A DNA stretch of 64,000 nt from Bolinopsis microptera. Taxonomy: Eukaryota > Ctenophora > Tentaculata > Lobata > Bolinopsidae. The stretch covers positions 8,347,411-8,411,410 of the forward strand of contig NC_087073.1 of NCBI RefSeq assembly GCF_026151205.1, written 5' to 3'. Shown piece after piece: positions 1 through 64,000 of this stretch (positions are counted from its first letter, which is position 1; every line of letters begins with the position of its first letter). The notes below the pieces were generated by a model. The model was not told the origin of the DNA and ran no database searches. It worked only from the letters and a program-made list of their open reading frames with translations. Position numbers and translations under genes: made by a program.

Positions 1-1542
1 TGCACTTCAGCCACGAAACTATGTCACATTATTTACAGATAACGTTGCCAACAGGCAACGTTACGCCACTGCTCACTACATATTGGTACGTGTGTACCAC
101 GAAATAGCTAGCGCTTTGAATTCGATGATAAAGCAAGTAAAGATTAAACGTGAGTCGTAACCAAACCAATAAACAAACTTCTTGGCCTAAAAACACAGAT
201 ACACGCTGAAGTAAACAGCAAACAACGAATTCATGCACAGAACTCTATGAAGAATCATTGGCCGTTGTATACCACGTGATGAGAATATGTTCCACTGATT
301 GGTTCGTAATGGAGTTAATTCAATCGTAAGCTCGTGTACTGTGTACACAGCACACAACTAAAGATAAAAGATTTGAAATAACAATCAAGCAAACTAATTC
401 CTATTACAACACTAATTCTGTCGAATCAAGCGCTTTGTTCTATAAAACTGTGGCCTAAGTAAGGTGGCAGCTGCGTCGCAAGCATCTCTCAATTGGTCAA
501 CTTCGTATGTTTTAACTCCGCAAAATTGTAATACATTATAGTAAACACATTTTTAGTGCCTGAAAAAGTGAATAAATACTCACATCTTTTGAAGAAGGTA
601 TTAAAACAGATATGTTATCTGCTATCTGACAGCTTCACTTCATTTATGTAAGCGGGGTTCACAGTTCACAACACAAGCATAGATATTGAGGATAATGGTC
701 TTGCTGCACACAGTTTACTATAAGTGTTGGCTCTTTGCAGGAAGTGACCTGCTCAATGGGTGCCTCGTTATCGTCTTACCCTGTATCTCGGGGGGAGCCA
801 AGTGGATATTTGTAGATATTTGGATAATGTCATCCACTTTTTTCGTGAATTATCCATTACAGTAATCTACAAATATCTACATTTATCTACAAAAAATGTA
901 ATCTCAAATATGTGCCCAGAAATTCTACTGAATTTTTGGAGATAAATGTATGAATTTGTAGAATGTCATCCACTTTTTTCGTGGATTATCCATTCTACAT
1001 TAATCTACAAATATCTACAAATATCTACAAATATCCACTTGGCTCCCCCCCTATCTCGGTTCGTGTTTTACGGGTCGGATTGCTACCGATGTGATGATGA
1101 TCGCTCTAAATGAGCTAATCCTATAACACAATCCAGGTCATCCATAACTTTATCCCTATGATATCCAATAGAGTGAAGAGATTATTATGCTCATATATTA
1201 GCGCATAGTTCTACTAACAAATAAGACAACTTGATAGATCAATGTTTACTAATAAAACATACCAAATACAAAAGATATCTTGTTAAATTTACTGATGCAC
1301 TGCTTTTCAAAATCTCAGTATGAGTAACACTAATAATTACACATTCAAACACAGTATAAAGAGAAAGAAACACGAAGAATTAAGTATGAGTTGTGTCAGC
1401 AGTAAGATATTTTAGCTTAACTCAAAATGGGCCTTCATTTATGTATTATTGCGTGATTAGCATGCATTATTCTATCGTACTTGTATCTTATAACAATCAT
1501 GTCATAAATTTACCGCCAGAAGTCATAAACAATATTTAAAGA
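1..1542. other. Gene-free left edge, AT-rich
   Basis: I see no convincing coding exon here; the short open frames lack recognisable domains. The only structured item is the terminal-inverted-repeat element at 791-1051, listed separately. The stretch from about 1060 to 1542 lies downstream of the minus-strand receptor cyclase and probably includes its 3' untranslated region, but I could not pick a clear polyA signal. Confidence 0.5.
791..1051. mobile_element. 261-bp MITE with long terminal inverted repeats
   Basis: The left end reads GGGGGAGCCAAGTGG and continues into ATATTTGTAGATATTTG; the right end is its reverse complement, closing at about 1050. The inverted repeat is roughly 33 bp. The heptamer TATCTCG lies immediately outside both ends (784-790 and 1052-1058), a 7-8 bp target duplication. 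Inside, a block containing CATCCACTTTTTTCGT occurs twice about 135 bp apart, each followed by repeated ATCTACAAAT units, so the interior is itself a partial duplication. There is no coding capacity, so it is non-autonomous. The superfamily cannot be assigned from the ends alone. Confidence 0.8.
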
Positions 1543-4500
1543 TCAAACAAGCGAACCCTTCTTTTTACTATTGGCACGATTAAATGACTTCTCAGCCGCT
1601 GCCCTTGAAATCCCTGAAATAGAGCGGTACCGACTAGTCTTATTTTTGTCGCTACACTCTGATGACTCAGAGCGTTCCCTTCTATGAAAACTAGTGACTT
1701 CATTCCTGAGTTTAGAAAGTCCCTTTAGTAGCTTAGGATTACCAACGCTGACGTTAGAAATCCTGCGTTTAAATTCAGGTTTCCTGTATATCAGATCTTG
1801 AGGCATTCCTCGACGAACTCCTGCTTCACCCGTCAACCACCATGTCCGTCTTGTTTTAAATCCAGGAATATTGACTGATGGTTTCCGTTCCACAAACGAG
1901 AACTGGTTCTGAAAATTGTTTTCTAAGATATGCCTCATATCATTGCTCATATGAATTCTGTTAGCCTCTCCAGAAGATTCTAGATTGTTAGCATACCTTG
2001 GCTCCCTCCCGTATATACAATAGTGGTACATGTAGTTTCCAGCTACCCCCGCCACACAGCTCCCAGAGTGTATTCCGATCCTCATGTATACCGGCCGATT
2101 GTTCAGTCGTGGCACTGTTATATCTTTGGTTGTCGAGAGAACGTCCAGCGCAAAAGCAGCTATGCGTCTAGCATGAGCCGAACCGTTTATGTCAGGCACT
2201 GGTAGTCCACTAACAACAACATAAGCATCTCCAATGGTTTCTATTTTAACAACGTTATGCTTCCCGATAGCTTCGTCCATTATTGTGTAGAGGTTGTCCA
2301 GCATACCTACCACGTCCATTGGGCCACCGTCCTCCAAATTAGCAAGATCTGCAACAATGCTGGTGAAACCTTGTATGTCAGAGTAAAAGAAACTGCAGTT
2401 TGAAAACACTTGAGGGGATATTGGTCCACTTGACATCATCTTCTGCTCTGCTATTTCTCGGGGCAGTAAAGAATAGACTAACTCTTTTGTCTTTTCTTTT
2501 TCTTTTAGAAGATCCTTATTCTTATGATCGAATAGTTCCTTCAACTCTTTAGATTTTCTTTCAAGCGTCACCAACCATTGGTCCACGAGAGATCCTATGT
2601 TCTTTTGGGAGCCCGCCTCTAGTCTTTCTAGAATTTCCTGAACTGTGGGCCTGTCATCTGGTTTGTCTGAAGTACAGAGAAAGTAAAGCTGTTTCACGAA
2701 AATTAAACTTTCTACATCATCCTCCGAACCACTGGTTCTTCCTGATGAAAACGATTCTGTAAAACTTTCTGTTTTAGACATTTGTGACTCTGATTGATAT
2801 GACCAACTCCATCGTTTCATTTTCATTACAGATTCTTTATCGGACACAGAATTATTCTTTGAATTTATGAAAGACGTTCTCGAGCTGAAGAACATTTCTC
2901 CCAATGTTTCATCCTTCAACGGTTTTTCACCCTTCTTTATCAGTTCAATTTGGTCAAGGCGTATCTGGAGGTCGATATTTTTATCGAAGAATATTCCGAA
3001 TGGTGGCTGACCATTTATTAACTCTGCTAAAATTACCCCAAACGAGTAGATATCATTTTCTCGAAAACCTAGAATATCTGTAATTTCTCCACTCAAAAGC
3101 TGTGGAGACATCCATAGCTTATCATACACTTGTCGAGATTCATTCATTGCCTTCATTTCGACACCTCTATTAGTGTAAACTTCCCCTTCTTGAATGTGCC
3201 TCCAATAAAAACCTTTTAATTTCACATTCCAATTTGCATCTACCACGCAGTTGAGAGATGTCAAAGAACCATGGTAAGAGAAAGTACTGCCGTTGAGATA
3301 TGATAAGCCATTTAGAATATCTGCCGCAAACGATCTGATAAAAGAATCTGTTCGAACTCTTTTTTCGGTTCGAATTAGATGCTGCAAGGGACCTTTAGAG
3401 CAATCCTCTAGAACAATTGTCAAACCAGTGGTGTCAAAACAGCAGTGGAGAAGTTGCACAATGTTGTTATGATGAACCCTATTTAGTTCTCTTAATTGAG
3501 CGGCCGTCTTTTTGTCGTTGGGAGATACGATGATGTCCGTTTTGCTGACAAACACAGGTTTGAAATGAGCATCAGTGGATTCAGTGTTAGCCTCAACTAG
3601 TCTTTCTAGCTCCTCGGAAGTTATGAAAAACGATTGTCTGGGGACTCTACGTCTAGTAACGCATATTCTCAGGATCGTGATGCTCAAAATGCTAACGATA
3701 ACGGCACAGACACCCGAAATGAGGGTGATACGAATTTCTAAACATCCAAGATCGTGCCACGTGCACGGAGGCTTGTCAGGTACTCTAGGAGGAGCTCCCT
3801 GATCCTCTATTACTGATGCTGTGTAATAACCCGTCTCTCTCGTGGGAGACAGCCTTAACACAGCCGTCATCTCCTCGTCGGAGTCTTTTAATAGGAAGTA
3901 TGCCAACATTTCTGAGTATCGGGAGCCTTGGGAGTTGGTTATTATTTTGCCAGTTTTTCCTGAGATGATTCTCAAATTCTTGATCTCGTTTGAAATCTTC
4001 AGGCCATCAGCGGGATCCTTCGTTTTGTTCAAAGCGTGAGAGTAAACAAGAATTGTATCATACACATGCTGAGAAAGAAAAACATTTTCTATGCACTCTG
4101 GTTTCATGAGATTCTTTTCTATTTTCTTCATCAGCCTACAGAAGAAGTCGTCCTGTACAGAAAACTTAGGCAAATCTGGCACAATATAGATAACCGATCT
4201 GAATGCACGTTTTGCTTCTTCATCTTCCTCCTTTTGTTCCTCGGTACAGCATGAGCACAGCTGTCGTTTACGAGCACTCTGATCGCACCTCCAAGGCAGA
4301 ATCCGCTCGTTGCTAAAAACAAGCCCTATCTGAAAATTCACCGCCACAAATCTGTAGTTGGACCAATTGCACCAGTCCTCAGCGTTACAAATTCGGTAGA
4401 ATGTTAGCAGTATATCTCGTATAACATGAGGACTGGCAAATAGAGAGATTATCCGGTTATTTTCTAAAATATACGCCATCTCCACTTCGATTAAAGTGTT

Positions 4501-5226
4501 GTTATCTGATAATGAAAACGAACCGATTTTGTCATAGCCCATCTCAGATCTGAGTGTGCGCGTGAGATTAGCCCATTTTGCTGTGCATGCAGTATTATCT
4601 TCTCTTTGGACTAAGGTCACGATATCTTTCCATCCAAAGTATTGGTACACCCCCGCATGATAATAGGCCTGAATTTCTGTAGATTCGTACAGTCTTGTAA
4701 AAGTAGGGTATTTAGTCACATTATTGAGATCATCCTGGAAGCTAGCAACACTTATAACGGGCATGTTCTCGGCTGTTGCAAAGCTTGCCACACTCGCTCC
4801 ACTTCTCCTGTCCCCACAGGCTGGTCCAATCAGAACATCCGCTCCGTGATCCACTCGCAGAGTGTAAGCATACCCTAGCGTGTCAAAAGTGCGACCACAG
4901 GAGCGGTAATCAGGAGCTATCACAAGTTCTAACTCATACTCCGGGACCAGGTCGGGGTTTGAGTTTATGTCTTCAACTGCCATCTCAGCAGCCGTTCCTT
5001 GATTGAATAGATCTATGTAGGTACATACAGCCCTCTCCTGTGGAAACAAGAGTCCTACTTTTATCTTTTTCTTCTCAGTTTTCAGTGTCTGAGGATGTGC
5101 AAATTTGGTGCTATTGTTAGTGCAGCTGTACAACTGTTTGTCAATTCCGGGAAGATCCCAAGGACAGTAAGGGTCCCAGGTTCCCTCCGATATGACTGAG
5201 GATATCAGGAGAATTAGGAAGATCAT
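1543..5226 (-). CDS. Receptor-type guanylyl cyclase (possible pseudo-cyclase), paralogue 1
   Basis: A single uninterrupted frame of 1227 residues, starting at the ATG at 5224-5226; this start aligns with that of the neighbouring paralogue and gives a short hydrophobic signal peptide. Order: Cys-bearing ANF-receptor-like ectodomain (about 40-450), one transmembrane helix (about 499-522), a protein-kinase-like domain without catalytic motifs (HGSLTSLNC for HRD, KGF for DFG) and with a Ser-rich insert (about 780-836), a Lys/Glu-rich coiled linker with LLPREIAEQK, the cyclase domain (about 940-1125) and a basic Ser-rich tail. Metal-binding Asp residues (YSDIQGF, IGDAY) and the guanine-selecting Glu (KIETIGD) and Cys (YHYCIYG) are present. 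The normal G-D-T-V-N-x-A-S-R segment instead reads GREPRYANN, so the transition-state Asn and Arg are replaced. Family membership is clear; whether it makes cGMP is doubtful. A large single-exon structure is unusual for rGC genes. Confidence 0.92.
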   Translation of the reverse strand: MIFLILLISSVISEGTWDPYCPWDLPGIDKQLYSCTNNSTKFAHPQTLKTEKKKIKVGLLFPQERAVCTYIDLFNQGTAAEMAVEDINSNPDLVPEYELELVIAPDYRSCGRTFDTLGYAYTLRVDHGADVLIGPACGDRRSGASVASFATAENMPVISVASFQDDLNNVTKYPTFTRLYESTEIQAYYHAGVYQYFGWKDIVTLVQREDNTACTAKWANLTRTLRSEMGYDKIGSFSLSDNNTLIEVEMAYILENNRIISLFASPHVIRDILLTFYRICNAEDWCNWSNYRFVAVNFQIGLVFSNERILPWRCDQSARKRQLCSCCTEEQKEEDEEAKRAFRSVIYIVPDLPKFSVQDDFFCRLMKKIEKNLMKPECIENVFLSQHVYDTILVYSHALNKTKDPADGLKISNEIKNLRIISGKTGKIITNSQGSRYSEMLAYFLLKDSDEEMTAVLRLSPTRETGYYTASVIEDQGAPPRVPDKPPCTWHDLGCLEIRITLISGVCAVIVSILSITILRICVTRRRVPRQSFFITSEELERLVEANTESTDAHFKPVFVSKTDIIVSPNDKKTAAQLRELNRVHHNNIVQLLHCCFDTTGLTIVLEDCSKGPLQHLIRTEKRVRTDSFIRSFAADILNGLSYLNGSTFSYHGSLTSLNCVVDANWNVKLKGFYWRHIQEGEVYTNRGVEMKAMNESRQVYDKLWMSPQLLSGEITDILGFRENDIYSFGVILAELINGQPPFGIFFDKNIDLQIRLDQIELIKKGEKPLKDETLGEMFFSSRTSFINSKNNSVSDKESVMKMKRWSWSYQSESQMSKTESFTESFSSGRTSGSEDDVESLIFVKQLYFLCTSDKPDDRPTVQEILERLEAGSQKNIGSLVDQWLVTLERKSKELKELFDHKNKDLLKEKEKTKELVYSLLPREIAEQKMMSSGPISPQVFSNCSFFYSDIQGFTSIVADLANLEDGGPMDVVGMLDNLYTIMDEAIGKHNVVKIETIGDAYVVVSGLPVPDINGSAHARRIAAFALDVLSTTKDITVPRLNNRPVYMRIGIHSGSCVAGVAGNYMYHYCIYGREPRYANNLESSGEANRIHMSNDMRHILENNFQNQFSFVERKPSVNIPGFKTRRTWWLTGEAGVRRGMPQDLIYRKPEFKRRISNVSVGNPKLLKGLSKLRNEVTSFHRRERSESSECSDKNKTSRYRSISGISRAAAEKSFNRANSKKKGSLV

Positions 5227-5898
5227 ACAAGAGCAGTTAGACGCAACATCACAAAAGTAAAACAACAACGATACTATCTAACCAAAACTGTTCCCCAGTT
5301 CTATTTGAAATTTGACTCCTGGTTCCCAAAGTCTAACAACAGGGACCCAACAGATAACCTGAATTTAAAAGCCGTGTTCTCGAGCTCTAATCATCCAGCA
5401 GGTACCACACAATCATCGGAACATCCCCCTAAATTCCGCTGTTGGTGGTAAAATTCCCAAAATTGGAACCGTGCTGTCAGGGCGTTTAATTTCAGATTCA
5501 ATTCATTCTTTTATAAACAGATTAAGAGTCGTTTTAGCTTGAAAGGTATTTTACGATATCGAGATATTGTTATGAAACTTTCTTTGGTCCCGCTCGACAT
5601 TTCATTAAGTTGAATAAAGCGCATTAGTTGTATGGGGAGAAAAATGTAAACAAATTTACTGTACAATAAATTCACAATACGATAAACAGAATGCTTGGAT
5701 ATCAAATTAGTATAAGCTTATAATATTCGAAAGTTTGATTTGCACAAAATGGTCTAAAATGTCAACTTCATTTACACAAATTCCATAATTTAAATAGAAG
5801 GGTCAGGTTTCGGTAAGAACTTGGAGCACAACATTAGCTTTCTAAATTTCGATATGTAGCCAATTGCATCGTTTTAGTAATCACTCTTCTTTTTACTA
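5227..5898. other. Spacer between the two receptor cyclase genes
   Basis: About 670 bases of AT-rich DNA holding the promoter side of paralogue 1 and the 3' side of paralogue 2. No TATA motif stands out at a sensible distance on the minus strand, and I see no further gene. Confidence 0.5.
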
Positions 5899-8800
5899 TT
5901 ATCTTGATAGTTGATTCGTCTTGTTTCCAACTTTAAGCTTGAGGACTTCTGAAATAGATCCTGATCGATCTTTCTTTGCCTTGCTTCCAACTGTCAAGAT
6001 ATCTGAAATAGATCCTGATCGATCTTTCTTTGCCTTGCTTCCAACTGTCAAGATATCTGAAATAGATCCAGATCGATCTTTCTTGAACTTCTTAGCACTC
6101 TTATCCGAACATTCTGAATGTGTCCTCATATGGGCGTTGGTTGCGTCATTCCTTAGTTTAGCAACTCCTTTAATAAGTAACTTAGGATTGGCGGTGCTAG
6201 AAATCTTGCGCTTGAATTCTAATTTCTTGTAAATATCCTCTTTGGGCATGTCACGCGGCACTCCCGACTCGCCCGTCAACCACCAGGTGCGATTACTTTT
6301 TGATTTAAATCCAGAAATATGACACGACGGTTTGCGTTCAACAATCGAGAATTGGTGCTGAAAGTTCTTCTCTAAAATTTTTCTCATATCGTCGCTCATG
6401 TGAATTCTGTTAGCCTCTCCAGAAGATTCTAGATTGTTAGCGTACCTTGGCTCCTTCCCGTAAATACAATAGTGGTACATGTAGTTTCCAGCCACTCCCG
6501 CCACACAGCTCCCAGAGTGTATTCCGATCCTCATGTATACCGGCCGATTGTTCAGTCGTGGCACTGTTATATCTTTGGTTGTCGAAAGAACGTCTAGAGC
6601 AAAAGCTGCTATGTGTCTAGCATGAGCCGAACCGTTTATGTCAGGCACTGGTAGTCCACTAACAACAACATAAGCATCTCCGATGGTTTCTATTTTAACA
6701 ACGTTATGCTTCCGATAGCTTTATCCATTATTGTGTAGAGGTTGTCTAGCATACCTACAACGTCCATAGGGCCTCCGTCTTCCAAATTGGTGAGGTCTGC
6801 AACAATGCTGGTGAAACCTTTTATGTCTGAGTAGAAAAAACTGCAGTTTGAAAACTCCTGAGGGGGTATTGCAGCATCACATCTCATTTTCTGCTCAGCT
6901 ATTTCTCGGGGCAATAAAGAATAAACAAGTTCTTTCGTCTTTTCCTTTTCCTTAAACAAGTCCTTATTCTTTAGATCAAATTTGTCCTTCAACTCCTTAG
7001 ATTTCTTTTCTAGTGTTACCAACCATTGGTCTACGAGAGAACCAATGTTGCTTTGAGATCCCGTCTCCAGTCTCTCTAGGATTTCTGGAACTGTAGGTCT
7101 ATCTTCTGGCTCATCTTCTATACAAAGCAGACAGAACTGCTTGACCATTGTGAGGTCATCCTCAAGATCATCTTCATCTAGATAGTCACTACTTACGTAC
7201 GACAAAGTGGATTCTGATGACACCCTCGATGAAGGCCGCGAGGATCTGAGTGATTGATATGTCCTGCTCGACCCTCTTGATGACACTATGCTTCCACCAT
7301 CAGGAACTAAAGAACTTTTTGAAGAAATGGATGATTTGTAGGAGGGAAGGAGTGACTTCGGTTTCAGAAATTCGTCAGATAACGGCTTTTCTCCGCTCTT
7401 GATTAATTCGATTTGATCGTGGAGTATCTTGACGTCGATTCTTTCATCAAAGAAGATGCCAAAAGGTGGCTCACTATTAACCAACTCTGCTAAGATGACG
7501 CCGAATGAGTAGATGTCGTTTTCTTGAAAACCACTTATATCTGTTATCTCTCCTTTATGAAATTGTGGAGACATCCAGAGTCCATCATAGACTTGTCTAG
7601 TAGTATTCATAGCCTTCATTTCCATTTCAGGATTACTGTATATCTCTCCATTTTGAATCTGTCTCAAATAAAAGCCTTTCAACTTTACATTCCAATTTGC
7701 ATCTACCATGCAGTTGAGAGATGTCAAAGAACCATGGTAAGAGAAAGTACTGCCATTGAGATATGATAAGCCACTTAGAATATCAGCCGCAAACGATCTG
7801 ATAAAAGAAGCCGTTTTAACTCGCTGTTCGGTTCGTATTAGATACTGCAAGGGACCTTTGGGACAATCCTCCAGGACCATCGTCATACCAGTAGTATCCA
7901 AACAGCAGTGGAGAAGCTGCACAATATTGTTGTGATGAACCTGGTTCAACCCCCTCAACAAGGCAGCTGTAGATTTGTCTGTTGCAGACACTTTGATGTC
8001 TGTTCTTTGAACAGAAACAGGTCGAAAGTGTTTGTCGGTAGCGTTGGTGTTGGCCTCTATGAATCCCTCAAGCTGCTCTGCTGTTATAAAGAACGATTGC
8101 TGGACACTTTTACGTTGAGTTATCCATATCCGGAAGATGGTTCCTCCTACAATGCTGATAATAAGCACGAAAACACCAGCTATCAGCGTGCTGAGGGGTC
8201 CTTCACAAGTGAAATCGTGCCATTTACAAGGAGGTTTATCCGGTACCCTTCTTGGAGGTCTCTGATTATCAACAACAAACGCTGTGTACAAACCAGTCTC
8301 TCTTGTGGGCGTGAGTTTCAGAGTCGCCGTCATTTCTTGATCAGAATCTTTTTGGAAGAAATAAGCAAGCATTTCCGAGTACCTGGATCCTTGGCTGTTG
8401 GTTATGATCCTCCCAGATTTCCCTTCGATATTAGTCAAGCGCTTGAACTCCTCTGATATTTTCTTACCATCCTTGGGATCGTTTGTAATATTGAGAGCGT
8501 ACGCGTAAACAAGCACAGTGTCGTACAGGTGCTGAATAAGGAACACTTGTTCTATACATCTGGCTTTCCTCTTTTCCGGCTTTATGTAGGGTGAATCTTT
8601 TAATTTCTTCATGAGCTTGCAGAACAAATCGTCTTGTTGAGAGAACTTTGGTACATTGGAAACTATGTAGATAACAGATTTAAAGGCAAGTCTGGCCTCG
8701 TCATCATCTCCTCTCTGTTCCTCGGTACAGCATGAACACAATTGTGGAAATTTACGAAGGCTCTGATCGCACCTCCAAGGCAGAATCTGCTCGTTGCTCA

Positions 8801-9719
8801 CAACGAAGCCTATCTGAAAGTTAACAGCTATAAATCTATAGTTTGACCAACTGCACCAGGATTTAGTAATGCACATACGGTAGAATTCAAGCACAGTATT
8901 TCTCACAACGCTAGGACTGCCGAAAATAGATACTATCCGGTTTTCTTCTAAGATGGTCGTTATATTTTTTGAACTTAAGGTGTTGTTCGGCAACAAGGAG
9001 AATGATTTGATTTTCTTGTATCCCATCTCTAGTTTGAGAGTCCGCGTTAGATTCGCCCATTTTGCTGTGCATTTAGGATTATCCTCCTTTTGAACTATTG
9101 TAACGATTTCTTTCCATCCAAAGTATTGGTACACCCCCGCATGATAATAGGCCTGAATTTCTGTAGATTCGTATAGTCTTGTGAAAGTAGGATATTTTTC
9201 CACGTCGTTTAGATCGTCCTGGAAGCTAGCAACACTTATAACCGGCACGTTCTCAGCAGCAGCAAAACTAGCCACACTAGAACCACTGTTACCGTCCCCA
9301 CAAGCTGGCCCTATCAGAACATCCGCTCCAGCTTTAACTCGCAGAGTGTACGCATACCCTAACGTGTCAAACGATCGGCCACAAGATCGATAATCTGAAG
9401 CGTTTACTAGTTCCAACTCGTACCCCGGCAGAAGATCCGGATTTGAGTTTATGTCTTCAACTGCTATTTCTGCGGCTATACCTTGATTGAATAGGTCTAT
9501 GTAGGTACAATCTGCAGGTATCTGCGGCAGTAGAAGTCCCACTTTTATCTTTGCTCTGTTGGCGGTTAATAGCTTAGTGTATAACGATTTTGTACTATTG
9601 TTAGAGCAGCTGTACAATTGTTTATCAATCTTACTGTCCAAAGTATCCCAAGGACAGTAAGGGTTCCAGGTTCCTTCTGATACAGCGAGAGTAGAAATAA
9701 TGAGAAGTAGAAGGATCAT
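5899..9719 (-). pseudogene. Receptor-type guanylyl cyclase paralogue 2, frameshifted in the cyclase domain
   Basis: Same architecture and orientation as the gene downstream of it: ATG at 9717-9719, signal peptide, ANF-receptor-like ectodomain, transmembrane helix, kinase-like domain with Ser-rich insert, coiled linker and cyclase domain. The frame runs 1009 codons, then leaves the family alignment at about 6711-6715, where one C of a CCC run present in paralogue 1 is missing; translation would stop at 6690. The remainder of the cyclase domain and the tail are intact in the shifted frame (6710 down to 5899), including the same GKEPRYANN substitution of the catalytic Asn/Arg segment. The tail carries an 18-residue tandem repeat (KKDRSGSISDILTVGSKA). 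Because everything else is intact, the break is either very recent, a null allele, or a sequencing or assembly error. The truncated product would still keep the ectodomain, membrane helix and kinase-like domain. Confidence 0.8.
5950..6093 (-). repeat. 54-bp in-frame tandem repeat in the rGC-2 tail
   Basis: Two complete and one diverged copy of a 54-bp unit, each encoding 18 residues with the core DRSGSIS. The basic-Ser context (KKDRSGSIS) resembles basophilic kinase sites. Paralogue 1 has a related single RYRSISGIS motif, so the expansion is specific to paralogue 2. Confidence 0.85.
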
Positions 9720-10324
9720 TGTATCTGTCGTATATCTAGCTCCATTATCTTCTGTCTGGATTTGAAATTAACATGATTAAGTTGTACTGTTGCAATAAGA
9801 TTAATTAAATTTGGAATTATAAAACAACTTGAAGTTAAGAGAAATGGAAAATAAATCGACAGTTTTAAAAAAACTTTACGATGGACAAGCAGACCGAATG
9901 AGCTTTCAAATTTGCAGGTATGCTCTAAAACAAAGCGAAATTCAAAATCATATCGTATTAAATCAGAAAGCAGTAAACCTAAACCATCTAAGAAATTTGA
10001 CACCAAGGTATGGAAGTGTAAACTGTAAACCTTAAAGCTCGGAGGGTGGCAGATTATAATCTCGATATAAATGATGCTTCAGATGCACTCTAATTTTAAT
10101 CTCGAGATTGTATGTGACTGCTACAATAGCGGATTAAATCAACATATTGTCAATGTCCGTGTCCTGACAGCTGAACGTATAATAATTATGTCCATTAACA
10201 GGTTCGAGTGGCCCGGGATATTTAACCTCGCATTATCAGGTCCTAGTTCATAAACCAGATTAGTCAACCAATTTTCACCATTTTATCTTGCCCCAAATAA
10301 TCGAATGAACATGAAATCTGATAG
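9720..10324. other. Divergent intergenic region between rGC-2 and the WD40 gene
   Basis: About 600 bases separating a minus-strand start at 9719 from a plus-strand gene. It must hold the rGC-2 promoter and either the promoter or a missing 5' exon of the WD40 gene. I found no WD-repeat-like exon in it. Confidence 0.45.
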
Positions 10325-11262
10325 CACTGAAATATTTGGTATTGACGCACATAAAATATTCAGGAGAAGACACGTTCCACAAGATAGAAGGTCACAAGGA
10401 CAGTGTTTCTCACGTGGGGTTCTCAGCGAACGATAAGTACTACTTCACGGCCGATCTATCCGGATACATCCAACTTTTCGAATTTCAAGACAACAAGAAG
10501 ATCTGGGAGTTTGAAGTGGGTGATGTATTGTGGGTGATGTGGCACCCTGTTGTTCCTATCCTCCTGGCGGGGGCTGTTGAAGGGGGCGTGTGGATGTGGA
10601 AAGTTCCTGCTTTTGAAACGAAAACGATACAGTTGTCTGACAAGCCGCCTGTTGATGCCACGTTTTTATCAACCAACCGTCACCTGGCAGTCGGGTATCA
10701 AGACGGGACAATGAAAGTTATCGACTTAAAAACTGGAGAAGCAACAGTATCAGTGGAAACGAAACGAGAAATAACGGCTATTGGAGTCTCACCCGACGAC
10801 AACCTCGTAATGTTGGGCACCCCACATTCCTCCGTGGTACTGGTTACCGTCCAGACTGGTAAAATTATCGCCACCCTAACTGAGCACCAGGCAGGTTACA
10901 CCGCTCCTGAGGGAGCTGCCACTGACTCCGTGGAACACATCGCCTTCCACCCTAAGAGACCTGTGGTGGCGGTCTCCTACGTGGACAACAAAGTGTGTTT
11001 GTGGGACCATGGTCTGCAGAAGTTGAGACACACCCTACACCACCCTGATGGAGTTGTTAAAAGCTTTTGGGCGGGAGACTCCGAGCACCATCTCGTGACT
11101 TGCTGTTTGGATGGACTTGTCAGGGTGTGGGACGTGGATCAGAACCAGACCATTGTTGAGGTCACCGGACATCATGATCAGATACTTGATATGAAGATTT
11201 CAGATAATTTAGTCGTTACTGCTGATGATTCGGGGTTTGTTAAAGTTTTCAGGATTGCTTGA
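10325..11262 (+). CDS. AAMP-like WD40-repeat protein
   Basis: An open frame of about 305 residues made of seven WD-type blades. The family fit is to angio-associated migratory cell protein: GHKDSVSHVGFS in the first blade, WHPVVPILLAGAVEGGVWMW in the second, AVGYQDGTMKVIDLKTG in the third, and DGLVRVWD and DSGFVKVF near the end. AAMP proteins are normally longer (about 430 residues, acidic N-terminus plus an extra first blade), so the N-terminus is missing or lies in an unseen exon. There is no in-frame ATG before the first blade. One reading uses the ATG at 10304 and removes 25 bases (10340-10364, GT...TTCAG), which joins in frame at GEDTF; another starts the exon after the AG at 10323-10324. 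A polyA signal follows at 11371. Seven blades suffice for a closed propeller, a scaffold fold. Confidence 0.8.
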
Positions 11263-11370
11263 TATGAGCCTAGCTGCTAGGTTTGTTTTTACTTTTAGCT
11301 ATTTATTTTGATATATTTTAACTGAATACATTGAAACATCCTGTTTGTGATTAGTAAATAATTTTCAGTC

Positions 11371-11376
11371 AATAAA
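11371..11376 (+). terminator. PolyA signal of the AAMP-like gene
   Basis: AATAAA about 110 bases after the stop codon at 11262, on the coding strand. Position and hexamer are canonical. Confidence 0.6.
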
Positions 11377-11675
11377 GAAAAATTAAGTATGGTGCGGAAT
11401 ATGTAAAACGGCGTGCCATCAGAAGTATTGATTAAATTGAAAATGATCTAAAAAAGTATTTGTGATCACCGCCCTACTGCGATTAACCACAGAAAATACA
11501 GATCAGCCATCTTAAGAATAGAGGCTGATCACTGGAAATCTTAAAAAGCGATACCCAATAGTAAAATAAAAATAGCAAAAATGCCTGTAAAGTATATAAA
11601 TCTTACTACAAACGTAAGAAGTTAAAACATAAAAACATGTCATTATAAAACTGCAAAGTTCTTCTCAGTTTGTCT

Positions 11676-14166
11676 CTACTCGGACCGTTTGGAGTTGATT
11701 CCCTTCTTCTTCAGCCTAGCTCTCTTGTTCTGGTACCAGAGCAGGATGGTGTGAACTGAGAGTCTGATCTCCAGGCTGAGTTTTACTCTCTCTGCCGTGC
11801 TGATATAGTTTTTATTCTCGAACGCATCCTCGAGTTGGGCTTGTTGGGTTTCTGTGAAGGCTGTACGCTTACGGGGTTTCACCTGTAATGGTTAGATTAA
11901 GATATTTCAGATATTAGATACCATGTGGTATGCAGATATTGATAATTGAGATTCAGATAGTAATGATAGTCAATATGAGGAAATCATCCAGACGCCATTT
12001 TATTCTTTGTAATTTTCAATAACCCTGTCTAGTCATTGACTACTGATATGAATGTATTGAGAATTTCTTTCTAGAGATATTTTAATTATTTGATTGTCAA
12101 GCTACCTTTCCATGAGTGACGTAGACGAGGGAACCATAAGGAGCACCAGTAGCATGATAGTAAGGTTGAGAGCCGGGAGCTGGAGTGTTGCCGGGAATCT
12201 GAGGTAGCGGGTACTGCACCTGCTGTTGAAGTTGCGTGTTAATAAAAACAAAAAGGAAATACTGACGATCTATCAAAACAATAAATCATGAACCTAAGAG
12301 CTAAGATACATTTTTATTCGCCAGTCAAGTCTTCTCGGTAAGATCGAGTATTTCGAATTTGAAAAGAGCCTTGCATACCTGTGTGTTGCGAGCCTGTTGA
12401 AGAAAGGGAAGAGAGTTCTTGACGAAACTCTGAGGGAGGTCTGTTAGAGAGGTGTTGCACTGCTGGAGAAGGAAAGATGCGTAGTCGTTGGCCCTCAGGT
12501 TCCTCTGCTCGGTGGCACCTTTTTGATAAGACAAGTTTGGCATAAAAGGAGGGGGAGGTGATGACGTATGAAAAGCAGGAAGTGTAGTGGTAGGGAGCTG
12601 GGTGGGAACTGTAGAGGTTGCTGGCATGTGGTGGGGAGTGTGGTCTCTCTGTCCATGTGGTGGCGTGGTTTGCTCGTATGGAGAGGTTGTCTGTTGGACT
12701 GGCAGTCTTGATTGGAGAGATGGAGGCGTCTGGAGATGAGGAGGTAACTCAACGTGTGTAACAGAGGATTGAAATTGTTGGATCTGAGGAGGTGTCGTCT
12801 GCATCTGAGGAGGTGTTGTCTGCATCTGAGGAGACGACGTCGGCATCTGATATAGCTGAGGAGAGGTTTGATGGATCTGAGGAGGAGAGGTTTGATGGAT
12901 CTGAGGAGGAGAGGTTTGGTGGATCTGATGAGAGGTTTGGTGGATTTGAGGAGGAGAATTCTGATGAAGTTGATGATACATCTGGGGAGGACTAGCTCGA
13001 GGCGAAGGGAGAGCTGGAGCGCACTCTGCTTGGTGTCTGAAGTTTGTATGATCCGGGAAGTTGAAAATTGAGGGTGATGAGCAGGATACCTGACAGCTAG
13101 GAGATGAGATTGGGCTGTGACACGGAGTCATAGGTGTTGGAGGGAATTGGAAGTACTGCACTGTCGAATGATTTGTGACACTGACGGGGGTTTGCTTCGG
13201 CACAAACGGAGGTGTCTTGGGGGAGCTCGAAAATACTGAAAGTAAAATTGGTTAGATTATAATGTTTTGTATGATTAACGAAGTTTACATGAAAATTGAG
13301 ATCAAGCGTAAATCGTTGTATAACTAGGACTAAATCTGGGAGAGAAATGCATATATCCTGCTAAGCTATCATAAATAAACCTTTGGGCTCAGCAATCTCA
13401 ACAGCTGCTCCGTAATCTGGACGAAAGGCTATCGAATCAACGGGATGAGTATGACTATGACCAAGCGAAATTGGCAACAAATGATAACTCATAGCTATTT
13501 GAATAGAAAACGATCTTGTTTAATGGTAAACAGTGAAGCTGATCGAATCAAATTGGAAATGATTACTCAGATCATGGTTCTCTATTTATGTAAAGAGGCT
13601 GGGCCACAGACCCATGAGATCGTCACGGTGTTCTATTAACCATCGTCATGAGTTGCAGCAACGCAAACAACGTGTAATATTACCCAACAAGTCACGTGGC
13701 TATCCCGAGTCACGTGACTTGTGCCGACAAGAAACCCGAAACCAATGCTGCAACTCACTGGACCCTGTCCTGCTTCGAGAACTGTGACGTTCACTTGATC
13801 TCAGGTGCTACTATTTCAATCAACTCAGAATCATGTTTTAAATGTAAATAGTGTAACAACATCAATTAACGAATAAGCTATGGCCCTCAGACCTGAGTAG
13901 ATGAGGTCAAGGAACATTAATCCATTATTGCAAAGCAACAATTAATGTTCCCACTGGCACTGTCATATAGACTAACAAAATGGAAACTATCAAGCAAACT
14001 TTACACCATCACTTAAAGTGGCTAAATTCTCTGATTATTTAGAATCAGGACTATAACTAGCAAATCATCCATGACCGCACCGGTAAAAGAAATCAAGAGT
14101 TTAAAATTACCAACCTTGATTTGAAGTCCTGTTGTAGATATTGAGCCAACTCGGACTGCCAACCAT
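11676..14166 (-). CDS. Homeodomain transcription factor, Pro/Gln-rich, homeodomain at the C-terminus
   Basis: Four exons fit in phase: 14115-14166 (ATG at 14164-14166), 12379-13235, 12106-12222 and 11676-11882, giving 410 codons. The first two junctions rest on CAAG|gttggt and tttactttcag|; the last two on CACAG|gtatgc and an AG before the terminal exon. Exon 2 encodes a low-complexity Pro/Gln/Ser/Thr region with repeated QIHQTSPPQ units. The last exon encodes a homeodomain (about 344-403) with the core residues R5, L16, F20, Y25, L40, W48, Q50, N51 and R53; position 49 is Tyr instead of Phe (WYQNKRAR). Gln50 predicts TAAT-type sites. It resembles ANTP/PRD-type domains, but I cannot assign a family. 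Exon 1 is less certain but is supported by phase and by a TATA box about 100 bases upstream. Confidence 0.82.
13688..13721. repeat. Inverted CACGTG pair
   Basis: CAAGTCACGTG and its exact reverse complement CACGTGACTTG are separated by 12 bases within intron 1 of the homeobox gene. The arms each contain an E-box, so this is either a small hairpin or a paired bHLH site. Confidence 0.6.
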
Positions 14167-14269
14167 CTGCTCTGAGCAGACTTGTTGGGGGTGTGAGAAA
14201 GGAAGAGGTAGGGCAACTTCAGATGACATGATAACTAAACAAGTGATAACACTTAATTTACTGACGTTT

Positions 14270-14278
14270 CCTTTTATA
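14270..14278 (-). promoter_or_regulatory. TATA box of the homeobox gene
   Basis: Read on the minus strand the sequence is TATAAAAGG, 104 bases upstream of the proposed ATG at 14166, which would put the transcription start near 14240. It independently supports the proposed first exon. Confidence 0.55.
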
Positions 14279-14279
14279 C

Positions 14280-14707
14280 TTTTCTTGTTGGGTGGTTGTA
14301 ATCCCCAGCCTCACACTCCCACTACTGATTACAGTCGGTGTGCAATGATTGGATCACCTGATGAGATTACAGCTCGTGCCCTAAACATTATCTGATCCGG
14401 CCACCTTGCTATTCGTCATGTGATCGGGCGGATCCGTGCCCTAACCCTTACAGCCAGCCGGGGGCGTGGGTACTGTGTGTGATGAGGTGTTTTGTTTACA
14501 GATCAGCGTGATTGGTTTGATGGAGATTGGACAGTGATGTTGACTGCTTAATTATGTGTCTCTGATCAAGTATCCGATCGTGGGCATTAATGGCTAATCC
14601 AAACAACCGGCCGAAGGTGAGGTTTAGTTGCGGATTAGTTTGATTGGGTTGCGTTTGATTGAAAACTGTTGACTAGTGATGTTGACTGCTCAATCAAGTG
14701 TCTCAGA
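14280..14707. other. Upstream region of the homeobox gene with a diverged local repeat
   Basis: No gene is seen. A block containing AGTGATGTTGACTGCT occurs twice about 140 bases apart (near 14530 and 14675), each followed by related sequence, an old local duplication next to the breakpoint of the large tandem duplication. Confidence 0.5.
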
Positions 14708-14788
14708 GTTTGACTGGCCAATCGTGTGTATTAGTGGCTAAGTGGCTACTACCTTTGATTGGACCATAAAAATTAAAAGGTTCGAAGT

Positions 14789-14819
14789 GAGAGCTTTATA
14801 GTCTGACTATAAAGCTCTC
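14789..14819. repeat. Near-perfect 31-bp palindrome
   Basis: GAGAGCTTTATAGTC and its exact reverse complement flank a single T. The equivalent in copy B (about 20282-20316) has a longer stem with one mismatch, so the pairing potential is largely kept after duplication. Function unknown; it may be a cruciform-forming site or a fragment of a small element. Confidence 0.7.
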
Positions 14820-15855
14820 TGCACTTAGTCAGTATTAGTCAGGCACTGAAATGGAACGTAATTTTTAAAGAGTTTCAGTTGACAGTCAGCTGATCTATCA
14901 ATTATAAATCACCTGAAAGCCTTTGATCCATTATCTATTCACTATTTAAATAGATGAACAGTTCACACTGAAAACAGGTCAATCAAAGGTCTCATAATTT
15001 AAAAGTGACTGAGGAAATTTGACTGTTTCTATTGGATTCATATAATTAAAGGGCTAAATTGTAACACATTACCCCGCTAGTAGATTATTACATTTGATGA
15101 GAGCAATGAATCTTTGTTTGTGGATCTGGTTAACTTATTTCCCGCACCACGGTTCCGTTCTCTGTTCTGTTACTGCAATTGAAGTCAACTGGTGCAAGTT
15201 GAAAAATATATAAATGCTTACTGCTTAGTCGCACTTAATTGACCTAATACCGCACTTTTTGCACCTTCGGCCGCTATTCGGTATTCGTTCTACCTACAAG
15301 TAAAAGTTGCCTATGCTGATCACGCTGTTTTAAAGTCTGCGACACTAAATACCTACGTTCCAAGTTCGTAAAATTCAGAGTCATCAACGTCATGTACATA
15401 AGATCACTATTGCCGATTACGCAAGCTATCAACTATCGTTGGTGATCAGATATTTCTATTTTATCTTCACTTTTTAAGCTTGGGTGCTCGTAATTGTTTG
15501 AACAGTAGGAGCCACTCTCCATTTGACGGTTAATGATAATTTTATTTCTCTCCGTTTTCCATTTACTCAGTTTCATGTAGGGATGTTCGTGATGTTGCTC
15601 AGGAGTGACGTTGATGGCGTGACGTGAGAACCTGCAGAAGATACACAATGCATCTTTCATCATCATACTCCTCCGGTATATCAATATGGTGAGTACTTCT
15701 TTCAGCTATTTATTTCTTCCTTATTACATTGTGTATTGATAATAGTAATTTTCAAAATCAGACATTCCCGTCTCCAGGGATGATACAACTTTTACAAGAC
15801 AATTTAAGTAGAGAAAATTTACTTTTACTTTGTCAAAATGATTTCATAATGCATT

Positions 15856-16015
15856 GGGGTCGTTCACATATTACGTAATCATTTTTTGGAACACCCCCCC
15901 CCCCCCCCCCTCCGTAATCAGTTTTACACATAGCTATTGTGTCAAAATTACACTAGCGTAATCATTCGGAAACCCCCTCCCCCCTCAGCTGATTACGTAA
16001 TGTGTGAACCACCCC
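15856..16015. mobile_element. MITE, copy A (terminal inverted repeats GGGGTCGTTCAC)
   Basis: About 160 bp with ends GGGGTCGTTCACATATTACG and CGTAATGTGTGAACCACCCC, which are imperfect inverted repeats of about 26 bp. A homopolymer of 17 C lies inside. ATT borders both sides, a possible 3-bp target duplication. No coding capacity. It is present at the same place in copy B, so it inserted before the segmental duplication. Confidence 0.75.
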
Positions 16016-16319
16016 ATTTGACTGCAAATGATAAATTAGGCTAGCGAAGCCTAAATAGAAGGTAGACTCGTGATTACCATCCATAAAAAATATTGCGTAA
16101 AATATCTCAATTTTTGGCCATTCATTAATGGCCAAAAATTAGAGTCAAAATCGGAACAAATTTGTCTTTTAAGTTTAACGCATTAATTTACTGCCTCACA
16201 GTATAACAGTTTAATCTTACGAAAACAACACCATTGTATTTTCTCATAACACTACATAAACATTTAAAGCCGATTTAAATTTAATGTCAATCAGTCTCTC
16301 TAACCGAACTTGTCTGGAA

Positions 16320-17735
16320 TTAAACAGGCGTATCCTGTATGTCTGGAATTTCTTGTGGTACCTGATCTCCCGTTTGTAGTTCTGGTAGTCGGGTCGCTTG
16401 ATTAAGGAATGTTCCACCTTGAACACAAGGATTCTGTCTCTGGATGTGATGCTGCCTCGGTTGTTGTATTGCGTTGGGTCTCCGTCTTTGTGGACGTCTT
16501 ACTTGCGTTGAAGGTCTGAACAAGGAGAAGATATGGGATATCTTCAGCTTTAAGAACTGTCTAAAACTTGTAACCATCAGAGAGTAGACGAAGAAGTTAG
16601 CCATGATGTTAAGGTATTGCAGGTGCACAACTGCTCGCAATGTAGTGGGGCTTGGCACTTGACTAGATGTTACCACCATTACAGGCCATGGTAGGTTGGA
16701 GGATAACAGGACTCCCACCGTGAGTAGCACAGTTAAAACCCCCTCCCACCGCAGTCTATCTCCGTGGCGAACAGCTGATAACTTTGCCACCACCAGGAGA
16801 AGGAGTGATGAGACGACTAATGTGGCGAAGGAGAGCATGGCAACCCCACCTACAGCGATAAAGGATATCCAGTACCATGCTGGAATATTGGGGACAAAAT
16901 GATCATAGTTGCAATGATAATCCTGGTAACTAAAGTATAGGTTGTGTCTTAAGTAGATCACATTCCCAATAAGCACGGGAGAATACAAGCCCAGAGTCAG
17001 TAACCATGACACTGCTACACAGATTTTGTGTCCTAGCCGTGATGACCAGGGTCCAGTTTTCAGGGGGTACTTCACGACGAGGAGCTTCAGTGTTGTAAAT
17101 GCGCATGTTAAAAGTACGGTCACAACTACACTTGCTAATTTTATATTTGCTTCAACATGACAGAGAAATCCACCTAGAACCCAGCGATCAGTTGTTAGAG
17201 CCAGAGTGCGGGGTAACACAATGAACACGGTTTGTGTGAGATCACAAACAGCCATGTGCTGCATAACGGCTACTATGACCTTGTGGTGTTTGACAGCATT
17301 ATATTTGCTAGTTGCTATCAGGATGATACTGTCCCCTATTAGAGAAGCTAGGAGAACTGTAAGGCTCCATATAACCAAAACTGCTCGCTCGGTTCTATTT
17401 TTAATTCTATCCGCGAGAAATCTATACTGGATAGCGGAGTTGTGAGTGGAGTCATCTGCAGGTGATGCGTTTCGGGGAATTATCTGTTCACTATGAACTG
17501 TAGAGTTTTCATTTGGAGATTGATTGTCCCAACTTTGATTTTTCCTCCTAGACTCGGTAACAGCCACTTTTCCTCTGTATCCAACTTCTTTCTTGTCCGG
17601 TTTCATGGGACACTTTGTCTTATCATCAAGATCTGCAGCCATCAAAGTTAAACTGGCCCAGCCGCAACTGTTCCAAAGTGTTATGACAACCGATATTAGC
17701 AGTGCTTTTCGAGTAAAATTGCTGAATATCATCAT
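16320..17735 (-). CDS. Orphan seven-transmembrane GPCR, duplicate A
   Basis: Single-exon frame of 471 residues from the ATG at 17733-17735. Residues 1-27 look like a signal peptide, then a polar N-terminus with several N-glycosylation sequons, seven hydrophobic helices at about 117-140, 153-176, 192-218, 236-258, 287-317, 331-356 and 365-388, and a basic Pro/Gln-rich tail. It fits rhodopsin-type topology: helix 2 keeps the Asp (VCDLTQ), and Cys193 and Cys275 can form the helix3-ECL2 disulfide. The usual DRY, CWxP and NPxxY motifs are replaced by LKL, SNLPW and NFFVY, so activation and G-protein coupling may differ from typical class A receptors. Ligand unknown. The tandem duplicate differs by about 14 residues. 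Confidence 0.85.
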   Translation of the reverse strand: MMIFSNFTRKALLISVVITLWNSCGWASLTLMAADLDDKTKCPMKPDKKEVGYRGKVAVTESRRKNQSWDNQSPNENSTVHSEQIIPRNASPADDSTHNSAIQYRFLADRIKNRTERAVLVIWSLTVLLASLIGDSIILIATSKYNAVKHHKVIVAVMQHMAVCDLTQTVFIVLPRTLALTTDRWVLGGFLCHVEANIKLASVVVTVLLTCAFTTLKLLVVKYPLKTGPWSSRLGHKICVAVSWLLTLGLYSPVLIGNVIYLRHNLYFSYQDYHCNYDHFVPNIPAWYWISFIAVGGVAMLSFATLVVSSLLLLVVAKLSAVRHGDRLRWEGVLTVLLTVGVLLSSNLPWPVMVVTSSQVPSPTTLRAVVHLQYLNIMANFFVYSLMVTSFRQFLKLKISHIFSLFRPSTQVRRPQRRRPNAIQQPRQHHIQRQNPCVQGGTFLNQATRLPELQTGDQVPQEIPDIQDTPV

Positions 17736-17847
17736 GTACTTATAGCTATAAGCTTCCTGGGAAAATTGAGAAAATTTAATTTAAAAATCTTACTGTATTA
17801 TGCAAAATAACTAAATTTGATTTTAAAATGTCTTGACACCACCCGCG

Positions 17848-17867
17848 ATTGGTTTCTGGTTATAAAA
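17848..17867 (+). promoter_or_regulatory. ATTGG box plus TATA box upstream of GPCR A, plus-strand orientation
   Basis: ATTGG (17848-17852) followed by TATAAAA (17861-17867), about 115 bases upstream of the GPCR start but pointing away from it. The block is unchanged in copy B (23615-23634). It may drive a divergent transcript, or be used bidirectionally. No coding frame follows on the plus strand. Confidence 0.3.
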
Positions 17868-20064
17868 CCCATGTAACATCATCAACAAATGATAGCAGAG
17901 AGTAGTAGGTAGAATTAGGTAGAATTATGTACAACGAGGTATTAACCGATATTAAGCGTCCGACGGGCGGGCTAGTACTCATAAATCTGCCAGCTTAGGA
18001 TAAACATATTTTTACTTTAAAGAAAATATCTTATATCTAAAAAAATGAGTATGCTGAATCTTATGACCCAAATGAAATTCACGACTTAGCAAAAGCTTAA
18101 TAATTGTCAGGACAATTTAGAAATAAGAAATTAGAAATAATTTGAAATTTGAAATTTGAAATTTGAAAAGAGCAGAAAACATGAAATAATGATCACGACG
18201 CATTATTATTGGAAAATTTGACCCACATTACTGATTACGCAAAACTAATCTTTCTACAAATAATGGTACAGTAGAAGTTTAGTAATAGTAGGTGGGGTAA
18301 ATGAAATTATTGCTGTGCCTGCTTCATTGTGATGTCTGTATGACGGGGGAGCTGGTTCTTCCAATATCTCTACTCAATGTAATATTTCCTGTAATCGTAA
18401 ACCTTTTCTCGTTCGTCTAAAGAAAACACAGTATTATCATCTGTCCATAGAAATATAATACAGGAAAACAGCAGTAAATATCAAGGTTCTGATTATGCAG
18501 AATAATCAAAATACTAATAAGCTAATAGTTTCTGTCATTTTTTGGACGCTGGAGGCCCTAGTGTAAATCTTCAACACTGTCTAATCATAAATGTTAAACA
18601 TCTTGAAGAAAAATAACAAAAATCATTTTATCTGCTGGCGCTGAAGAACATTTTACTATATTTTGCTGAAAACACCGATATAAGCACATTTGTTTATTAC
18701 TCGTGAATGATGATATCGCCTAGGACGGGGGAATTAGATGCAACGACCATTATTTCTCAGTCAACATTTTGTTGGTTATATTGACATTAATAGACATAAA
18801 TGCCCAATATAATAAATGTAATTTACATAAATAATCGTTGAATAATAGTTATACCCCTATTTTGTCGAGGAGATTCCTCTATGAGTATGGTGCACACTAT
18901 GTATGTAGGATATCATTGTCTCACCCTACGCAGATTGCAAGAGATCACGTACAATTTCGCTGGTCGATTCTTATTGGTTGTATATTATAGTAAAGACACT
19001 CACTACTTTCTCGTCTGCTCACTGCTCGTTGGTCATTGGTTGGGGGCTCAATATATTATTGTTATTATTTCATGGTGCAGTATAATAACTGCAGTAGTCG
19101 GTAGTCCCCAATCCCCATCTACAACGCGGTCCCCCAGTACAATGTACAACGTGGTTTATTTTGGGCAAAATTTTTCATCCCATTTTATTTTGAGTGAACG
19201 GAATAACATACTGCGAACGAAATAACATCAAAGATCCTGCCATATCTTTCATTTCGTTTATATGGTGCTACCTCAGCTCAACAGCAATAAGCAACCACAT
19301 ACAAGATCATCTTATTCTTCAATCATGTCTCCACTCTCCATCGTTGATCGTCCCTAAAATGCACAATAGCTCCCATGTGCATGTTTGAAAGCTGTTTTTA
19401 GCACGAAAATAGATGACCCATGTTTATAACGCGGTCTCCATGACAACGCGAATTTTTAAAGCTAAATCTTTCATCCCAAAAACTGCGTTATACTTATAGG
19501 GCGGAACACTAATTAAATAAATACTAATTGGGCATCATTCCAACCAATCAGAACGTGTGTGGTTAAACAGGCAGGTTAGCCAGTTAATATAATTATATGG
19601 GAACAACGAACACTTTAACAAGAATCAAAGCTCCTCATATTTCATCGTAAACTTATCTTTAAAAGTCTTGTTTGATTAATTTTCTTCGAAATTATACTCT
19701 AACTTTGAGTGATACTTTTGCTAATATTCCAGTTTGCTGTGCCATGAAATAAGAAGACGTAGCTTGTACAATGTACCTCAACTTAAGAAAGGATCATGAC
19801 GGTGTTGGAGACTCAGAGTGACTTGTATATAATGTGTACCATTCGTCTTCAACTATAATGCAGCTCCTAGTTCAGTATGGGGTCAAGCACACAACAGGTA
19901 TATGACGATGAGTAGGGGGATCTTTATCAAACCGAAGCTTTTGTTTTGCATGCAATTGCATTGTGAGTGATTTATTCGATGATGTTATTGTCGAAACTCA
20001 TCCGGAATTGTTGTAAAATATTTTGAAAGTTGTTGCTCTTCAATCATAAATCATTGAAACTTTT
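17868..20064. other. Non-coding remainder of duplication copy A
   Basis: AT-rich sequence with no recognised protein. An open frame at 18881-19225 (114 codons) has a counterpart of 116 codons in copy B (24636-24986) with one in-frame 6-base difference, but no recognised domain; I do not call it a gene. Runs of GAAATTTGAAATTTGAAA near 18140 are a short local repeat, shortened in copy B. Confidence 0.4.
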
Positions 20065-20104
20065 AAAATCATCCTAACTGCTTAAAGTTAGTTAGGATGA
20101 TTTT
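20065..20104. repeat. 15-bp perfect-stem hairpin, copy A
   Basis: AAAATCATCCTAACT and its exact reverse complement separated by a 10-base loop. It is preserved without change in copy B at 25828-25867. It lies at the end of the unit, far from the GPCR. Confidence 0.65.
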
Positions 20105-20776
20105 ACATTGAAGTCGACTATAAGATGTATAATGACTATCGCCCTGCCAAATTAGGAATATTCTAAATTAATAATACAATGGGTTCTTGCTTGTATCATA
20201 GTTTGACTGGTCGATCGTGTGTATTAGTGGCTAAGTGGCTGCTACCTTTGATTGGACCATAAAAATTAAAAGGTTCGAAGTGAGAGCTTTATAGTCTGAC
20301 TATTAAGCTCTCACTTAGTCACTATTAGTCAGGCACTGAAATGGAACGTAATTTTTAAAGAGTTTCAGTTGACAGTCAGCTGATCTATCAATTATAAATC
20401 ACCTGAGAAAGCCTCTGATCCATTATTTATTCACTATTTAAATAGATTAACAGTTCACACTGAAAACAGGTCAATCAAAGGTCTCATAATTTAAAAGTGG
20501 CTGAGGAAATTTGACGGTTTCTATTGATTTCATATAAAGGGCTAAATTGTGACACATTACCCCTCTCGTAGATTATTACATTTGATGAGAGCAATGAATC
20601 TTAGTTTGTGGATCTGGTTAACTTATTTTCCGCACCACGGTTCCGTTCTCTGTTCTATTACTGCTATTGAAGTCAACTGGTACAAGTTGAAAAATATATA
20701 AATACTTAATCGCACTTAATTGACCTAATTAATACCGCACTTTTTGCACCGTCGACCGATATTCGGTGTTCGTTCT

Positions 20777-21070
20777 TCTATTCAATTTGTGCACTTAGCA
20801 CCGCTGCGTGCAGTGAGATAAGATCGATATGCCCACAATTACTGTGGTAATTAGGGTCAAACGTTTTTCATGACGTAACATCGGAAAGGATTTAGGATAA
20901 TTACTTTAAAAATCAGGAAAAACTCATATAATTAAAATAATTTTCTTCCCAAAATATTCCCAAAATATTCATTATTCTTATTATCAGATGGCTAGTTGAT
21001 ATTGATAATGTCAAATGTAACGACTTTCAATATTATCGATATCACACTATTTGTAAAATATTACCGCACC
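20777..21070. other. About 290-bp block present only in duplication copy B
   Basis: Copy A runs directly from GTTCGTTC to TACCTACAAG near 15290, whereas copy B has about 290 extra bases between the matching points. The block is AT-rich without clear terminal inverted repeats. A short CCGCAC repeat near both edges suggests that copy A lost it by deletion between short repeats, but an insertion in copy B is equally possible. Confidence 0.6.
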
Positions 21071-21636
21071 TACAATTACAAGTACAAGTTGCCTCTACTG
21101 ATTGAGTGATCACGCTGTTTTAAAGTCTGCGACACTAGATACGTTCCAAGTCCGTAAAAAGTCATCAACGTCATGTACATAAGATCACTATTAGTATTGC
21201 GCAAGCTATCAACTATCGTTGGTGATCAGATATTTCTATTTTATCTTCACTTTTTAAGCTTGAGTGCTCGTAATTGTTTGAACAGTAGAAGCCACTCTCC
21301 ATTTGACGGTTAATGATAATTTTATTTCTCTCCGTTTTCCATTTACTCAGTTTCATGTAGGGATGTTCGTGATGTTGCTTAGGAGTGATGTTGATGACGT
21401 GACGTGAGAACCTGCAGAAGATACACAATGCAACTTTCATCATCATACTCCTCTGGTATATCAATATGGTGAGTACTTCTTTCAGCTATTTATTTCTTCC
21501 TTATTACATTGTGTATTGATAATAGTAATTTTCAAAATCAGACATTCCCGTCTCCAGGAAATGATACAACTTTTAACAGACAATTTAAGTAGAGAAAATT
21601 TACTTTTACTTTGTCAAAATGATTTCATAATGCATT

Positions 21637-21792
21637 GGGGTCGTTCACATATTACGTAATCATTTTTTGGAACACCCCCCCCCCCCCTCCGTAATCAGTT
21701 TTACACATAGCTATTGTGTCAAAATTACACTAGCGTAATCATTCGGAAACCCCCTCCCCCCTCAGCTGATTACGTAATATGTGAACCACCCC
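21637..21792. mobile_element. MITE, copy B
   Basis: Duplicate of the element at 15856-16015 with the same ends and flanks. The C run is 13 rather than 17 long, the clearest difference between the two. Confidence 0.75.
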
Positions 21793-22082
21793 ATTTGACT
21801 GCAAATGATAAATTAGGCTAGCGAAGCCTAAATAGAAGGTAAACTCGTGATTACCATCCATAAAAAATATTGCGTAAAATATCTCAATTCAGTTAGATAT
21901 TAATGGCCAAAAATTAGAGTCAAAATCGGAACAAATTTGTCTTTTAACGCATTAATTTACTGCCTCACAGTATAACAGTTTAATCTTACGAAAACAACAC
22001 CATTGTTTTTTCTCATAACACTACATAAACATTTAAAGCCGATTTAATGTCAATCAGTCTCTCTAACCGAACTTGTCTGGAA

Positions 22083-23498
22083 TTAAACAGGCGTATCCTG
22101 TATGTCTGGAATTTCTTGTGGTACCTGATCTCCCGTTTGTAGTTCTGGTAGTCGGATCGCTTGATTAAGGAACGTTCCACCTTGAACACAAGGATTCGGT
22201 CTCTGGATGTGATGCTGCCTCGGTTGTTGTATTGCGTTGGGTCTCCGTCTTTGTGGACGTCTTACTTGCGTTGACGGTCTGAACAAGGAGAAGATATGGG
22301 ATATCTTCAGCTTTAAGAACTGTCTAAAACTTGTTACCATCAAAGAGTAGACGAAGAAGTTAGCCATGATGTTAAGGTATTGCAGGTGCACAACTGCTCG
22401 CAATGTAGTGGGGCTGGGCACTCCACTAGATGTTACCACCATTACAGGCCATGGTAGGTTGGAGGATAACAGGACTCCCACTGTGAACAGCACAGTTAAA
22501 ACACCCTCCCACCGCAGTCTATCTCCGTGGCGAACAGCTGATAACTTTGCCACCACCAGGAGAAGGAGTGATGAGACGACTAATGTGGCGAAGGAGAGCA
22601 TGGCAACCCCACCTACAGCGATAAAGGATATCCAGTACCATACTGGAATATTGGGGACAAAATGATCATAGTTGCAATGATAATCCTGGTAACTAAAGTA
22701 TAGGTTGTGTCTTAAGTAGATCACATTCCCAATAAGCACAGGAGAATACAAGCCCAGAGTCAGTAACCATGACACTGCTACACAGATTTTGTGTCCTAGC
22801 CGTAATGACCAGGGTCCAGTTTTCAGGGGGTACTTCACGACGAGGAGCTTCAGTGTTGTAAAGGCGCATGTTAAAAGTACGGTCACAACTACACTTGCTA
22901 ATTTTATATTCGCTTCAACATGACAGAGAAATCCACCTAGAACCCAGCGATCAGTTGTTAGAGCCAGAGTGCGGGGTAACACGATGAACATGGTTTGTGT
23001 GAGATCACAAACAGCCATGTGCTGCATAACGGCTACTATGACCTTGTGGTGTTTGATAGCGTTATATTTGCTAGTTGCTATCAGTATGATACTGTCCCCT
23101 ATTAGAGAAGCTAGGAGAACTGTAAGGCTCCATATAACCAAAACTGCTCGCTCGGTTCTATTTTTAATTCTATCTACGAGAAATCTGTACTGGATAGCGG
23201 AGTTGTGAGTGGAGTCATCTGCAGGTGATGCGCTTCGGGGAATTATCTGTTCACTATGAACTGTAGAGTTTTCATTCGGAGATTTATTGTCCCAACTTTG
23301 ATATTTCCTCCTAGACTCGGTAACAGCCACTTTTCCTCTGTATCCATCTTCTTTCTTGTCCGGTTTCATGGGACACTCTGTCTTATCATCAAGATCTGCA
23401 GCCATCAAAGTTAAACTGGCCCAGCCGCAGCTGTTCCAGAGTGTTATGACAACCGATATCAGCAGTGCTTTTCGAGTAAAATTGCTGAATATCATCAT
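22083..23498 (-). CDS. Orphan seven-transmembrane GPCR, duplicate B
   Basis: Intact 471-residue frame, the tandem copy of the gene at 16320-17735, equal in length and without gaps. About 14 residues differ, most of them in the N-terminal ectodomain and the tail and few in the helices. Hand counting gives about 35 nucleotide differences, of which roughly 20 are silent. Silent changes per site are therefore several times commoner than replacements, indicating that both copies have been kept as proteins. The altered DRY/NPxxY motifs are identical in both. Confidence 0.85.
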   Translation of the reverse strand: MMIFSNFTRKALLISVVITLWNSCGWASLTLMAADLDDKTECPMKPDKKEDGYRGKVAVTESRRKYQSWDNKSPNENSTVHSEQIIPRSASPADDSTHNSAIQYRFLVDRIKNRTERAVLVIWSLTVLLASLIGDSIILIATSKYNAIKHHKVIVAVMQHMAVCDLTQTMFIVLPRTLALTTDRWVLGGFLCHVEANIKLASVVVTVLLTCAFTTLKLLVVKYPLKTGPWSLRLGHKICVAVSWLLTLGLYSPVLIGNVIYLRHNLYFSYQDYHCNYDHFVPNIPVWYWISFIAVGGVAMLSFATLVVSSLLLLVVAKLSAVRHGDRLRWEGVLTVLFTVGVLLSSNLPWPVMVVTSSGVPSPTTLRAVVHLQYLNIMANFFVYSLMVTSFRQFLKLKISHIFSLFRPSTQVRRPQRRRPNAIQQPRQHHIQRPNPCVQGGTFLNQAIRLPELQTGDQVPQEIPDIQDTPV

Positions 23499-25827
23499 GT
23501 ACTTAAAGCTATAACTATAAGCTTCCTGGGAAAATTGAGAAAATTTAATTTAAAAATCTTACTATATTATGCAAACTAAATAAATAATTTTAAAATGTCT
23601 TGACACCACCCGCGATTGGTTTCTGGTTATAAAACCCATGTAACATCATCAACAAATGATAGCAGAGAGGAGAGGGTTGAATGAGGTAGAATTAGGTAGA
23701 ATTAGGTACTACGAGGTATTAACCGATATTAAGCGTCCGACGGACGGGCTAGTACTCATAAATCTGCCAGCTTAGGATAAACATATTTTTATTTTAAAGA
23801 AAATATCTTATATCTAAAAAAATGAGTATACTGAATCTTATGACCCAAATGAAATTCACGACTTAGCAAAAGCTTAACAATTGTCAGGACAATTTAAAAA
23901 TAAGAAATTTGAAATAATTTGAAATTTGAAAAGAGCAGAAAACATGAAATGATGATCACGACGCATTATTATTGGAAAATATGACCCACATAACTGATTA
24001 CGCAAAACTAATCTTTCTACAATTACAAATAATGGAACAGTAGAAGTTTAGTAATAGTAGGTGGGGTAAATGAAATAATTGCTGTGCCTGCTTCATCGTG
24101 ATGTCTGTATGACGGGGGAGCTATTTCTTCCTATATCTCTACTCAATGTAATATTTCCTGTAATCGTAAACCTTTTCTCGTTCGTCTAAAGAAAACACAG
24201 TATTATCATCTGTCCATAGAAATATAATACAGGAAAACAGCAGTTAATATCAAGGTTCTGATTATGCAGAATAATCACAATACTAATAGGTTCTGTCATT
24301 TTTTGGACGCTGGAGTGTAAATCTTCAACACTGTCTAATCATAAACATTAAATAGCTTGAAGAAAAATAACAAAAATCATTTTAATCTGCTGGCGCTGAA
24401 GAACATTTTACTATATTTTGCTGAAAACACCGATATAAGCACATTTGTTTATTACTCGCGAATGATGATATCGCCTAGGACGGGGGAATTGGATGCAACG
24501 ACCATTATTTCTCAGTCAACATTTTGTTGGTTATATTGACATTAATAGACATAAATTCCCAATATAATAAATGTAATTTACATAAATAATCGTTGAATAA
24601 TAGTTATACCCCTATTTTGTCGAGGAGATTCCTCTATGAGTATGGTGCACACTATGTATGTAGGATATCATTGTCTCACCCTACGCAGATTGCACGAGAT
24701 CACGTACAATTTCGCTGCTCGATTCTTATTGGTTGTATATTATAGTAAAGACACTCACTACTTTCTCGTCTGCTCACTGCTATTTGGTCATTGGTTGGGG
24801 GCTCAATATATTATTGTTATTATTTCATGGTGCAGTATAATAACTGCAGTAGTCGGTAGTCCCCAATCCCCATCTACAAGTACAACGCGGTCCCCCAGTA
24901 CAATGTACAACGTGGTTTATTTTGGGCAAAATTTTTCATCCCATTTTATTTTGAGTGAACGGAATAACATCCTGCGAACGAAATAACATCAAAGATCCTG
25001 CCATATCTTTCATTTCGTTTATATGGTGCTACCTCAGCTCAACAGCAATAAGCAACCACATACAAGATCATCTTATTCTTCAATAATGTCTTCATCGTTG
25101 ATCGTCCCTAAAATGCACAATAGCTCCCACGTGCATGTTTGAAAGCTGTTTTTAGCACGAAAATAGATGACCCATGTTTATAACGCGGTCTCCATGACAA
25201 CGCGAATTTTTAAAGCTAAATCTTTCATCCCAAAAACCGCGTTATACTTATAGGGCGGAACACTAATTAAATAAATACTAATTGGGCATCATTCCAACCA
25301 ATCAGAACGTGCGTGGTTAAACAGGCAGGTTAGCCAGTTAATATAATTATATGGGAACAACGAACACTTTAACAAGAATCAAAGCTCCTCATATTTCATC
25401 GTAAACTTATCTTTAAAAGTCTTGTTTGATTAATTTTCTTCGAAATTATACTCTAACTTTGAGTGATACTTTTGCTAATATTCCAGTTTGCAGTGCCATG
25501 AAATAAGAAGACGTAGCTTGTACAATGTACCTCAACTTAAGAAAGGATCATGACGGTGTTTGAGACTCAGAGTGACTTGTATATAATGTGTACCATTCGT
25601 CTACAACTATAATGCAGCTCCTAGTTCAGTATGGGGTCAAGCACACAACAGGTATATGACGATGAGTAGGGGGATCTTTATCAAACCGAAGCTTTTGAAG
25701 CTTTTGTTTTGCATGTTATTGCATTGTGAGTGATTTATTCAATGATGTTATTGTCGAAACTCATCCGGAATTGTTGTAAAATATTTTGAAAGTTGCTGCT
25801 CTTCAATCATAAATCATTGAAACTTTT
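23499..25827. other. Non-coding remainder of duplication copy B
   Basis: Mirrors the stretch after GPCR A, including the outward-facing ATTGG/TATAAAA pair at 23615-23634. No recognised gene. Confidence 0.4.
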
Positions 25828-25867
25828 AAAATCATCCTAACTGCTTAAAGTTAGTTAGGATGATTTT
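25828..25867. repeat. 15-bp perfect-stem hairpin, copy B
   Basis: Identical to the copy at 20065-20104 in both arms and loop. Confidence 0.65.
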
Positions 25868-25963
25868 ACATTGAAGTCGACTATAAGATGTATAATGACT
25901 ATCGCCCTGCCAAATTAGGAATATTCTAAATTAATAATACAATGGGTTCTTGCTTGTATCATA

Positions 25964-26582
25964 TTATGATTGCACACATACTCCGTGTCAAAATAAGAAT
26001 TCGTTTATTAACCGATATAATTAACATAACGAACAGTTGCTTGCAGTTGCAAATTTATCGATTAATTGATATTAATTTCCAGGACACACCTGCTCTTGAG
26101 AGTAATGACAAGATCGCGCAAAACTCGGAAGTTCTCCTCTCAAGCTTGTACAACATTTCTCACCCTCCCGTGATATTGGTACACCACCCCGATCTACTAA
26201 AGGGGTTAGAGCTGTTACGTGCCATGTTTCTTTGACAATTTAACTAAACAGATTTGCGACTATTGTAATATGTGGCTGTCCCTAATTTGGGGTCGAGACG
26301 AGACGAGATCTCGGCTACCACCAAATATTCTAGAAACAAACCGAACTCATTTTATAATCGTCTGTAAAGTTATGATGTGTTACTTTTGTGTCAGTAATAC
26401 CTCAAAAACCGGTTTATCAGAAGCTGTTCTGTGTCAAGCGGTGCTCTGCTGTGAGGGACACGGAACGGTGTCACAAAGTTCGGGCCCAAAATATTGTCCT
26501 GAGAATTGATCAAATCATTTGTCAACAATAGCAACCAACAAGACTTAGTTAGGCATCTCTCTATCCTTTGTATCACTCCTTT
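25964..26582. other. Unique stretch after the tandem duplication
   Basis: No recognised gene. The short plus-strand frames at 25942-26509 cross the duplication boundary and carry no domain. Confidence 0.4.
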
Positions 26583-27134
26583 CTATGCCAACCCTGGTGG
26601 GATGGTGCTAGTAATATTGCTACAAAAATTGTGACGCATTTGATGTCTTGACGAGCTTTGTCGGATTAAGAAAGTCAAAAATTGTCCAGACTTGACTATT
26701 CTCGGTTCCGCAATCTCGGGTTCCTCAAAAGGATCTTTTATCTGAAGTTTGCGAGGAAATAGATATTTTAATTTACAACACAAGTCACCCGCGAAATGTG
26801 TCATCCTATGTTTTTGCAGAGTTGTTGATCGATATTTGACTGGCGTTAGGTTTAAAGACATAAGTACTAACTCTCTGTTCTTTGTTCTTACACCAGTGCT
26901 GATCTTATGAGCTGAGATTTTCCAGATAACCAAGATATTTTGCAATCCCTCATATTTGAAACTAGCTTGTGAGATGTCAAACTCAGTAAAGCTTTGCTCA
27001 TATCCACAGTCAATTCCACTTAAAACATAAATAGTTAAGTCCAGCGAACACATACCGCTTTTCTCTTTAAAATGAGCAAATTTCACGATAATCCCGGTAC
27101 ATTGTAACAATGAAAATTGTTTTCCACAGCCCAT
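26583..27134 (-). CDS. Unrecognised open frame, about 183 codons, head-to-head with Islet
   Basis: The frame is open from before 27215 down to a stop at 26583; the first ATG in frame is at 27132-27134 and starts MGCGKQFSLLQC. Its length in this AT-rich background makes chance less likely, but I recognise no domain. It has scattered Cys, basic Lys/Arg-rich segments near the centre and no transmembrane helix. An acceptor-like TTACAG lies at about 27182-27187 just upstream, so it might be an internal or terminal exon. Its upstream end faces the Islet start about 280 bases away, so a shared promoter is possible. Confidence 0.35.
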   Translation of the reverse strand: MGCGKQFSLLQCTGIIVKFAHFKEKSGMCSLDLTIYVLSGIDCGYEQSFTEFDISQASFKYEGLQNILVIWKISAHKISTGVRTKNRELVLMSLNLTPVKYRSTTLQKHRMTHFAGDLCCKLKYLFPRKLQIKDPFEEPEIAEPRIVKSGQFLTFLIRQSSSRHQMRHNFCSNITSTIPPGLA

Positions 27135-27225
27135 ATATCTTACTAACGTGATCACAACAAATCCATTAAGTAAAATAGGTTCCTGTAACGACCGTCGCCC
27201 GCCCAATCCAGCCACATCACCTTCT

Positions 27226-27339
27226 CACGTGCCCGTTTTTTGTGGTCCTATCGCGCGGCTTTCCCAGGTCACGTGCTGCTTTTTACAACCAATACAAGAG
27301 AGGAAATTGATCATGTGACGACGTTAAGTGTACCACGTG
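27226..27339. promoter_or_regulatory. Cluster of three CACGTG E-boxes upstream of Islet
   Basis: CACGTG at 27226-27231, 27270-27275 and 27334-27339, within 190 bases of the Islet start codon, in a locally CpG-richer stretch. CACGTG is the palindromic core bound by bHLH factors such as USF, Myc and HES types. The cluster lies between two divergent frames and could regulate either. CACGTGA occurs elsewhere in the window too, so its significance needs a background estimate. Confidence 0.45.
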
Positions 27340-27414
27340 ACACGCCGCTCACTGCCTGCCTGCTGGGTATGCATGCTCTGTGCCAAAGAGATTTAGCTAG
27401 AGATTTGTTACAAT

Positions 27415-30400
27415 ATGTTGCGCGATGATCAGTTTATCAGCCCTTTACCAGGTGAGTAAGACTCCATCTCGAGGGTAACTGTCAAATTTTCACTGACACA
27501 TTTCGATATTTAACACCTCGCTGCTTATTGGCACATCACAATACCATGTGCACTGCTCATATACACTACACAAAATATTATAAGCAAAATTAAAATTTTG
27601 GGGGGTCCCTTATATAACTCTCAGCTAGGATTGGATGGTGGATCGTATAAGTCTGCATTTGCGTGACCGATCTGTTCAATGTCCATTAACTGTGCTCGGT
27701 ATGATGGCTAGGTACACTGACATAGTGAACCGATGTATATACCATCACTTTTTACTTCATCTTTCCTCAGGATGTACTTTGCTTTGACTTTTTATGCTTT
27801 TTTCTCGAATATCGCATATTTCTGCTTAATGGTTTTTGTCTGGCTTTTGTAGTTTGTCTACGATTTGTCCAGGCCATCAATTCCTTTTTTCATTACACTA
27901 TCGGGTATTTAACAATTTGTCATGACTGTACGATCTTTTTTGCCTAGAATTCTCCCAATTTGACAGCTAGAGAGTGAAGCTAGTAAAAAGACGTTTTTCG
28001 TTTCAATAAGTTGATATTCAGTTAACTTTCTGGCGCCTTTGTTTCATTATTAAGTCTTTACTCAACTGAGATTGTTTTAATAAGGGTAGTGTTGTGTGAA
28101 TGTTCGATTAAGTATTTTGTTTCTGTTGCCTGATGGATCCAGCTTTATGCGGTGTCAGATTCTTGAATTTTAAATATAGCCAATTAAAAGATTTATATTG
28201 CATTATGTCACTGTCGGTTCTTTGGGAGTCGAGTCTTGAGATTTTGGGGCAGTATTTTCAGAAATCAACGGATAAACCCACCAAAACCAAGGAACGGGAA
28301 TTTTGTACCTAATCTAGAATAGGTTAAAGGAACTATAATTCTCTGTTTGATCACATCCGCGAATGATAATCATTGAAATTAGATAATCGACTCGTTGATT
28401 TTTCCCCTCCTTAGCCGTATAAGTACAAGCAAGTAGCAACATACTAACGAAATGTTTCTCTTTTGCCATCTTGAGACAGGTCCGGGTGTTTGTCAAGTCT
28501 GTAAACTTGTAACAAACTCTGTTGGCTGGCTGTGGTTTACAGAAACTGCCATCTAAACTTGGTGATAGACAGCTATAAACAGGAATTGCGTACCCAATCG
28601 ATCCCTAATCTCATCTTTTTCAGTCGTTGTCTCAACCGGAGTAGTCATGCCCGGATAAGGGGGTCCTTTTTTGTGGAATCTCGGGTGGATGGTGCGGGTT
28701 GTAATGCACTTTTTCAAACCACGTCTGGAACTTCTCGTTACCATGTAATTTGCTCGTGCATATCGGGCTGTCTTTTACGGTCATTCATTTAATTGATTTG
28801 ATGATTTAAGCCGATTGTTACGTGGCGGAGATTACTGATTAATCCTTCCTTCTGTCTCAAATTTTGTCAAGTTTAGCTGTGATTTATTCGGTTAGTTTCA
28901 GTCTGTATAAAATGTGTTCTCGGAGAGGTAAGAGACAAATTTCTTTAAAATCCTATTGAACTTTCTTATTGATTATACATGAGCCTGAGGTTGAAATGTT
29001 AGGTCTCCTCGCCTAAAATACCAAATACTTGAATCATAGATACAACTCTTCCATTTTACATCATACTTGTTGCTCTGGGTAAAAGGTTATGGTGGTGGTC
29101 TGCTTATCGGCTGGTCCTTAACAGACTTGTTTTGAACCCTCGGGCAGTGCACCTTGGTTTTTTCCTGTTAAGTGGTACTTCTTTGAGCTGCCTAAATTTC
29201 CAAAACTACGGGAGGGATATTTGAAGACGTACATTATTAATCAAAGCTTTTTTGAGCCCTAAAGTCATAAAGAGTGATAATCGGCGTTTTGGCAGCTCCC
29301 ATTAGAGTATTTAAATCAAGGTTCATGGGGGTTGTTGGTGAACAAAGGCACCGTTTAAAAAGATTGCAAAACACAGCTATTAAATGTGATTTAATGGAAG
29401 GTAACACGTTGCTATCAGACACGGTAGTCACGTGGTACGGGAGTTTGCACACATTGCCGGTGGGGTGTCCCAGATTGCCGGCTCCCCCAAATACAGTGTG
29501 CCTGGTGAACCTCTATTAGCTGTTTAGCCCGGGTGTCCCTCCGGCCCTCCCATAATTGGGACCAGCTCACCCCCAACACGCAGCCTATTTAGATGTTTCT
29601 CCTGCTTATCAAGCACGCAACTATCCCTCTTTTAACTGTTTTTATATTTACTTAAATATTCGGGTTGTGACACCAGCCCGAATTTATCGCTTGCCTTCCA
29701 GTCTGAGTTTCATCACTCCGCGCGATCATGTTGCGGAGAAAACGCCCACAAAAAAATGTGACTGAAACGAGTCGAGATCGAAGTGGTTCAGAATTGTATC
29801 GTGGGGTTTTACCAGTTCTTAAGCTGACAAGTTATAAATTTCGTTGTATCTAATTCTAAAGAATTGCAGGTTAATTCGATAATTGAATTGACATTTCCGA
29901 TAAGTTAGACAAGGTCACTGCATAACGGTCACCTAGGGAATTACTTGTAAAATATATATATATATAGGGTCGATTTAGGAGTAAGCCATTGCCAATACAT
30001 TGAAATTACAATCTTAAAATTTCCTCGAATTTATTTTGATGTAATATATATGATCCAAAAATTAGTTATCGGATCTTTCGTTCTAGATTTGGCTGACATT
30101 TCTCGTATGCTGAACACGTATCCCCTAAATGTTCTGTTAAAGGATGAGACAGCTCGCTTTGTAAGAATAAGATTGTTGTCCCGTTACGTAGTTGCACATA
30201 TCAAGCAAGCTTTTACAAGTATCACCGTAATTAGGTAACCTATTACAGACCATAATTATTTATAGATCAGGTAATCCCACTATTTCTCCCGAATCACCTC
30301 CCCGAGATTATGATACTCCTCCCGGAATTTAATCACCCTGAGAAGGAGATTACGTAGCGGGTCCTCCTCCATACTGTCGTCCCAGTGGGGTCTATGCGAG

Positions 30401-32123
30401 CAGTGGTGCGGCTCTTCTCACTAGGTCCACTTCACTGGGTGTACCGGGCCGAATGATCCTGGGAGAATCTTGTTGGGTGGGGGGCCGCGCCAGCTTTACT
30501 TGCTCACTTGCACTTCTAGGATGTGGAATTTTGTGTGTGTGTGTGTGTGTGTGTGTAAGTGAGTGAGTGTGTTTGTTACTTCTATAAATATTTACCTTCC
30601 ATTTGTTTGGTGTCAATAGTTTTGTGTTGACTTTGCTGTCTGCATCCCCCGGTAGTGTGTCTACAGTCTGTATAACACGCGTGCTTTTGTCACTCTGCTT
30701 GCGTACCTTTCTGGTCGTGATTGTTGGCTTCTGGACTGTTTTCCGGATACTTCATCACAGATTTAAACTGTACTATTTAGTATATTTTCGTTCCAACCGT
30801 AGTGGTCAATGAACATGCCTCGTATCAAACGTACAAGATTCCAAATTGATGGCACCTCCTTTATTCTGCGTGCAGTTTAACCTCATCATTTTAGATTGAG
30901 TGTGCCAATCTCCTGTTTCCTCTCTAACTCACTGCGTTTGTAACCTTGTTTGATACTTTTGTTTCATAACAGTAACCTTATACGGACTCGTCACAAAAAA
31001 AGCTTGAGTACACCATTTTATCGAGCTTTGTGTGCTTGCTACTAATACTGCTATGTCGCAATCATTGTAGTGTATTAAATAGTATTTCAGCTGAGTCTGT
31101 GTACTAACATATCAATATATAGTCGCGTTATTATAATGTATTTTTATTGAGCGGTAATTTAGCCTGCTTTTTATTTGAATTACTGATAAGAATGGTGGTC
31201 GAGCTGATAAGAGAAACTGTGGTGGTAGTTCACACTTTAGTTATAATCAAACCGTGCTTTGGTTGTCGATAGGATTACACGAAATAGTAGCAAAGTTTTC
31301 TCGGAATAGGGCTACGTTTCATCTTAAAAGTCTATGTTTTATCGCTCTTATTGTTGGCAGCTTTGTATACTTTGATGAGTTTCCACCCTACTGTATAGTA
31401 GTAGTACAGTATATAACAACGAGCATTTGCCTCTGGACAGCACATCGAAATATAGCTTTTAAATGTGGTCTCCTGCCCTCCCCAGAGTGTTTGTATAATT
31501 TAATATATCTGCGGGACACCATTTCGTGCGTGTGTATTTTCCATGCCGTTTTAGCTACTCAGTCATAACTTTTACTTCAAGAAATATTCAAGAAATATGG
31601 ATTGAGGATTGTATAGTTGAAGACCTCTGATCAATATCAATGTATCTCCTAAATGAAAGGTAAATTTTCCGGTGGCACAGCTCGAGTTATGTTTGTAGTA
31701 CACTCGGCTGGTCGTGGCTTTTGTTTAGAATGATATCATTGTTATTTGTGTAACTGTTAGCAGCTTATTTTATCTTCATAATTTTAATTTGAACTCCGGT
31801 CATTGACTAAGAGATGTACAATGTGTTCATCATTTCGAAATCTTTTGAATTAATATTTGTCTCTAATTTATTTCTCATTATCCGTTCACTTTTCACACGG
31901 TGGCTGGTTAGTCAAGGTGTTTTACAAGAGAGGAGTGAGGACAAGGACGCGCCTCCTGGCTAATGTAGAAAGGTGTCCTGCAACGTATGAACCTGACTCG
32001 GCTCTGATGTCAATGCAAACCTTGAAAGAGAAAATTTGTTCTCAGACCTCGGTGCACGTAGTATATGTAGTTGTAGATTATACCTTTTAAGTAAAACTCT
32101 CGACAAGGCGGCAGAGAGGGAGG

Positions 32124-32157
<34 letters not shown>

Positions 32158-35100
32158 GAGAGGGGAGAGAGAGAGAGAGTTGAACAGTGCGTCTTGTGCT
32201 TACAAAGGTGGACTCACAAGAAATCTGGGCAATATATTTCGTAGGATCCATTGTTACTGAACACAAGGCAAGCAGACCACTTAATATGTCACATCTGTGT
32301 CATAGTTCTGCAATCTGCAGCCACGTGATCAGAGAAACGTGTTTGTTTAACAAAAGCTTGATCCTGCTCGCTATCGGTGGTACCAATGGTTTTAAGAGCC
32401 GAGTGGGTTACAAGGAAGAAAGTAGGAGGAAATCATTGCAAAGTCGGAGTTATCTATGAGATTGCGTAATTTTCTCAGAATTCACCCCACATTATTCGAT
32501 GTATTATGAATAGTTTTGCGATTCGGATACCATTCATTTCCCAGCACAATTACACACTTTCCCCATAGTTTCTGCACCCAGTTTTATGAAACTTTAGCTT
32601 GAACGATATTCCTCTGTAACCCCTCCTCCTTCTCCAGATAAAGGTGTGAACCCCTCGGTTTGTGCTGGATGCCGGTGCCCCATTACCGATCAGTTTATCC
32701 TGCGCGTAGCCCCCAATCTGGAGTGGCACGCTTCCTGTCTGAAGTGCGACGACTGTAATGTAAGCACCAACTATACCAACCTGATCCGCACCCTAATTCT
32801 TGTTTTAACTCCGTCCTTCTGAAAGTTTAACACGTCAAGATTTTCTAAGATTGTTACATGTTTTTAAGCATCTTTATTGGCTTTTAATGTAAGCCCACTT
32901 TCAGAAGTTCCTGGATGAAAACTGTACCTGTTTTATCAGAGAGGGAAAGCCGTACTGTAAAAAGGATTTCGTCCGGTAAGTTCTTTAATGTTCCATTTTG
33001 CAACTATAAACGTTTTCTCTTAAATTTAAACTGGCCAATCTACAGTCTAGAGTATTCTTTGACATTTCTTAGAGAACGCCATCTGTTTACATTAATCTCA
33101 GAAGGTTCGGTGCAAAGTGTCATCGATGTGATCAAGGTTTTTCATCCAACGATTTTGTGATGCGAGTTCGAGAAAATATCTTCCATCTTAGGTTAGTCAT
33201 TTTTTATTTCATTTAATCAAACTGTTAGCTTATCTAATGATTTATTATTTAATTAAGTGGCAGCCCGGGCGACAACTTAAAAGATTCTCTGTGCCACTTT
33301 TTGAATTTTATGGATTATGTAATGAATTTAACAACATATGACATCTAATTGGTGGCATTCACTTTTATCAATTTTGCGAGGTAGACGAATGAGTTGAGAA
33401 GCTCATTCGTCTACCTTATCAAATTATGATCAACCCACTCACAGGAATGAAACTGACAATTATTCAGTTATAATACTTTAACATTTCACTGTAGATTTTG
33501 TTCCTAACTCCACCAAACAGTGGCCTATTTCTCTCTTAGTTCTAAATTTCTAATCATTACAGCTGTTTCCGGTGTAATATGTGCTCAAGGCAGCTGGTTC
33601 CTGGCGAAGAATTCGCTCTGTTACCAGAAGGATTAATATGTGGAACTCACATAAAGCAGCAACATCACCAAGCCCCCATACCTCACGAACCCTTACCAGG
33701 TATAAATAATTCCTTTCAGAGACTAACGTCTGCAGTCTTGACTGAATTTACAGTTAGTACAATTATATAAAACTGTACCTGGCAGTTCGTATAGTTTACA
33801 CTTCGTGCGACCTCTGCGAGGATAGGGTCTGGGGTATTTAAAGGAATCAAACTGTGGTTTGGCTATGGAAATTTTAATAACATTAAATGTTGTTGTATAA
33901 CTTTGCTACATAAAGTCAGTAATAACTTATAAGTTAAATTACCACTTAACCTCATATATATCATGGATCACAAAACCCCAAACAGCATTACAATAATTAG
34001 TTCATTACTTGTTACGATATATATCTGGTCATTTTGAATTGAGTGTCGAACAATTTATCCGTAGCATATTATAAATATAGTACACACAGTTCCCCTACAT
34101 TGCCTTACTTTAATCTCAACATTTGATAAGGATAAAGATCGCTATTAGCAAGCATTACTTAGCAAGGGTTACCTTTATGTTACAACGTGTTTCTTGTCAC
34201 AAAGTAATGTTGTTTTCGAATTGATCTTCAAATTCAATATATATAACCATCCCTGCCGGCTTTGGGTACCGACAAGGTGGTCTTTAACAAGGTCAAGGTG
34301 AGGGCTCCAATTATTTAATATGAGAGAGGAAGTTCATTCATCACAAGCTCCACCCTGATATAGAATGATGTGCTGGATTTTAATTACTTATCATGGATCA
34401 CAGCAAGCTTGGGTTAAAAGATCAAATTAAAGGCGAGCTCTGTGTCTCACATTTAATCTGTGTCTCACACCTTGTCTCTGATTGTCTTGAAGACGTTCTC
34501 TGTATTTTATCAGCATATTCAGGCCGGTTACCAATGATTTAACTCCTTCAGAAAGCAAGCCGCGATCCACAAACACAGGATCGAGTGGTGAACAGAAAAC
34601 AACGAGAGTCAGGACGGTCCTGAACGACAGGCAGCTGCGTATATTACGCACGTGCTATAACAATAACCCGCGACCTGACGCCCTCATGAAAGAACAGATG
34701 ACTAAACTCACTGGTGAGTGTTAATGGACAGGCTTTTGTGTGATTTTATACCTTATAAATTCTCGTAGAACGTTTAACCTTTCCTCTCTTCATTTTATAT
34801 ATCCGAATCAAATATTTGATTAGCTGACTACTGTATTTGGGCAGGCCTGAGCGCGAGAGTGATACGAGTGTGGTTTCAAAACAAGCGTTGTAAGGACAAG
34901 AAAAAAGCTATCGCTGCTGCTTCGGGAGACGATGTCATTTCAAGTTCAGTAGCAGATAGTCCTTCAGAAGACAGACTCAAATCAGGCATGGTCAGTATAG
35001 TATATATATATTTAAACGTATTCTTGATCAGTGATCACTTGTTTTGAATGTTGGTAATCTTCCGATTCCTGTTTTACCCTTTTACTCGATATCAGACATC

Positions 35101-35819
35101 AGGGTTATCAAGATATTTTTCTATACTTAGTTTCTACAACTACAGGACGGATTGAATGAAAAAGATTTCTCCAGTCTTGATTGCTCGCAGATAGACTTTA
35201 ACAACTCCTCAACCAGTACCAGTCCAGCTCTGTCTGCTACAGGTAATGACTAAAGGACTAATGAGCTCCAATTTAATCTTTAACAATTTATAAACATTTC
35301 AAAGAAAATCTTACTTATTTTGTTTGGATTTGATTTGCTGTATATTTTAAACAGTCAGGAAGAAATGTCTCCTTAACGATTTTCGATTGTGGACATGTTT
35401 CTTAAATTGTGGAATTTGCTCTAAAACTCTGAATAAGAAGCAATATAAGACATTTCAATCACGTTTTGCTCATATTAATTTTTAATTAAGGTTTTTAATT
35501 TGAATTCGTCGACATGAGGTTAAATCAGGATCTTGCAGGTGACACCTACTCAATGTACGATGCAACCAAAGATTCGAGATCACTTTGGAACACAGGAGAC
35601 TTCATTCCTTCCTACACCCAGGTACGTTGGGTGTAATCATCAGACGTGATATTATAACAGTGACCATCATTTCGCTGTCTGGTTGAATGGAGGTCATTAT
35701 TCTTGCGGTTAAGGTATGCCAAAATTGAAACAATTATTAACCTCCAAATAAATCAAGTTATTTTTCAGGACGATACAGTGTCGGGACATTTGAGCAGCAG
35801 TTTTGAAGACAACAAGTGA
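27415..35819 (+). CDS. ISL: Islet-class LIM-homeodomain transcription factor
   Basis: Ten exons join in phase to 331 codons: 27415-27451, 32638-32759, 32905-32975, 33102-33191, 33563-33699, 34552-34713, 34845-34990, 35146-35242, 35539-35621 and 35769-35819. All have GT-AG borders, and the short first exon ([12 protein letters not shown]) fits the phase of exon 2. LIM1 spans about 21-74 (zinc ligands C21, C24, H43, C46, C49, C52, C71, D74) and LIM2 about 83-136 (C83, C86, H105, C108, C111, C114, C133, H136). The homeodomain (about 168-227) has [19 protein letters not shown] and [16 protein letters not shown], diagnostic of Islet. The Ser-rich C-terminus is shorter than in vertebrate ISL1 and I see no clear LHX-binding segment. 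In animals Islet proteins specify neuronal and endodermal cell types through LIM-LDB complexes in the nucleus. Intron 1 is 5.2 kb; the others are 122-852 bases. Confidence 0.95.
30532..30554. repeat. (GT)n microsatellite
   Basis: About 11 GT units within Islet intron 1. Confidence 0.85.
32104..32179. repeat. GA-rich microsatellite
   Basis: Imperfect (GA)n/(GGGA)n tract about 500 bases before Islet exon 2. Confidence 0.85.
33379..33416. repeat. 15-bp perfect hairpin in Islet intron 4
   Basis: AGGTAGACGAATGAG and its exact reverse complement with an 8-base loop. The stem is shorter than a usual animal pre-miRNA and no TSD is obvious. Confidence 0.6.
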
Positions 35820-36479
35820 AGTAATCAGAGTTGGACTCTTGTTTTAGCGATTCGATCGAATTTCGATAAAGATTTTGGAGTGATTTGTATATAAGTTGAA
35901 GTTGAGTCAACGCTGTGATTAAATTGCATTGAAGTGTGACTGTGATCTTTAACTACAGATTGCACAGGTTTGAAGATAATCTTGTTGCTCGCCCAACTTT
36001 ATGTAAATCATGTGGAAGTGCTCTTAGTCTTACTAACTCGGGCCATTTTTTGACGCTGATTCTGAACCACTTCCAATGATATAGGTTACAAATACTTCCC
36101 TTAGCGAGAATCTATCATGTCAGATCTGGCGACGAATGCAAATTAAAAATTAATCTTAGGGATTGGGATCGATCTTCGGAAAGAGTAAGGGTTGAGGTTA
36201 GGGATTTCCGAAAATCTTTTCGTTTGGCCAGAATACCATAAAAACTAATCTCACGTGACAATTTTCGGGCGAGCGATTTAGTTAGAGCCTGATCTTGTAG
36301 TTGTAGAATTATCTTGATGAAGATTGAAAGATTCTTTGACAAACATTTGGCATGAGGTGCTTTATATGTGTAATTTTAAATTGTATATTTTATTTCTCTA
36401 CATATGTTAACTGAATCATTGAATTTGATATTTTTCTTTCACTCGGAAACTTAAGTGGTTGCAAAAATATTTTACGGAT
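35820..36479. other. Islet 3' flank
   Basis: Contains the Islet 3' untranslated region, whose end I could not place (no clear AATAAA), followed by AT-rich sequence. No further gene seen. Confidence 0.4.
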
Positions 36480-36587
36480 GATACCCTTGTAGCGCGATGC
36501 ACTACTAGGCCGCGCCGCGCATCTTCTCGCAACCACAGATCGTATGCAGATCGGCGAGATGCGAAGATCGGCGAGATGCGAAGGATT

Positions 36588-36700
36588 TTGACCATTGTTA
36601 ATGATCTGGCCCGGCGCGCGCTACTTCGTAGCTCGTGCCATTTCGAGAAGAAAGTGGCGCGCGCTACTTCGAAGAAATTTAGACGAGTAACATCCGTCAA
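36588..36700 (+). mobile_element. Element B, copy 1
   Basis: 113 bp from TTGACCATTGTTAATG to CATCCGTCAA; the ends are imperfect inverted repeats beginning TTGAC. Flanks GAAGGATT (left) and GTAGGATT (right) match at 7 of 8 bases. The element interrupts a module-F GCGAAGGATTGACATC sequence, intact elsewhere at about 38246. Inside, GGCGCGCGCTACTTCG is repeated. Confidence 0.75.
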
Positions 36701-36868
36701 GTAGGATTGACATCGTGAATCAAATGATACCCGTAAATATTGATTTCAAATATTAGATCCTTCAATGAGGCAATGGTCGGTAGGTTGACCATTTTTATTG
36801 TAGGTTTACAACCTACCAGGACGCGCGCAAATTGTGCTCCTGGGGATCGGAGCTAACTTTTGTTTTAC

Positions 36869-36995
36869 TTGACCATTGTTAATGGTCTGGCCCGGCGCGC
36901 GCTACTTCGTAGCACATAGCACTTGCCATCGGACATTTCGAGAAGAAAGCGGCGCGCGCTACTTCGAAGAAATTTAAACGAGTAACATCCGTCAA
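36869..36995 (+). mobile_element. Element B, copy 2
   Basis: Same ends and orientation as copy 1, with a slightly longer interior. No convincing target duplication around it. Confidence 0.65.
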
Positions 36996-37445
36996 GTCGG
37001 TAAGTTATAAACCTACAATGTACAAAATGAGAATAAAACTTTTAATCTGGTAACACACCGAGATTGTTAACGGGTGATACTGATCGCAACCACCGTAGAT
37101 CGGCGAAATCAGAAATTCGCCACTGGGCCTCGCCGAGCTAGGAAGGATTGACATCATGAATCAAATTGTGTTCATAAAGAAAATGATTCCGCAGAATGAC
37201 AGGCTGAGCGCCGCCCAGTAACATTAACTACGCTGATATATATGTGAATGTGATTGTATGTGTGACGCATTCTTATGTTTGGAGGACTTCGCCGCGCCGT
37301 GCAAACTAGCATTTTTGCGTCGCATCGAAGCATCCGTCGTCGCATCCGGCCGTCTTTTATTCGGCCCGAAATAAAACATTTATTTTTAGGATAACTCTAA
37401 ATCTACGTTGTCTCAAATTGTGCTCCTGGGGATCGGAGCTAACTT

Positions 37446-37569
37446 TTGACGGATGCATTACTCGTCTAAATTTCTTCGAAGTAGCGCGCGCCGCTTTCTT
37501 CTCGAAATGGCCCGACGGCAAGTGCTACGAAGTAGCGCGCGCCGGGCCAAACCATTAACAATGGTCAAA
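37446..37569 (-). mobile_element. Element B, copy 3 (inverted)
   Basis: Reverse-complement copy running from TTGACGGATG to AATGGTCAA. The octamer GCTAACTT occurs just outside both ends (37438-37445 and 37570-37577), a clear target duplication. Confidence 0.75.
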
Positions 37570-37674
37570 GCTAACTTTTGTTTTATGACGTAGGGTAAAA
37601 ATGCATCCGCGGCCCTGGAGAGTTATGGGCAAAAACCGTTTTGGTCCCATGACAGGCTAGTAAAGCTAAAAAGC

Positions 37675-37876
37675 TTGTCATACGTTGTATGACCCGCCGC
37701 GCACGAGTGCGCGGCTCCCCCTGTATCATAGAAACTCTTGTAGGTTTACAACCTACCAGGACGCGCGCCGAGTTGGACTCGTCGACGGTCCAATATATGG
37801 AACAGATATTTTACGAGTATCACCCGTTAAAGAAACTCTACAGGTGAAACGATCATGGGGTCACGACGTGATACAA
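37675..37876 (+). mobile_element. Element C, copy split by element D
   Basis: Starts TTGTCATACGTTGTATGACC and ends CACGACGTGATACAA, with the middle interrupted at 37738-37830 by element D. Without the insert it would be about 110 bp, like the other C copies. It includes a GC-rich hairpin (GCCGCGCAC / GTGCGCGGC). Confidence 0.75.
37738..37830 (+). mobile_element. Element D inside element C
   Basis: 93 bp from TTGTAGGTTTACAACC to GAGTATCACCCGTTAA. AGAAACTC is present directly on both sides (37730-37737 and 37831-37838; the match extends to nine bases if the first T is excluded), and uninterrupted C elements have a single copy there. This is direct evidence of insertion. Confidence 0.82.
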
Positions 37877-37942
37877 AGTAAAGCATGAATTCGATTGTTT
37901 AAGGCTCGTGTTAGGATTTAGGATTGTGCATGTACGTGGTAA

Positions 37943-38016
37943 TTGTATCACGTCGTGATCCCCATCGTCGTTTCACTATAGTATATAGTGAAACGTTGTC
38001 ATAAAACGTATGACAA
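37943..38016 (-). mobile_element. Element C, short inverted copy
   Basis: 74 bp from TTGTATCACG to CGTATGACAA. Flanks CGTGGTAA and CGTGGTTG share their first six bases. The interior contains ACTATAGTATATAGTG, a near palindrome. Confidence 0.65.
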
Positions 38017-38336
38017 CGTGGTTGCTCTAACCAGAGCCCTCTCGCTTGCAGTAGCGCGCGACCGCCGAAGGCGGCAAAGGAAGGTATATTTTGTAGCGCG
38101 ATGCACTACTGGGTCGCGCCGCGCATCAAATATAATTCCTCTCGCAGATCGGCGAGATGCACCACTGAACTGTGCCTTTGCTCTAACCAGAGCCCTCTCG
38201 CTTGCAGTACGTACATGGCTATGTGAAACTGTGCCTCACCGAGCTGCGAAGGATTGACATCGTGAATCAAGGTATATTCTACTTGTGAAACAAGCGCGTC
38301 ACGCAGTACGCGTATACACATGGGTCATGGCTATGT

Positions 38337-38444
38337 TTGTCATACGTTGTATGACCCGCCGCGCACGAAGTGCGCGGCTCCCCCTGTATCGTCAGAACGA
38401 TAAAAACATAGTGAAACGACCGTGGGGGTCGCAACGTGATACAA
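38337..38444 (+). mobile_element. Element C, best-preserved copy
   Basis: 108 bp from TTGTCATACGTTG to CAACGTGATACAA. A perfect octamer GGCTATGT flanks both ends (38329-38336 and 38445-38452). The terminal inverted repeats are imperfect over about 20 bp. Confidence 0.85.
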
Positions 38445-38490
38445 GGCTATGTGAAACAACGTGGTAAGGGTTCCGGTTAAGAATAGCTTC

Positions 38491-38530
38491 GGGGTTATGG
38501 TTGGGGTTAGGGTTGGGATTAGGGTTTATG
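38491..38530 (+). repeat. Degenerate telomere-like G-rich repeat
   Basis: About 40 bases of GGGGTT/TTAGGG variants (GGGGTTAGGGTTGGG) between two inverted C elements. It is too short and degenerate to be a chromosome end, and could fold into a G-quadruplex. Confidence 0.55.
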
Positions 38531-38640
38531 TTGTATCACGTGGTGACCCCCACGGTCGCTTCACTATAGTATTAGTAGAGTTTCGACGATACAGGGGGAG
38601 CCGCGCACTCGTGCGCGGCAGGTCATACAACGTATGACAA
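38531..38640 (-). mobile_element. Element C, inverted copy
   Basis: 110 bp, reverse complement of the copy at 38337-38444 and only 86 bases from it, so the pair could form a long hairpin. Flanks GGTTTATG and GGTTTAAT share six bases; the right flank has since grown into a (TAA)n tract. Confidence 0.75.
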
Positions 38641-38643
38641 GGT

Positions 38644-38644
<1 letters not shown>

Positions 38645-38674
<30 letters not shown>
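38645..38674. repeat. (TAA)n microsatellite
   Basis: About ten TAA units beginning right beside the 3' flank of a C element. Confidence 0.85.
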
Positions 38675-38675
<1 letters not shown>

Positions 38676-38892
38676 CCATAAAAACAAAAAACCAAAGTCA
38701 CGTGATTTTTTTGGGCGAGCGAATTAGTAAAAGCCTTCGGAGATAGACCTCGATTCACGATTTCAATCTTGCGCAGATAACCGTGGTCCAGTGGTGCAAT
38801 GTGCATCTCATCTCGCCGATCTAACTGCTAACAAGGATGAGAAACATTATATTTAATATTTATTTGATGCGCGATGATATAAGACAAATCAC

Positions 38893-38979
38893 TTAACGGG
38901 TGATACTCGTAAAATATCTGTTCCATATATTACGACAAGTCCAACTCGGCGCGCGTCCTGGTAGGTTGTAAACCTACAA
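38893..38979 (-). mobile_element. Element D, inverted copy
   Basis: 87 bp, reverse complement of the D copy at 37738-37830. Flanks CAAATCAC and CTAATCAC match at 7 of 8 bases. Confidence 0.72.
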
Positions 38980-39002
38980 CTAATCACGCGCACGTCGTGA
39001 TT

Positions 39003-39110
39003 AAGACCATTGTTAATGTTCTGGCCTGTCGCGCGCTACTTCGTAGCACTTGTCGAGAAGAAAGCGGCGCGCGCTACTTCGAAGAAATTTAGACGAGTAA
39101 CATCCGTCAA
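39003..39110 (+). mobile_element. Element B, copy 4, abutting a truncated element C
   Basis: B-type sequence ending CATCCGTCAA, immediately followed by a 5'-truncated inverted C copy (39111-39182) ending CGTATGACAA. No TSD could be defined at this fusion. Confidence 0.6.
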
Positions 39111-39190
39111 ACGTCGTGACCCCCACGGTCGTTTCACTGTAGAGATTTCTACGATACAGGCGGGTCATACAACGTATGACAAGGGTATCC

Positions 39191-39272
39191 TTACTGGGCC
39201 GCGCTCAGCCTGTCATTCCGCCAAATCTTTATTATATGTTAATGAACATAATAGCCTGGGGTCCTCAGGTAA
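39191..39272 (+). mobile_element. Element E, copy with perfect target duplication
   Basis: 82 bp from TTACTGGGCCGCGC to CCTCAGGTAA. The octamer GGGTATCC lies on both sides (39183-39190 and 39273-39280). Confidence 0.82.
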
Positions 39273-39330
39273 GGGTATCCTGGGTAATATTTGGAACAAA
39301 TATTTTACGAGTATCACCTGTTAATATAAA

Positions 39331-42300
39331 CCTGCAAGTTGAAGTATTATATTCAAACTCACAATTTTTGAAACTTGTAATTAAGGGAAGAATTTTAATT
39401 TTACGTCATGGGGGTGATTTGGAATCAGCGTTCAAAAATACATCGATGTAGGCAATTGTCATAACCTCAAGCAGGGGTCTTCAGTCTTTTTACAAGATTT
39501 TAATTAACAAATTTGGGAGAGCAATTTGATGGGAGCGGCCGACACCGGGTTAACACGCTTTCCTGAAGATTTATGGGTATCCAACTGAGCTGAGCTGTTT
39601 TGATCCCTTGACAAGCCCGTATAAGGAAGTAGGTCAAATTTCTCCTCAGAGTTGGGATACTGGCAGAGTAGATGCTGTAGCTAATGATTGAGAGTGAGAC
39701 TACAGAGCTACAGGGCCAGGTTCTGGTTAGAGTTTTGATCAGCCATAATAGCCACCAACAGAACGCGTTAAAGTTAGTCACGTGATAGTGAGCGTGAACT
39801 GATTAATCATCTTACGAATATATTTAAATTAATTGTGTAAACAATAATCTATTCTCGATCCAGCATCACGCAGGACAGACAGTGAGATCAGTATAACTAT
39901 ATTCTTTCATCAGGTTTGTATAATGTGTAATAAGGTTATTTATTAAATTATATCATATTTTCTTGGACGGTCATTTGAGCTTCTTTCATTTAGTGGTTGT
40001 TATAGTTTGTAACCTTTGACATATAGCACATGGGCTTAACGAACCATATCCACCCTGGATAGGAGAGCTTATGATTTTACTCATAAACATTAAACTTCCT
40101 CCGAAGCGTAGCAATAAATTGATTAATTTGTTTTTTGCTAGGGCCCAGTGTTATTGCGGGTGTGGTATTTCTTACTGCACACTACCGTGTTTTGGTTACC
40201 CCTCTTTCAATACAATTACATAATTTGGGTTTCGATATGATATACAGGGCTACTGGATATTTGGGCTATATTGGTTATCTCCTTTTATATCTAGGTTTAT
40301 TTAGAGGCATTCAATTATGTCTAATTATGTATTGATTTAGATACATTCACAATTCAACAAGTTTACCATATACTTGTGCACTGTCATGCTGTCACGAGAC
40401 TGTCAAATATTTCGAGTTTAGCTGCGAGTGCGCTTACATGCACAGGGCCTTATCTGTTTAATAATATGTAGGCTGAGGCTTCTTTACTCATTTCATCGTT
40501 GAAGTGTAACTCAAATTATATTTCTCTGCTCTTCGTTACTTTAATATTGATCAATAAAAGAACCGTTGCAGTTGCACTTGCAATCCCTCATTTAGTGTAT
40601 AACGATCCTACGTGTATTAGTGTTAGACCTGTGAACTGACACAGGGTCCAGCCGGATAAACTGTGCATTATGATGAGGAATAAATTTAATTGATTTATCA
40701 TCGATAATAAATACAACAAGAATTTCGCCGCGATTAAACCACGCACGATCAATTTTCCCTACCATGTACCATTAATTCTTTGAAAATTGTGTGACTGGAA
40801 AAAGTGCACCATAGTGCCGAGGCACTATACTAGCTGTCTGGTGGCTAATGTGAAGCTATGTTCTACTTTTATCATATTATATTCAATTATAATATTATGT
40901 AAGTCATTCAGTATTAGTATGAATATGATGCAAATTTACGTCTACTGTATATACTGTATTGCCAAAATTTTTAAAATAAAATTTAGTTGGTAGCATTTTG
41001 ATATTTGGAAAGTAGCACTCAAAAGTCAAAACTCTCGACAGAGCCACTAATTAGTTGAAGGGGACAACATGGAAGATGGCAACTGATAATTGGTACGAAT
41101 CTTTATACCATTGTTTAAACAGCTTCATTTTTCAGCGTAATCTAATTCTGTCGAAAGCCAGAAAGCTCCCTTCCAAATATGACAAGAATTTTAATAATCA
41201 ATAAGATCACGGGTCTTGATTAATGAAGAAATTTCTCTTCTTAGGAGCAACCACACCTGATGTTGCGTACAATTCATTCAGCGATTAGCTGTGCACATGT
41301 GCAAAATGCTCGGTAACGAGCTCGACAACAAGTGAAAATCAAAATGAAGCGCTCAGTTGTGACCTGACCGAGTTTCAGCTATAATAATATCCTTGAATAT
41401 GTACACGACGCGTGCTGAGAGTCCTATAATATAATAATAAGCTGATAGCTCGGTCGGCCATGTGTTTCTGTAAGTGTATCTTGGGCAGCCAGATTAATTG
41501 AATGTCGAATTTTAACCTATAGGCATGTGGTTTGATAGCCCATATCTTTGTAGAAGTAACGTATCGAGTAATCTAAATAGTGGCCGTGCCGGGTTTATTT
41601 GTTTTTAATAACTATACGTATAACTATAAGTATAAGCTAGATTAGAGTCGATCAGCACGGCTCTAAACAGCAATTGCTCAAAACCGTCACATTGTGATCG
41701 CTCTCTGTAATGGAATATGTCTGTACCACGGCTTATATTTAGGCTTAGCGGGCAGGACTCAATCGTTGATAGACAATTTCATTGTCGCCAGCTGAATATT
41801 CATATTACGTTTAGTTGTTAAATGATTTAAGAAAATGAAGTTTAGTAGTCAAATATGCCACTACTAGAACGCTGTTATAGTTGAAAAATGTTTTTCCACT
41901 ATCAAAAGATTGACCCTTGACATGAAATTTGGAGCTTGTCAAACTCAAAAGTTAATTCATGAATCATAACAGTACGTGTCGTTTTCTGTTCACTGACGCG
42001 TTTACATCTCCTATATTCTCCTAGCAATGATATATGACCACTATATTGTCTCCCATGGCTACTAATAGTAATACTATAAGTATAATGACAGTATGAACAA
42101 ATACCGTGACATTATAACAATGCTGCTTGTATTTTGTCTAATAATATCAGCTTAAAAATGCACGTGTTACGGGTTTATCTTGCATCGTTGTACCTGGGTC
42201 TCAAATATACAGCAGTAGCACTAGTATTAAATGGGATGGTCCCTGTTGAGGTGAACTCGTGGGTTAATTTGATTGAGAAAAAGGGATTTGTTAAATGGTG

Positions 42301-42482
42301 GTGCAGGTCTGTTGTTTAATTCACTTTTTGAGCGGACCACGGTCGAAGTTATTAAATAGAACTCTGCTCTGGGTTACTTGTTTACTGATTTAAAAATACG
42401 CTTGTTTAAACGTGTATCCTCTTTGTTATATTTGTTAAGAGACAGATTAATTACATTTCCTATTGACCATGAACTGTGACCT
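39331..42482. other. 3-kb gene-free stretch
   Basis: No recognisable exon on either strand; the few open frames (for example 39500-39781 and 40135-40335) have no domain. AT-rich with scattered AATAAA-like motifs. Intergenic DNA between nest 1 and the spliced GPCR. Confidence 0.45.
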
Positions 42483-42490
42483 ATAAATAT
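42483..42490 (+). promoter_or_regulatory. TATA box of the spliced GPCR
   Basis: TATAAATA 55 bases upstream of the proposed ATG at 42538, which would put the transcription start near 42512 and leave a short leader. Confidence 0.55.
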
Positions 42491-42537
42491 AGGATACAAG
42501 GATAGTGAGAAATCCAACTTGTTCTGAAAAAGACATA

Positions 42538-44313
42538 ATGATTTCCAACGGGACTCTTCTTTTTATAGAGCAGGTATGAACTGAGTTCAAATTGAAACTT
42601 TAAGTTTCAATTTTAGGTAGACCAGAACGGACTCCACCGAATTTACATCAAACACCGTTGGATCCACCGCGGCCTCCTCTCGGGTTTTTGGACCTACTGG
42701 GATCCGTTCGGGTTAAACTAGGCCGGACAATAAAAGGCTTATCATGGATCGTTTAAGACACTGCATTATCATCCTGACTATACGAGTCTTATAACAATAA
42801 TATAAATATTTCAGACCAAGCCTCTGCAGTACGTTTTGATAGTGTTTCTTTGTGTTTGTGACGTGGCAGTGGTTTTTCTGAACAGTATTTCCATCTTCTT
42901 TCTCAAGGTAATCACTTTTAAAGAGATCCATTCCTAAACTTTAAGTTTATTACAATTTACACTGAGATTCCCACTATTCCAAGCATGTTATGTTAAATGA
43001 TTCAAATTTCAGCAACACAAGTCGATATCGATGAGACTGCTGCTACTTCTTGCTGTGTCAGATCTCACAGTTGGACTGGTAGCTATACCCATGAGACTTA
43101 CTACTGTGCTCACTACTAGAGAACTGCTCGGAGTCTGGCCTCTCGCTTCAACTTGGACTTGTGAGTGCATCACCTGACGTAATCTTACAATCACCTGACG
43201 TCATTTTACCTCACGTGACGTTATCTTTTCATCTTGATGCATCACGTGACACAGTCAAAAAATATTCTCTGGTTAAAGTCTAATACTTTTGTACTAACTA
43301 AAAACACATTAATTAAGGTAAGCTGTACGGGGGATCTACGGGGTTCCTGATCAGAGTCAGCATGTTCGTGGTGCTCGCCATCGCCTCGGACAGAAGTATT
43401 GCTGTCTCTCTGCCGCTCAAGTTAGTATCAATTATCTACATAGGAGATTTTCAACCTTCATTTTGTAAACACATCAGAAATGCATGAACCAAATGCATAT
43501 GTCCTTAACTTAAAGTTCCAGTCGATTGTCCATTTGAAGATTGGGAATTAACTACATCTCTTAACCAGGTACAAGAGTTTCGTTACCAGGAGATCAGTGC
43601 GGAACACAATGGTTGCCATAGTAACATACTCCCTTCTGATAACGGTACTAATCCTGCTCATAACGCCCCAGTACCGTTACGTCAGGGTTACCAACTCCTG
43701 GGGGATCTGTGTCCAGTCATTCCGTACCGCCTACCAGAACAGCAAGTCTCTGAACTTTGTGTTCCTGGTGTACCGTGCAGTGGAGTCCACTGCTGCTAAC
43801 ATCTTCATCATCACTCTCACCAGCATCTCACTCCACAAAATCTCTCAACGTCCTAAAGTTGTGACGATGAGTAGAATCAACAGAGACCGGTATGTCAGCG
43901 TCACCATGCTGGTCATCTCCTCGTGTTTCATCTGCTGTTACTCCCCCTTCGTGCTCTACATCTCCTTCACCATATTCCCAGAGGTGGTCTCCAGAGAGGT
44001 GGAGTTAGTTGTGGGACAAACCGTTCTCACTCTCCTCGAACTAACAAGCTTTACCAACCCGTTTATCTACCTGGCTCGGAACAGCAGGATTAAGAAACAG
44101 TTTGTGGTGGCTCTGCGGAGTAAGTTTGAGCAGTTCTCCGCGAGGATGCAGAGTTTGAAGGGTTGCTCTGGTAACACGACCAGTACCCAGGATACCAACT
44201 GTGTGATCCTGGATAACAGGAGTATTACTGAGAATAACGGTAGTAATGCTAGTCCTGCGGTTAACAGTGATCAGGTACTCTGTGACACTATTCAACAGTT
44301 ACACTTGGACTGA
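42538..44313 (+). CDS. Rhodopsin-type (class A) GPCR, five exons
   Basis: Exons 42538-42573, 42815-42907, 43013-43160, 43318-43420 and 43569-44313 join in phase to 374 codons, all with GT-AG borders. Exon 1 encodes a very short N-terminus (MISNGTLLFIEQ, one sequon). Helix 1 has the conserved Asn (FLNSISIF), helix 2 the Asp (AVSDLTVG), and helix 3 starts at Cys93 and ends in SDRSIAVSLPLK, a DRY variant. ECL2 has the partner Cys (WGICVQS, about 174). Helix 6 has CCYSPF and helix 7 NPFIY at about 290-294, followed by basic helix 8. All hallmarks of a functional class A receptor are present, unlike the duplicated pair. The ligand class cannot be told. A TATA box precedes it and AATAAA follows at 44554. 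Confidence 0.9.
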
Positions 44314-44553
44314 GGTAGCCAACGACTTTTTGTCATCTGGTTCGAGAATTTAGGGGACTAAAACTGCAGTGATTCTGATAGGAGAACAATCTACTCTGAC
44401 AAGTATCAAAGAAGAAGTAAGTTGGGAGGCCTTCGACTGACTTTAGACATAACTTACTAATCTATACCCTTGAATGTGACCCATGCTTTTATCGATGGAA
44501 AGTTAAAGCAAGACAATATTATTGTGTTCTGACTTCTGAGATGGTTTTTATAG

Positions 44554-44559
44554 AATAAA
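44554..44559 (+). terminator. PolyA signal of the spliced GPCR
   Basis: AATAAA 240 bases after the stop codon, on the coding strand. Confidence 0.55.
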
Positions 44560-44599
44560 GTATTTCTAACATATCTTTCAGGAATACTCTATTCAAAAT

Positions 44600-46737
44600 C
44601 TTACGTTTTTAGGGCCAGGATTACGCAAGCTATAACATACTTCTATACCAACAGTTTTTATGTTAACGTCAAGAATCTAATCTTATTCAACTTGATCTCT
44701 GGTAGAATTTTGATTTGATTGTCATGAATGCGGTTCAAGGTTTTACTATATTTTTGGAACACGTTAGAATGAAACTATTTGATCACAATATACGTACAAG
44801 TTTTTAAGCCCATGAAATTAATTAAAATGTTAGTAAATCAAAAATGAAGAAAATCCCTGGGCGGAGCGTTCACAAATGACATCATCTCAAACTTGGTATC
44901 AACGATAACCCAGCACATTTAAAATCACTCCATTAGTTGTAATACTGAGTTTAGCGATAAATTATTTCCCTAGATTAATTAAAATAATGTTTACCAGTTA
45001 CCACTTTTATCAGTTATCTCACGTAACTTTTGAAAAATCTTCTCGAGCTGATGTTAATTGTGAACGCTTCGTTACTTTGAGACAGACTATTGGTTTGATT
45101 TCTAATTGTTTGCTCACCCATAAAGGCAATAAAATTGCGTAAGCGTGTACTGTATAAAAACGTTTCAATAAACTATATTATTTACAGAATAATGTACAAA
45201 TGTTTCAATTGTGAAGATACTATTACTAAGAATTATATAATACATCTAATGTAAGTATTGACTTTACTGATAGACAGTAGTATCTTATTTTCAGGCCTTT
45301 TATTGCTAAATATTCGGTAAACATCGCGTGAGTTTGAATACCTTATTACAGAAAAATAAGAAATGAGTTATTGTTGGATACATTTTTGATCGATAATCGG
45401 AGGGGGGCTACATTTTTTGTAATAAGGCAACAAACCAAGGAGTCAGAAAAATAAAATTTTAAATTACTAAACCACACCTCAATAGTTTCGGTTTACCTTA
45501 TCAGCTCTTATTTTGATGATCCCCAATGTCATGCTATTATAGAATTGCTTAAATATTCGACTTGGATTCCGTGAAAAATTGGGGTTAATATATATAGTTA
45601 ATACAATTAGTGAAAATAAAGGCCGATAAGGTATTTTGAAAGTTTAAAGCAGTTAAATTATTAACCAACAATCATTGACCTACACTGAAGTCTGAAATCC
45701 ACGATTTGATGATGAAATAAAGCACATGCTAGCGATTATTAATTAACCTACGCCGATTCCAACTGCTGGCGTAACTTCTTCCCTAGTTACTATTGTAGCG
45801 GATCAAACTCAAATGACTAGACTATAATATGTTAGCATGGATCGTTACGAACTGTTCAACTGATATCTCCGTTTTCAGATAAATGACAACCTAAGACAGT
45901 CATCCCGGATGAATCGGTTTTGTGGGAGGCTTTGATAAAGTCATGTTTTCGAGTCCCATTATACCAAGTTGCTGTGCTTTTCGTTCCTCCGATGCTACCT
46001 GGTACCGCATCCTACGGTGGATCTTGTACCTACGGAAACATGCACTGTAGCGTTACTGAATTTATATCAAGCAGCGTGCTTGTAAAAATGTAAATTGAAT
46101 TCGTATTTGTGGTTTCGTTTTTACGAGTGTTTAATCGAATGGGCAATATTCGTAGCTAGATTTGAGAGTTAGTGAGCGCGCCGCGCTTCAAAACACTACA
46201 CTGACTGCCTAAATTTAAATTTTCATAACAAAAACCTATCATAAACTAGCAATAGCAAGAAGACCCTTTTCTATATCTATGTGAGTATGTGACCTCAGGA
46301 CTTCGAAGTTCAAAATGTAATCAATTGCATCATAGACTTGACTCATTCTATCAGTAAAGAGCGTAGTTGGATGCTACAGAGATTTCAGAAATGTTTTCGA
46401 TATATCTAATACAATAATTTTGTAATCTTACCATTTCAATCTCTCGGCTGTATCCGCCTCTGTGCTACTGTTCAAATAGTCCCATCTTAACGCTATGTCG
46501 CACTTATCACCTTCTTCTCGCCTCTCCTGAACGAACAATGATACGTTTTTATTTACATACAAACAAGTCAACAATACATTGACGGCGATTTTGGTCAAAC
46601 TGCTGATTTCGGTTCTACTGATGCTAGGTTTGGCCCTAATTTGACATGTTTACTTAAATTGTATATAACCTAGAAAGCAGCATAACTCCATAATTTATGC
46701 GAGTTAAAATATCCCCATAGCAAATTAACTTCCCTGG
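44600..46737. other. Gene-free stretch before the fold-back element
   Basis: AT-rich with no recognised exon. No strong inverted or tandem structure seen. Confidence 0.45.
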
Positions 46738-47022
46738 TAGTCAAGGATCTGACGACATTCCCGTCTATATAACTTCCGCCCCGGGGTTTGAGACTTGGAA
46801 TACCTCAAGGGACCCATTAGAAACAAATTTGGATTGGGTAGAAATTTTGGCTATGGGGCAGTTTTGCGCAATTGACCACGCCCTTTTTTGGCGCTTTTGC
46901 AACTTTAGAATCAAAATAACTCCGCTTCTAATTGGAATTAGAAGCTCAGCTTGGCTTTGAAGTTGTTCAGAATCATCACATTTAGGGGGGTAGAGCATAA
47001 TTTTAAAGTCAACAGACATCGG

Positions 47023-47910
47023 GTTGTTGAGTTATGTGACCACACCCTTATTTACCCTCGCGAGTCGTGATTTTCACACTAAATACGAGATATCTCGGCT
47101 TCTGATTGCGCTACGTGCTCATCCTGGGCATTAAAATGTTCAGAATCATCACATTGAGTAGGGTAGACCACAATTTCAAAGTCCTCAGATGTCAGGTTGT
47201 TGAGTTATTAGGCCCCAACCTGTTTTTACGCTCTTGCGGGTAGCGATTGCAGCGCTTAAAATCAAAATAACTCAGCCTCCAATTGAAGTTAGGAGCAAAA
47301 CTCGGGCAGCAAAATGTTCACAATCATCACATTGAGTGGGGTAGAACGTAGTTTCAAAGTCCTCAGACGTCAGGTTGTTGAGTTATTAGGCCCACACCAT
47401 AATATTTACGCTCTCGCGAGTCGCGAGTCGACACTTAAAATCAAAATAACTCGGCTTCTGATTAGAGTTAGGAACTAAACTTGGGCATAAAAATGTTCAG
47501 AATCATCACATTAAGTGGGGTAGAACGTGGTTTCAAAGTTCTCAGGCGTCAGGTTGTTGAGTTATTAGGCCCACACAATAATATTTACTCTCTCGCAAGT
47601 CGCGAGTTGACACTTAAAATCAAAATAACTCGGCTTCTGATTAGAGTTAGGAACTAAACTTGGGCATAAAAATGTTCAGAATCATCACATTGAGTGGAAT
47701 AGAACGTAGTTTCAAAGTCCTCAGACGTCAGGTTGATGAGTTATTAGGCGGAACCCTATTTTTACGCTCTCGCGAGTCAACACTTAAAATCAAGATAACT
47801 CGGTTCCTGATTAGAGTTAGGAACAAAACTTGGGCATGGAAATGTTCAGAATTATCACATTAAGTGGGGTAGAACTTGGTTTCAAAGTCTTCAGACGTCA
47901 GGTTGTTAAG
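47023..47910 (+). repeat. Left tandem array of the fold-back element (six units)
   Basis: Unit length 170-179 bp. Conserved parts are a CTCGCGAGTCGCGAG-type GC-rich segment, the sentence-like core AAAATCAAAATAACTCGGCT, and GTTCAGAATCATCACATT. The units nearest the outer end are the most diverged; the inner ones are alike. Confidence 0.8.
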
Positions 47911-48148
47911 TTATTCGACGGAACCCTATTTTTACGCTCTCGCAAGTAGTGATTCTATGCTTAAAATCAAAATAACTCTGCTCCGGATTAGAGTTAGGAA
48001 TTAAACTTGGGCATAGAAATGTCCAGAATTGTGAACATTTTTATGCCCAAGTTCAGTTCCTAACTCTAATCAGAAGCCGAGATATTTTGATTTTAAGTGT
48101 CGACTCGCGACTTGGGAGAGAGTAAATATTATGGTGTGGGCCTAATAA

Positions 48149-49400
48149 CTCAACAACCTGAAGTCTGATGACTTTGAAACCACGTTCTATCCCACTCAAT
48201 GTGATGATTCTGAACATTTTTATGCCCAAGTTTTGTTCCTAATTCTAATCAGAAACCGAGTTATTTTGATTTTAAGTGTCGACTCGCGATTCGCGAGAGC
48301 ATAAAAATAGGGTTCCTCCTAATAACTCAACAACCTGACGCCTGAGAACTTTGAAACCACGTTCTACCCCACTTAATATGATAATTCTGAACATTTCCAT
48401 GCCCAAGTTTTGTTCCTAACTCTAATCAGAAGCCGAGTTATCTTGATTTTAAGTGTTGACTCGCGACTCGCGAGAGCATAAAAATAGGGTTCCGCCTAAT
48501 AACTCAACAACCTGACGTCTGAGGACTTTGAAACTACGTTCTATCCCACTCAATGTGATGATTCTGGACATTTTTATGCCCAAGTGTAGTTCCTAACTCT
48601 AATCAGAAGCCGAGTTATTTTGATTTTAAGTGTCGACTCGCGACTTGCGAGAGAGTAAATATTATGGTGTGGGCCTAATAACTCAACAACCTGACGTCTG
48701 ATGACTTTGAAACTACGTTCTATCCCACTCAATGTGATGATTCTGAACATTTTTATGCCCAAGTTTAGTTCCTAACTCTAATCAGAAGCCGAGTTATTTT
48801 GATTTTAAGTGTCGAATCGCGACTCGCGAGAGCATAAAAATAGGGTTCCGCCTAATAACTCAACAACCTGACGCCTGAGAACTTTGAAACCACGTTCTAC
48901 CCCACTTAATGTGATGATTCTGAACATTTTTATGCCCAAGTTTAGTTCCTAACTCTAATCAGAAGCCGAGTTATTTTGATTTTAAGTGTCGACTCGCGAC
49001 TCGCGAGAGCGTAAATATTATGGTGTGGGCCTAATAACTCAACAACCTGACGTCTGAGGACTTTGAAACTACGTTCTACCCCACTCAATGTGATGATTGT
49101 GAACATTTTGCTGCCCGAGTTTTGCTCCTAACTTCAATTGGAGGCTGAGTTATTTTGATTTTAAGCGCTGCAATCGCTTCCCGCAAGAGCGTAAAAACAG
49201 GTTGGGGCCTAATAACTCAACAACCTGACATCTGAGGACTTTGAAATTGTGGTCTACCCTACTCAATGTGATGATTCTGAACATTTTAATGCCCAGGATG
49301 AGCACGTAGCTCAATCAGAAGCCGAGATATCTCGTATTTAGTGTGAAAATCATGACTCGCGAGGGTAAATAAGGGTGTGGTCACATAACTCAACAACCCG
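48149..49400 (-). repeat. Right tandem array of the fold-back element (eight units)
   Basis: Inverted counterpart of the left array. Units alternate between a form with AATATTATGGTGTGGGCC and one with AAAATAGGGTTCCGCC, pointing to expansion by duplication of unit pairs. Confidence 0.8.
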
Positions 49401-49682
49401 ATGTCTGTTGACTTTAAAATTATGCTCTACCCCCCTAAATGTGATGATTCTGAACAACTTCAAAGCCAAGCTGAGCTTCTAATTCCAATTAGAAGCGGAG
49501 TTATTTTGATTCTAAAGTTGCAAAAGCGCCAAAAAAGGGCGTGGTCAATTGCGCAAAACTGCCCCATAGCCAAAATTTCTACCCAAGCCAAATTTGTTTC
49601 TAATGGGTCCCTTGAGGTATTCCAAGTCTCAAACCCCGGGGCGGAAGTTATATAGACGGGAATGTCGTCAGATCCATGACTA

Positions 49683-50843
49683 TGGTCGTCACCTCTTTTG
49701 AAAATCTTTCAAATTGTCCGTTCTTATAGCTGTTTGGTCCTCAAACAATAAATGCAATTGAACCGTTACCATGGAGCAACGGAATTAATAGTAGTGGTAC
49801 TACTTGTTTTTTTTGGCTCTCCCTTGGATCTCTTTTCTTAGTTTCCGGGTGTTCAATGTCATAACTCGTGATAATCCTTTTTCTAATTGACTAATTATAT
49901 CATATTTGTGACAATCTTAATGTTACCTACTAGTTGAGCAAAATTTGTCATGTGGCATATCCAAATTCCAATATGATTTATCTTTTACTTTAATTATGAC
50001 CATTACGACATATTTCCACATATACTACTATCCTGCCGATATTATACCAGGTTACTAATGACTCTATAGCATGTGAAGCATGCAATGTCAGCTTTGATGA
50101 TCTCATTGAATATGGGATCTTATTCAATATGTTAAATGTTCACGTACAAGATGCTGTTTTAAATAATAGAAGCAGCGGACCCAGTGCGAGGAAACAGCAA
50201 TTATCACAGCAATTTCCCTGAATCCCCTTCCTTAGTTCCCAGCTAGTAAGTAAACAATTTTGCCACTTGTGATAAACCTGTTTTCGATCGTTTTGGCACA
50301 GTGACAAAAGGTATTTAGTATTATACGGTAGGGTGTCATTTAAATGATCAAACTTCGGTTTACCGGCTAAGGTTTATTAATATTTTATTTACAGAGCACC
50401 TTATTTCCTCCAATTACTGGTTTCGTGAAATTTAAACCTTCATTTACCAGACACCTCCCCTGTCCTATGAGGGGCCCAGAGAATCGAAAGTCCATCTTTT
50501 AAATATATATAATATATATATTTTTAATACTATCTATCGATTCAAAACGATGAATTTTCTTGAAAAATTACGGCATATTTACAAACTTGAGAAAATCCAC
50601 GTCACTACATTTACACACCATTTTGAGAGCTGGTAGATAAAATACATAGTCCGTAAAAATACATCAGAAATATCCCCCCATAGTGTGGTGATCCTTCATG
50701 CGACTCTCTGTTTGATGTGGTCCAAATCTCCAAACTAGACCCCAAAAGTTGGCGGAAGTTAGGAAGGATGTTTTAGACAACTTTCTGAATAGCTGTTATC
50801 TATCGCACTTCTCACTGCTCACATGCATGTTGGTGACAGGTGT
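49683..50843. other. Gene-free stretch
   Basis: AT-rich, no recognised exon. An ATATAT run lies near 50505-50525. Confidence 0.45.
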
Positions 50844-51773
50844 AGTGCCACTTGTCAGCTGTGTCTATTGTTTGAGGTGAACTATGGCTGCATTCCAGTT
50901 ACATTCCAGTTACATTCCAGTTACATTCTGGCCTCCGACATGGACGGTGATTTTAGTTTTGAGCAGATTGTTACGGTGAATGTTTATACAATAATTTAAT
51001 CGAAATTTATAACTATTCATCATTATACAAGTATAATATAACAATGAGACTGTTGTCCTTATTATATAGAATGTACTGTGTATGTTTGAAACTTACCAGT
51101 CTACATGACAATTTGTAAACTTTAAAAAGTCAAACAATAAAACGTTAGTATCTTGTGCTACAGCAGTACTAATATAGTACTATATACTACTAATATAGGG
51201 CATTACAAACTTACAAAGGGAGAATGAAGAAACTACTGCTGAAAACCTTACTGGAACGTACAAGTCGTCATTACGCCACTTTTGGAAATCGGGCAAAATC
51301 TTTTGTTAAAGATCAGTGATTGTAATCATGATTTATCTAAGGCTGATTTCATGTTTTCCTATCCGTTAAAAGTCAAATAAAGGGAATTAATTTCACATGA
51401 TTATTGGAAAGTGTGAATTTCATTAAATGTCTGCCCAATGCAATAAGATAAAAGTCATGCAACTACTATGGGAATCAGAATCGCGTAGACTCTACCAGGA
51501 TTTCTACGTTGCTTAGTAACGCAGAGATAGCTGATATTATATCTTTACAACTGCTCACACATCGCGCTCGTTAACTGAACACCTCTTAGTTGTATAAATG
51601 GAGGCATTTCCTCATTTCTATAGCTTGCTTACAAGCTAGCTCCTGAATACTAGAAGCTAATTGGGATGTTGCTTTTGTTGGCTTTGTGAGGGATACAGGT
51701 TTTGTAAGTTTTGGTTATTTCGAGTGTGTTTTGCTTTGATTGACAACATACCAGTAGATAAATTCTCATTCTC
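50844..51773. repeat. 930-bp tandem duplication, copy 1
   Basis: Begins AGTGCCACTTGTCAGC and ends TAAATTCTCATTCTC. Non-coding by eye. Contains a triple ATTCCAGTTAC minirepeat near 50893 and GCTTGCTTACAAGC near 51624. Confidence 0.9.
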
Positions 51774-52706
51774 AGTGCCACTTGTCAGCTGTGTCTATTG
51801 TTTGAGGTGAACTATGGCTGCATTCCAGTTACATTCCAGTTACATTCCAGTTACATTCTGGCCTCCGACATGGACGGTGATTTTAGTTTTGAGCGGATTG
51901 TTACGGTGAATGTTTATACAATAATTTAATCGAAATTTATAACTATTCATCATTATACAAGTATAATATAACAATGAGACTGTTGTCCTTATTATATAGA
52001 ATGTACTGTGTATGTTTGAAACTTACCAGTAGTCTACATGACAATTTGTAAACTTTAAAAAGTCAAACAATAAAACGTTAGTATCTTGTGCTACAGCAGT
52101 ACTAATATAGTACTATATACTACTAATATAGGGCATTACAAACTTACAAAGGGAGAATGAAGAAACTACTGCTGAAAACCTTACTGGAACGTACAAGTCG
52201 TCATTACGCCACTTTTGGAAATCGGGCAAAATCTTTTGTTAAAGATCAGTGATTGTAATCATGATTTATCTAAGGCTGATTTCATGTTTTCCTATCCGTT
52301 AAAAGTCAAATAAAGGGAATTAATTTCACATGATTATTGGAAAGTGTGAATTTCATTAAATGTCTGCCCAATGCAATAAGATAAAAGTCATGCAACTACA
52401 ATGGGAATCAGAATCGCGTAGACTCTACCAGGATTTCTACGTTGCTTAGTAACGCAGAGATAGCTGATATTATATCTTTACAACTGCTCACACATCGCGC
52501 TCGTTAACTGAACACCTCTTAGTTGTATAAATGGAGGCATTTCCTCATTTCTATAGCTTGCTTACAAGCTAGCTCCTGAATACTAGAAGCTAATTGGGAT
52601 GTTGCTTTTGTTGGCTTTGTGAGGGATACAGGTTTTGTAAGTTTTGGTTATTTCGAGTGTGTTTTGCTTTGATTGACAACATACCAGTAGATAAATTCTC
52701 ATTCTC
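51774..52706. repeat. 930-bp tandem duplication, copy 2
   Basis: Head-to-tail copy with only three differences seen by eye: A/G in GAGCRGATTG, an extra AGT in the CCAGTAGTCTAC segment, and T/A in ACTACWATGG. The near identity means a very recent event, or two haplotypes placed in tandem by the assembler. Confidence 0.9.
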
Positions 52707-53269
52707 AGATTTTACTCATGCTAAAAAAAACCCAAAATCTACTTAGTGAGTTAAAGATGAGAGTAATTGAGTTAATTATCCGACAAGCTTTAAAAATAGT
52801 TTTACGTATAGATTTAATGGCCTCGTTTTGGCTGATGATTTGTTGGGCAGATCAAAGCTTCAATAGTTTATGCTGTTATCTTTTAGCTCGATGTTGCAAC
52901 TTTTATCTCGATGTTGCAACTTTTATCACTTACCAGCTAAAAACCAAAAAGGATGTCATATGGAAGATAATTTCGACTGTCTTAATTGAAATTAAATCGC
53001 CAAATTGTTCTCTCTTAAGATTGCTTCCTGTATTTACTGTTCGCTATAAGAATTCAGCACTAATTAAGTATGCATCTTTTTATGCCGTTACTTATTTATA
53101 CCTTAAATTATTTATTGAAGTGCAGATCTCATTTTATTATTGAACTTACGTTTCGATTTGAATATATCGGTTCTGGTTTGATCAGTATTTTATTATTAAA
53201 TAAGATAATTATAACAAGCTACTAGCTAGTCTTCAGTTTATTCAGAGCTATTAGGTAGGCAATTATATT
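52707..53269. other. AT-rich stretch with an unlikely open frame
   Basis: A plus-strand frame at 52718-53143 (141 codons) is open but shows no domain and has AT-driven composition (Leu, Ile, Tyr, Phe, Lys). A CTCGATGTTGCAACTTTTAT direct repeat lies inside it. I do not call a gene. Confidence 0.4.
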
Positions 53270-53275
53270 ATATAC

Positions 53276-53910
53276 TAGTGTAACCCGGCCTACGGCCGGG
53301 ATTTCACTGCCGCAGTTAAAAAGGGTAGGAGTAATTACCCGCAGAGTCAAAACCCGGATTAGGCGAGCAATTCTATTCGGAGTGCCCTCACGTATCCAAT
53401 AGTATGCTTAAAAGATAGTAATTCTTAATCAATAATGAATGGAAATTAACCCTTAACACCATGCACCACACCAGCCTATCATATTTGTGAACATGCATTG
53501 AATTGTCGTATGAAAGTATGAACTCTCTCTACAGTCCAAACAGACCGTTTGAGCACTCCCTCCCCTAATAAGTTTATAGTATTATATGACCATGTAATAT
53601 ATACGCCATGTAATATATACGCCATGTAATATTATGCAGAGAGAGAGAGAGAGAGAGAGAGCTAGCCCCGTAACTCTTGCCGTTCTTCTCAAGCCATTTT
53701 ATGTAACATATTTTGTGGTACAAAACCATCAATTAAACCACTTACCACCGGCCGATTTTTATAAAATTTGCCTATTGGCTTCGTCAGAGTTTTGTCGGCA
53801 CTATACCGAAAAAACCAGTCCCGTAACTCTTACCGTTTTTTTTGTATAACCGTTCGGAAATTACACACAGACAGACAGACAGACAGACACACACACACAC
53901 ACACATTCTG
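53276..53910. repeat. Dispersed repeat with microsatellite tail
   Basis: Begins with TACGGCCGGG-type hairpin sequence (CCCGGCCTACGGCCGGG), has two related CCCGTAACTCTTRCCGTT blocks about 150 bases apart, an internal GA tract (53636-53660) and ends in (CAGA)n(CA)n at about 53869-53905. A hairpin start and simple-repeat end suit a short non-autonomous transposon or retroposon; the family is not recognised. Confidence 0.5.
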
Positions 53911-53945
53911 GTGTTATTAAGGTGATAACTTAGTAGGGTGTCCCT

Positions 53946-54256
53946 CTATGACACGAAAATATCAAAAACATCATCAAATTCATCACAAGTACAGAATATA
54001 TCCTCTTCTTCTTGTCCAACACAACTAGAATGATGACAATAACGGACTGCCAGTGCCTCAGCGCTATCATCAGCATAGGATTGATATTTACAGTATAAAG
54101 TGAAACCAAAGTACAGCGTACTTGGGGTTCTCTTAATATTGGTAAGTTGCAGAACCAAGATATGTTAACTCACCGTAGAGGTACAGGTGGTTGGTTGTTT
54201 TGGTATCACATATTGTGTGGTAGTTCTCACTTGGGCTACTTGGGGCGTTGTAGTAC
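53946..54256 (-). CDS. Possible two-exon 3' end of an unknown gene
   Basis: An 83-base exon (54174-54256) with good borders (ACAG before, gtgagt after), then a terminal exon (53946-54131) after an AAG acceptor. The joined frame reads through a Thr-rich segment into a Cys- and Asp/Glu-rich end (EEEDIFCTCDEFDDVFDIF). No domain recognised and no upstream exons found. The splice signals are the main support. Confidence 0.25.
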
Positions 54257-54623
54257 CTGTTAAGATAAATCACTGTTAAGATAAATCACTGCTGTCTGTT
54301 TTAAGAAAAGTTTATTATATTTGTGGACAAAAAGTGGTGATTTTGAGTTGCCTTCTCTCATTCCGAATAGACAATGCAAATGAGGGTCTTAATTAATGTT
54401 GCGAAAAAGTATTTCCATAATATATGAACAGTATTACACGTGAAAGATTAAGGGAAGAGTATATTTTCAACAAATGACATATGATCATGTTTTATGATGG
54501 GAATATTATTTTCACTACCTCCCCTTGTCTATTGTAAATGAGCAAGTAAGAAAGAAACTGACTATTATATATAAACTGACTACATAATAATCATTGATCC
54601 TGAAGTATCATTTCAGAAAACTC

Positions 54624-54837
54624 TTAATACTCTAATAAGTTTAAACTTTTCTTTGCAGTCTTCTGTTTTTTCTTTGGTCTCTTTTTACTCTGTGTGTTAT
54701 GATTTAGCTTCTCTCCATTTGAGCCTTTCTTCTTTTTCTTTTTCAGTTTCTCGTCAGACTTGGAAGAATGGCTAGACTTGCCTTCGGAATCCATGACACA
54801 GTTTCCGAAAACTTGGTAGCTTAATGTAATTTCATAC
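54624..54837 (-). CDS. Possible terminal exon encoding a Lys-rich tail
   Basis: After a strong pyrimidine/TTTTTTAG acceptor the frame gives YEITLSYQVFGNC, then a Ser- and Lys-rich stretch (EKLKKKKKKGSNG, KKRPKKKQKTAKK) and a stop. The basic runs resemble nuclear or nucleolar localisation tails. Upstream exons were not identified, so the protein is unknown. An ATG within the exon could also start a 56-residue basic peptide. Confidence 0.3.
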
Positions 54838-56750
54838 CTAAAAAACAAAGAAAAGATTAGTCACTCTTAATATGCATATTTCAACTAAACAAAGGAAATG
54901 ATGTGAAGCATGATAGAGGTCTTTTCATGCAGTGAAGTTTTATTCAGAAGAGGGTAAATTCATGCTTTTCATCATATTACAAACAAATTTGTGTTAGACC
55001 TAATAGTCCTTTTTTACCGCAAATTACAAATATTTAGGGTTCGGTCTGAGAGCCCAAATTCACAAGAATCAAACATGTTGGTCAGAAACTCTTGTATTTA
55101 TCACGCAACCCTATCTCTAATCTCTATGCAGGCTGACAAGGTCTGTTAAAAAAGATAAAGTGGAGGATGTGAATATTTTGTACAGTAGTGAATAGACTGC
55201 ACTTCTTAATACCCAGCGATTTGTTTGCACTCAGGACAAATTTTGAGTAATTCACTATAACATGGTTCGGTGCTTATTTTCATATAGTTCATTATTAATG
55301 TAGCTCATTGCAGCAAAAATTGATCTCCTAGCAACTTCCTGAGGCTCAGAATGTTGACTTGAAAATGCTACTTTGAACATGCACATTTGCGCATGAGAAC
55401 GTGTTTTTTGATAATAACTCGACACAGGGAAGTCGAAATAATTTCATTTTTGTTGTGATAGTTTGCTATTCCAATGCTCTTTCCAATGATGTATGATATG
55501 ACACAATAAGTTCATTACAGATGAATTGCAAATTCTGTGTTTTTTAAGTGCAAACAATTTGCTGGGCATTGACCTTGCTAGATGGTCATTCGAGAAAAAT
55601 TCAGTCAAAACTGTGAATTTTGGGTCGCAGAAAGCGTAAATTTGAAAATGTCCTACCGGTAGGACATATTCAAAATTTTCATTGCATCAAAGTTTTCTCC
55701 GGATATACTGGTTCCAATACCTTGATGGCGACTTGTGTCACTCTCACCGACCTCACTGATTGATCACTGGTCAAAAATTCAGTCATAACCACCAAATTTT
55801 GGTCAAGGAGATGCCAGAAAAGCTTCTCTTCAAAAATCTTCCAGAATCTCATTTCATATTTTGATGATTGTCCGTTTATCAAAGCTTTATTTGGAAATAG
55901 AACTTTCAGTACCACAATCGAGTCTTATGGTTCTAGTTACAAAGTCGATCAGTCTATTCACTATTATGCAAAATCTCCTCCACTAGACTATATCTTTCAT
56001 AAAAAGTGACTGGGATGTGTGCATTGTCCATCCAAGACAGTAACTCAAACTATAAAATCATGAAAAATAACTTGGATAATATGTTTCCATAGCAACTAAA
56101 CGAGCAATGTAAAAAAGGTATACAACTGCACTATAAAAACCACCTCGATCAGAAACGCGTGCTATATCTCCACTGAAAGCACATACATCCAATTTGATAC
56201 GTATGAATTAGTTTTACACTGACCAAAATTGAACGTGGCATCGTTCACTTGATCACTTAGGAGGCACCTCGAAAGTATTCCAAGTAATTTGTATAAGTGT
56301 ACTTATTAATTCTAAACACATTGCAGGAGATTTGATCTCGATTCATGAAGTTGGAAAGAAGTTACTGCAAGGCGTGTAATTTGTTATTTGGGGAGTGTGC
56401 TTTCGGTGAAAATATAAGTTGCACCAATCGACATGGTTTAAACCATATTCAAATTTGGGACATATGTGTACACTTCCACCTCCAATCCTGATATCTGTCC
56501 CGTGTGGTCTGCATAAACCCACTGTGCAATATAACGTGTTTAGCTCACTTTAAAGCTTGATGATACCCGTCTCCACTGGGGCTCACAAAATTTCGCTGTC
56601 CTCAAAAGAACTGAGAACATAAATTAAACGCTTTATCAAATCGTAAATGTGACGCTGCAAACAAAGCAGAATGAGACAAAATTATCTCAAAATTGTTCCA
56701 ATCTAATCCATGGTTTGATGTAAAAACTTAAATACAAGTTAGTATTTAAA
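54838..56750. other. Stretch without recognised exons
   Basis: No gene supported. A minus-strand frame at 55679-55915 is open but has no ATG start at its beginning and no domain. A palindrome lies at 55641-55673. Confidence 0.4.
55641..55673. repeat. Palindrome centred on ACCGGT
   Basis: TGTCCTACCGGTAGGACA is an exact 18-bp palindrome (55649-55666), extended by TTTGAA / TTCAAA after a two-base mismatch on each side. Confidence 0.75.
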
Positions 56751-56982
56751 CTTAGCTAATATATTACAATATAATTAATAATTATTGGGGCGCCCAATGC
56801 ATAACGACGCGCTGCGTTATTGGTTATCGTGCTTAGAGACTCGAGATTGTAGCAGAGCCACGAGCTAGTGTGTAGTGCATAGCATGTAAAAATAAAAGTT
56901 GCAATTAAAGTTTTGACGCATGTTACTCGTCTAAATTTCTTCGAAGTAGCATGCGAGGCAAGTGCTACGGTGTAGCGCGCGC

Positions 56983-57227
56983 TTATCATACGTTGTATGA
57001 CCTTGTATCACGTCGTGACCCCACGGTCGTTTCACTACCCCTGTAGAGTTTCTACAATACAGGGGAGCCGCGCACTCATGCACTCATGAACATAATAGCC
57101 TGGGGTCCCAAGGTAACAGTGAGCAGCAGTTAGCAACAGTTAGCAGCAGTGAGCAGCAGTTTCTTTGCACTATAGTCTTCCTGTGCACTATAGTGAAACA
57201 ACCGTGGGGGTCACGGTGTGATACAAT
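56983..57227 (+). mobile_element. Element C (composite) inside element B
   Basis: Starts TTATCATACGTTGTATGACC and ends CACGGTGTGATACAAT, with the C ends but an enlarged rearranged middle that includes a second, inverted C start and an E fragment. TAGCGCGCGC is present on both sides (56973-56982 and 57228-57237), where intact B elements have it once. Confidence 0.72.
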
Positions 57228-57386
57228 TAGCGCGCGCCGGGCTAGTCTATTAACAATGGACAATAAAAGTTGCATTGTATGTTGTACTGGCATCGTCAAT
57301 TAAGATTGATTTAATAAATTTTACTCAGCTTGGTTATTTTTGTTCGGTACTTCCCTTTACGTTATAGGTTTATAAACTACCAAGAC

Positions 57387-57473
57387 TTACTGGGCCGCGC
57401 TCAGCCTGTCATATTTCCGCCAAATCTCTATTCGTTAATGAACATGATAGCCTGAGGTCCCGGCCCCAGGTAA
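57387..57473 (+). mobile_element. Element E inside a diverged element D
   Basis: 87 bp from TTACTGGGCCGCGC to CCCCAGGTAA. ACCAAGAC flanks both ends (57379-57386 and 57474-57481), duplicating the ACCAGGAC position of other D copies. Confidence 0.8.
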
Positions 57474-58086
57474 ACCAAGACGCGCGCCGAAATGGACTCG
57501 TCGACGGTCTTGAAACAAATATTTTACCAGTATAGTTATTTAAAATAGCACGAAAATCATTTCTTGACGAGTTATAAGCAAAAAATATTTTTTTTTCAGA
57601 CAAGCTTAAAACGAGAATTGAGCTGTTTACGCTTTTGGATGCAAGTTAGTTTTGGTTTTTAAGTAATACTAATTGTGAAGAGCTTCGGAGGACTTCGCCG
57701 CTTCGACGCGCCGCGCAAACAAGCATTCTTGCTTCGCAGAGCAGCGATCTGGAAGGGTTGACAACGTCAATCAATGAAGAGCTATGTAATATAAAAATTT
57801 GCAGAAAAAAGTTGTGCACCTTAACTTTAAATAATTACTGCATTATAAATAAAAATCGAAATCAGCAATTTACAATTTACAATTGCAAATGTAACACTAA
57901 CAGAACGGTCCAAATATAATTTTGTCCCTGGCCCTACGTAACGCGACGGCCTCGCGCTATTGCAATTCGAGCGAGAGGGCTCTGGTTAGAGCAAAATTGT
58001 TTTACAGCAGACAATTGCAATTAAATAACACGGTAGCATTTCCTTAACGGGTGGTTGTATGTTGTAGCTCGATGCACTACTGGGCC

Positions 58087-58188
58087 TTACCTGGGGACCC
58101 CAGGCTATGCTATTATATTTCTGTTCATAATCATAGAATTGAATAGAGATTTTGCGGAGTGCATGACAGGCTGAGCGCCGCCCAGAAT
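58087..58188 (-). mobile_element. Element E (inverted) inside module F
   Basis: About 100 bp from TTACCTGGGGACC to GCGCCGCCCAG. Flanks ACTGGGCC and ACTGGGTC match at 7 of 8 bases, and uninterrupted F copies carry a single ACTGGGCC. Confidence 0.78.
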
Positions 58189-58260
58189 ACTGGGTCGGGC
58201 ATCAAAAATATTTGTCGGATCCACAGTGCAGTGCACAGATCATACAGCGATGCATTACTA

Positions 58261-58590
58261 AATTGAACGATCACTGATCAGGAATCGTTTAAGATTAATT
58301 TCGAAGCACCTCGCTACTTACGCAGACGCTACTTATATAACTTCAAAACGACTGATTCCAGTGTCCAGATTCATGATTACCATTTAAAACAAAGAACAAA
58401 GAACGGCAACAATATGTATCTAACTAGAGCATGCACTTACGAAATTTCTGAATTGTCATAGTCTGATCTTGCTTTCTCATTTCTTCTGATATGTGATAAC
58501 TATTCATGATTCAAAGTCAATTAAATTGACATTTCGACCATTGCCAAGATGGATTGAATTCGAAGTGAAACGATGAACAAATTATTTCGC
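58261..58590. other. 3' flank of the beta-lactamase-like gene
   Basis: Short AT-rich stretch, probably the 3' untranslated region. Nothing else seen. Confidence 0.4.
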
Positions 58591-61166
58591 TCAATCTTTT
58601 ACGCGAGTGAAGGAAACCGCGTCCATGTCGTAACTGATCCACCTCTTGATTGTTATCTTCTGAACTTTCGAGTGAGGAGACGCAGGTGGTTCTATTTCTA
58701 TAAGCATCTCGTTTTGTGCATCATCCTGAAATAAACATTTTGTTGTTCAACAAATAACTAATATTAATAAGACGCACAAACTACCATTTGTTTGATCTTA
58801 TTGTCTCCAAAACACAAAATATGGTTTGTTTTGATTCAATATGAAAATACATTTTCTTTTCCATCTTCGTAACCTTAATAAATGTATCAATCTTTCCTAA
58901 TAATATAATATTAATGAAAAAATAATTGTAGATTACCTTTAGATGGTCAGGTAGCCAGGGGATGTTGTCAAAGAAACAGTGTAAGACAAGCGGCTCCTCG
59001 CTGGTGTCTATCTTCTTCTTGTGGCCACTATGTTCACTGTGGTTTCCTTTAACCTCATATATCCGTGAGGTCCACCTGTCGTTGAGTACTAGTCTAGGAG
59101 TGTGCTTGTGGTCATAAAGCAACTCCGCTTTTCCTAAGAAGGGGTGTCTGAAAACTCCCAGATGGACGGAAGTAAGGCGCGGCCGGACGTCCATCGGAGA
59201 CTGGAGCTTCATTATTTTAATGTTAGTGTCAGATGGGAGCTGATTCAGGTTCTCCTGGTGAGACACACCACCTATCGACTGATGCTGAGATTGCCATTTC
59301 TGCCGGTCTTGCAGTACGGGTAAATCATTGCTCTGGCAACCTGAGTGGATTGGTTATTAGGACAGTGACTTGCCTGAAACATCACCAGCTGAGATTTGGA
59401 GAGGGTCCAATCGAATAAAGATAAGAGCAAGAAGTTTCACTTGAGTGAGTTGTGGCCCAGCTACTTGAGATTTAATGTTATTAGACCAAACAGATGGAAT
59501 TCAAGAAATCTAATGAATGCGATTGCATTTTTGAAATTAAGTGATTAAGGCAGCGTTAACTCAATATCTGAGTTTATGCTTTGGCGCAGAATTCAATTCC
59601 AAAGTCCTTTAATAATCAATTTGATTAAATTTCACAAAAATTTAACATCAAAAAGGAGAAAGGGGACTCACCCCATGACTCTAATTCTCTGTCTACTTCT
59701 GAGGATATGTCTGGGTCCAGGTTACCGTTCAGGACCATGTCTAGGATAATCACATCAAGAACAGAGAACAGCTTTCTGTTCAGACTGGCCCGTCCTCCGG
59801 AGAAAGCGTAGAAAACACCAAGTTTGTGCTCCGGGTAGAGATTGATCTTTGAATAATGGACGTTGTAGTAGTTACCAGAATGGCTGTACTCAGGGTTATC
59901 GTGATCTGAATTTGTTAGCTGTGTTAAACTTGATGCTTAAAGATATTGGTGTGTTCACGGGCAAGAATTTATCAGGACGTCTTATGACACAACAGTTTCA
60001 TAAGAAGAAAACTCCGCTCACTTAGATGCAAAGGACAGCTGAAAAATTGCCACCCACTCAGAGGGGCAGTGAAAGGAGAGCTCACCTAAAGGACATGTGA
60101 AGAGAAACCAGCCCTCGCCATATCCAACACAACTAGAACTCCAGTTAGGAAAGGGTCGGGACCAATCTGAGAACAGTCGGGTTAATGACTACATAAGGAC
60201 ATAAATTGGACGCTGGAGACCCTGTAAGCGGTCTTTTTGATGTCCGTTCAAACAAAGTCCGATGAGGTTGTTACATTAAATATTGATCATGAATGTCTTC
60301 GAGCTGTTCATTTTAATGTCCGTTCAAAATTACCTCCGTTCACGCAATGTCTAGTAAAATAACATCCGATAAGTTGTAACTAGTTACTGGTAACTACAAG
60401 TAACCTTCCAGAGAACGTTCATGATATTCATTCGACTGATATTAACTCAGCTGCGAAGAAAATATTTGAAGCACACTTACTTTTGTACTCGCTGAGCTTG
60501 TGGAACATATTGTCAATAGTCTGGGATCTGACCAGTCTTCGTCTGGAATTGAGAACACCACCACCAAGCAGAAAGTTCATCCACAGGGCCATGTCTTTAC
60601 CTGACGCTAGCAATCCTCCTGCTGGCGTCATTGAGGGATTCCACGATCTGCAGCGGTTGGTGGTCAGGTAAAAAAACATTATAATTCCTCCTCATTCGAT
60701 CTGCCAACTTCCCCCCTCATTTTCCCGGCATCATCCCTTGGAGGGTTGCCACAGAGTAGACAAAGCATATTTATGATATGCCCTTGTGGGCCAAGAAATC
60801 ATTGCTAGAAGACCACTGTTGAGAATTGAAGTGGGTCGGGTGTTGCATCAAAGTTTTAACAAATGTCCGATTTACAAGACGAATACGAGAAAAAAAACAT
60901 TGTCCAGCAAACCTGAGCCATACTTCGTCTCCAAGAAATCTGTTCTCTCCCCTCAAATAAAGGTAAGGTTTAGCAATTCTCCCCTTATTCCTGCCCACAA
61001 ACTCTTTATCACTGAGCGTGCCAGCCCGCATACCCAGGTTGCTGTACACCAGTCTCTGTAGGTCCTGCTCGTAGGTCCGTCCTGACATGATCTCTCCAGC
61101 ACGAGCTGCTGCAACGTATAACCAGTTGTTGTAGTGCCATGATCCGCGGTATTCTCTCCTGCTGTC
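58591..61166 (-). CDS. Serine beta-lactamase-like protein, C-terminal six exons
   Basis: Exons 60913-61166, 60481-60647, 60086-60166, 59672-59905, 58937-59271 and 58591-58725 join in phase to about 400 codons, ending RVKD-stop. The first seen exon has WHYNNWLYVAAARAGEIMSG, the Tyr-x-Asn motif of class C-type serine hydrolases; the second AGGLLASGKDMALWM; the third YGEGWFLF; the fourth HSGNYY, the His-Ser/Thr-Gly equivalent of KTG, followed by LGVFYAFSGG. The nucleophile motif SxxK and the N-terminal third are absent: no matching exon was found up to 64000, so the 5' part lies beyond the window, in unrecognised small exons, or is lost. Introns are 206-400 bases, so this is a native animal gene, not contamination. 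Animal members (LACTB relatives) are peptidase or scaffold proteins; substrate unknown. The 59271 acceptor (cgatag) is weak. Confidence 0.82.
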
Positions 61167-62478
61167 CTGGTGGGAGGGGCTGGTTACTTTCACCGCCACA
61201 CTTATCTATCATATATACAAATATTTAAGAAATTCGCGTGCATCGCGTGCCAACAAAATACTTGGATTTCTACCGCATTGATATAATATTATAAAGATTA
61301 TGATCATGATTATTATTATTTGCAATTCAAAGTAAACAAGAGTTAAGTGGAGAGATGATATAATTGATTAATATAATATATAGCATTGATTCTTTACTTT
61401 TAGTGTAGATTAATTTAATGTTTATATTTATTAACTAGTGTGAAGGATCAACCATAATTTATTGATATTGTTGTATTTGTAATATCCTACTGTATACTGG
61501 GGCACATCTCACCCCATCGCTGGTTTACTTCTACTAGTTTAATTATCGAAGGGATCATTAATTGAGTAGTTAGTTAATTAGTCTTTCTAGCCGTTTGCAT
61601 AGCCGACTAGCTGTTCAATTCAGCTGGTACATATTTCTCATGACAATGACTGGTAAACTTACATTCACAACTCAGCTGGAATTGGAAAATGTCCAGAAGG
61701 ATTCTATACTTCCTCCCAATAAACGACAAATTCTACAACGTTCACATCACCCACAAAATAAACTTAGACCCTTACTAAACGGCAAGTATAAGAGCAAATG
61801 CCGTTTAGTTAGGGTCTAGTCACTAGTAATGCTGTTTACTCCGAAAGTTCCATTCGGATTGAACTTCTAATGTACAATTAATGAAACTTAAATGGTCTCA
61901 GTAAACTGCTCAGAGCAAGACTTGCGTAAAAATGTTTTATTATACATTTTATAGCATTATTATAGCTTTTAGTAATTAATTTTATAGATTGGCATGGCTG
62001 AGTTTCGCAAAACCAAGTACTTATGTAAACATTTTCGAGTTTTACCGTTTAGTTGTGCCTGTTCAGGCCTAGCGTATTTGAGCAATAGTTCTTTTTACAC
62101 AATAAAAAATATAATCTCCAGCTGGGCCTACAAATTTCATAACAGTGAAAGAGGTATCAGCTCTAACTCGATCACAAGCGACGTTTTCCCTTGATTAGAT
62201 TTCTAGAACCATTTTAACTAATTTTTAAGATTAAAATTTTGTTGTCAAGATACTATAATTCTTCACAAAACACACCTGTTTATCCTTTCTCGAGATTATT
62301 CTAACTTTTAAGCAGCTGGGTCATAGTTCCTACCATCACGTGACTTGTATAACACTACACGAGCTGTCACAAACCTTCAACAACCGACAAAACTTCAGGG
62401 AAAATTACTTGTTGAAATATATCAGCATCTCGATAATTATTTGATGAAAAATAAAAACGAAAACTTTCCAAACATTAC
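61167..62478. other. Stretch upstream of the beta-lactamase-like exons
   Basis: AT-rich, no exon recognised. A strong hairpin is at 61766-61817. If the gene is whole, this is intron sequence. Confidence 0.4.
61766..61817. repeat. 52-base hairpin, 19-bp stem with one mismatch
   Basis: AGACCCTTACTAAACGGCA pairs with TGCCGTTTAGTTAGGGTCT over a 14-base loop. The outer bases add one more pair and one wobble. Size and loop suit either a compact pre-miRNA-like hairpin or a remnant of a small inverted-repeat element. Confidence 0.6.
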
Positions 62479-62611
62479 CGCCGTTGTTTATTGGGGAATG
62501 AAGAATGTTAAACATCCCGTCTAGATTAATATTCCCATTACCAGAATCTGGTTGGAAGATGTATGTATCTATATCTCGGTCTAGTCTATTTTCCTCGTCT
62601 GCTTGTGCCAT
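62479..62611 (-). CDS. Possible first coding exon, acidic N-terminus
   Basis: ATG at 62609-62611 opens a 44-codon stretch, MAQADEENRLDRDIDTYIFQ and so on, to a good donor (GGCG|gtaatg). Its phase (1) does not match the first recognised beta-lactamase-like exon (phase 0), so at least one more exon would lie between if they belong together. It may instead belong to another gene or be chance. Confidence 0.25.
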
Positions 62612-63259
62612 TGATTTAAAAGTTTTTCTTCTTCAGCATCAGAAGTCGAAAATAGGTGACAAGACAAAACTTTGTTTATTGATTTTAACGCGGTGATATG
62701 GCAAAATATGAGACGCTCATCTAATTCTAATAATAATAATAATGTCCGAAACCTAACCTCGTATAATCTGAACTCAAAACATTGTTTTAAAAAAAGCTTT
62801 CCCCCGACAATAGTGGAATCATTTCCGATACCTCAATCTTCTAATACCTCTGGTAATTAATCGAGCGATATCAAGCCATCGTCTTACTCTTATTGTTTAG
62901 TTTTGTTTTGCCAGAATTATTTTATATACTGGGGGATTATCGGCAATTCGTTTTTACATCTCAATAATCAGATTTTGCAAAGAATTGTTGAATTGCGACC
63001 CTTTCTAACATGTCTAAAACGGAAACGTCAAGCGTAATCTCTCTTCAGCCTGACACTATTCAGCGACAATTTGATTTCTTGACCCAACACAACTTGATTT
63101 TCCTTTATTCCGTTAACGAGATTGAATCAACTGGCCTTATAATTTTTACTTGATATGCTTCTAACTTTATTGTTTTCTCAATCATATAAACAAAAGCTCT
63201 AAGAAACAGATAGTAAACAAAGTAAACATTTCTGTCCCCTAATCTTTCTCAAACAAAAG
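62612..63259. other. Gap between the candidate exon and the LINE fragment
   Basis: AT-rich, includes an (AAT)n run near 62729-62743 and probably the LINE 3' untranslated region. Nothing else recognised. Confidence 0.4.
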
Positions 63260-64000
63260 TCATGCAATTTGCATACTTCTCCATTTAACTCTATTCTGAG
63301 CAATTAACGTTAAATAGTTCAAATCACATAAATTATTTAACGATAATTTTCGGACACTAAGGTCGTGTAGAATCAGTGAGAAAAGGTTTGACTGCGGTCT
63401 TCCACGCCGCCCTTGAAGCTGTAGGGTGTTGACAGCAAAAACAAGCGACGAATAGGCAGGGCCATCTGTAGGCCCACGCAGTACATGTCCGAGCATCCTC
63501 CACCGACTACGAGCCACTTTAGCTGACAATGGTTCGCTATTGCAGCGTTTATACAAGTTCTTGTTGGAGATGATGTGAGGGTATTTGTAATTCAAAATTG
63601 ATCGCAGATGACGTCTGTGAGCAATATCTAGTTTTTCCAATACTGATTTAGGGGCAGCCCAGCAAGATGAATTGTACATTAAAACGGATACTACCAGAGC
63701 CTCATACAACAGAAGCCTCTTGCTCAGAGGGATCTTATGGTTCCAAGCTTTCTTGTATTTGTTAAACGCGGCATATCCCAGACATATCCTTCTAGAGATG
63801 TCCTCCTTACTACAAAGCATGGAGCCAAGCGTGATACTCTTTCTCCAGAGCTCGTTCCCTGCAATTGGCTTACCCTGATCGTCTTTAGCTCCCTTTTCAG
63901 CTAAGTACACATGAGTGAAATCAGTTTTGTCTTCGTTAACGAAGAGATTCCAATCTTTAAGGACTTCTGTTGCAATAGGCAACAGCTCCCTCAGATTGTC
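63260..64000 (-). mobile_element. Non-LTR retrotransposon (LINE), 3' part of the reverse transcriptase
   Basis: An open frame of about 246 codons entering from beyond the right edge. It matches the C-terminal thumb and tail of non-LTR reverse transcriptases: FVNEDKTDF, ITLGSMLCSKEDISRR, AALRLLLYEAL-like KRLLLYEALVVSVLMYNSSC, LDIAHRRHLRSIL, RWRMLGHVLRGP and QGRRGRP. The frame is unbroken within the window, suggesting a fairly young copy. The clade (RTE, CR1 or another) cannot be settled without the catalytic core, which lies outside. Confidence 0.85.

Follow-up and report, generated by a model that had tools for sequence, protein, structure and literature searches.

Cut-and-paste transposons are classified and detected through their terminal inverted repeats, and the defining trait of a MITE is a terminal or subterminal inverted repeat present at both ends. 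According to excerpts of the cited papers, Merlin elements produce target duplications of 8 or 9 bp (PMC8101967, PMC4482050) and carry ends starting with GG and inverted repeats of 24–462 bp, with one family known whose inverted repeats are highly imperfect (PMC8101967). The hAT and P elements show one fixed duplication length in 98–99.8% of insertions (8 bp in 99.83% for hobo, a hAT element), and the target motif of hobo and P extends 3 bp beyond the duplication, as given in excerpts of PMC3276498. The bacterial REP/RAYT and IS200/IS605 systems are described in part of PMC2817692 as having terminal stem-loops that are recognised, with the ends in inverted orientation, no inverted repeats and no larger target duplications. 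Palindromic flanking ends have also been described for MITE-like clusters of Anopheles (cluster length 430–1678 nt), and palindromic motifs within mariner inverted repeats are cited in the same source, the available portion of which reports neither 8- or 9-bp duplications nor private end palindromes of equal geometry (PMC3212995).

Within the window, the 64,000-nucleotide stretch of the Bolinopsis microptera genome analysed here, lie elements of families B–F and H which, like those of family G at other loci of the genome, are MITEs in the broad sense, being short, non-coding and of high copy number, with sharp, fixed ends, target duplications of fixed length and a tendency to nest. Unlike MITEs, however, they have no terminal inverted repeats common to both ends, each end carrying a private palindrome. 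Their 8- or 9-bp duplications fit Merlin but their termini, which are TT in a de novo scan, do not. They share with hAT and P an 8-bp duplication and a target preference 3 bp outside it, and differ from these in that the mixture of 8 and 9 bp varies by family. Their shortness and the stem-loop at each end, predicted here from self-complementarity, recall REP/RAYT and IS200/IS605, from which the 8- or 9-bp duplications set them apart. As unusual high-copy non-autonomous animal elements they also resemble, as far as partial descriptions go, the coral CMITEs, which are tied to piggyBac-like elements, and the Aedes ATons, which target AT and have terminal inverted repeats. Among the matches listed from the open-licence PubMed Central literature, no element combining private end palindromes with 8- or 9-bp duplications was found. 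It is considered fairly probable that B–H, at least seven families, represent one structural class of ultrashort, non-coding, non-autonomous cut-and-paste elements, each end of which is putatively read as a dyad or stem-loop.

Families and nested insertions

The initial annotation had described four distinct modules (B, C, D and E) with fixed ends starting TT and ending AA, all of which were confirmed as separate mobile elements, and three further families (F, G and H) were added to bring the total to seven. All share the architecture of TT, palindrome, variable middle, palindrome and AA, with most elements being shorter than 140 bases, the smallest copies measuring 50–71 bp and thousands of copies being present genome-wide. 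The genome-wide module search which had been proposed as a check was run on the 264.65-Mb genome, where the cores of B–F matched 1,337–4,272 places per family. Copy counts for B–E were taken from the window and 98 fetched loci, which are not a random sample, having been picked at sites of contig C1 identical to window patterns 29 to 33 bases long, and of which 69 are independent.

The elements of the window are listed below. Five of the insertions resolve into an ordered series, and the nest together with the genome copies bears out the original description of ultrashort, nested, palindrome-rich elements. The exact 8-bp duplications which had been noted around the C inside H, the D inside C and E were all recovered, as were the flanking repeats of the B inside F and of the last D, each with one mismatch. 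For the inverted B the duplication itself stood, while its length proved to be 9 rather than 8 bp and the element was found to end one base earlier than first placed (37569).

Elements of the nest in the window, with their target duplications (window coordinates)
Element	Position	Strand	Target duplication and remarks
F	36487–36723	+	9 bp, ATGATACCC; B inserted within
B inside F	36588–36700	+	GAAGGATT/GTAGGATT, one mismatch
B	36869–36995	+	none remaining
B (inverted)	37446–37568	-	9 bp, AGCTAACTT
C, split by D	37675–37876	+	own duplication gone
D inside C	37738–37830	+	8 bp, AGAAACTC
C, 74 bp	37943–38016	-	8 bp, CGTGGTAA; right copy split by H insertion
Outer H, own length 130 bp	38022–38455	+	9 bp, ACAACGTGG; F and C inserted within
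F inside H	38091–38270	+	8 bp, GGTATATT; short H inserted within
H, 50 bp, inside F	38178–38227	+	9 bp, ACTGTGCCT
C inside H	38337–38444	+	8 bp, exact, GGCTATGT
C	38531–38640	-	none remaining
D	38893–38979	-	CAAATCAC/CTAATCAC, one mismatch
B	39003–39110	+	none remaining
E	39191–39272	+	8 bp, GGGTATCC
Second nest, older-looking	56913–58188		no exact duplication; ends of B, C, D, E, F and H

Target duplications and insertion sites

Of 173 full-length B–E copies in the 98 loci and the window, 104 are bordered by exact 8- or 9-bp repeats, while flanks paired between different copies matched exactly in at most about 0.1% at either length. Flanking octamers no commoner than chance had been named in advance as a result that would overturn the initial annotation; across the genome copies they are far commoner. 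Repeats of 8 and 9 bp, respectively, were seen in 5 and 8 of 29 full-length copies of B, 30 and 0 of 45 of C, 20 and 9 of 50 of D and 23 and 9 of 49 of E, with repeats of 6, 7 and 10–13 bp occurring in at most one copy per family. The ratio of 8 to 9 bp depends on the family, being 35:0 for C and 1:12 for F1. A scan for TT-palindrome...palindrome-AA pairs returned 102 exact duplications at 8 bp and 48 at 9 bp, against 18, 9, 1 and 1 at 6, 7, 10 and 11 bp. In the same scan, which was not deduplicated, TT/AA termini gave 185 cases and ten other terminal dinucleotide pairs gave 0–5. A suspected group of 7-bp duplications consisted mostly of one-base shifts of 8-bp cases.

Uninterrupted relatives representing the empty site were found for 68 of 146 copies, 28 of them gapless. 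Insertion sites tend to have a pyrimidine on each flank, 3 bp beyond the duplication. The 103 duplicated octamers examined have no excess of T2 or A7, and so do not carry the nTnnnnAn bias of hobo; nor do they carry the P-element pattern GTCCGGAC, except for a mild excess of G1 and C8.

Search for an autonomous partner

The 98 loci and the window (361 kb read) were scanned for exact 8- or 9-bp repeats flanking TT-palindrome...palindrome-AA pairs up to 3 kb, and no autonomous element with these ends was found in that sequence. The sole long form of a known family in the scan was a 1,280-bp copy of G (L049:1719-2998), of which 2 of 16 stop-to-stop frames were compared with Pfam, with no family matched. 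Profile matches show that hAT, MULE and Merlin domains are present in the genome. The left end of G was located at 25 sites, and for this family none of the 148 hAT matches listed (150 of 365 candidates scored), of the 87 MULE matches used (88 found) or of the 58 Merlin matches (IS1595-type transposase) lay within 15 kb of these sites. Searches of the genome with the P element (PF21788) and KDZ/Zisupton (PF18758) profiles gave no matches, control searches being equally silent. A check for viral spread with one exact 20-mer from the left end of C found it absent from viral contigs. For the relatives of the 1,280-bp G copy (59 rows from 40 of 1,079 candidates) and the 25 left-end sites, coordinates alone suggest that three copies contain inserts of about 4, 7 and 10 kb. 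Candidate G copies lie near C1:18047027-18055446, C13:13437111-13448243 and C7:3132076-3137010. Two further inserts were sampled at their ends; one is a 12-kb element which has a 9-bp duplication and whose long inverted repeats begin with TAGTGTGG, and the other appeared reverse-transcriptase-like by eye.

Palindromes at the element ends

In all seven families both ends consist of TT followed by a palindrome which starts at nucleotide 3 and whose stem and loop lengths do not differ between the two ends, being 7-3-7 in B–G (a geometry initially spotted by eye) and 5-4-5 in H. The palindromic nature of the elements had been noticed in the initial annotation, which missed this fixed placement at each end. 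Within an end the arms pair at 77 of 94 positions, while left and right arms agree in just 75 of 188 comparisons (1 of 5 bases in H) and left and right loops in 17 of 22. Left and right ends are identical at 8–14 of 19 bases, with the TT and the loop counted, leaving no clear shared inverted repeat. In the twelve ends of B–G, 67 of 84 pairs are symmetric about nucleotide 11, compared with 15–33% about other centres and at most 44 pairs in 5,000 trials with reshuffled letters; re-paired arms never reached this level in 100,000 trials. The right ends of B, C and D are weaker palindromes than the left (5, 4 and 5 of 7), and in D and E the left and right loops have only 1 of 3 bases in common.

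A scan run with no palindrome requirement gave mean dyad scores of 8.2–8.3 out of 14 at duplication lengths of 8 and 9 bp; the score was 4.2 for 6 bp and close to 3 for 10–12 bp. A strong 7-3-7 dyad was absent from 42 of 95 places at 8 bp and 23 of 56 at 9 bp; the dyad-poor places listed comprise H copies, one-base shifts, low-complexity sequence, decayed copies and some which are unexplained. Double changes within stems numbered 100 (59 of them Watson-Crick) where 54.6 would be expected if the two arms changed independently, and paired changes occur in subfamilies. Single changes numbered 545 against these 100, an excess which is what decay after insertion would give.

The arms are self-complementary within each end and share little between left and right, while loops and geometry are mostly shared, and it is therefore most likely that what is recognised is the dyad symmetry or stem-loop shape of each end, along with its loop bases, and not a terminal inverted repeat common to both. 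The transposase is inferred to be of the DDE type, to be supplied in trans and to recognise structure. This putative enzyme would bind each end at the palindrome from nucleotide 3, cut at the TT and AA ends and insert the element into target DNA cleaved with an 8- or 9-bp stagger, favouring a pyrimidine 3 bp outside. The data fit both the reading of a hairpin and the binding of a dimer to the double-stranded dyad and do not separate the two.

Binding of the latter kind, in which transposase dimers occupy a double-stranded dyad of 17 bp at either end, would make B–H ordinary MITEs of a known superfamily (Merlin, MULE or hAT lineage) whose palindromes reflect dimer binding rather than hairpin reading. 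That origin, which is rather unlikely on present evidence, is consistent with the presence of Merlin, MULE and hAT domains in the genome, and excerpts of the literature supply parallels in the 8- or 9-bp duplications of Merlin, the one Merlin family whose inverted repeats are highly imperfect (PMC8101967) and the outward-reaching target motifs of hobo and P (PMC3276498). The TT termini nevertheless depart from the conserved GG of Merlin, one protein would have to bind left and right arms that agree as poorly as described above, and, for family G, none of the hAT, MULE and Merlin matches used falls within 15 kb of the 25 left ends. The hint of a hAT-like transposase in the initial annotation, which rested on the 8-bp duplication, is not supported: the mixture of 8 and 9 bp by family is at odds with the nearly constant 8 bp reported for hobo in part of PMC3276498, the octamers lack its bias, the termini are TT and no listed hAT match is near a G left end.

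An origin as structured RNA-derived, SINE-like retroposons folding into hairpins is very improbable. Single-strand folding is indeed better than that of shuffled sequences for B, C and D (z of -2.2, -4.9 and -3.1), with C and D folding strongly, and is not clearly better for E, F and G (-1.2, -1.5 and -0.8); the duplication length, however, is fixed at 8 or 9 bp, the palindrome geometry is identical at both ends and no Rfam match was obtained at gathering thresholds in the window from 35900 to 39500. It is hardly conceivable that the modules are pieces of one larger repeat or of a scrambled satellite with the octamers as a by-product, an outcome which had also been named in advance as fatal to the initial annotation. 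Within 1.5 kb of each other the modules do occur at 8.6 to 15.3 times their genome density, but they are found alone with their own duplications and empty sites as well as inside each other, they occur in both orientations and their order resolves as successive insertions.

Beyond the structural class itself, it is tentatively proposed that B–H belong to a new eukaryotic cut-and-paste superfamily whose transposase reads a directional stem-loop (its geometry and loop bases) and not a linear inverted repeat. If so, stem sequences could diverge provided that the two arms changed in concert, left and right ends would need no match, elements could shrink to about 50 bp and the bacterial REP/IS200 stem-loop ends would have a counterpart that makes target duplications. 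Repeat finders which need matching ends would overlook or wrongly divide a class of private palindromes with thousands of copies, and its description makes testable the question of whether a duplication-making transposase can recognise DNA shape or hairpins and not sequence. What determines the stagger can be approached through the family-dependent choice of 8 or 9 bp, and the 50- to 71-bp copies probe the minimal spacing at which two transposon ends can still be brought together.

A pattern corresponding to wobble on the non-TT strand, too weak to name the active strand, was seen among the stem mismatches, which when read on the TT strand comprised 10 A.C or C.A, 3 G.T and 4 others.

Mobility of the elements and order of insertion

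The ultrashort elements of families B to E, which have ends of the form TT...AA, are real and mobile. Their nest, which also holds members of two further families, F and H, lies at 36.4-39.3 kb of the window (C2:8347411-8411410), and the sole start-to-stop frame of at least 120 aa between 30 and 46 kb sits at 43.6 kb. Receptor-type genes suggest that the genome belongs to an animal. Core patterns of 29-33 bases (up to three mismatches allowed) matched 2,155 (B), 1,337 (C), 2,921 (D), 4,272 (E) and 1,953 (F) places in the genome (264.65 Mb, 232 contigs), with no matches for the reversed patterns. Blast of the window modules against the window and 98 loci located sharp boundaries at both ends of B-E; the loci are a non-random sample, chosen where patterns matched exactly on contig C1. 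Exact flanking repeats of 8 and 9 bp, respectively, were present in 5 and 8 of 29 full-length copies of B, 30 and 0 of 45 of C, 20 and 9 of 50 of D and 23 and 9 of 49 of E. This gives 104/173 copies, compared to no more than 0.1% for either length when flanks were taken from different copies, confirming that such repeats exceed chance across genome copies. Repeats of 6, 7 and 10-13 bp occurred in at most one copy per family. The 9-bp cases are genuine duplications of unrelated sequences, an extra element base being ruled out; the 8-bp duplication proposed in the initial annotation occurs in all four families, alongside a 9-bp form in B, D and E. Flanks were also joined for 146 of 150 copies (the others being too long or near a locus end), and empty-site relatives spanning the site at an identity of 75% or more were detected among the loci for 68, gapless in 28 of these. 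Together with the ends and duplications, this upholds the initial view of B-E as separate mobile modules. At 69 independent loci (109 clustered modules, anchors excluded), modules lay within 1.5 kb of each other at 8.6-15.3 times the genome average density, which is what insertion of the elements into one another would give.

The insertions of the nest can be resolved into an order.

Insertions in the nest, with window positions and target duplications
Element	Position	Relation	Duplication
C	37943-38016	earliest insertion of series	CGTGGTAA, now split
H (outer)	38022-38455	at edge of C 37943-38016	ACAACGTGG
F	38091-38270	into outer H	GGTATATT
C	38337-38444	into outer H	GGCTATGT
H (50 bp)	38178-38227	into F 38091-38270	ACTGTGCCT
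D		into C, elsewhere in nest	AGAAACTC
B		into F, elsewhere in nest	GAAGGATT/GTAGGATT

The final three bases of the split duplication are found past the next insertion, that of H. With inserts removed, C, F and a second F match uninterrupted copies elsewhere among the loci (55, 31 and 9 matches, each covering 90% or more of the element), in agreement with the earlier claim that interrupted copies match intact ones. The cleaned outer H had no such match in the other loci, as its right part differs from other H copies. It should also be noted that short telomere-like GGGTTA repeats lie within the nest (38491-38526), and that a further, more decayed nest of the same families, without any exact duplication, is located at 56913-58188.

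Palindromic ends

The left and right ends of one element agree at just 8-14 of 19 bases, TT and loop counted; instead of matching its partner, each end is self-complementary. Across 12 ends of families B-G, positions symmetric about nucleotide 11 were complementary in 67/84 cases, with 15-33% at all other centres from 8 to 22.5. Redealing inner-arm letters among ends gave a maximum of 44 in 5,000 trials, and none of 100,000 re-pairings of whole arms came to 67. Out of 7 positions, the half-sites of one end agreed at 5.58, left and right half-sites of a family at 2.96 and half-sites of different families at 2.37. The weaker palindromes are right ends (B 5/7, C 4/7, D 5/7).

As this geometry of stem, loop and stem (7-3-7, beginning at nucleotide 3) was originally spotted by eye, the search was redone without a palindrome requirement, pairing TT and AA over distances of 45-160 bp where exact repeats of 8 bp (95 places) or 9 bp (56 places) were present. 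Means of 8.2 and 8.3 of 14 symmetric pairs were obtained, against 4.2 (6 bp), 5.9 (7 bp) and approximately 3 (10-12 bp) at other repeat lengths; the 7-bp excess was mostly 8-bp cases shifted by one base. A strong 7-3-7 dyad was absent from 42/95 and 23/56 places; those listed included the new family H along with decayed copies, low-complexity sequence, pairs shifted by one base and a few unexplained pairs. The ends of H (TTGCTCTAACCAGAGC and TTCACATAGCCATGTG) carry TT and then a perfect 5-4-5 palindrome from nucleotide 3, with left and right arms sharing 1/5 bases. An exact duplication of 9 bp was seen in 13 of 23 H pairs, a 9-bp one with a mismatch in one and one of 8 bp in another; eight had none. 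When many geometries were scanned, the common ones were 5-4-5 and 7-3-7 together with the sub- and super-forms of the latter, with strong places in 85/208 (8 bp) and 43/82 (9 bp) cases and, at control lengths, 7/600 (6 bp), 9/207 (7 bp), 0/14 (10 bp) and 0/4 (11 bp). For the seven families pooled, complementarity within ends was 77/94, left-right arm identity 75/188 comparisons and loop identity 17/22, the loops of D and E agreeing in 1/3 only.

Paired stem changes occur in subfamilies; for example, the first pair in the right end of F has gone from G-C to A-T in 28/83 copies. Double changes at Watson-Crick stem pairs numbered 100 (54.6 expected under independence; 545 single changes), with 59 remaining Watson-Crick; since copies share ancestry, this excess is support and not a strict test.

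Proposed mechanism and relation to known transposons

Clean ends combined with duplications that are constant in length but unrelated in sequence characterize staggered insertion by a DDE-type transposase or integrase, and such an enzyme probably inserted these elements. As they are too short to encode it, it would act in trans. It would find, at both ends, TT followed by a palindrome with set sizes of stem and loop, the loop bases being directional and mostly common to both ends (GTT/GTT, GAT/GAT, AACC/AGCC) and the arm sequence largely free provided it is self-complementary. A base-reading dimer should need alike arms at both ends, whereas a reader of stem-loop or dyad shape plus loop need not; with moderate confidence, structure reading is favored. 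Complete copies are mostly approximately 50-140 bp with variable interiors, longer ones often containing other elements. A 1,280-bp form of G has the same ends as forms of 55-71 bp, which suggests repeated internal deletion.

Duplication length differs by family (chi-square p = 3.5e-7, G left out), with 8:9-bp counts of 35:0 (C), 5:0 (G, one probably from an F + G composite), 16:5 (E1), 7:3 (E2), 20:12 (D), 8:9 (B), 7:6 (F2) and 1:12 (F1). On either side, the third base beyond the duplication is a pyrimidine at frequencies of 78% (8 bp, n=103) and 81% (9 bp, n=49); within the 8-bp duplication only a mild excess of G1/C8 and central T4/A5 was seen. According to PMC3276498, the hobo and P target motifs likewise extend 3 bp outside the duplication; however, 99.83% of hobo and 98.45% of P insertions have one duplication length, unlike the family-dependent 8/9-bp mix seen here.

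No gene tied to the element ends was found. The genome contains hAT, MULE and Merlin domains, of which 0/148 (hAT, among matches listed), 0/87 (MULE) and 0/58 (Merlin) lay 15 kb or less from any of 25 G left ends, G being the family covered; P and KDZ searches gave no matches, their controls being equally silent. A separate insertion of approximately 12 kb inside a G copy (C3:19072866-19084881), not of the TT class, has long near-identical inverted repeats beginning TAGTGTGG and a 9-bp duplication, GTGTACCGA.

In a broad sense, these are MITE-like elements. In duplication length the closest known group is Merlin, which differs by its inverted repeats and terminal GG (PMC8101967), the termini here being TT. 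REP/RAYT is nearest by stem-loop ends, but its relatives show no larger target duplication (PMC2817692), as opposed to 8 or 9 bp here. None of the open-licence papers listed in literature searches described such elements. Single families may be catalogued in Repbase or Dfam, and there is a real chance that the elements form a new superfamily of transposons.

Other features of the window

A tandem array (46905-49515) has a unit of approximately 177-179 bp, with periods also of approximately 350, and its consensus units on either side of 48028 look mutually reverse-complementary. Two near-identical receptor-like frames of 471 aa (16320-17735 and 22083-23498; named by look) represent a recent duplication. 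Two tandem repeats of 11 bp at 50891-52131, CATTCCAGTTA and AGTACTAATAT, each recur approximately 930 bp further on, which suggests a local duplication. An open frame on the minus strand (63260-63982) appears reverse-transcriptase-like, again named by look.
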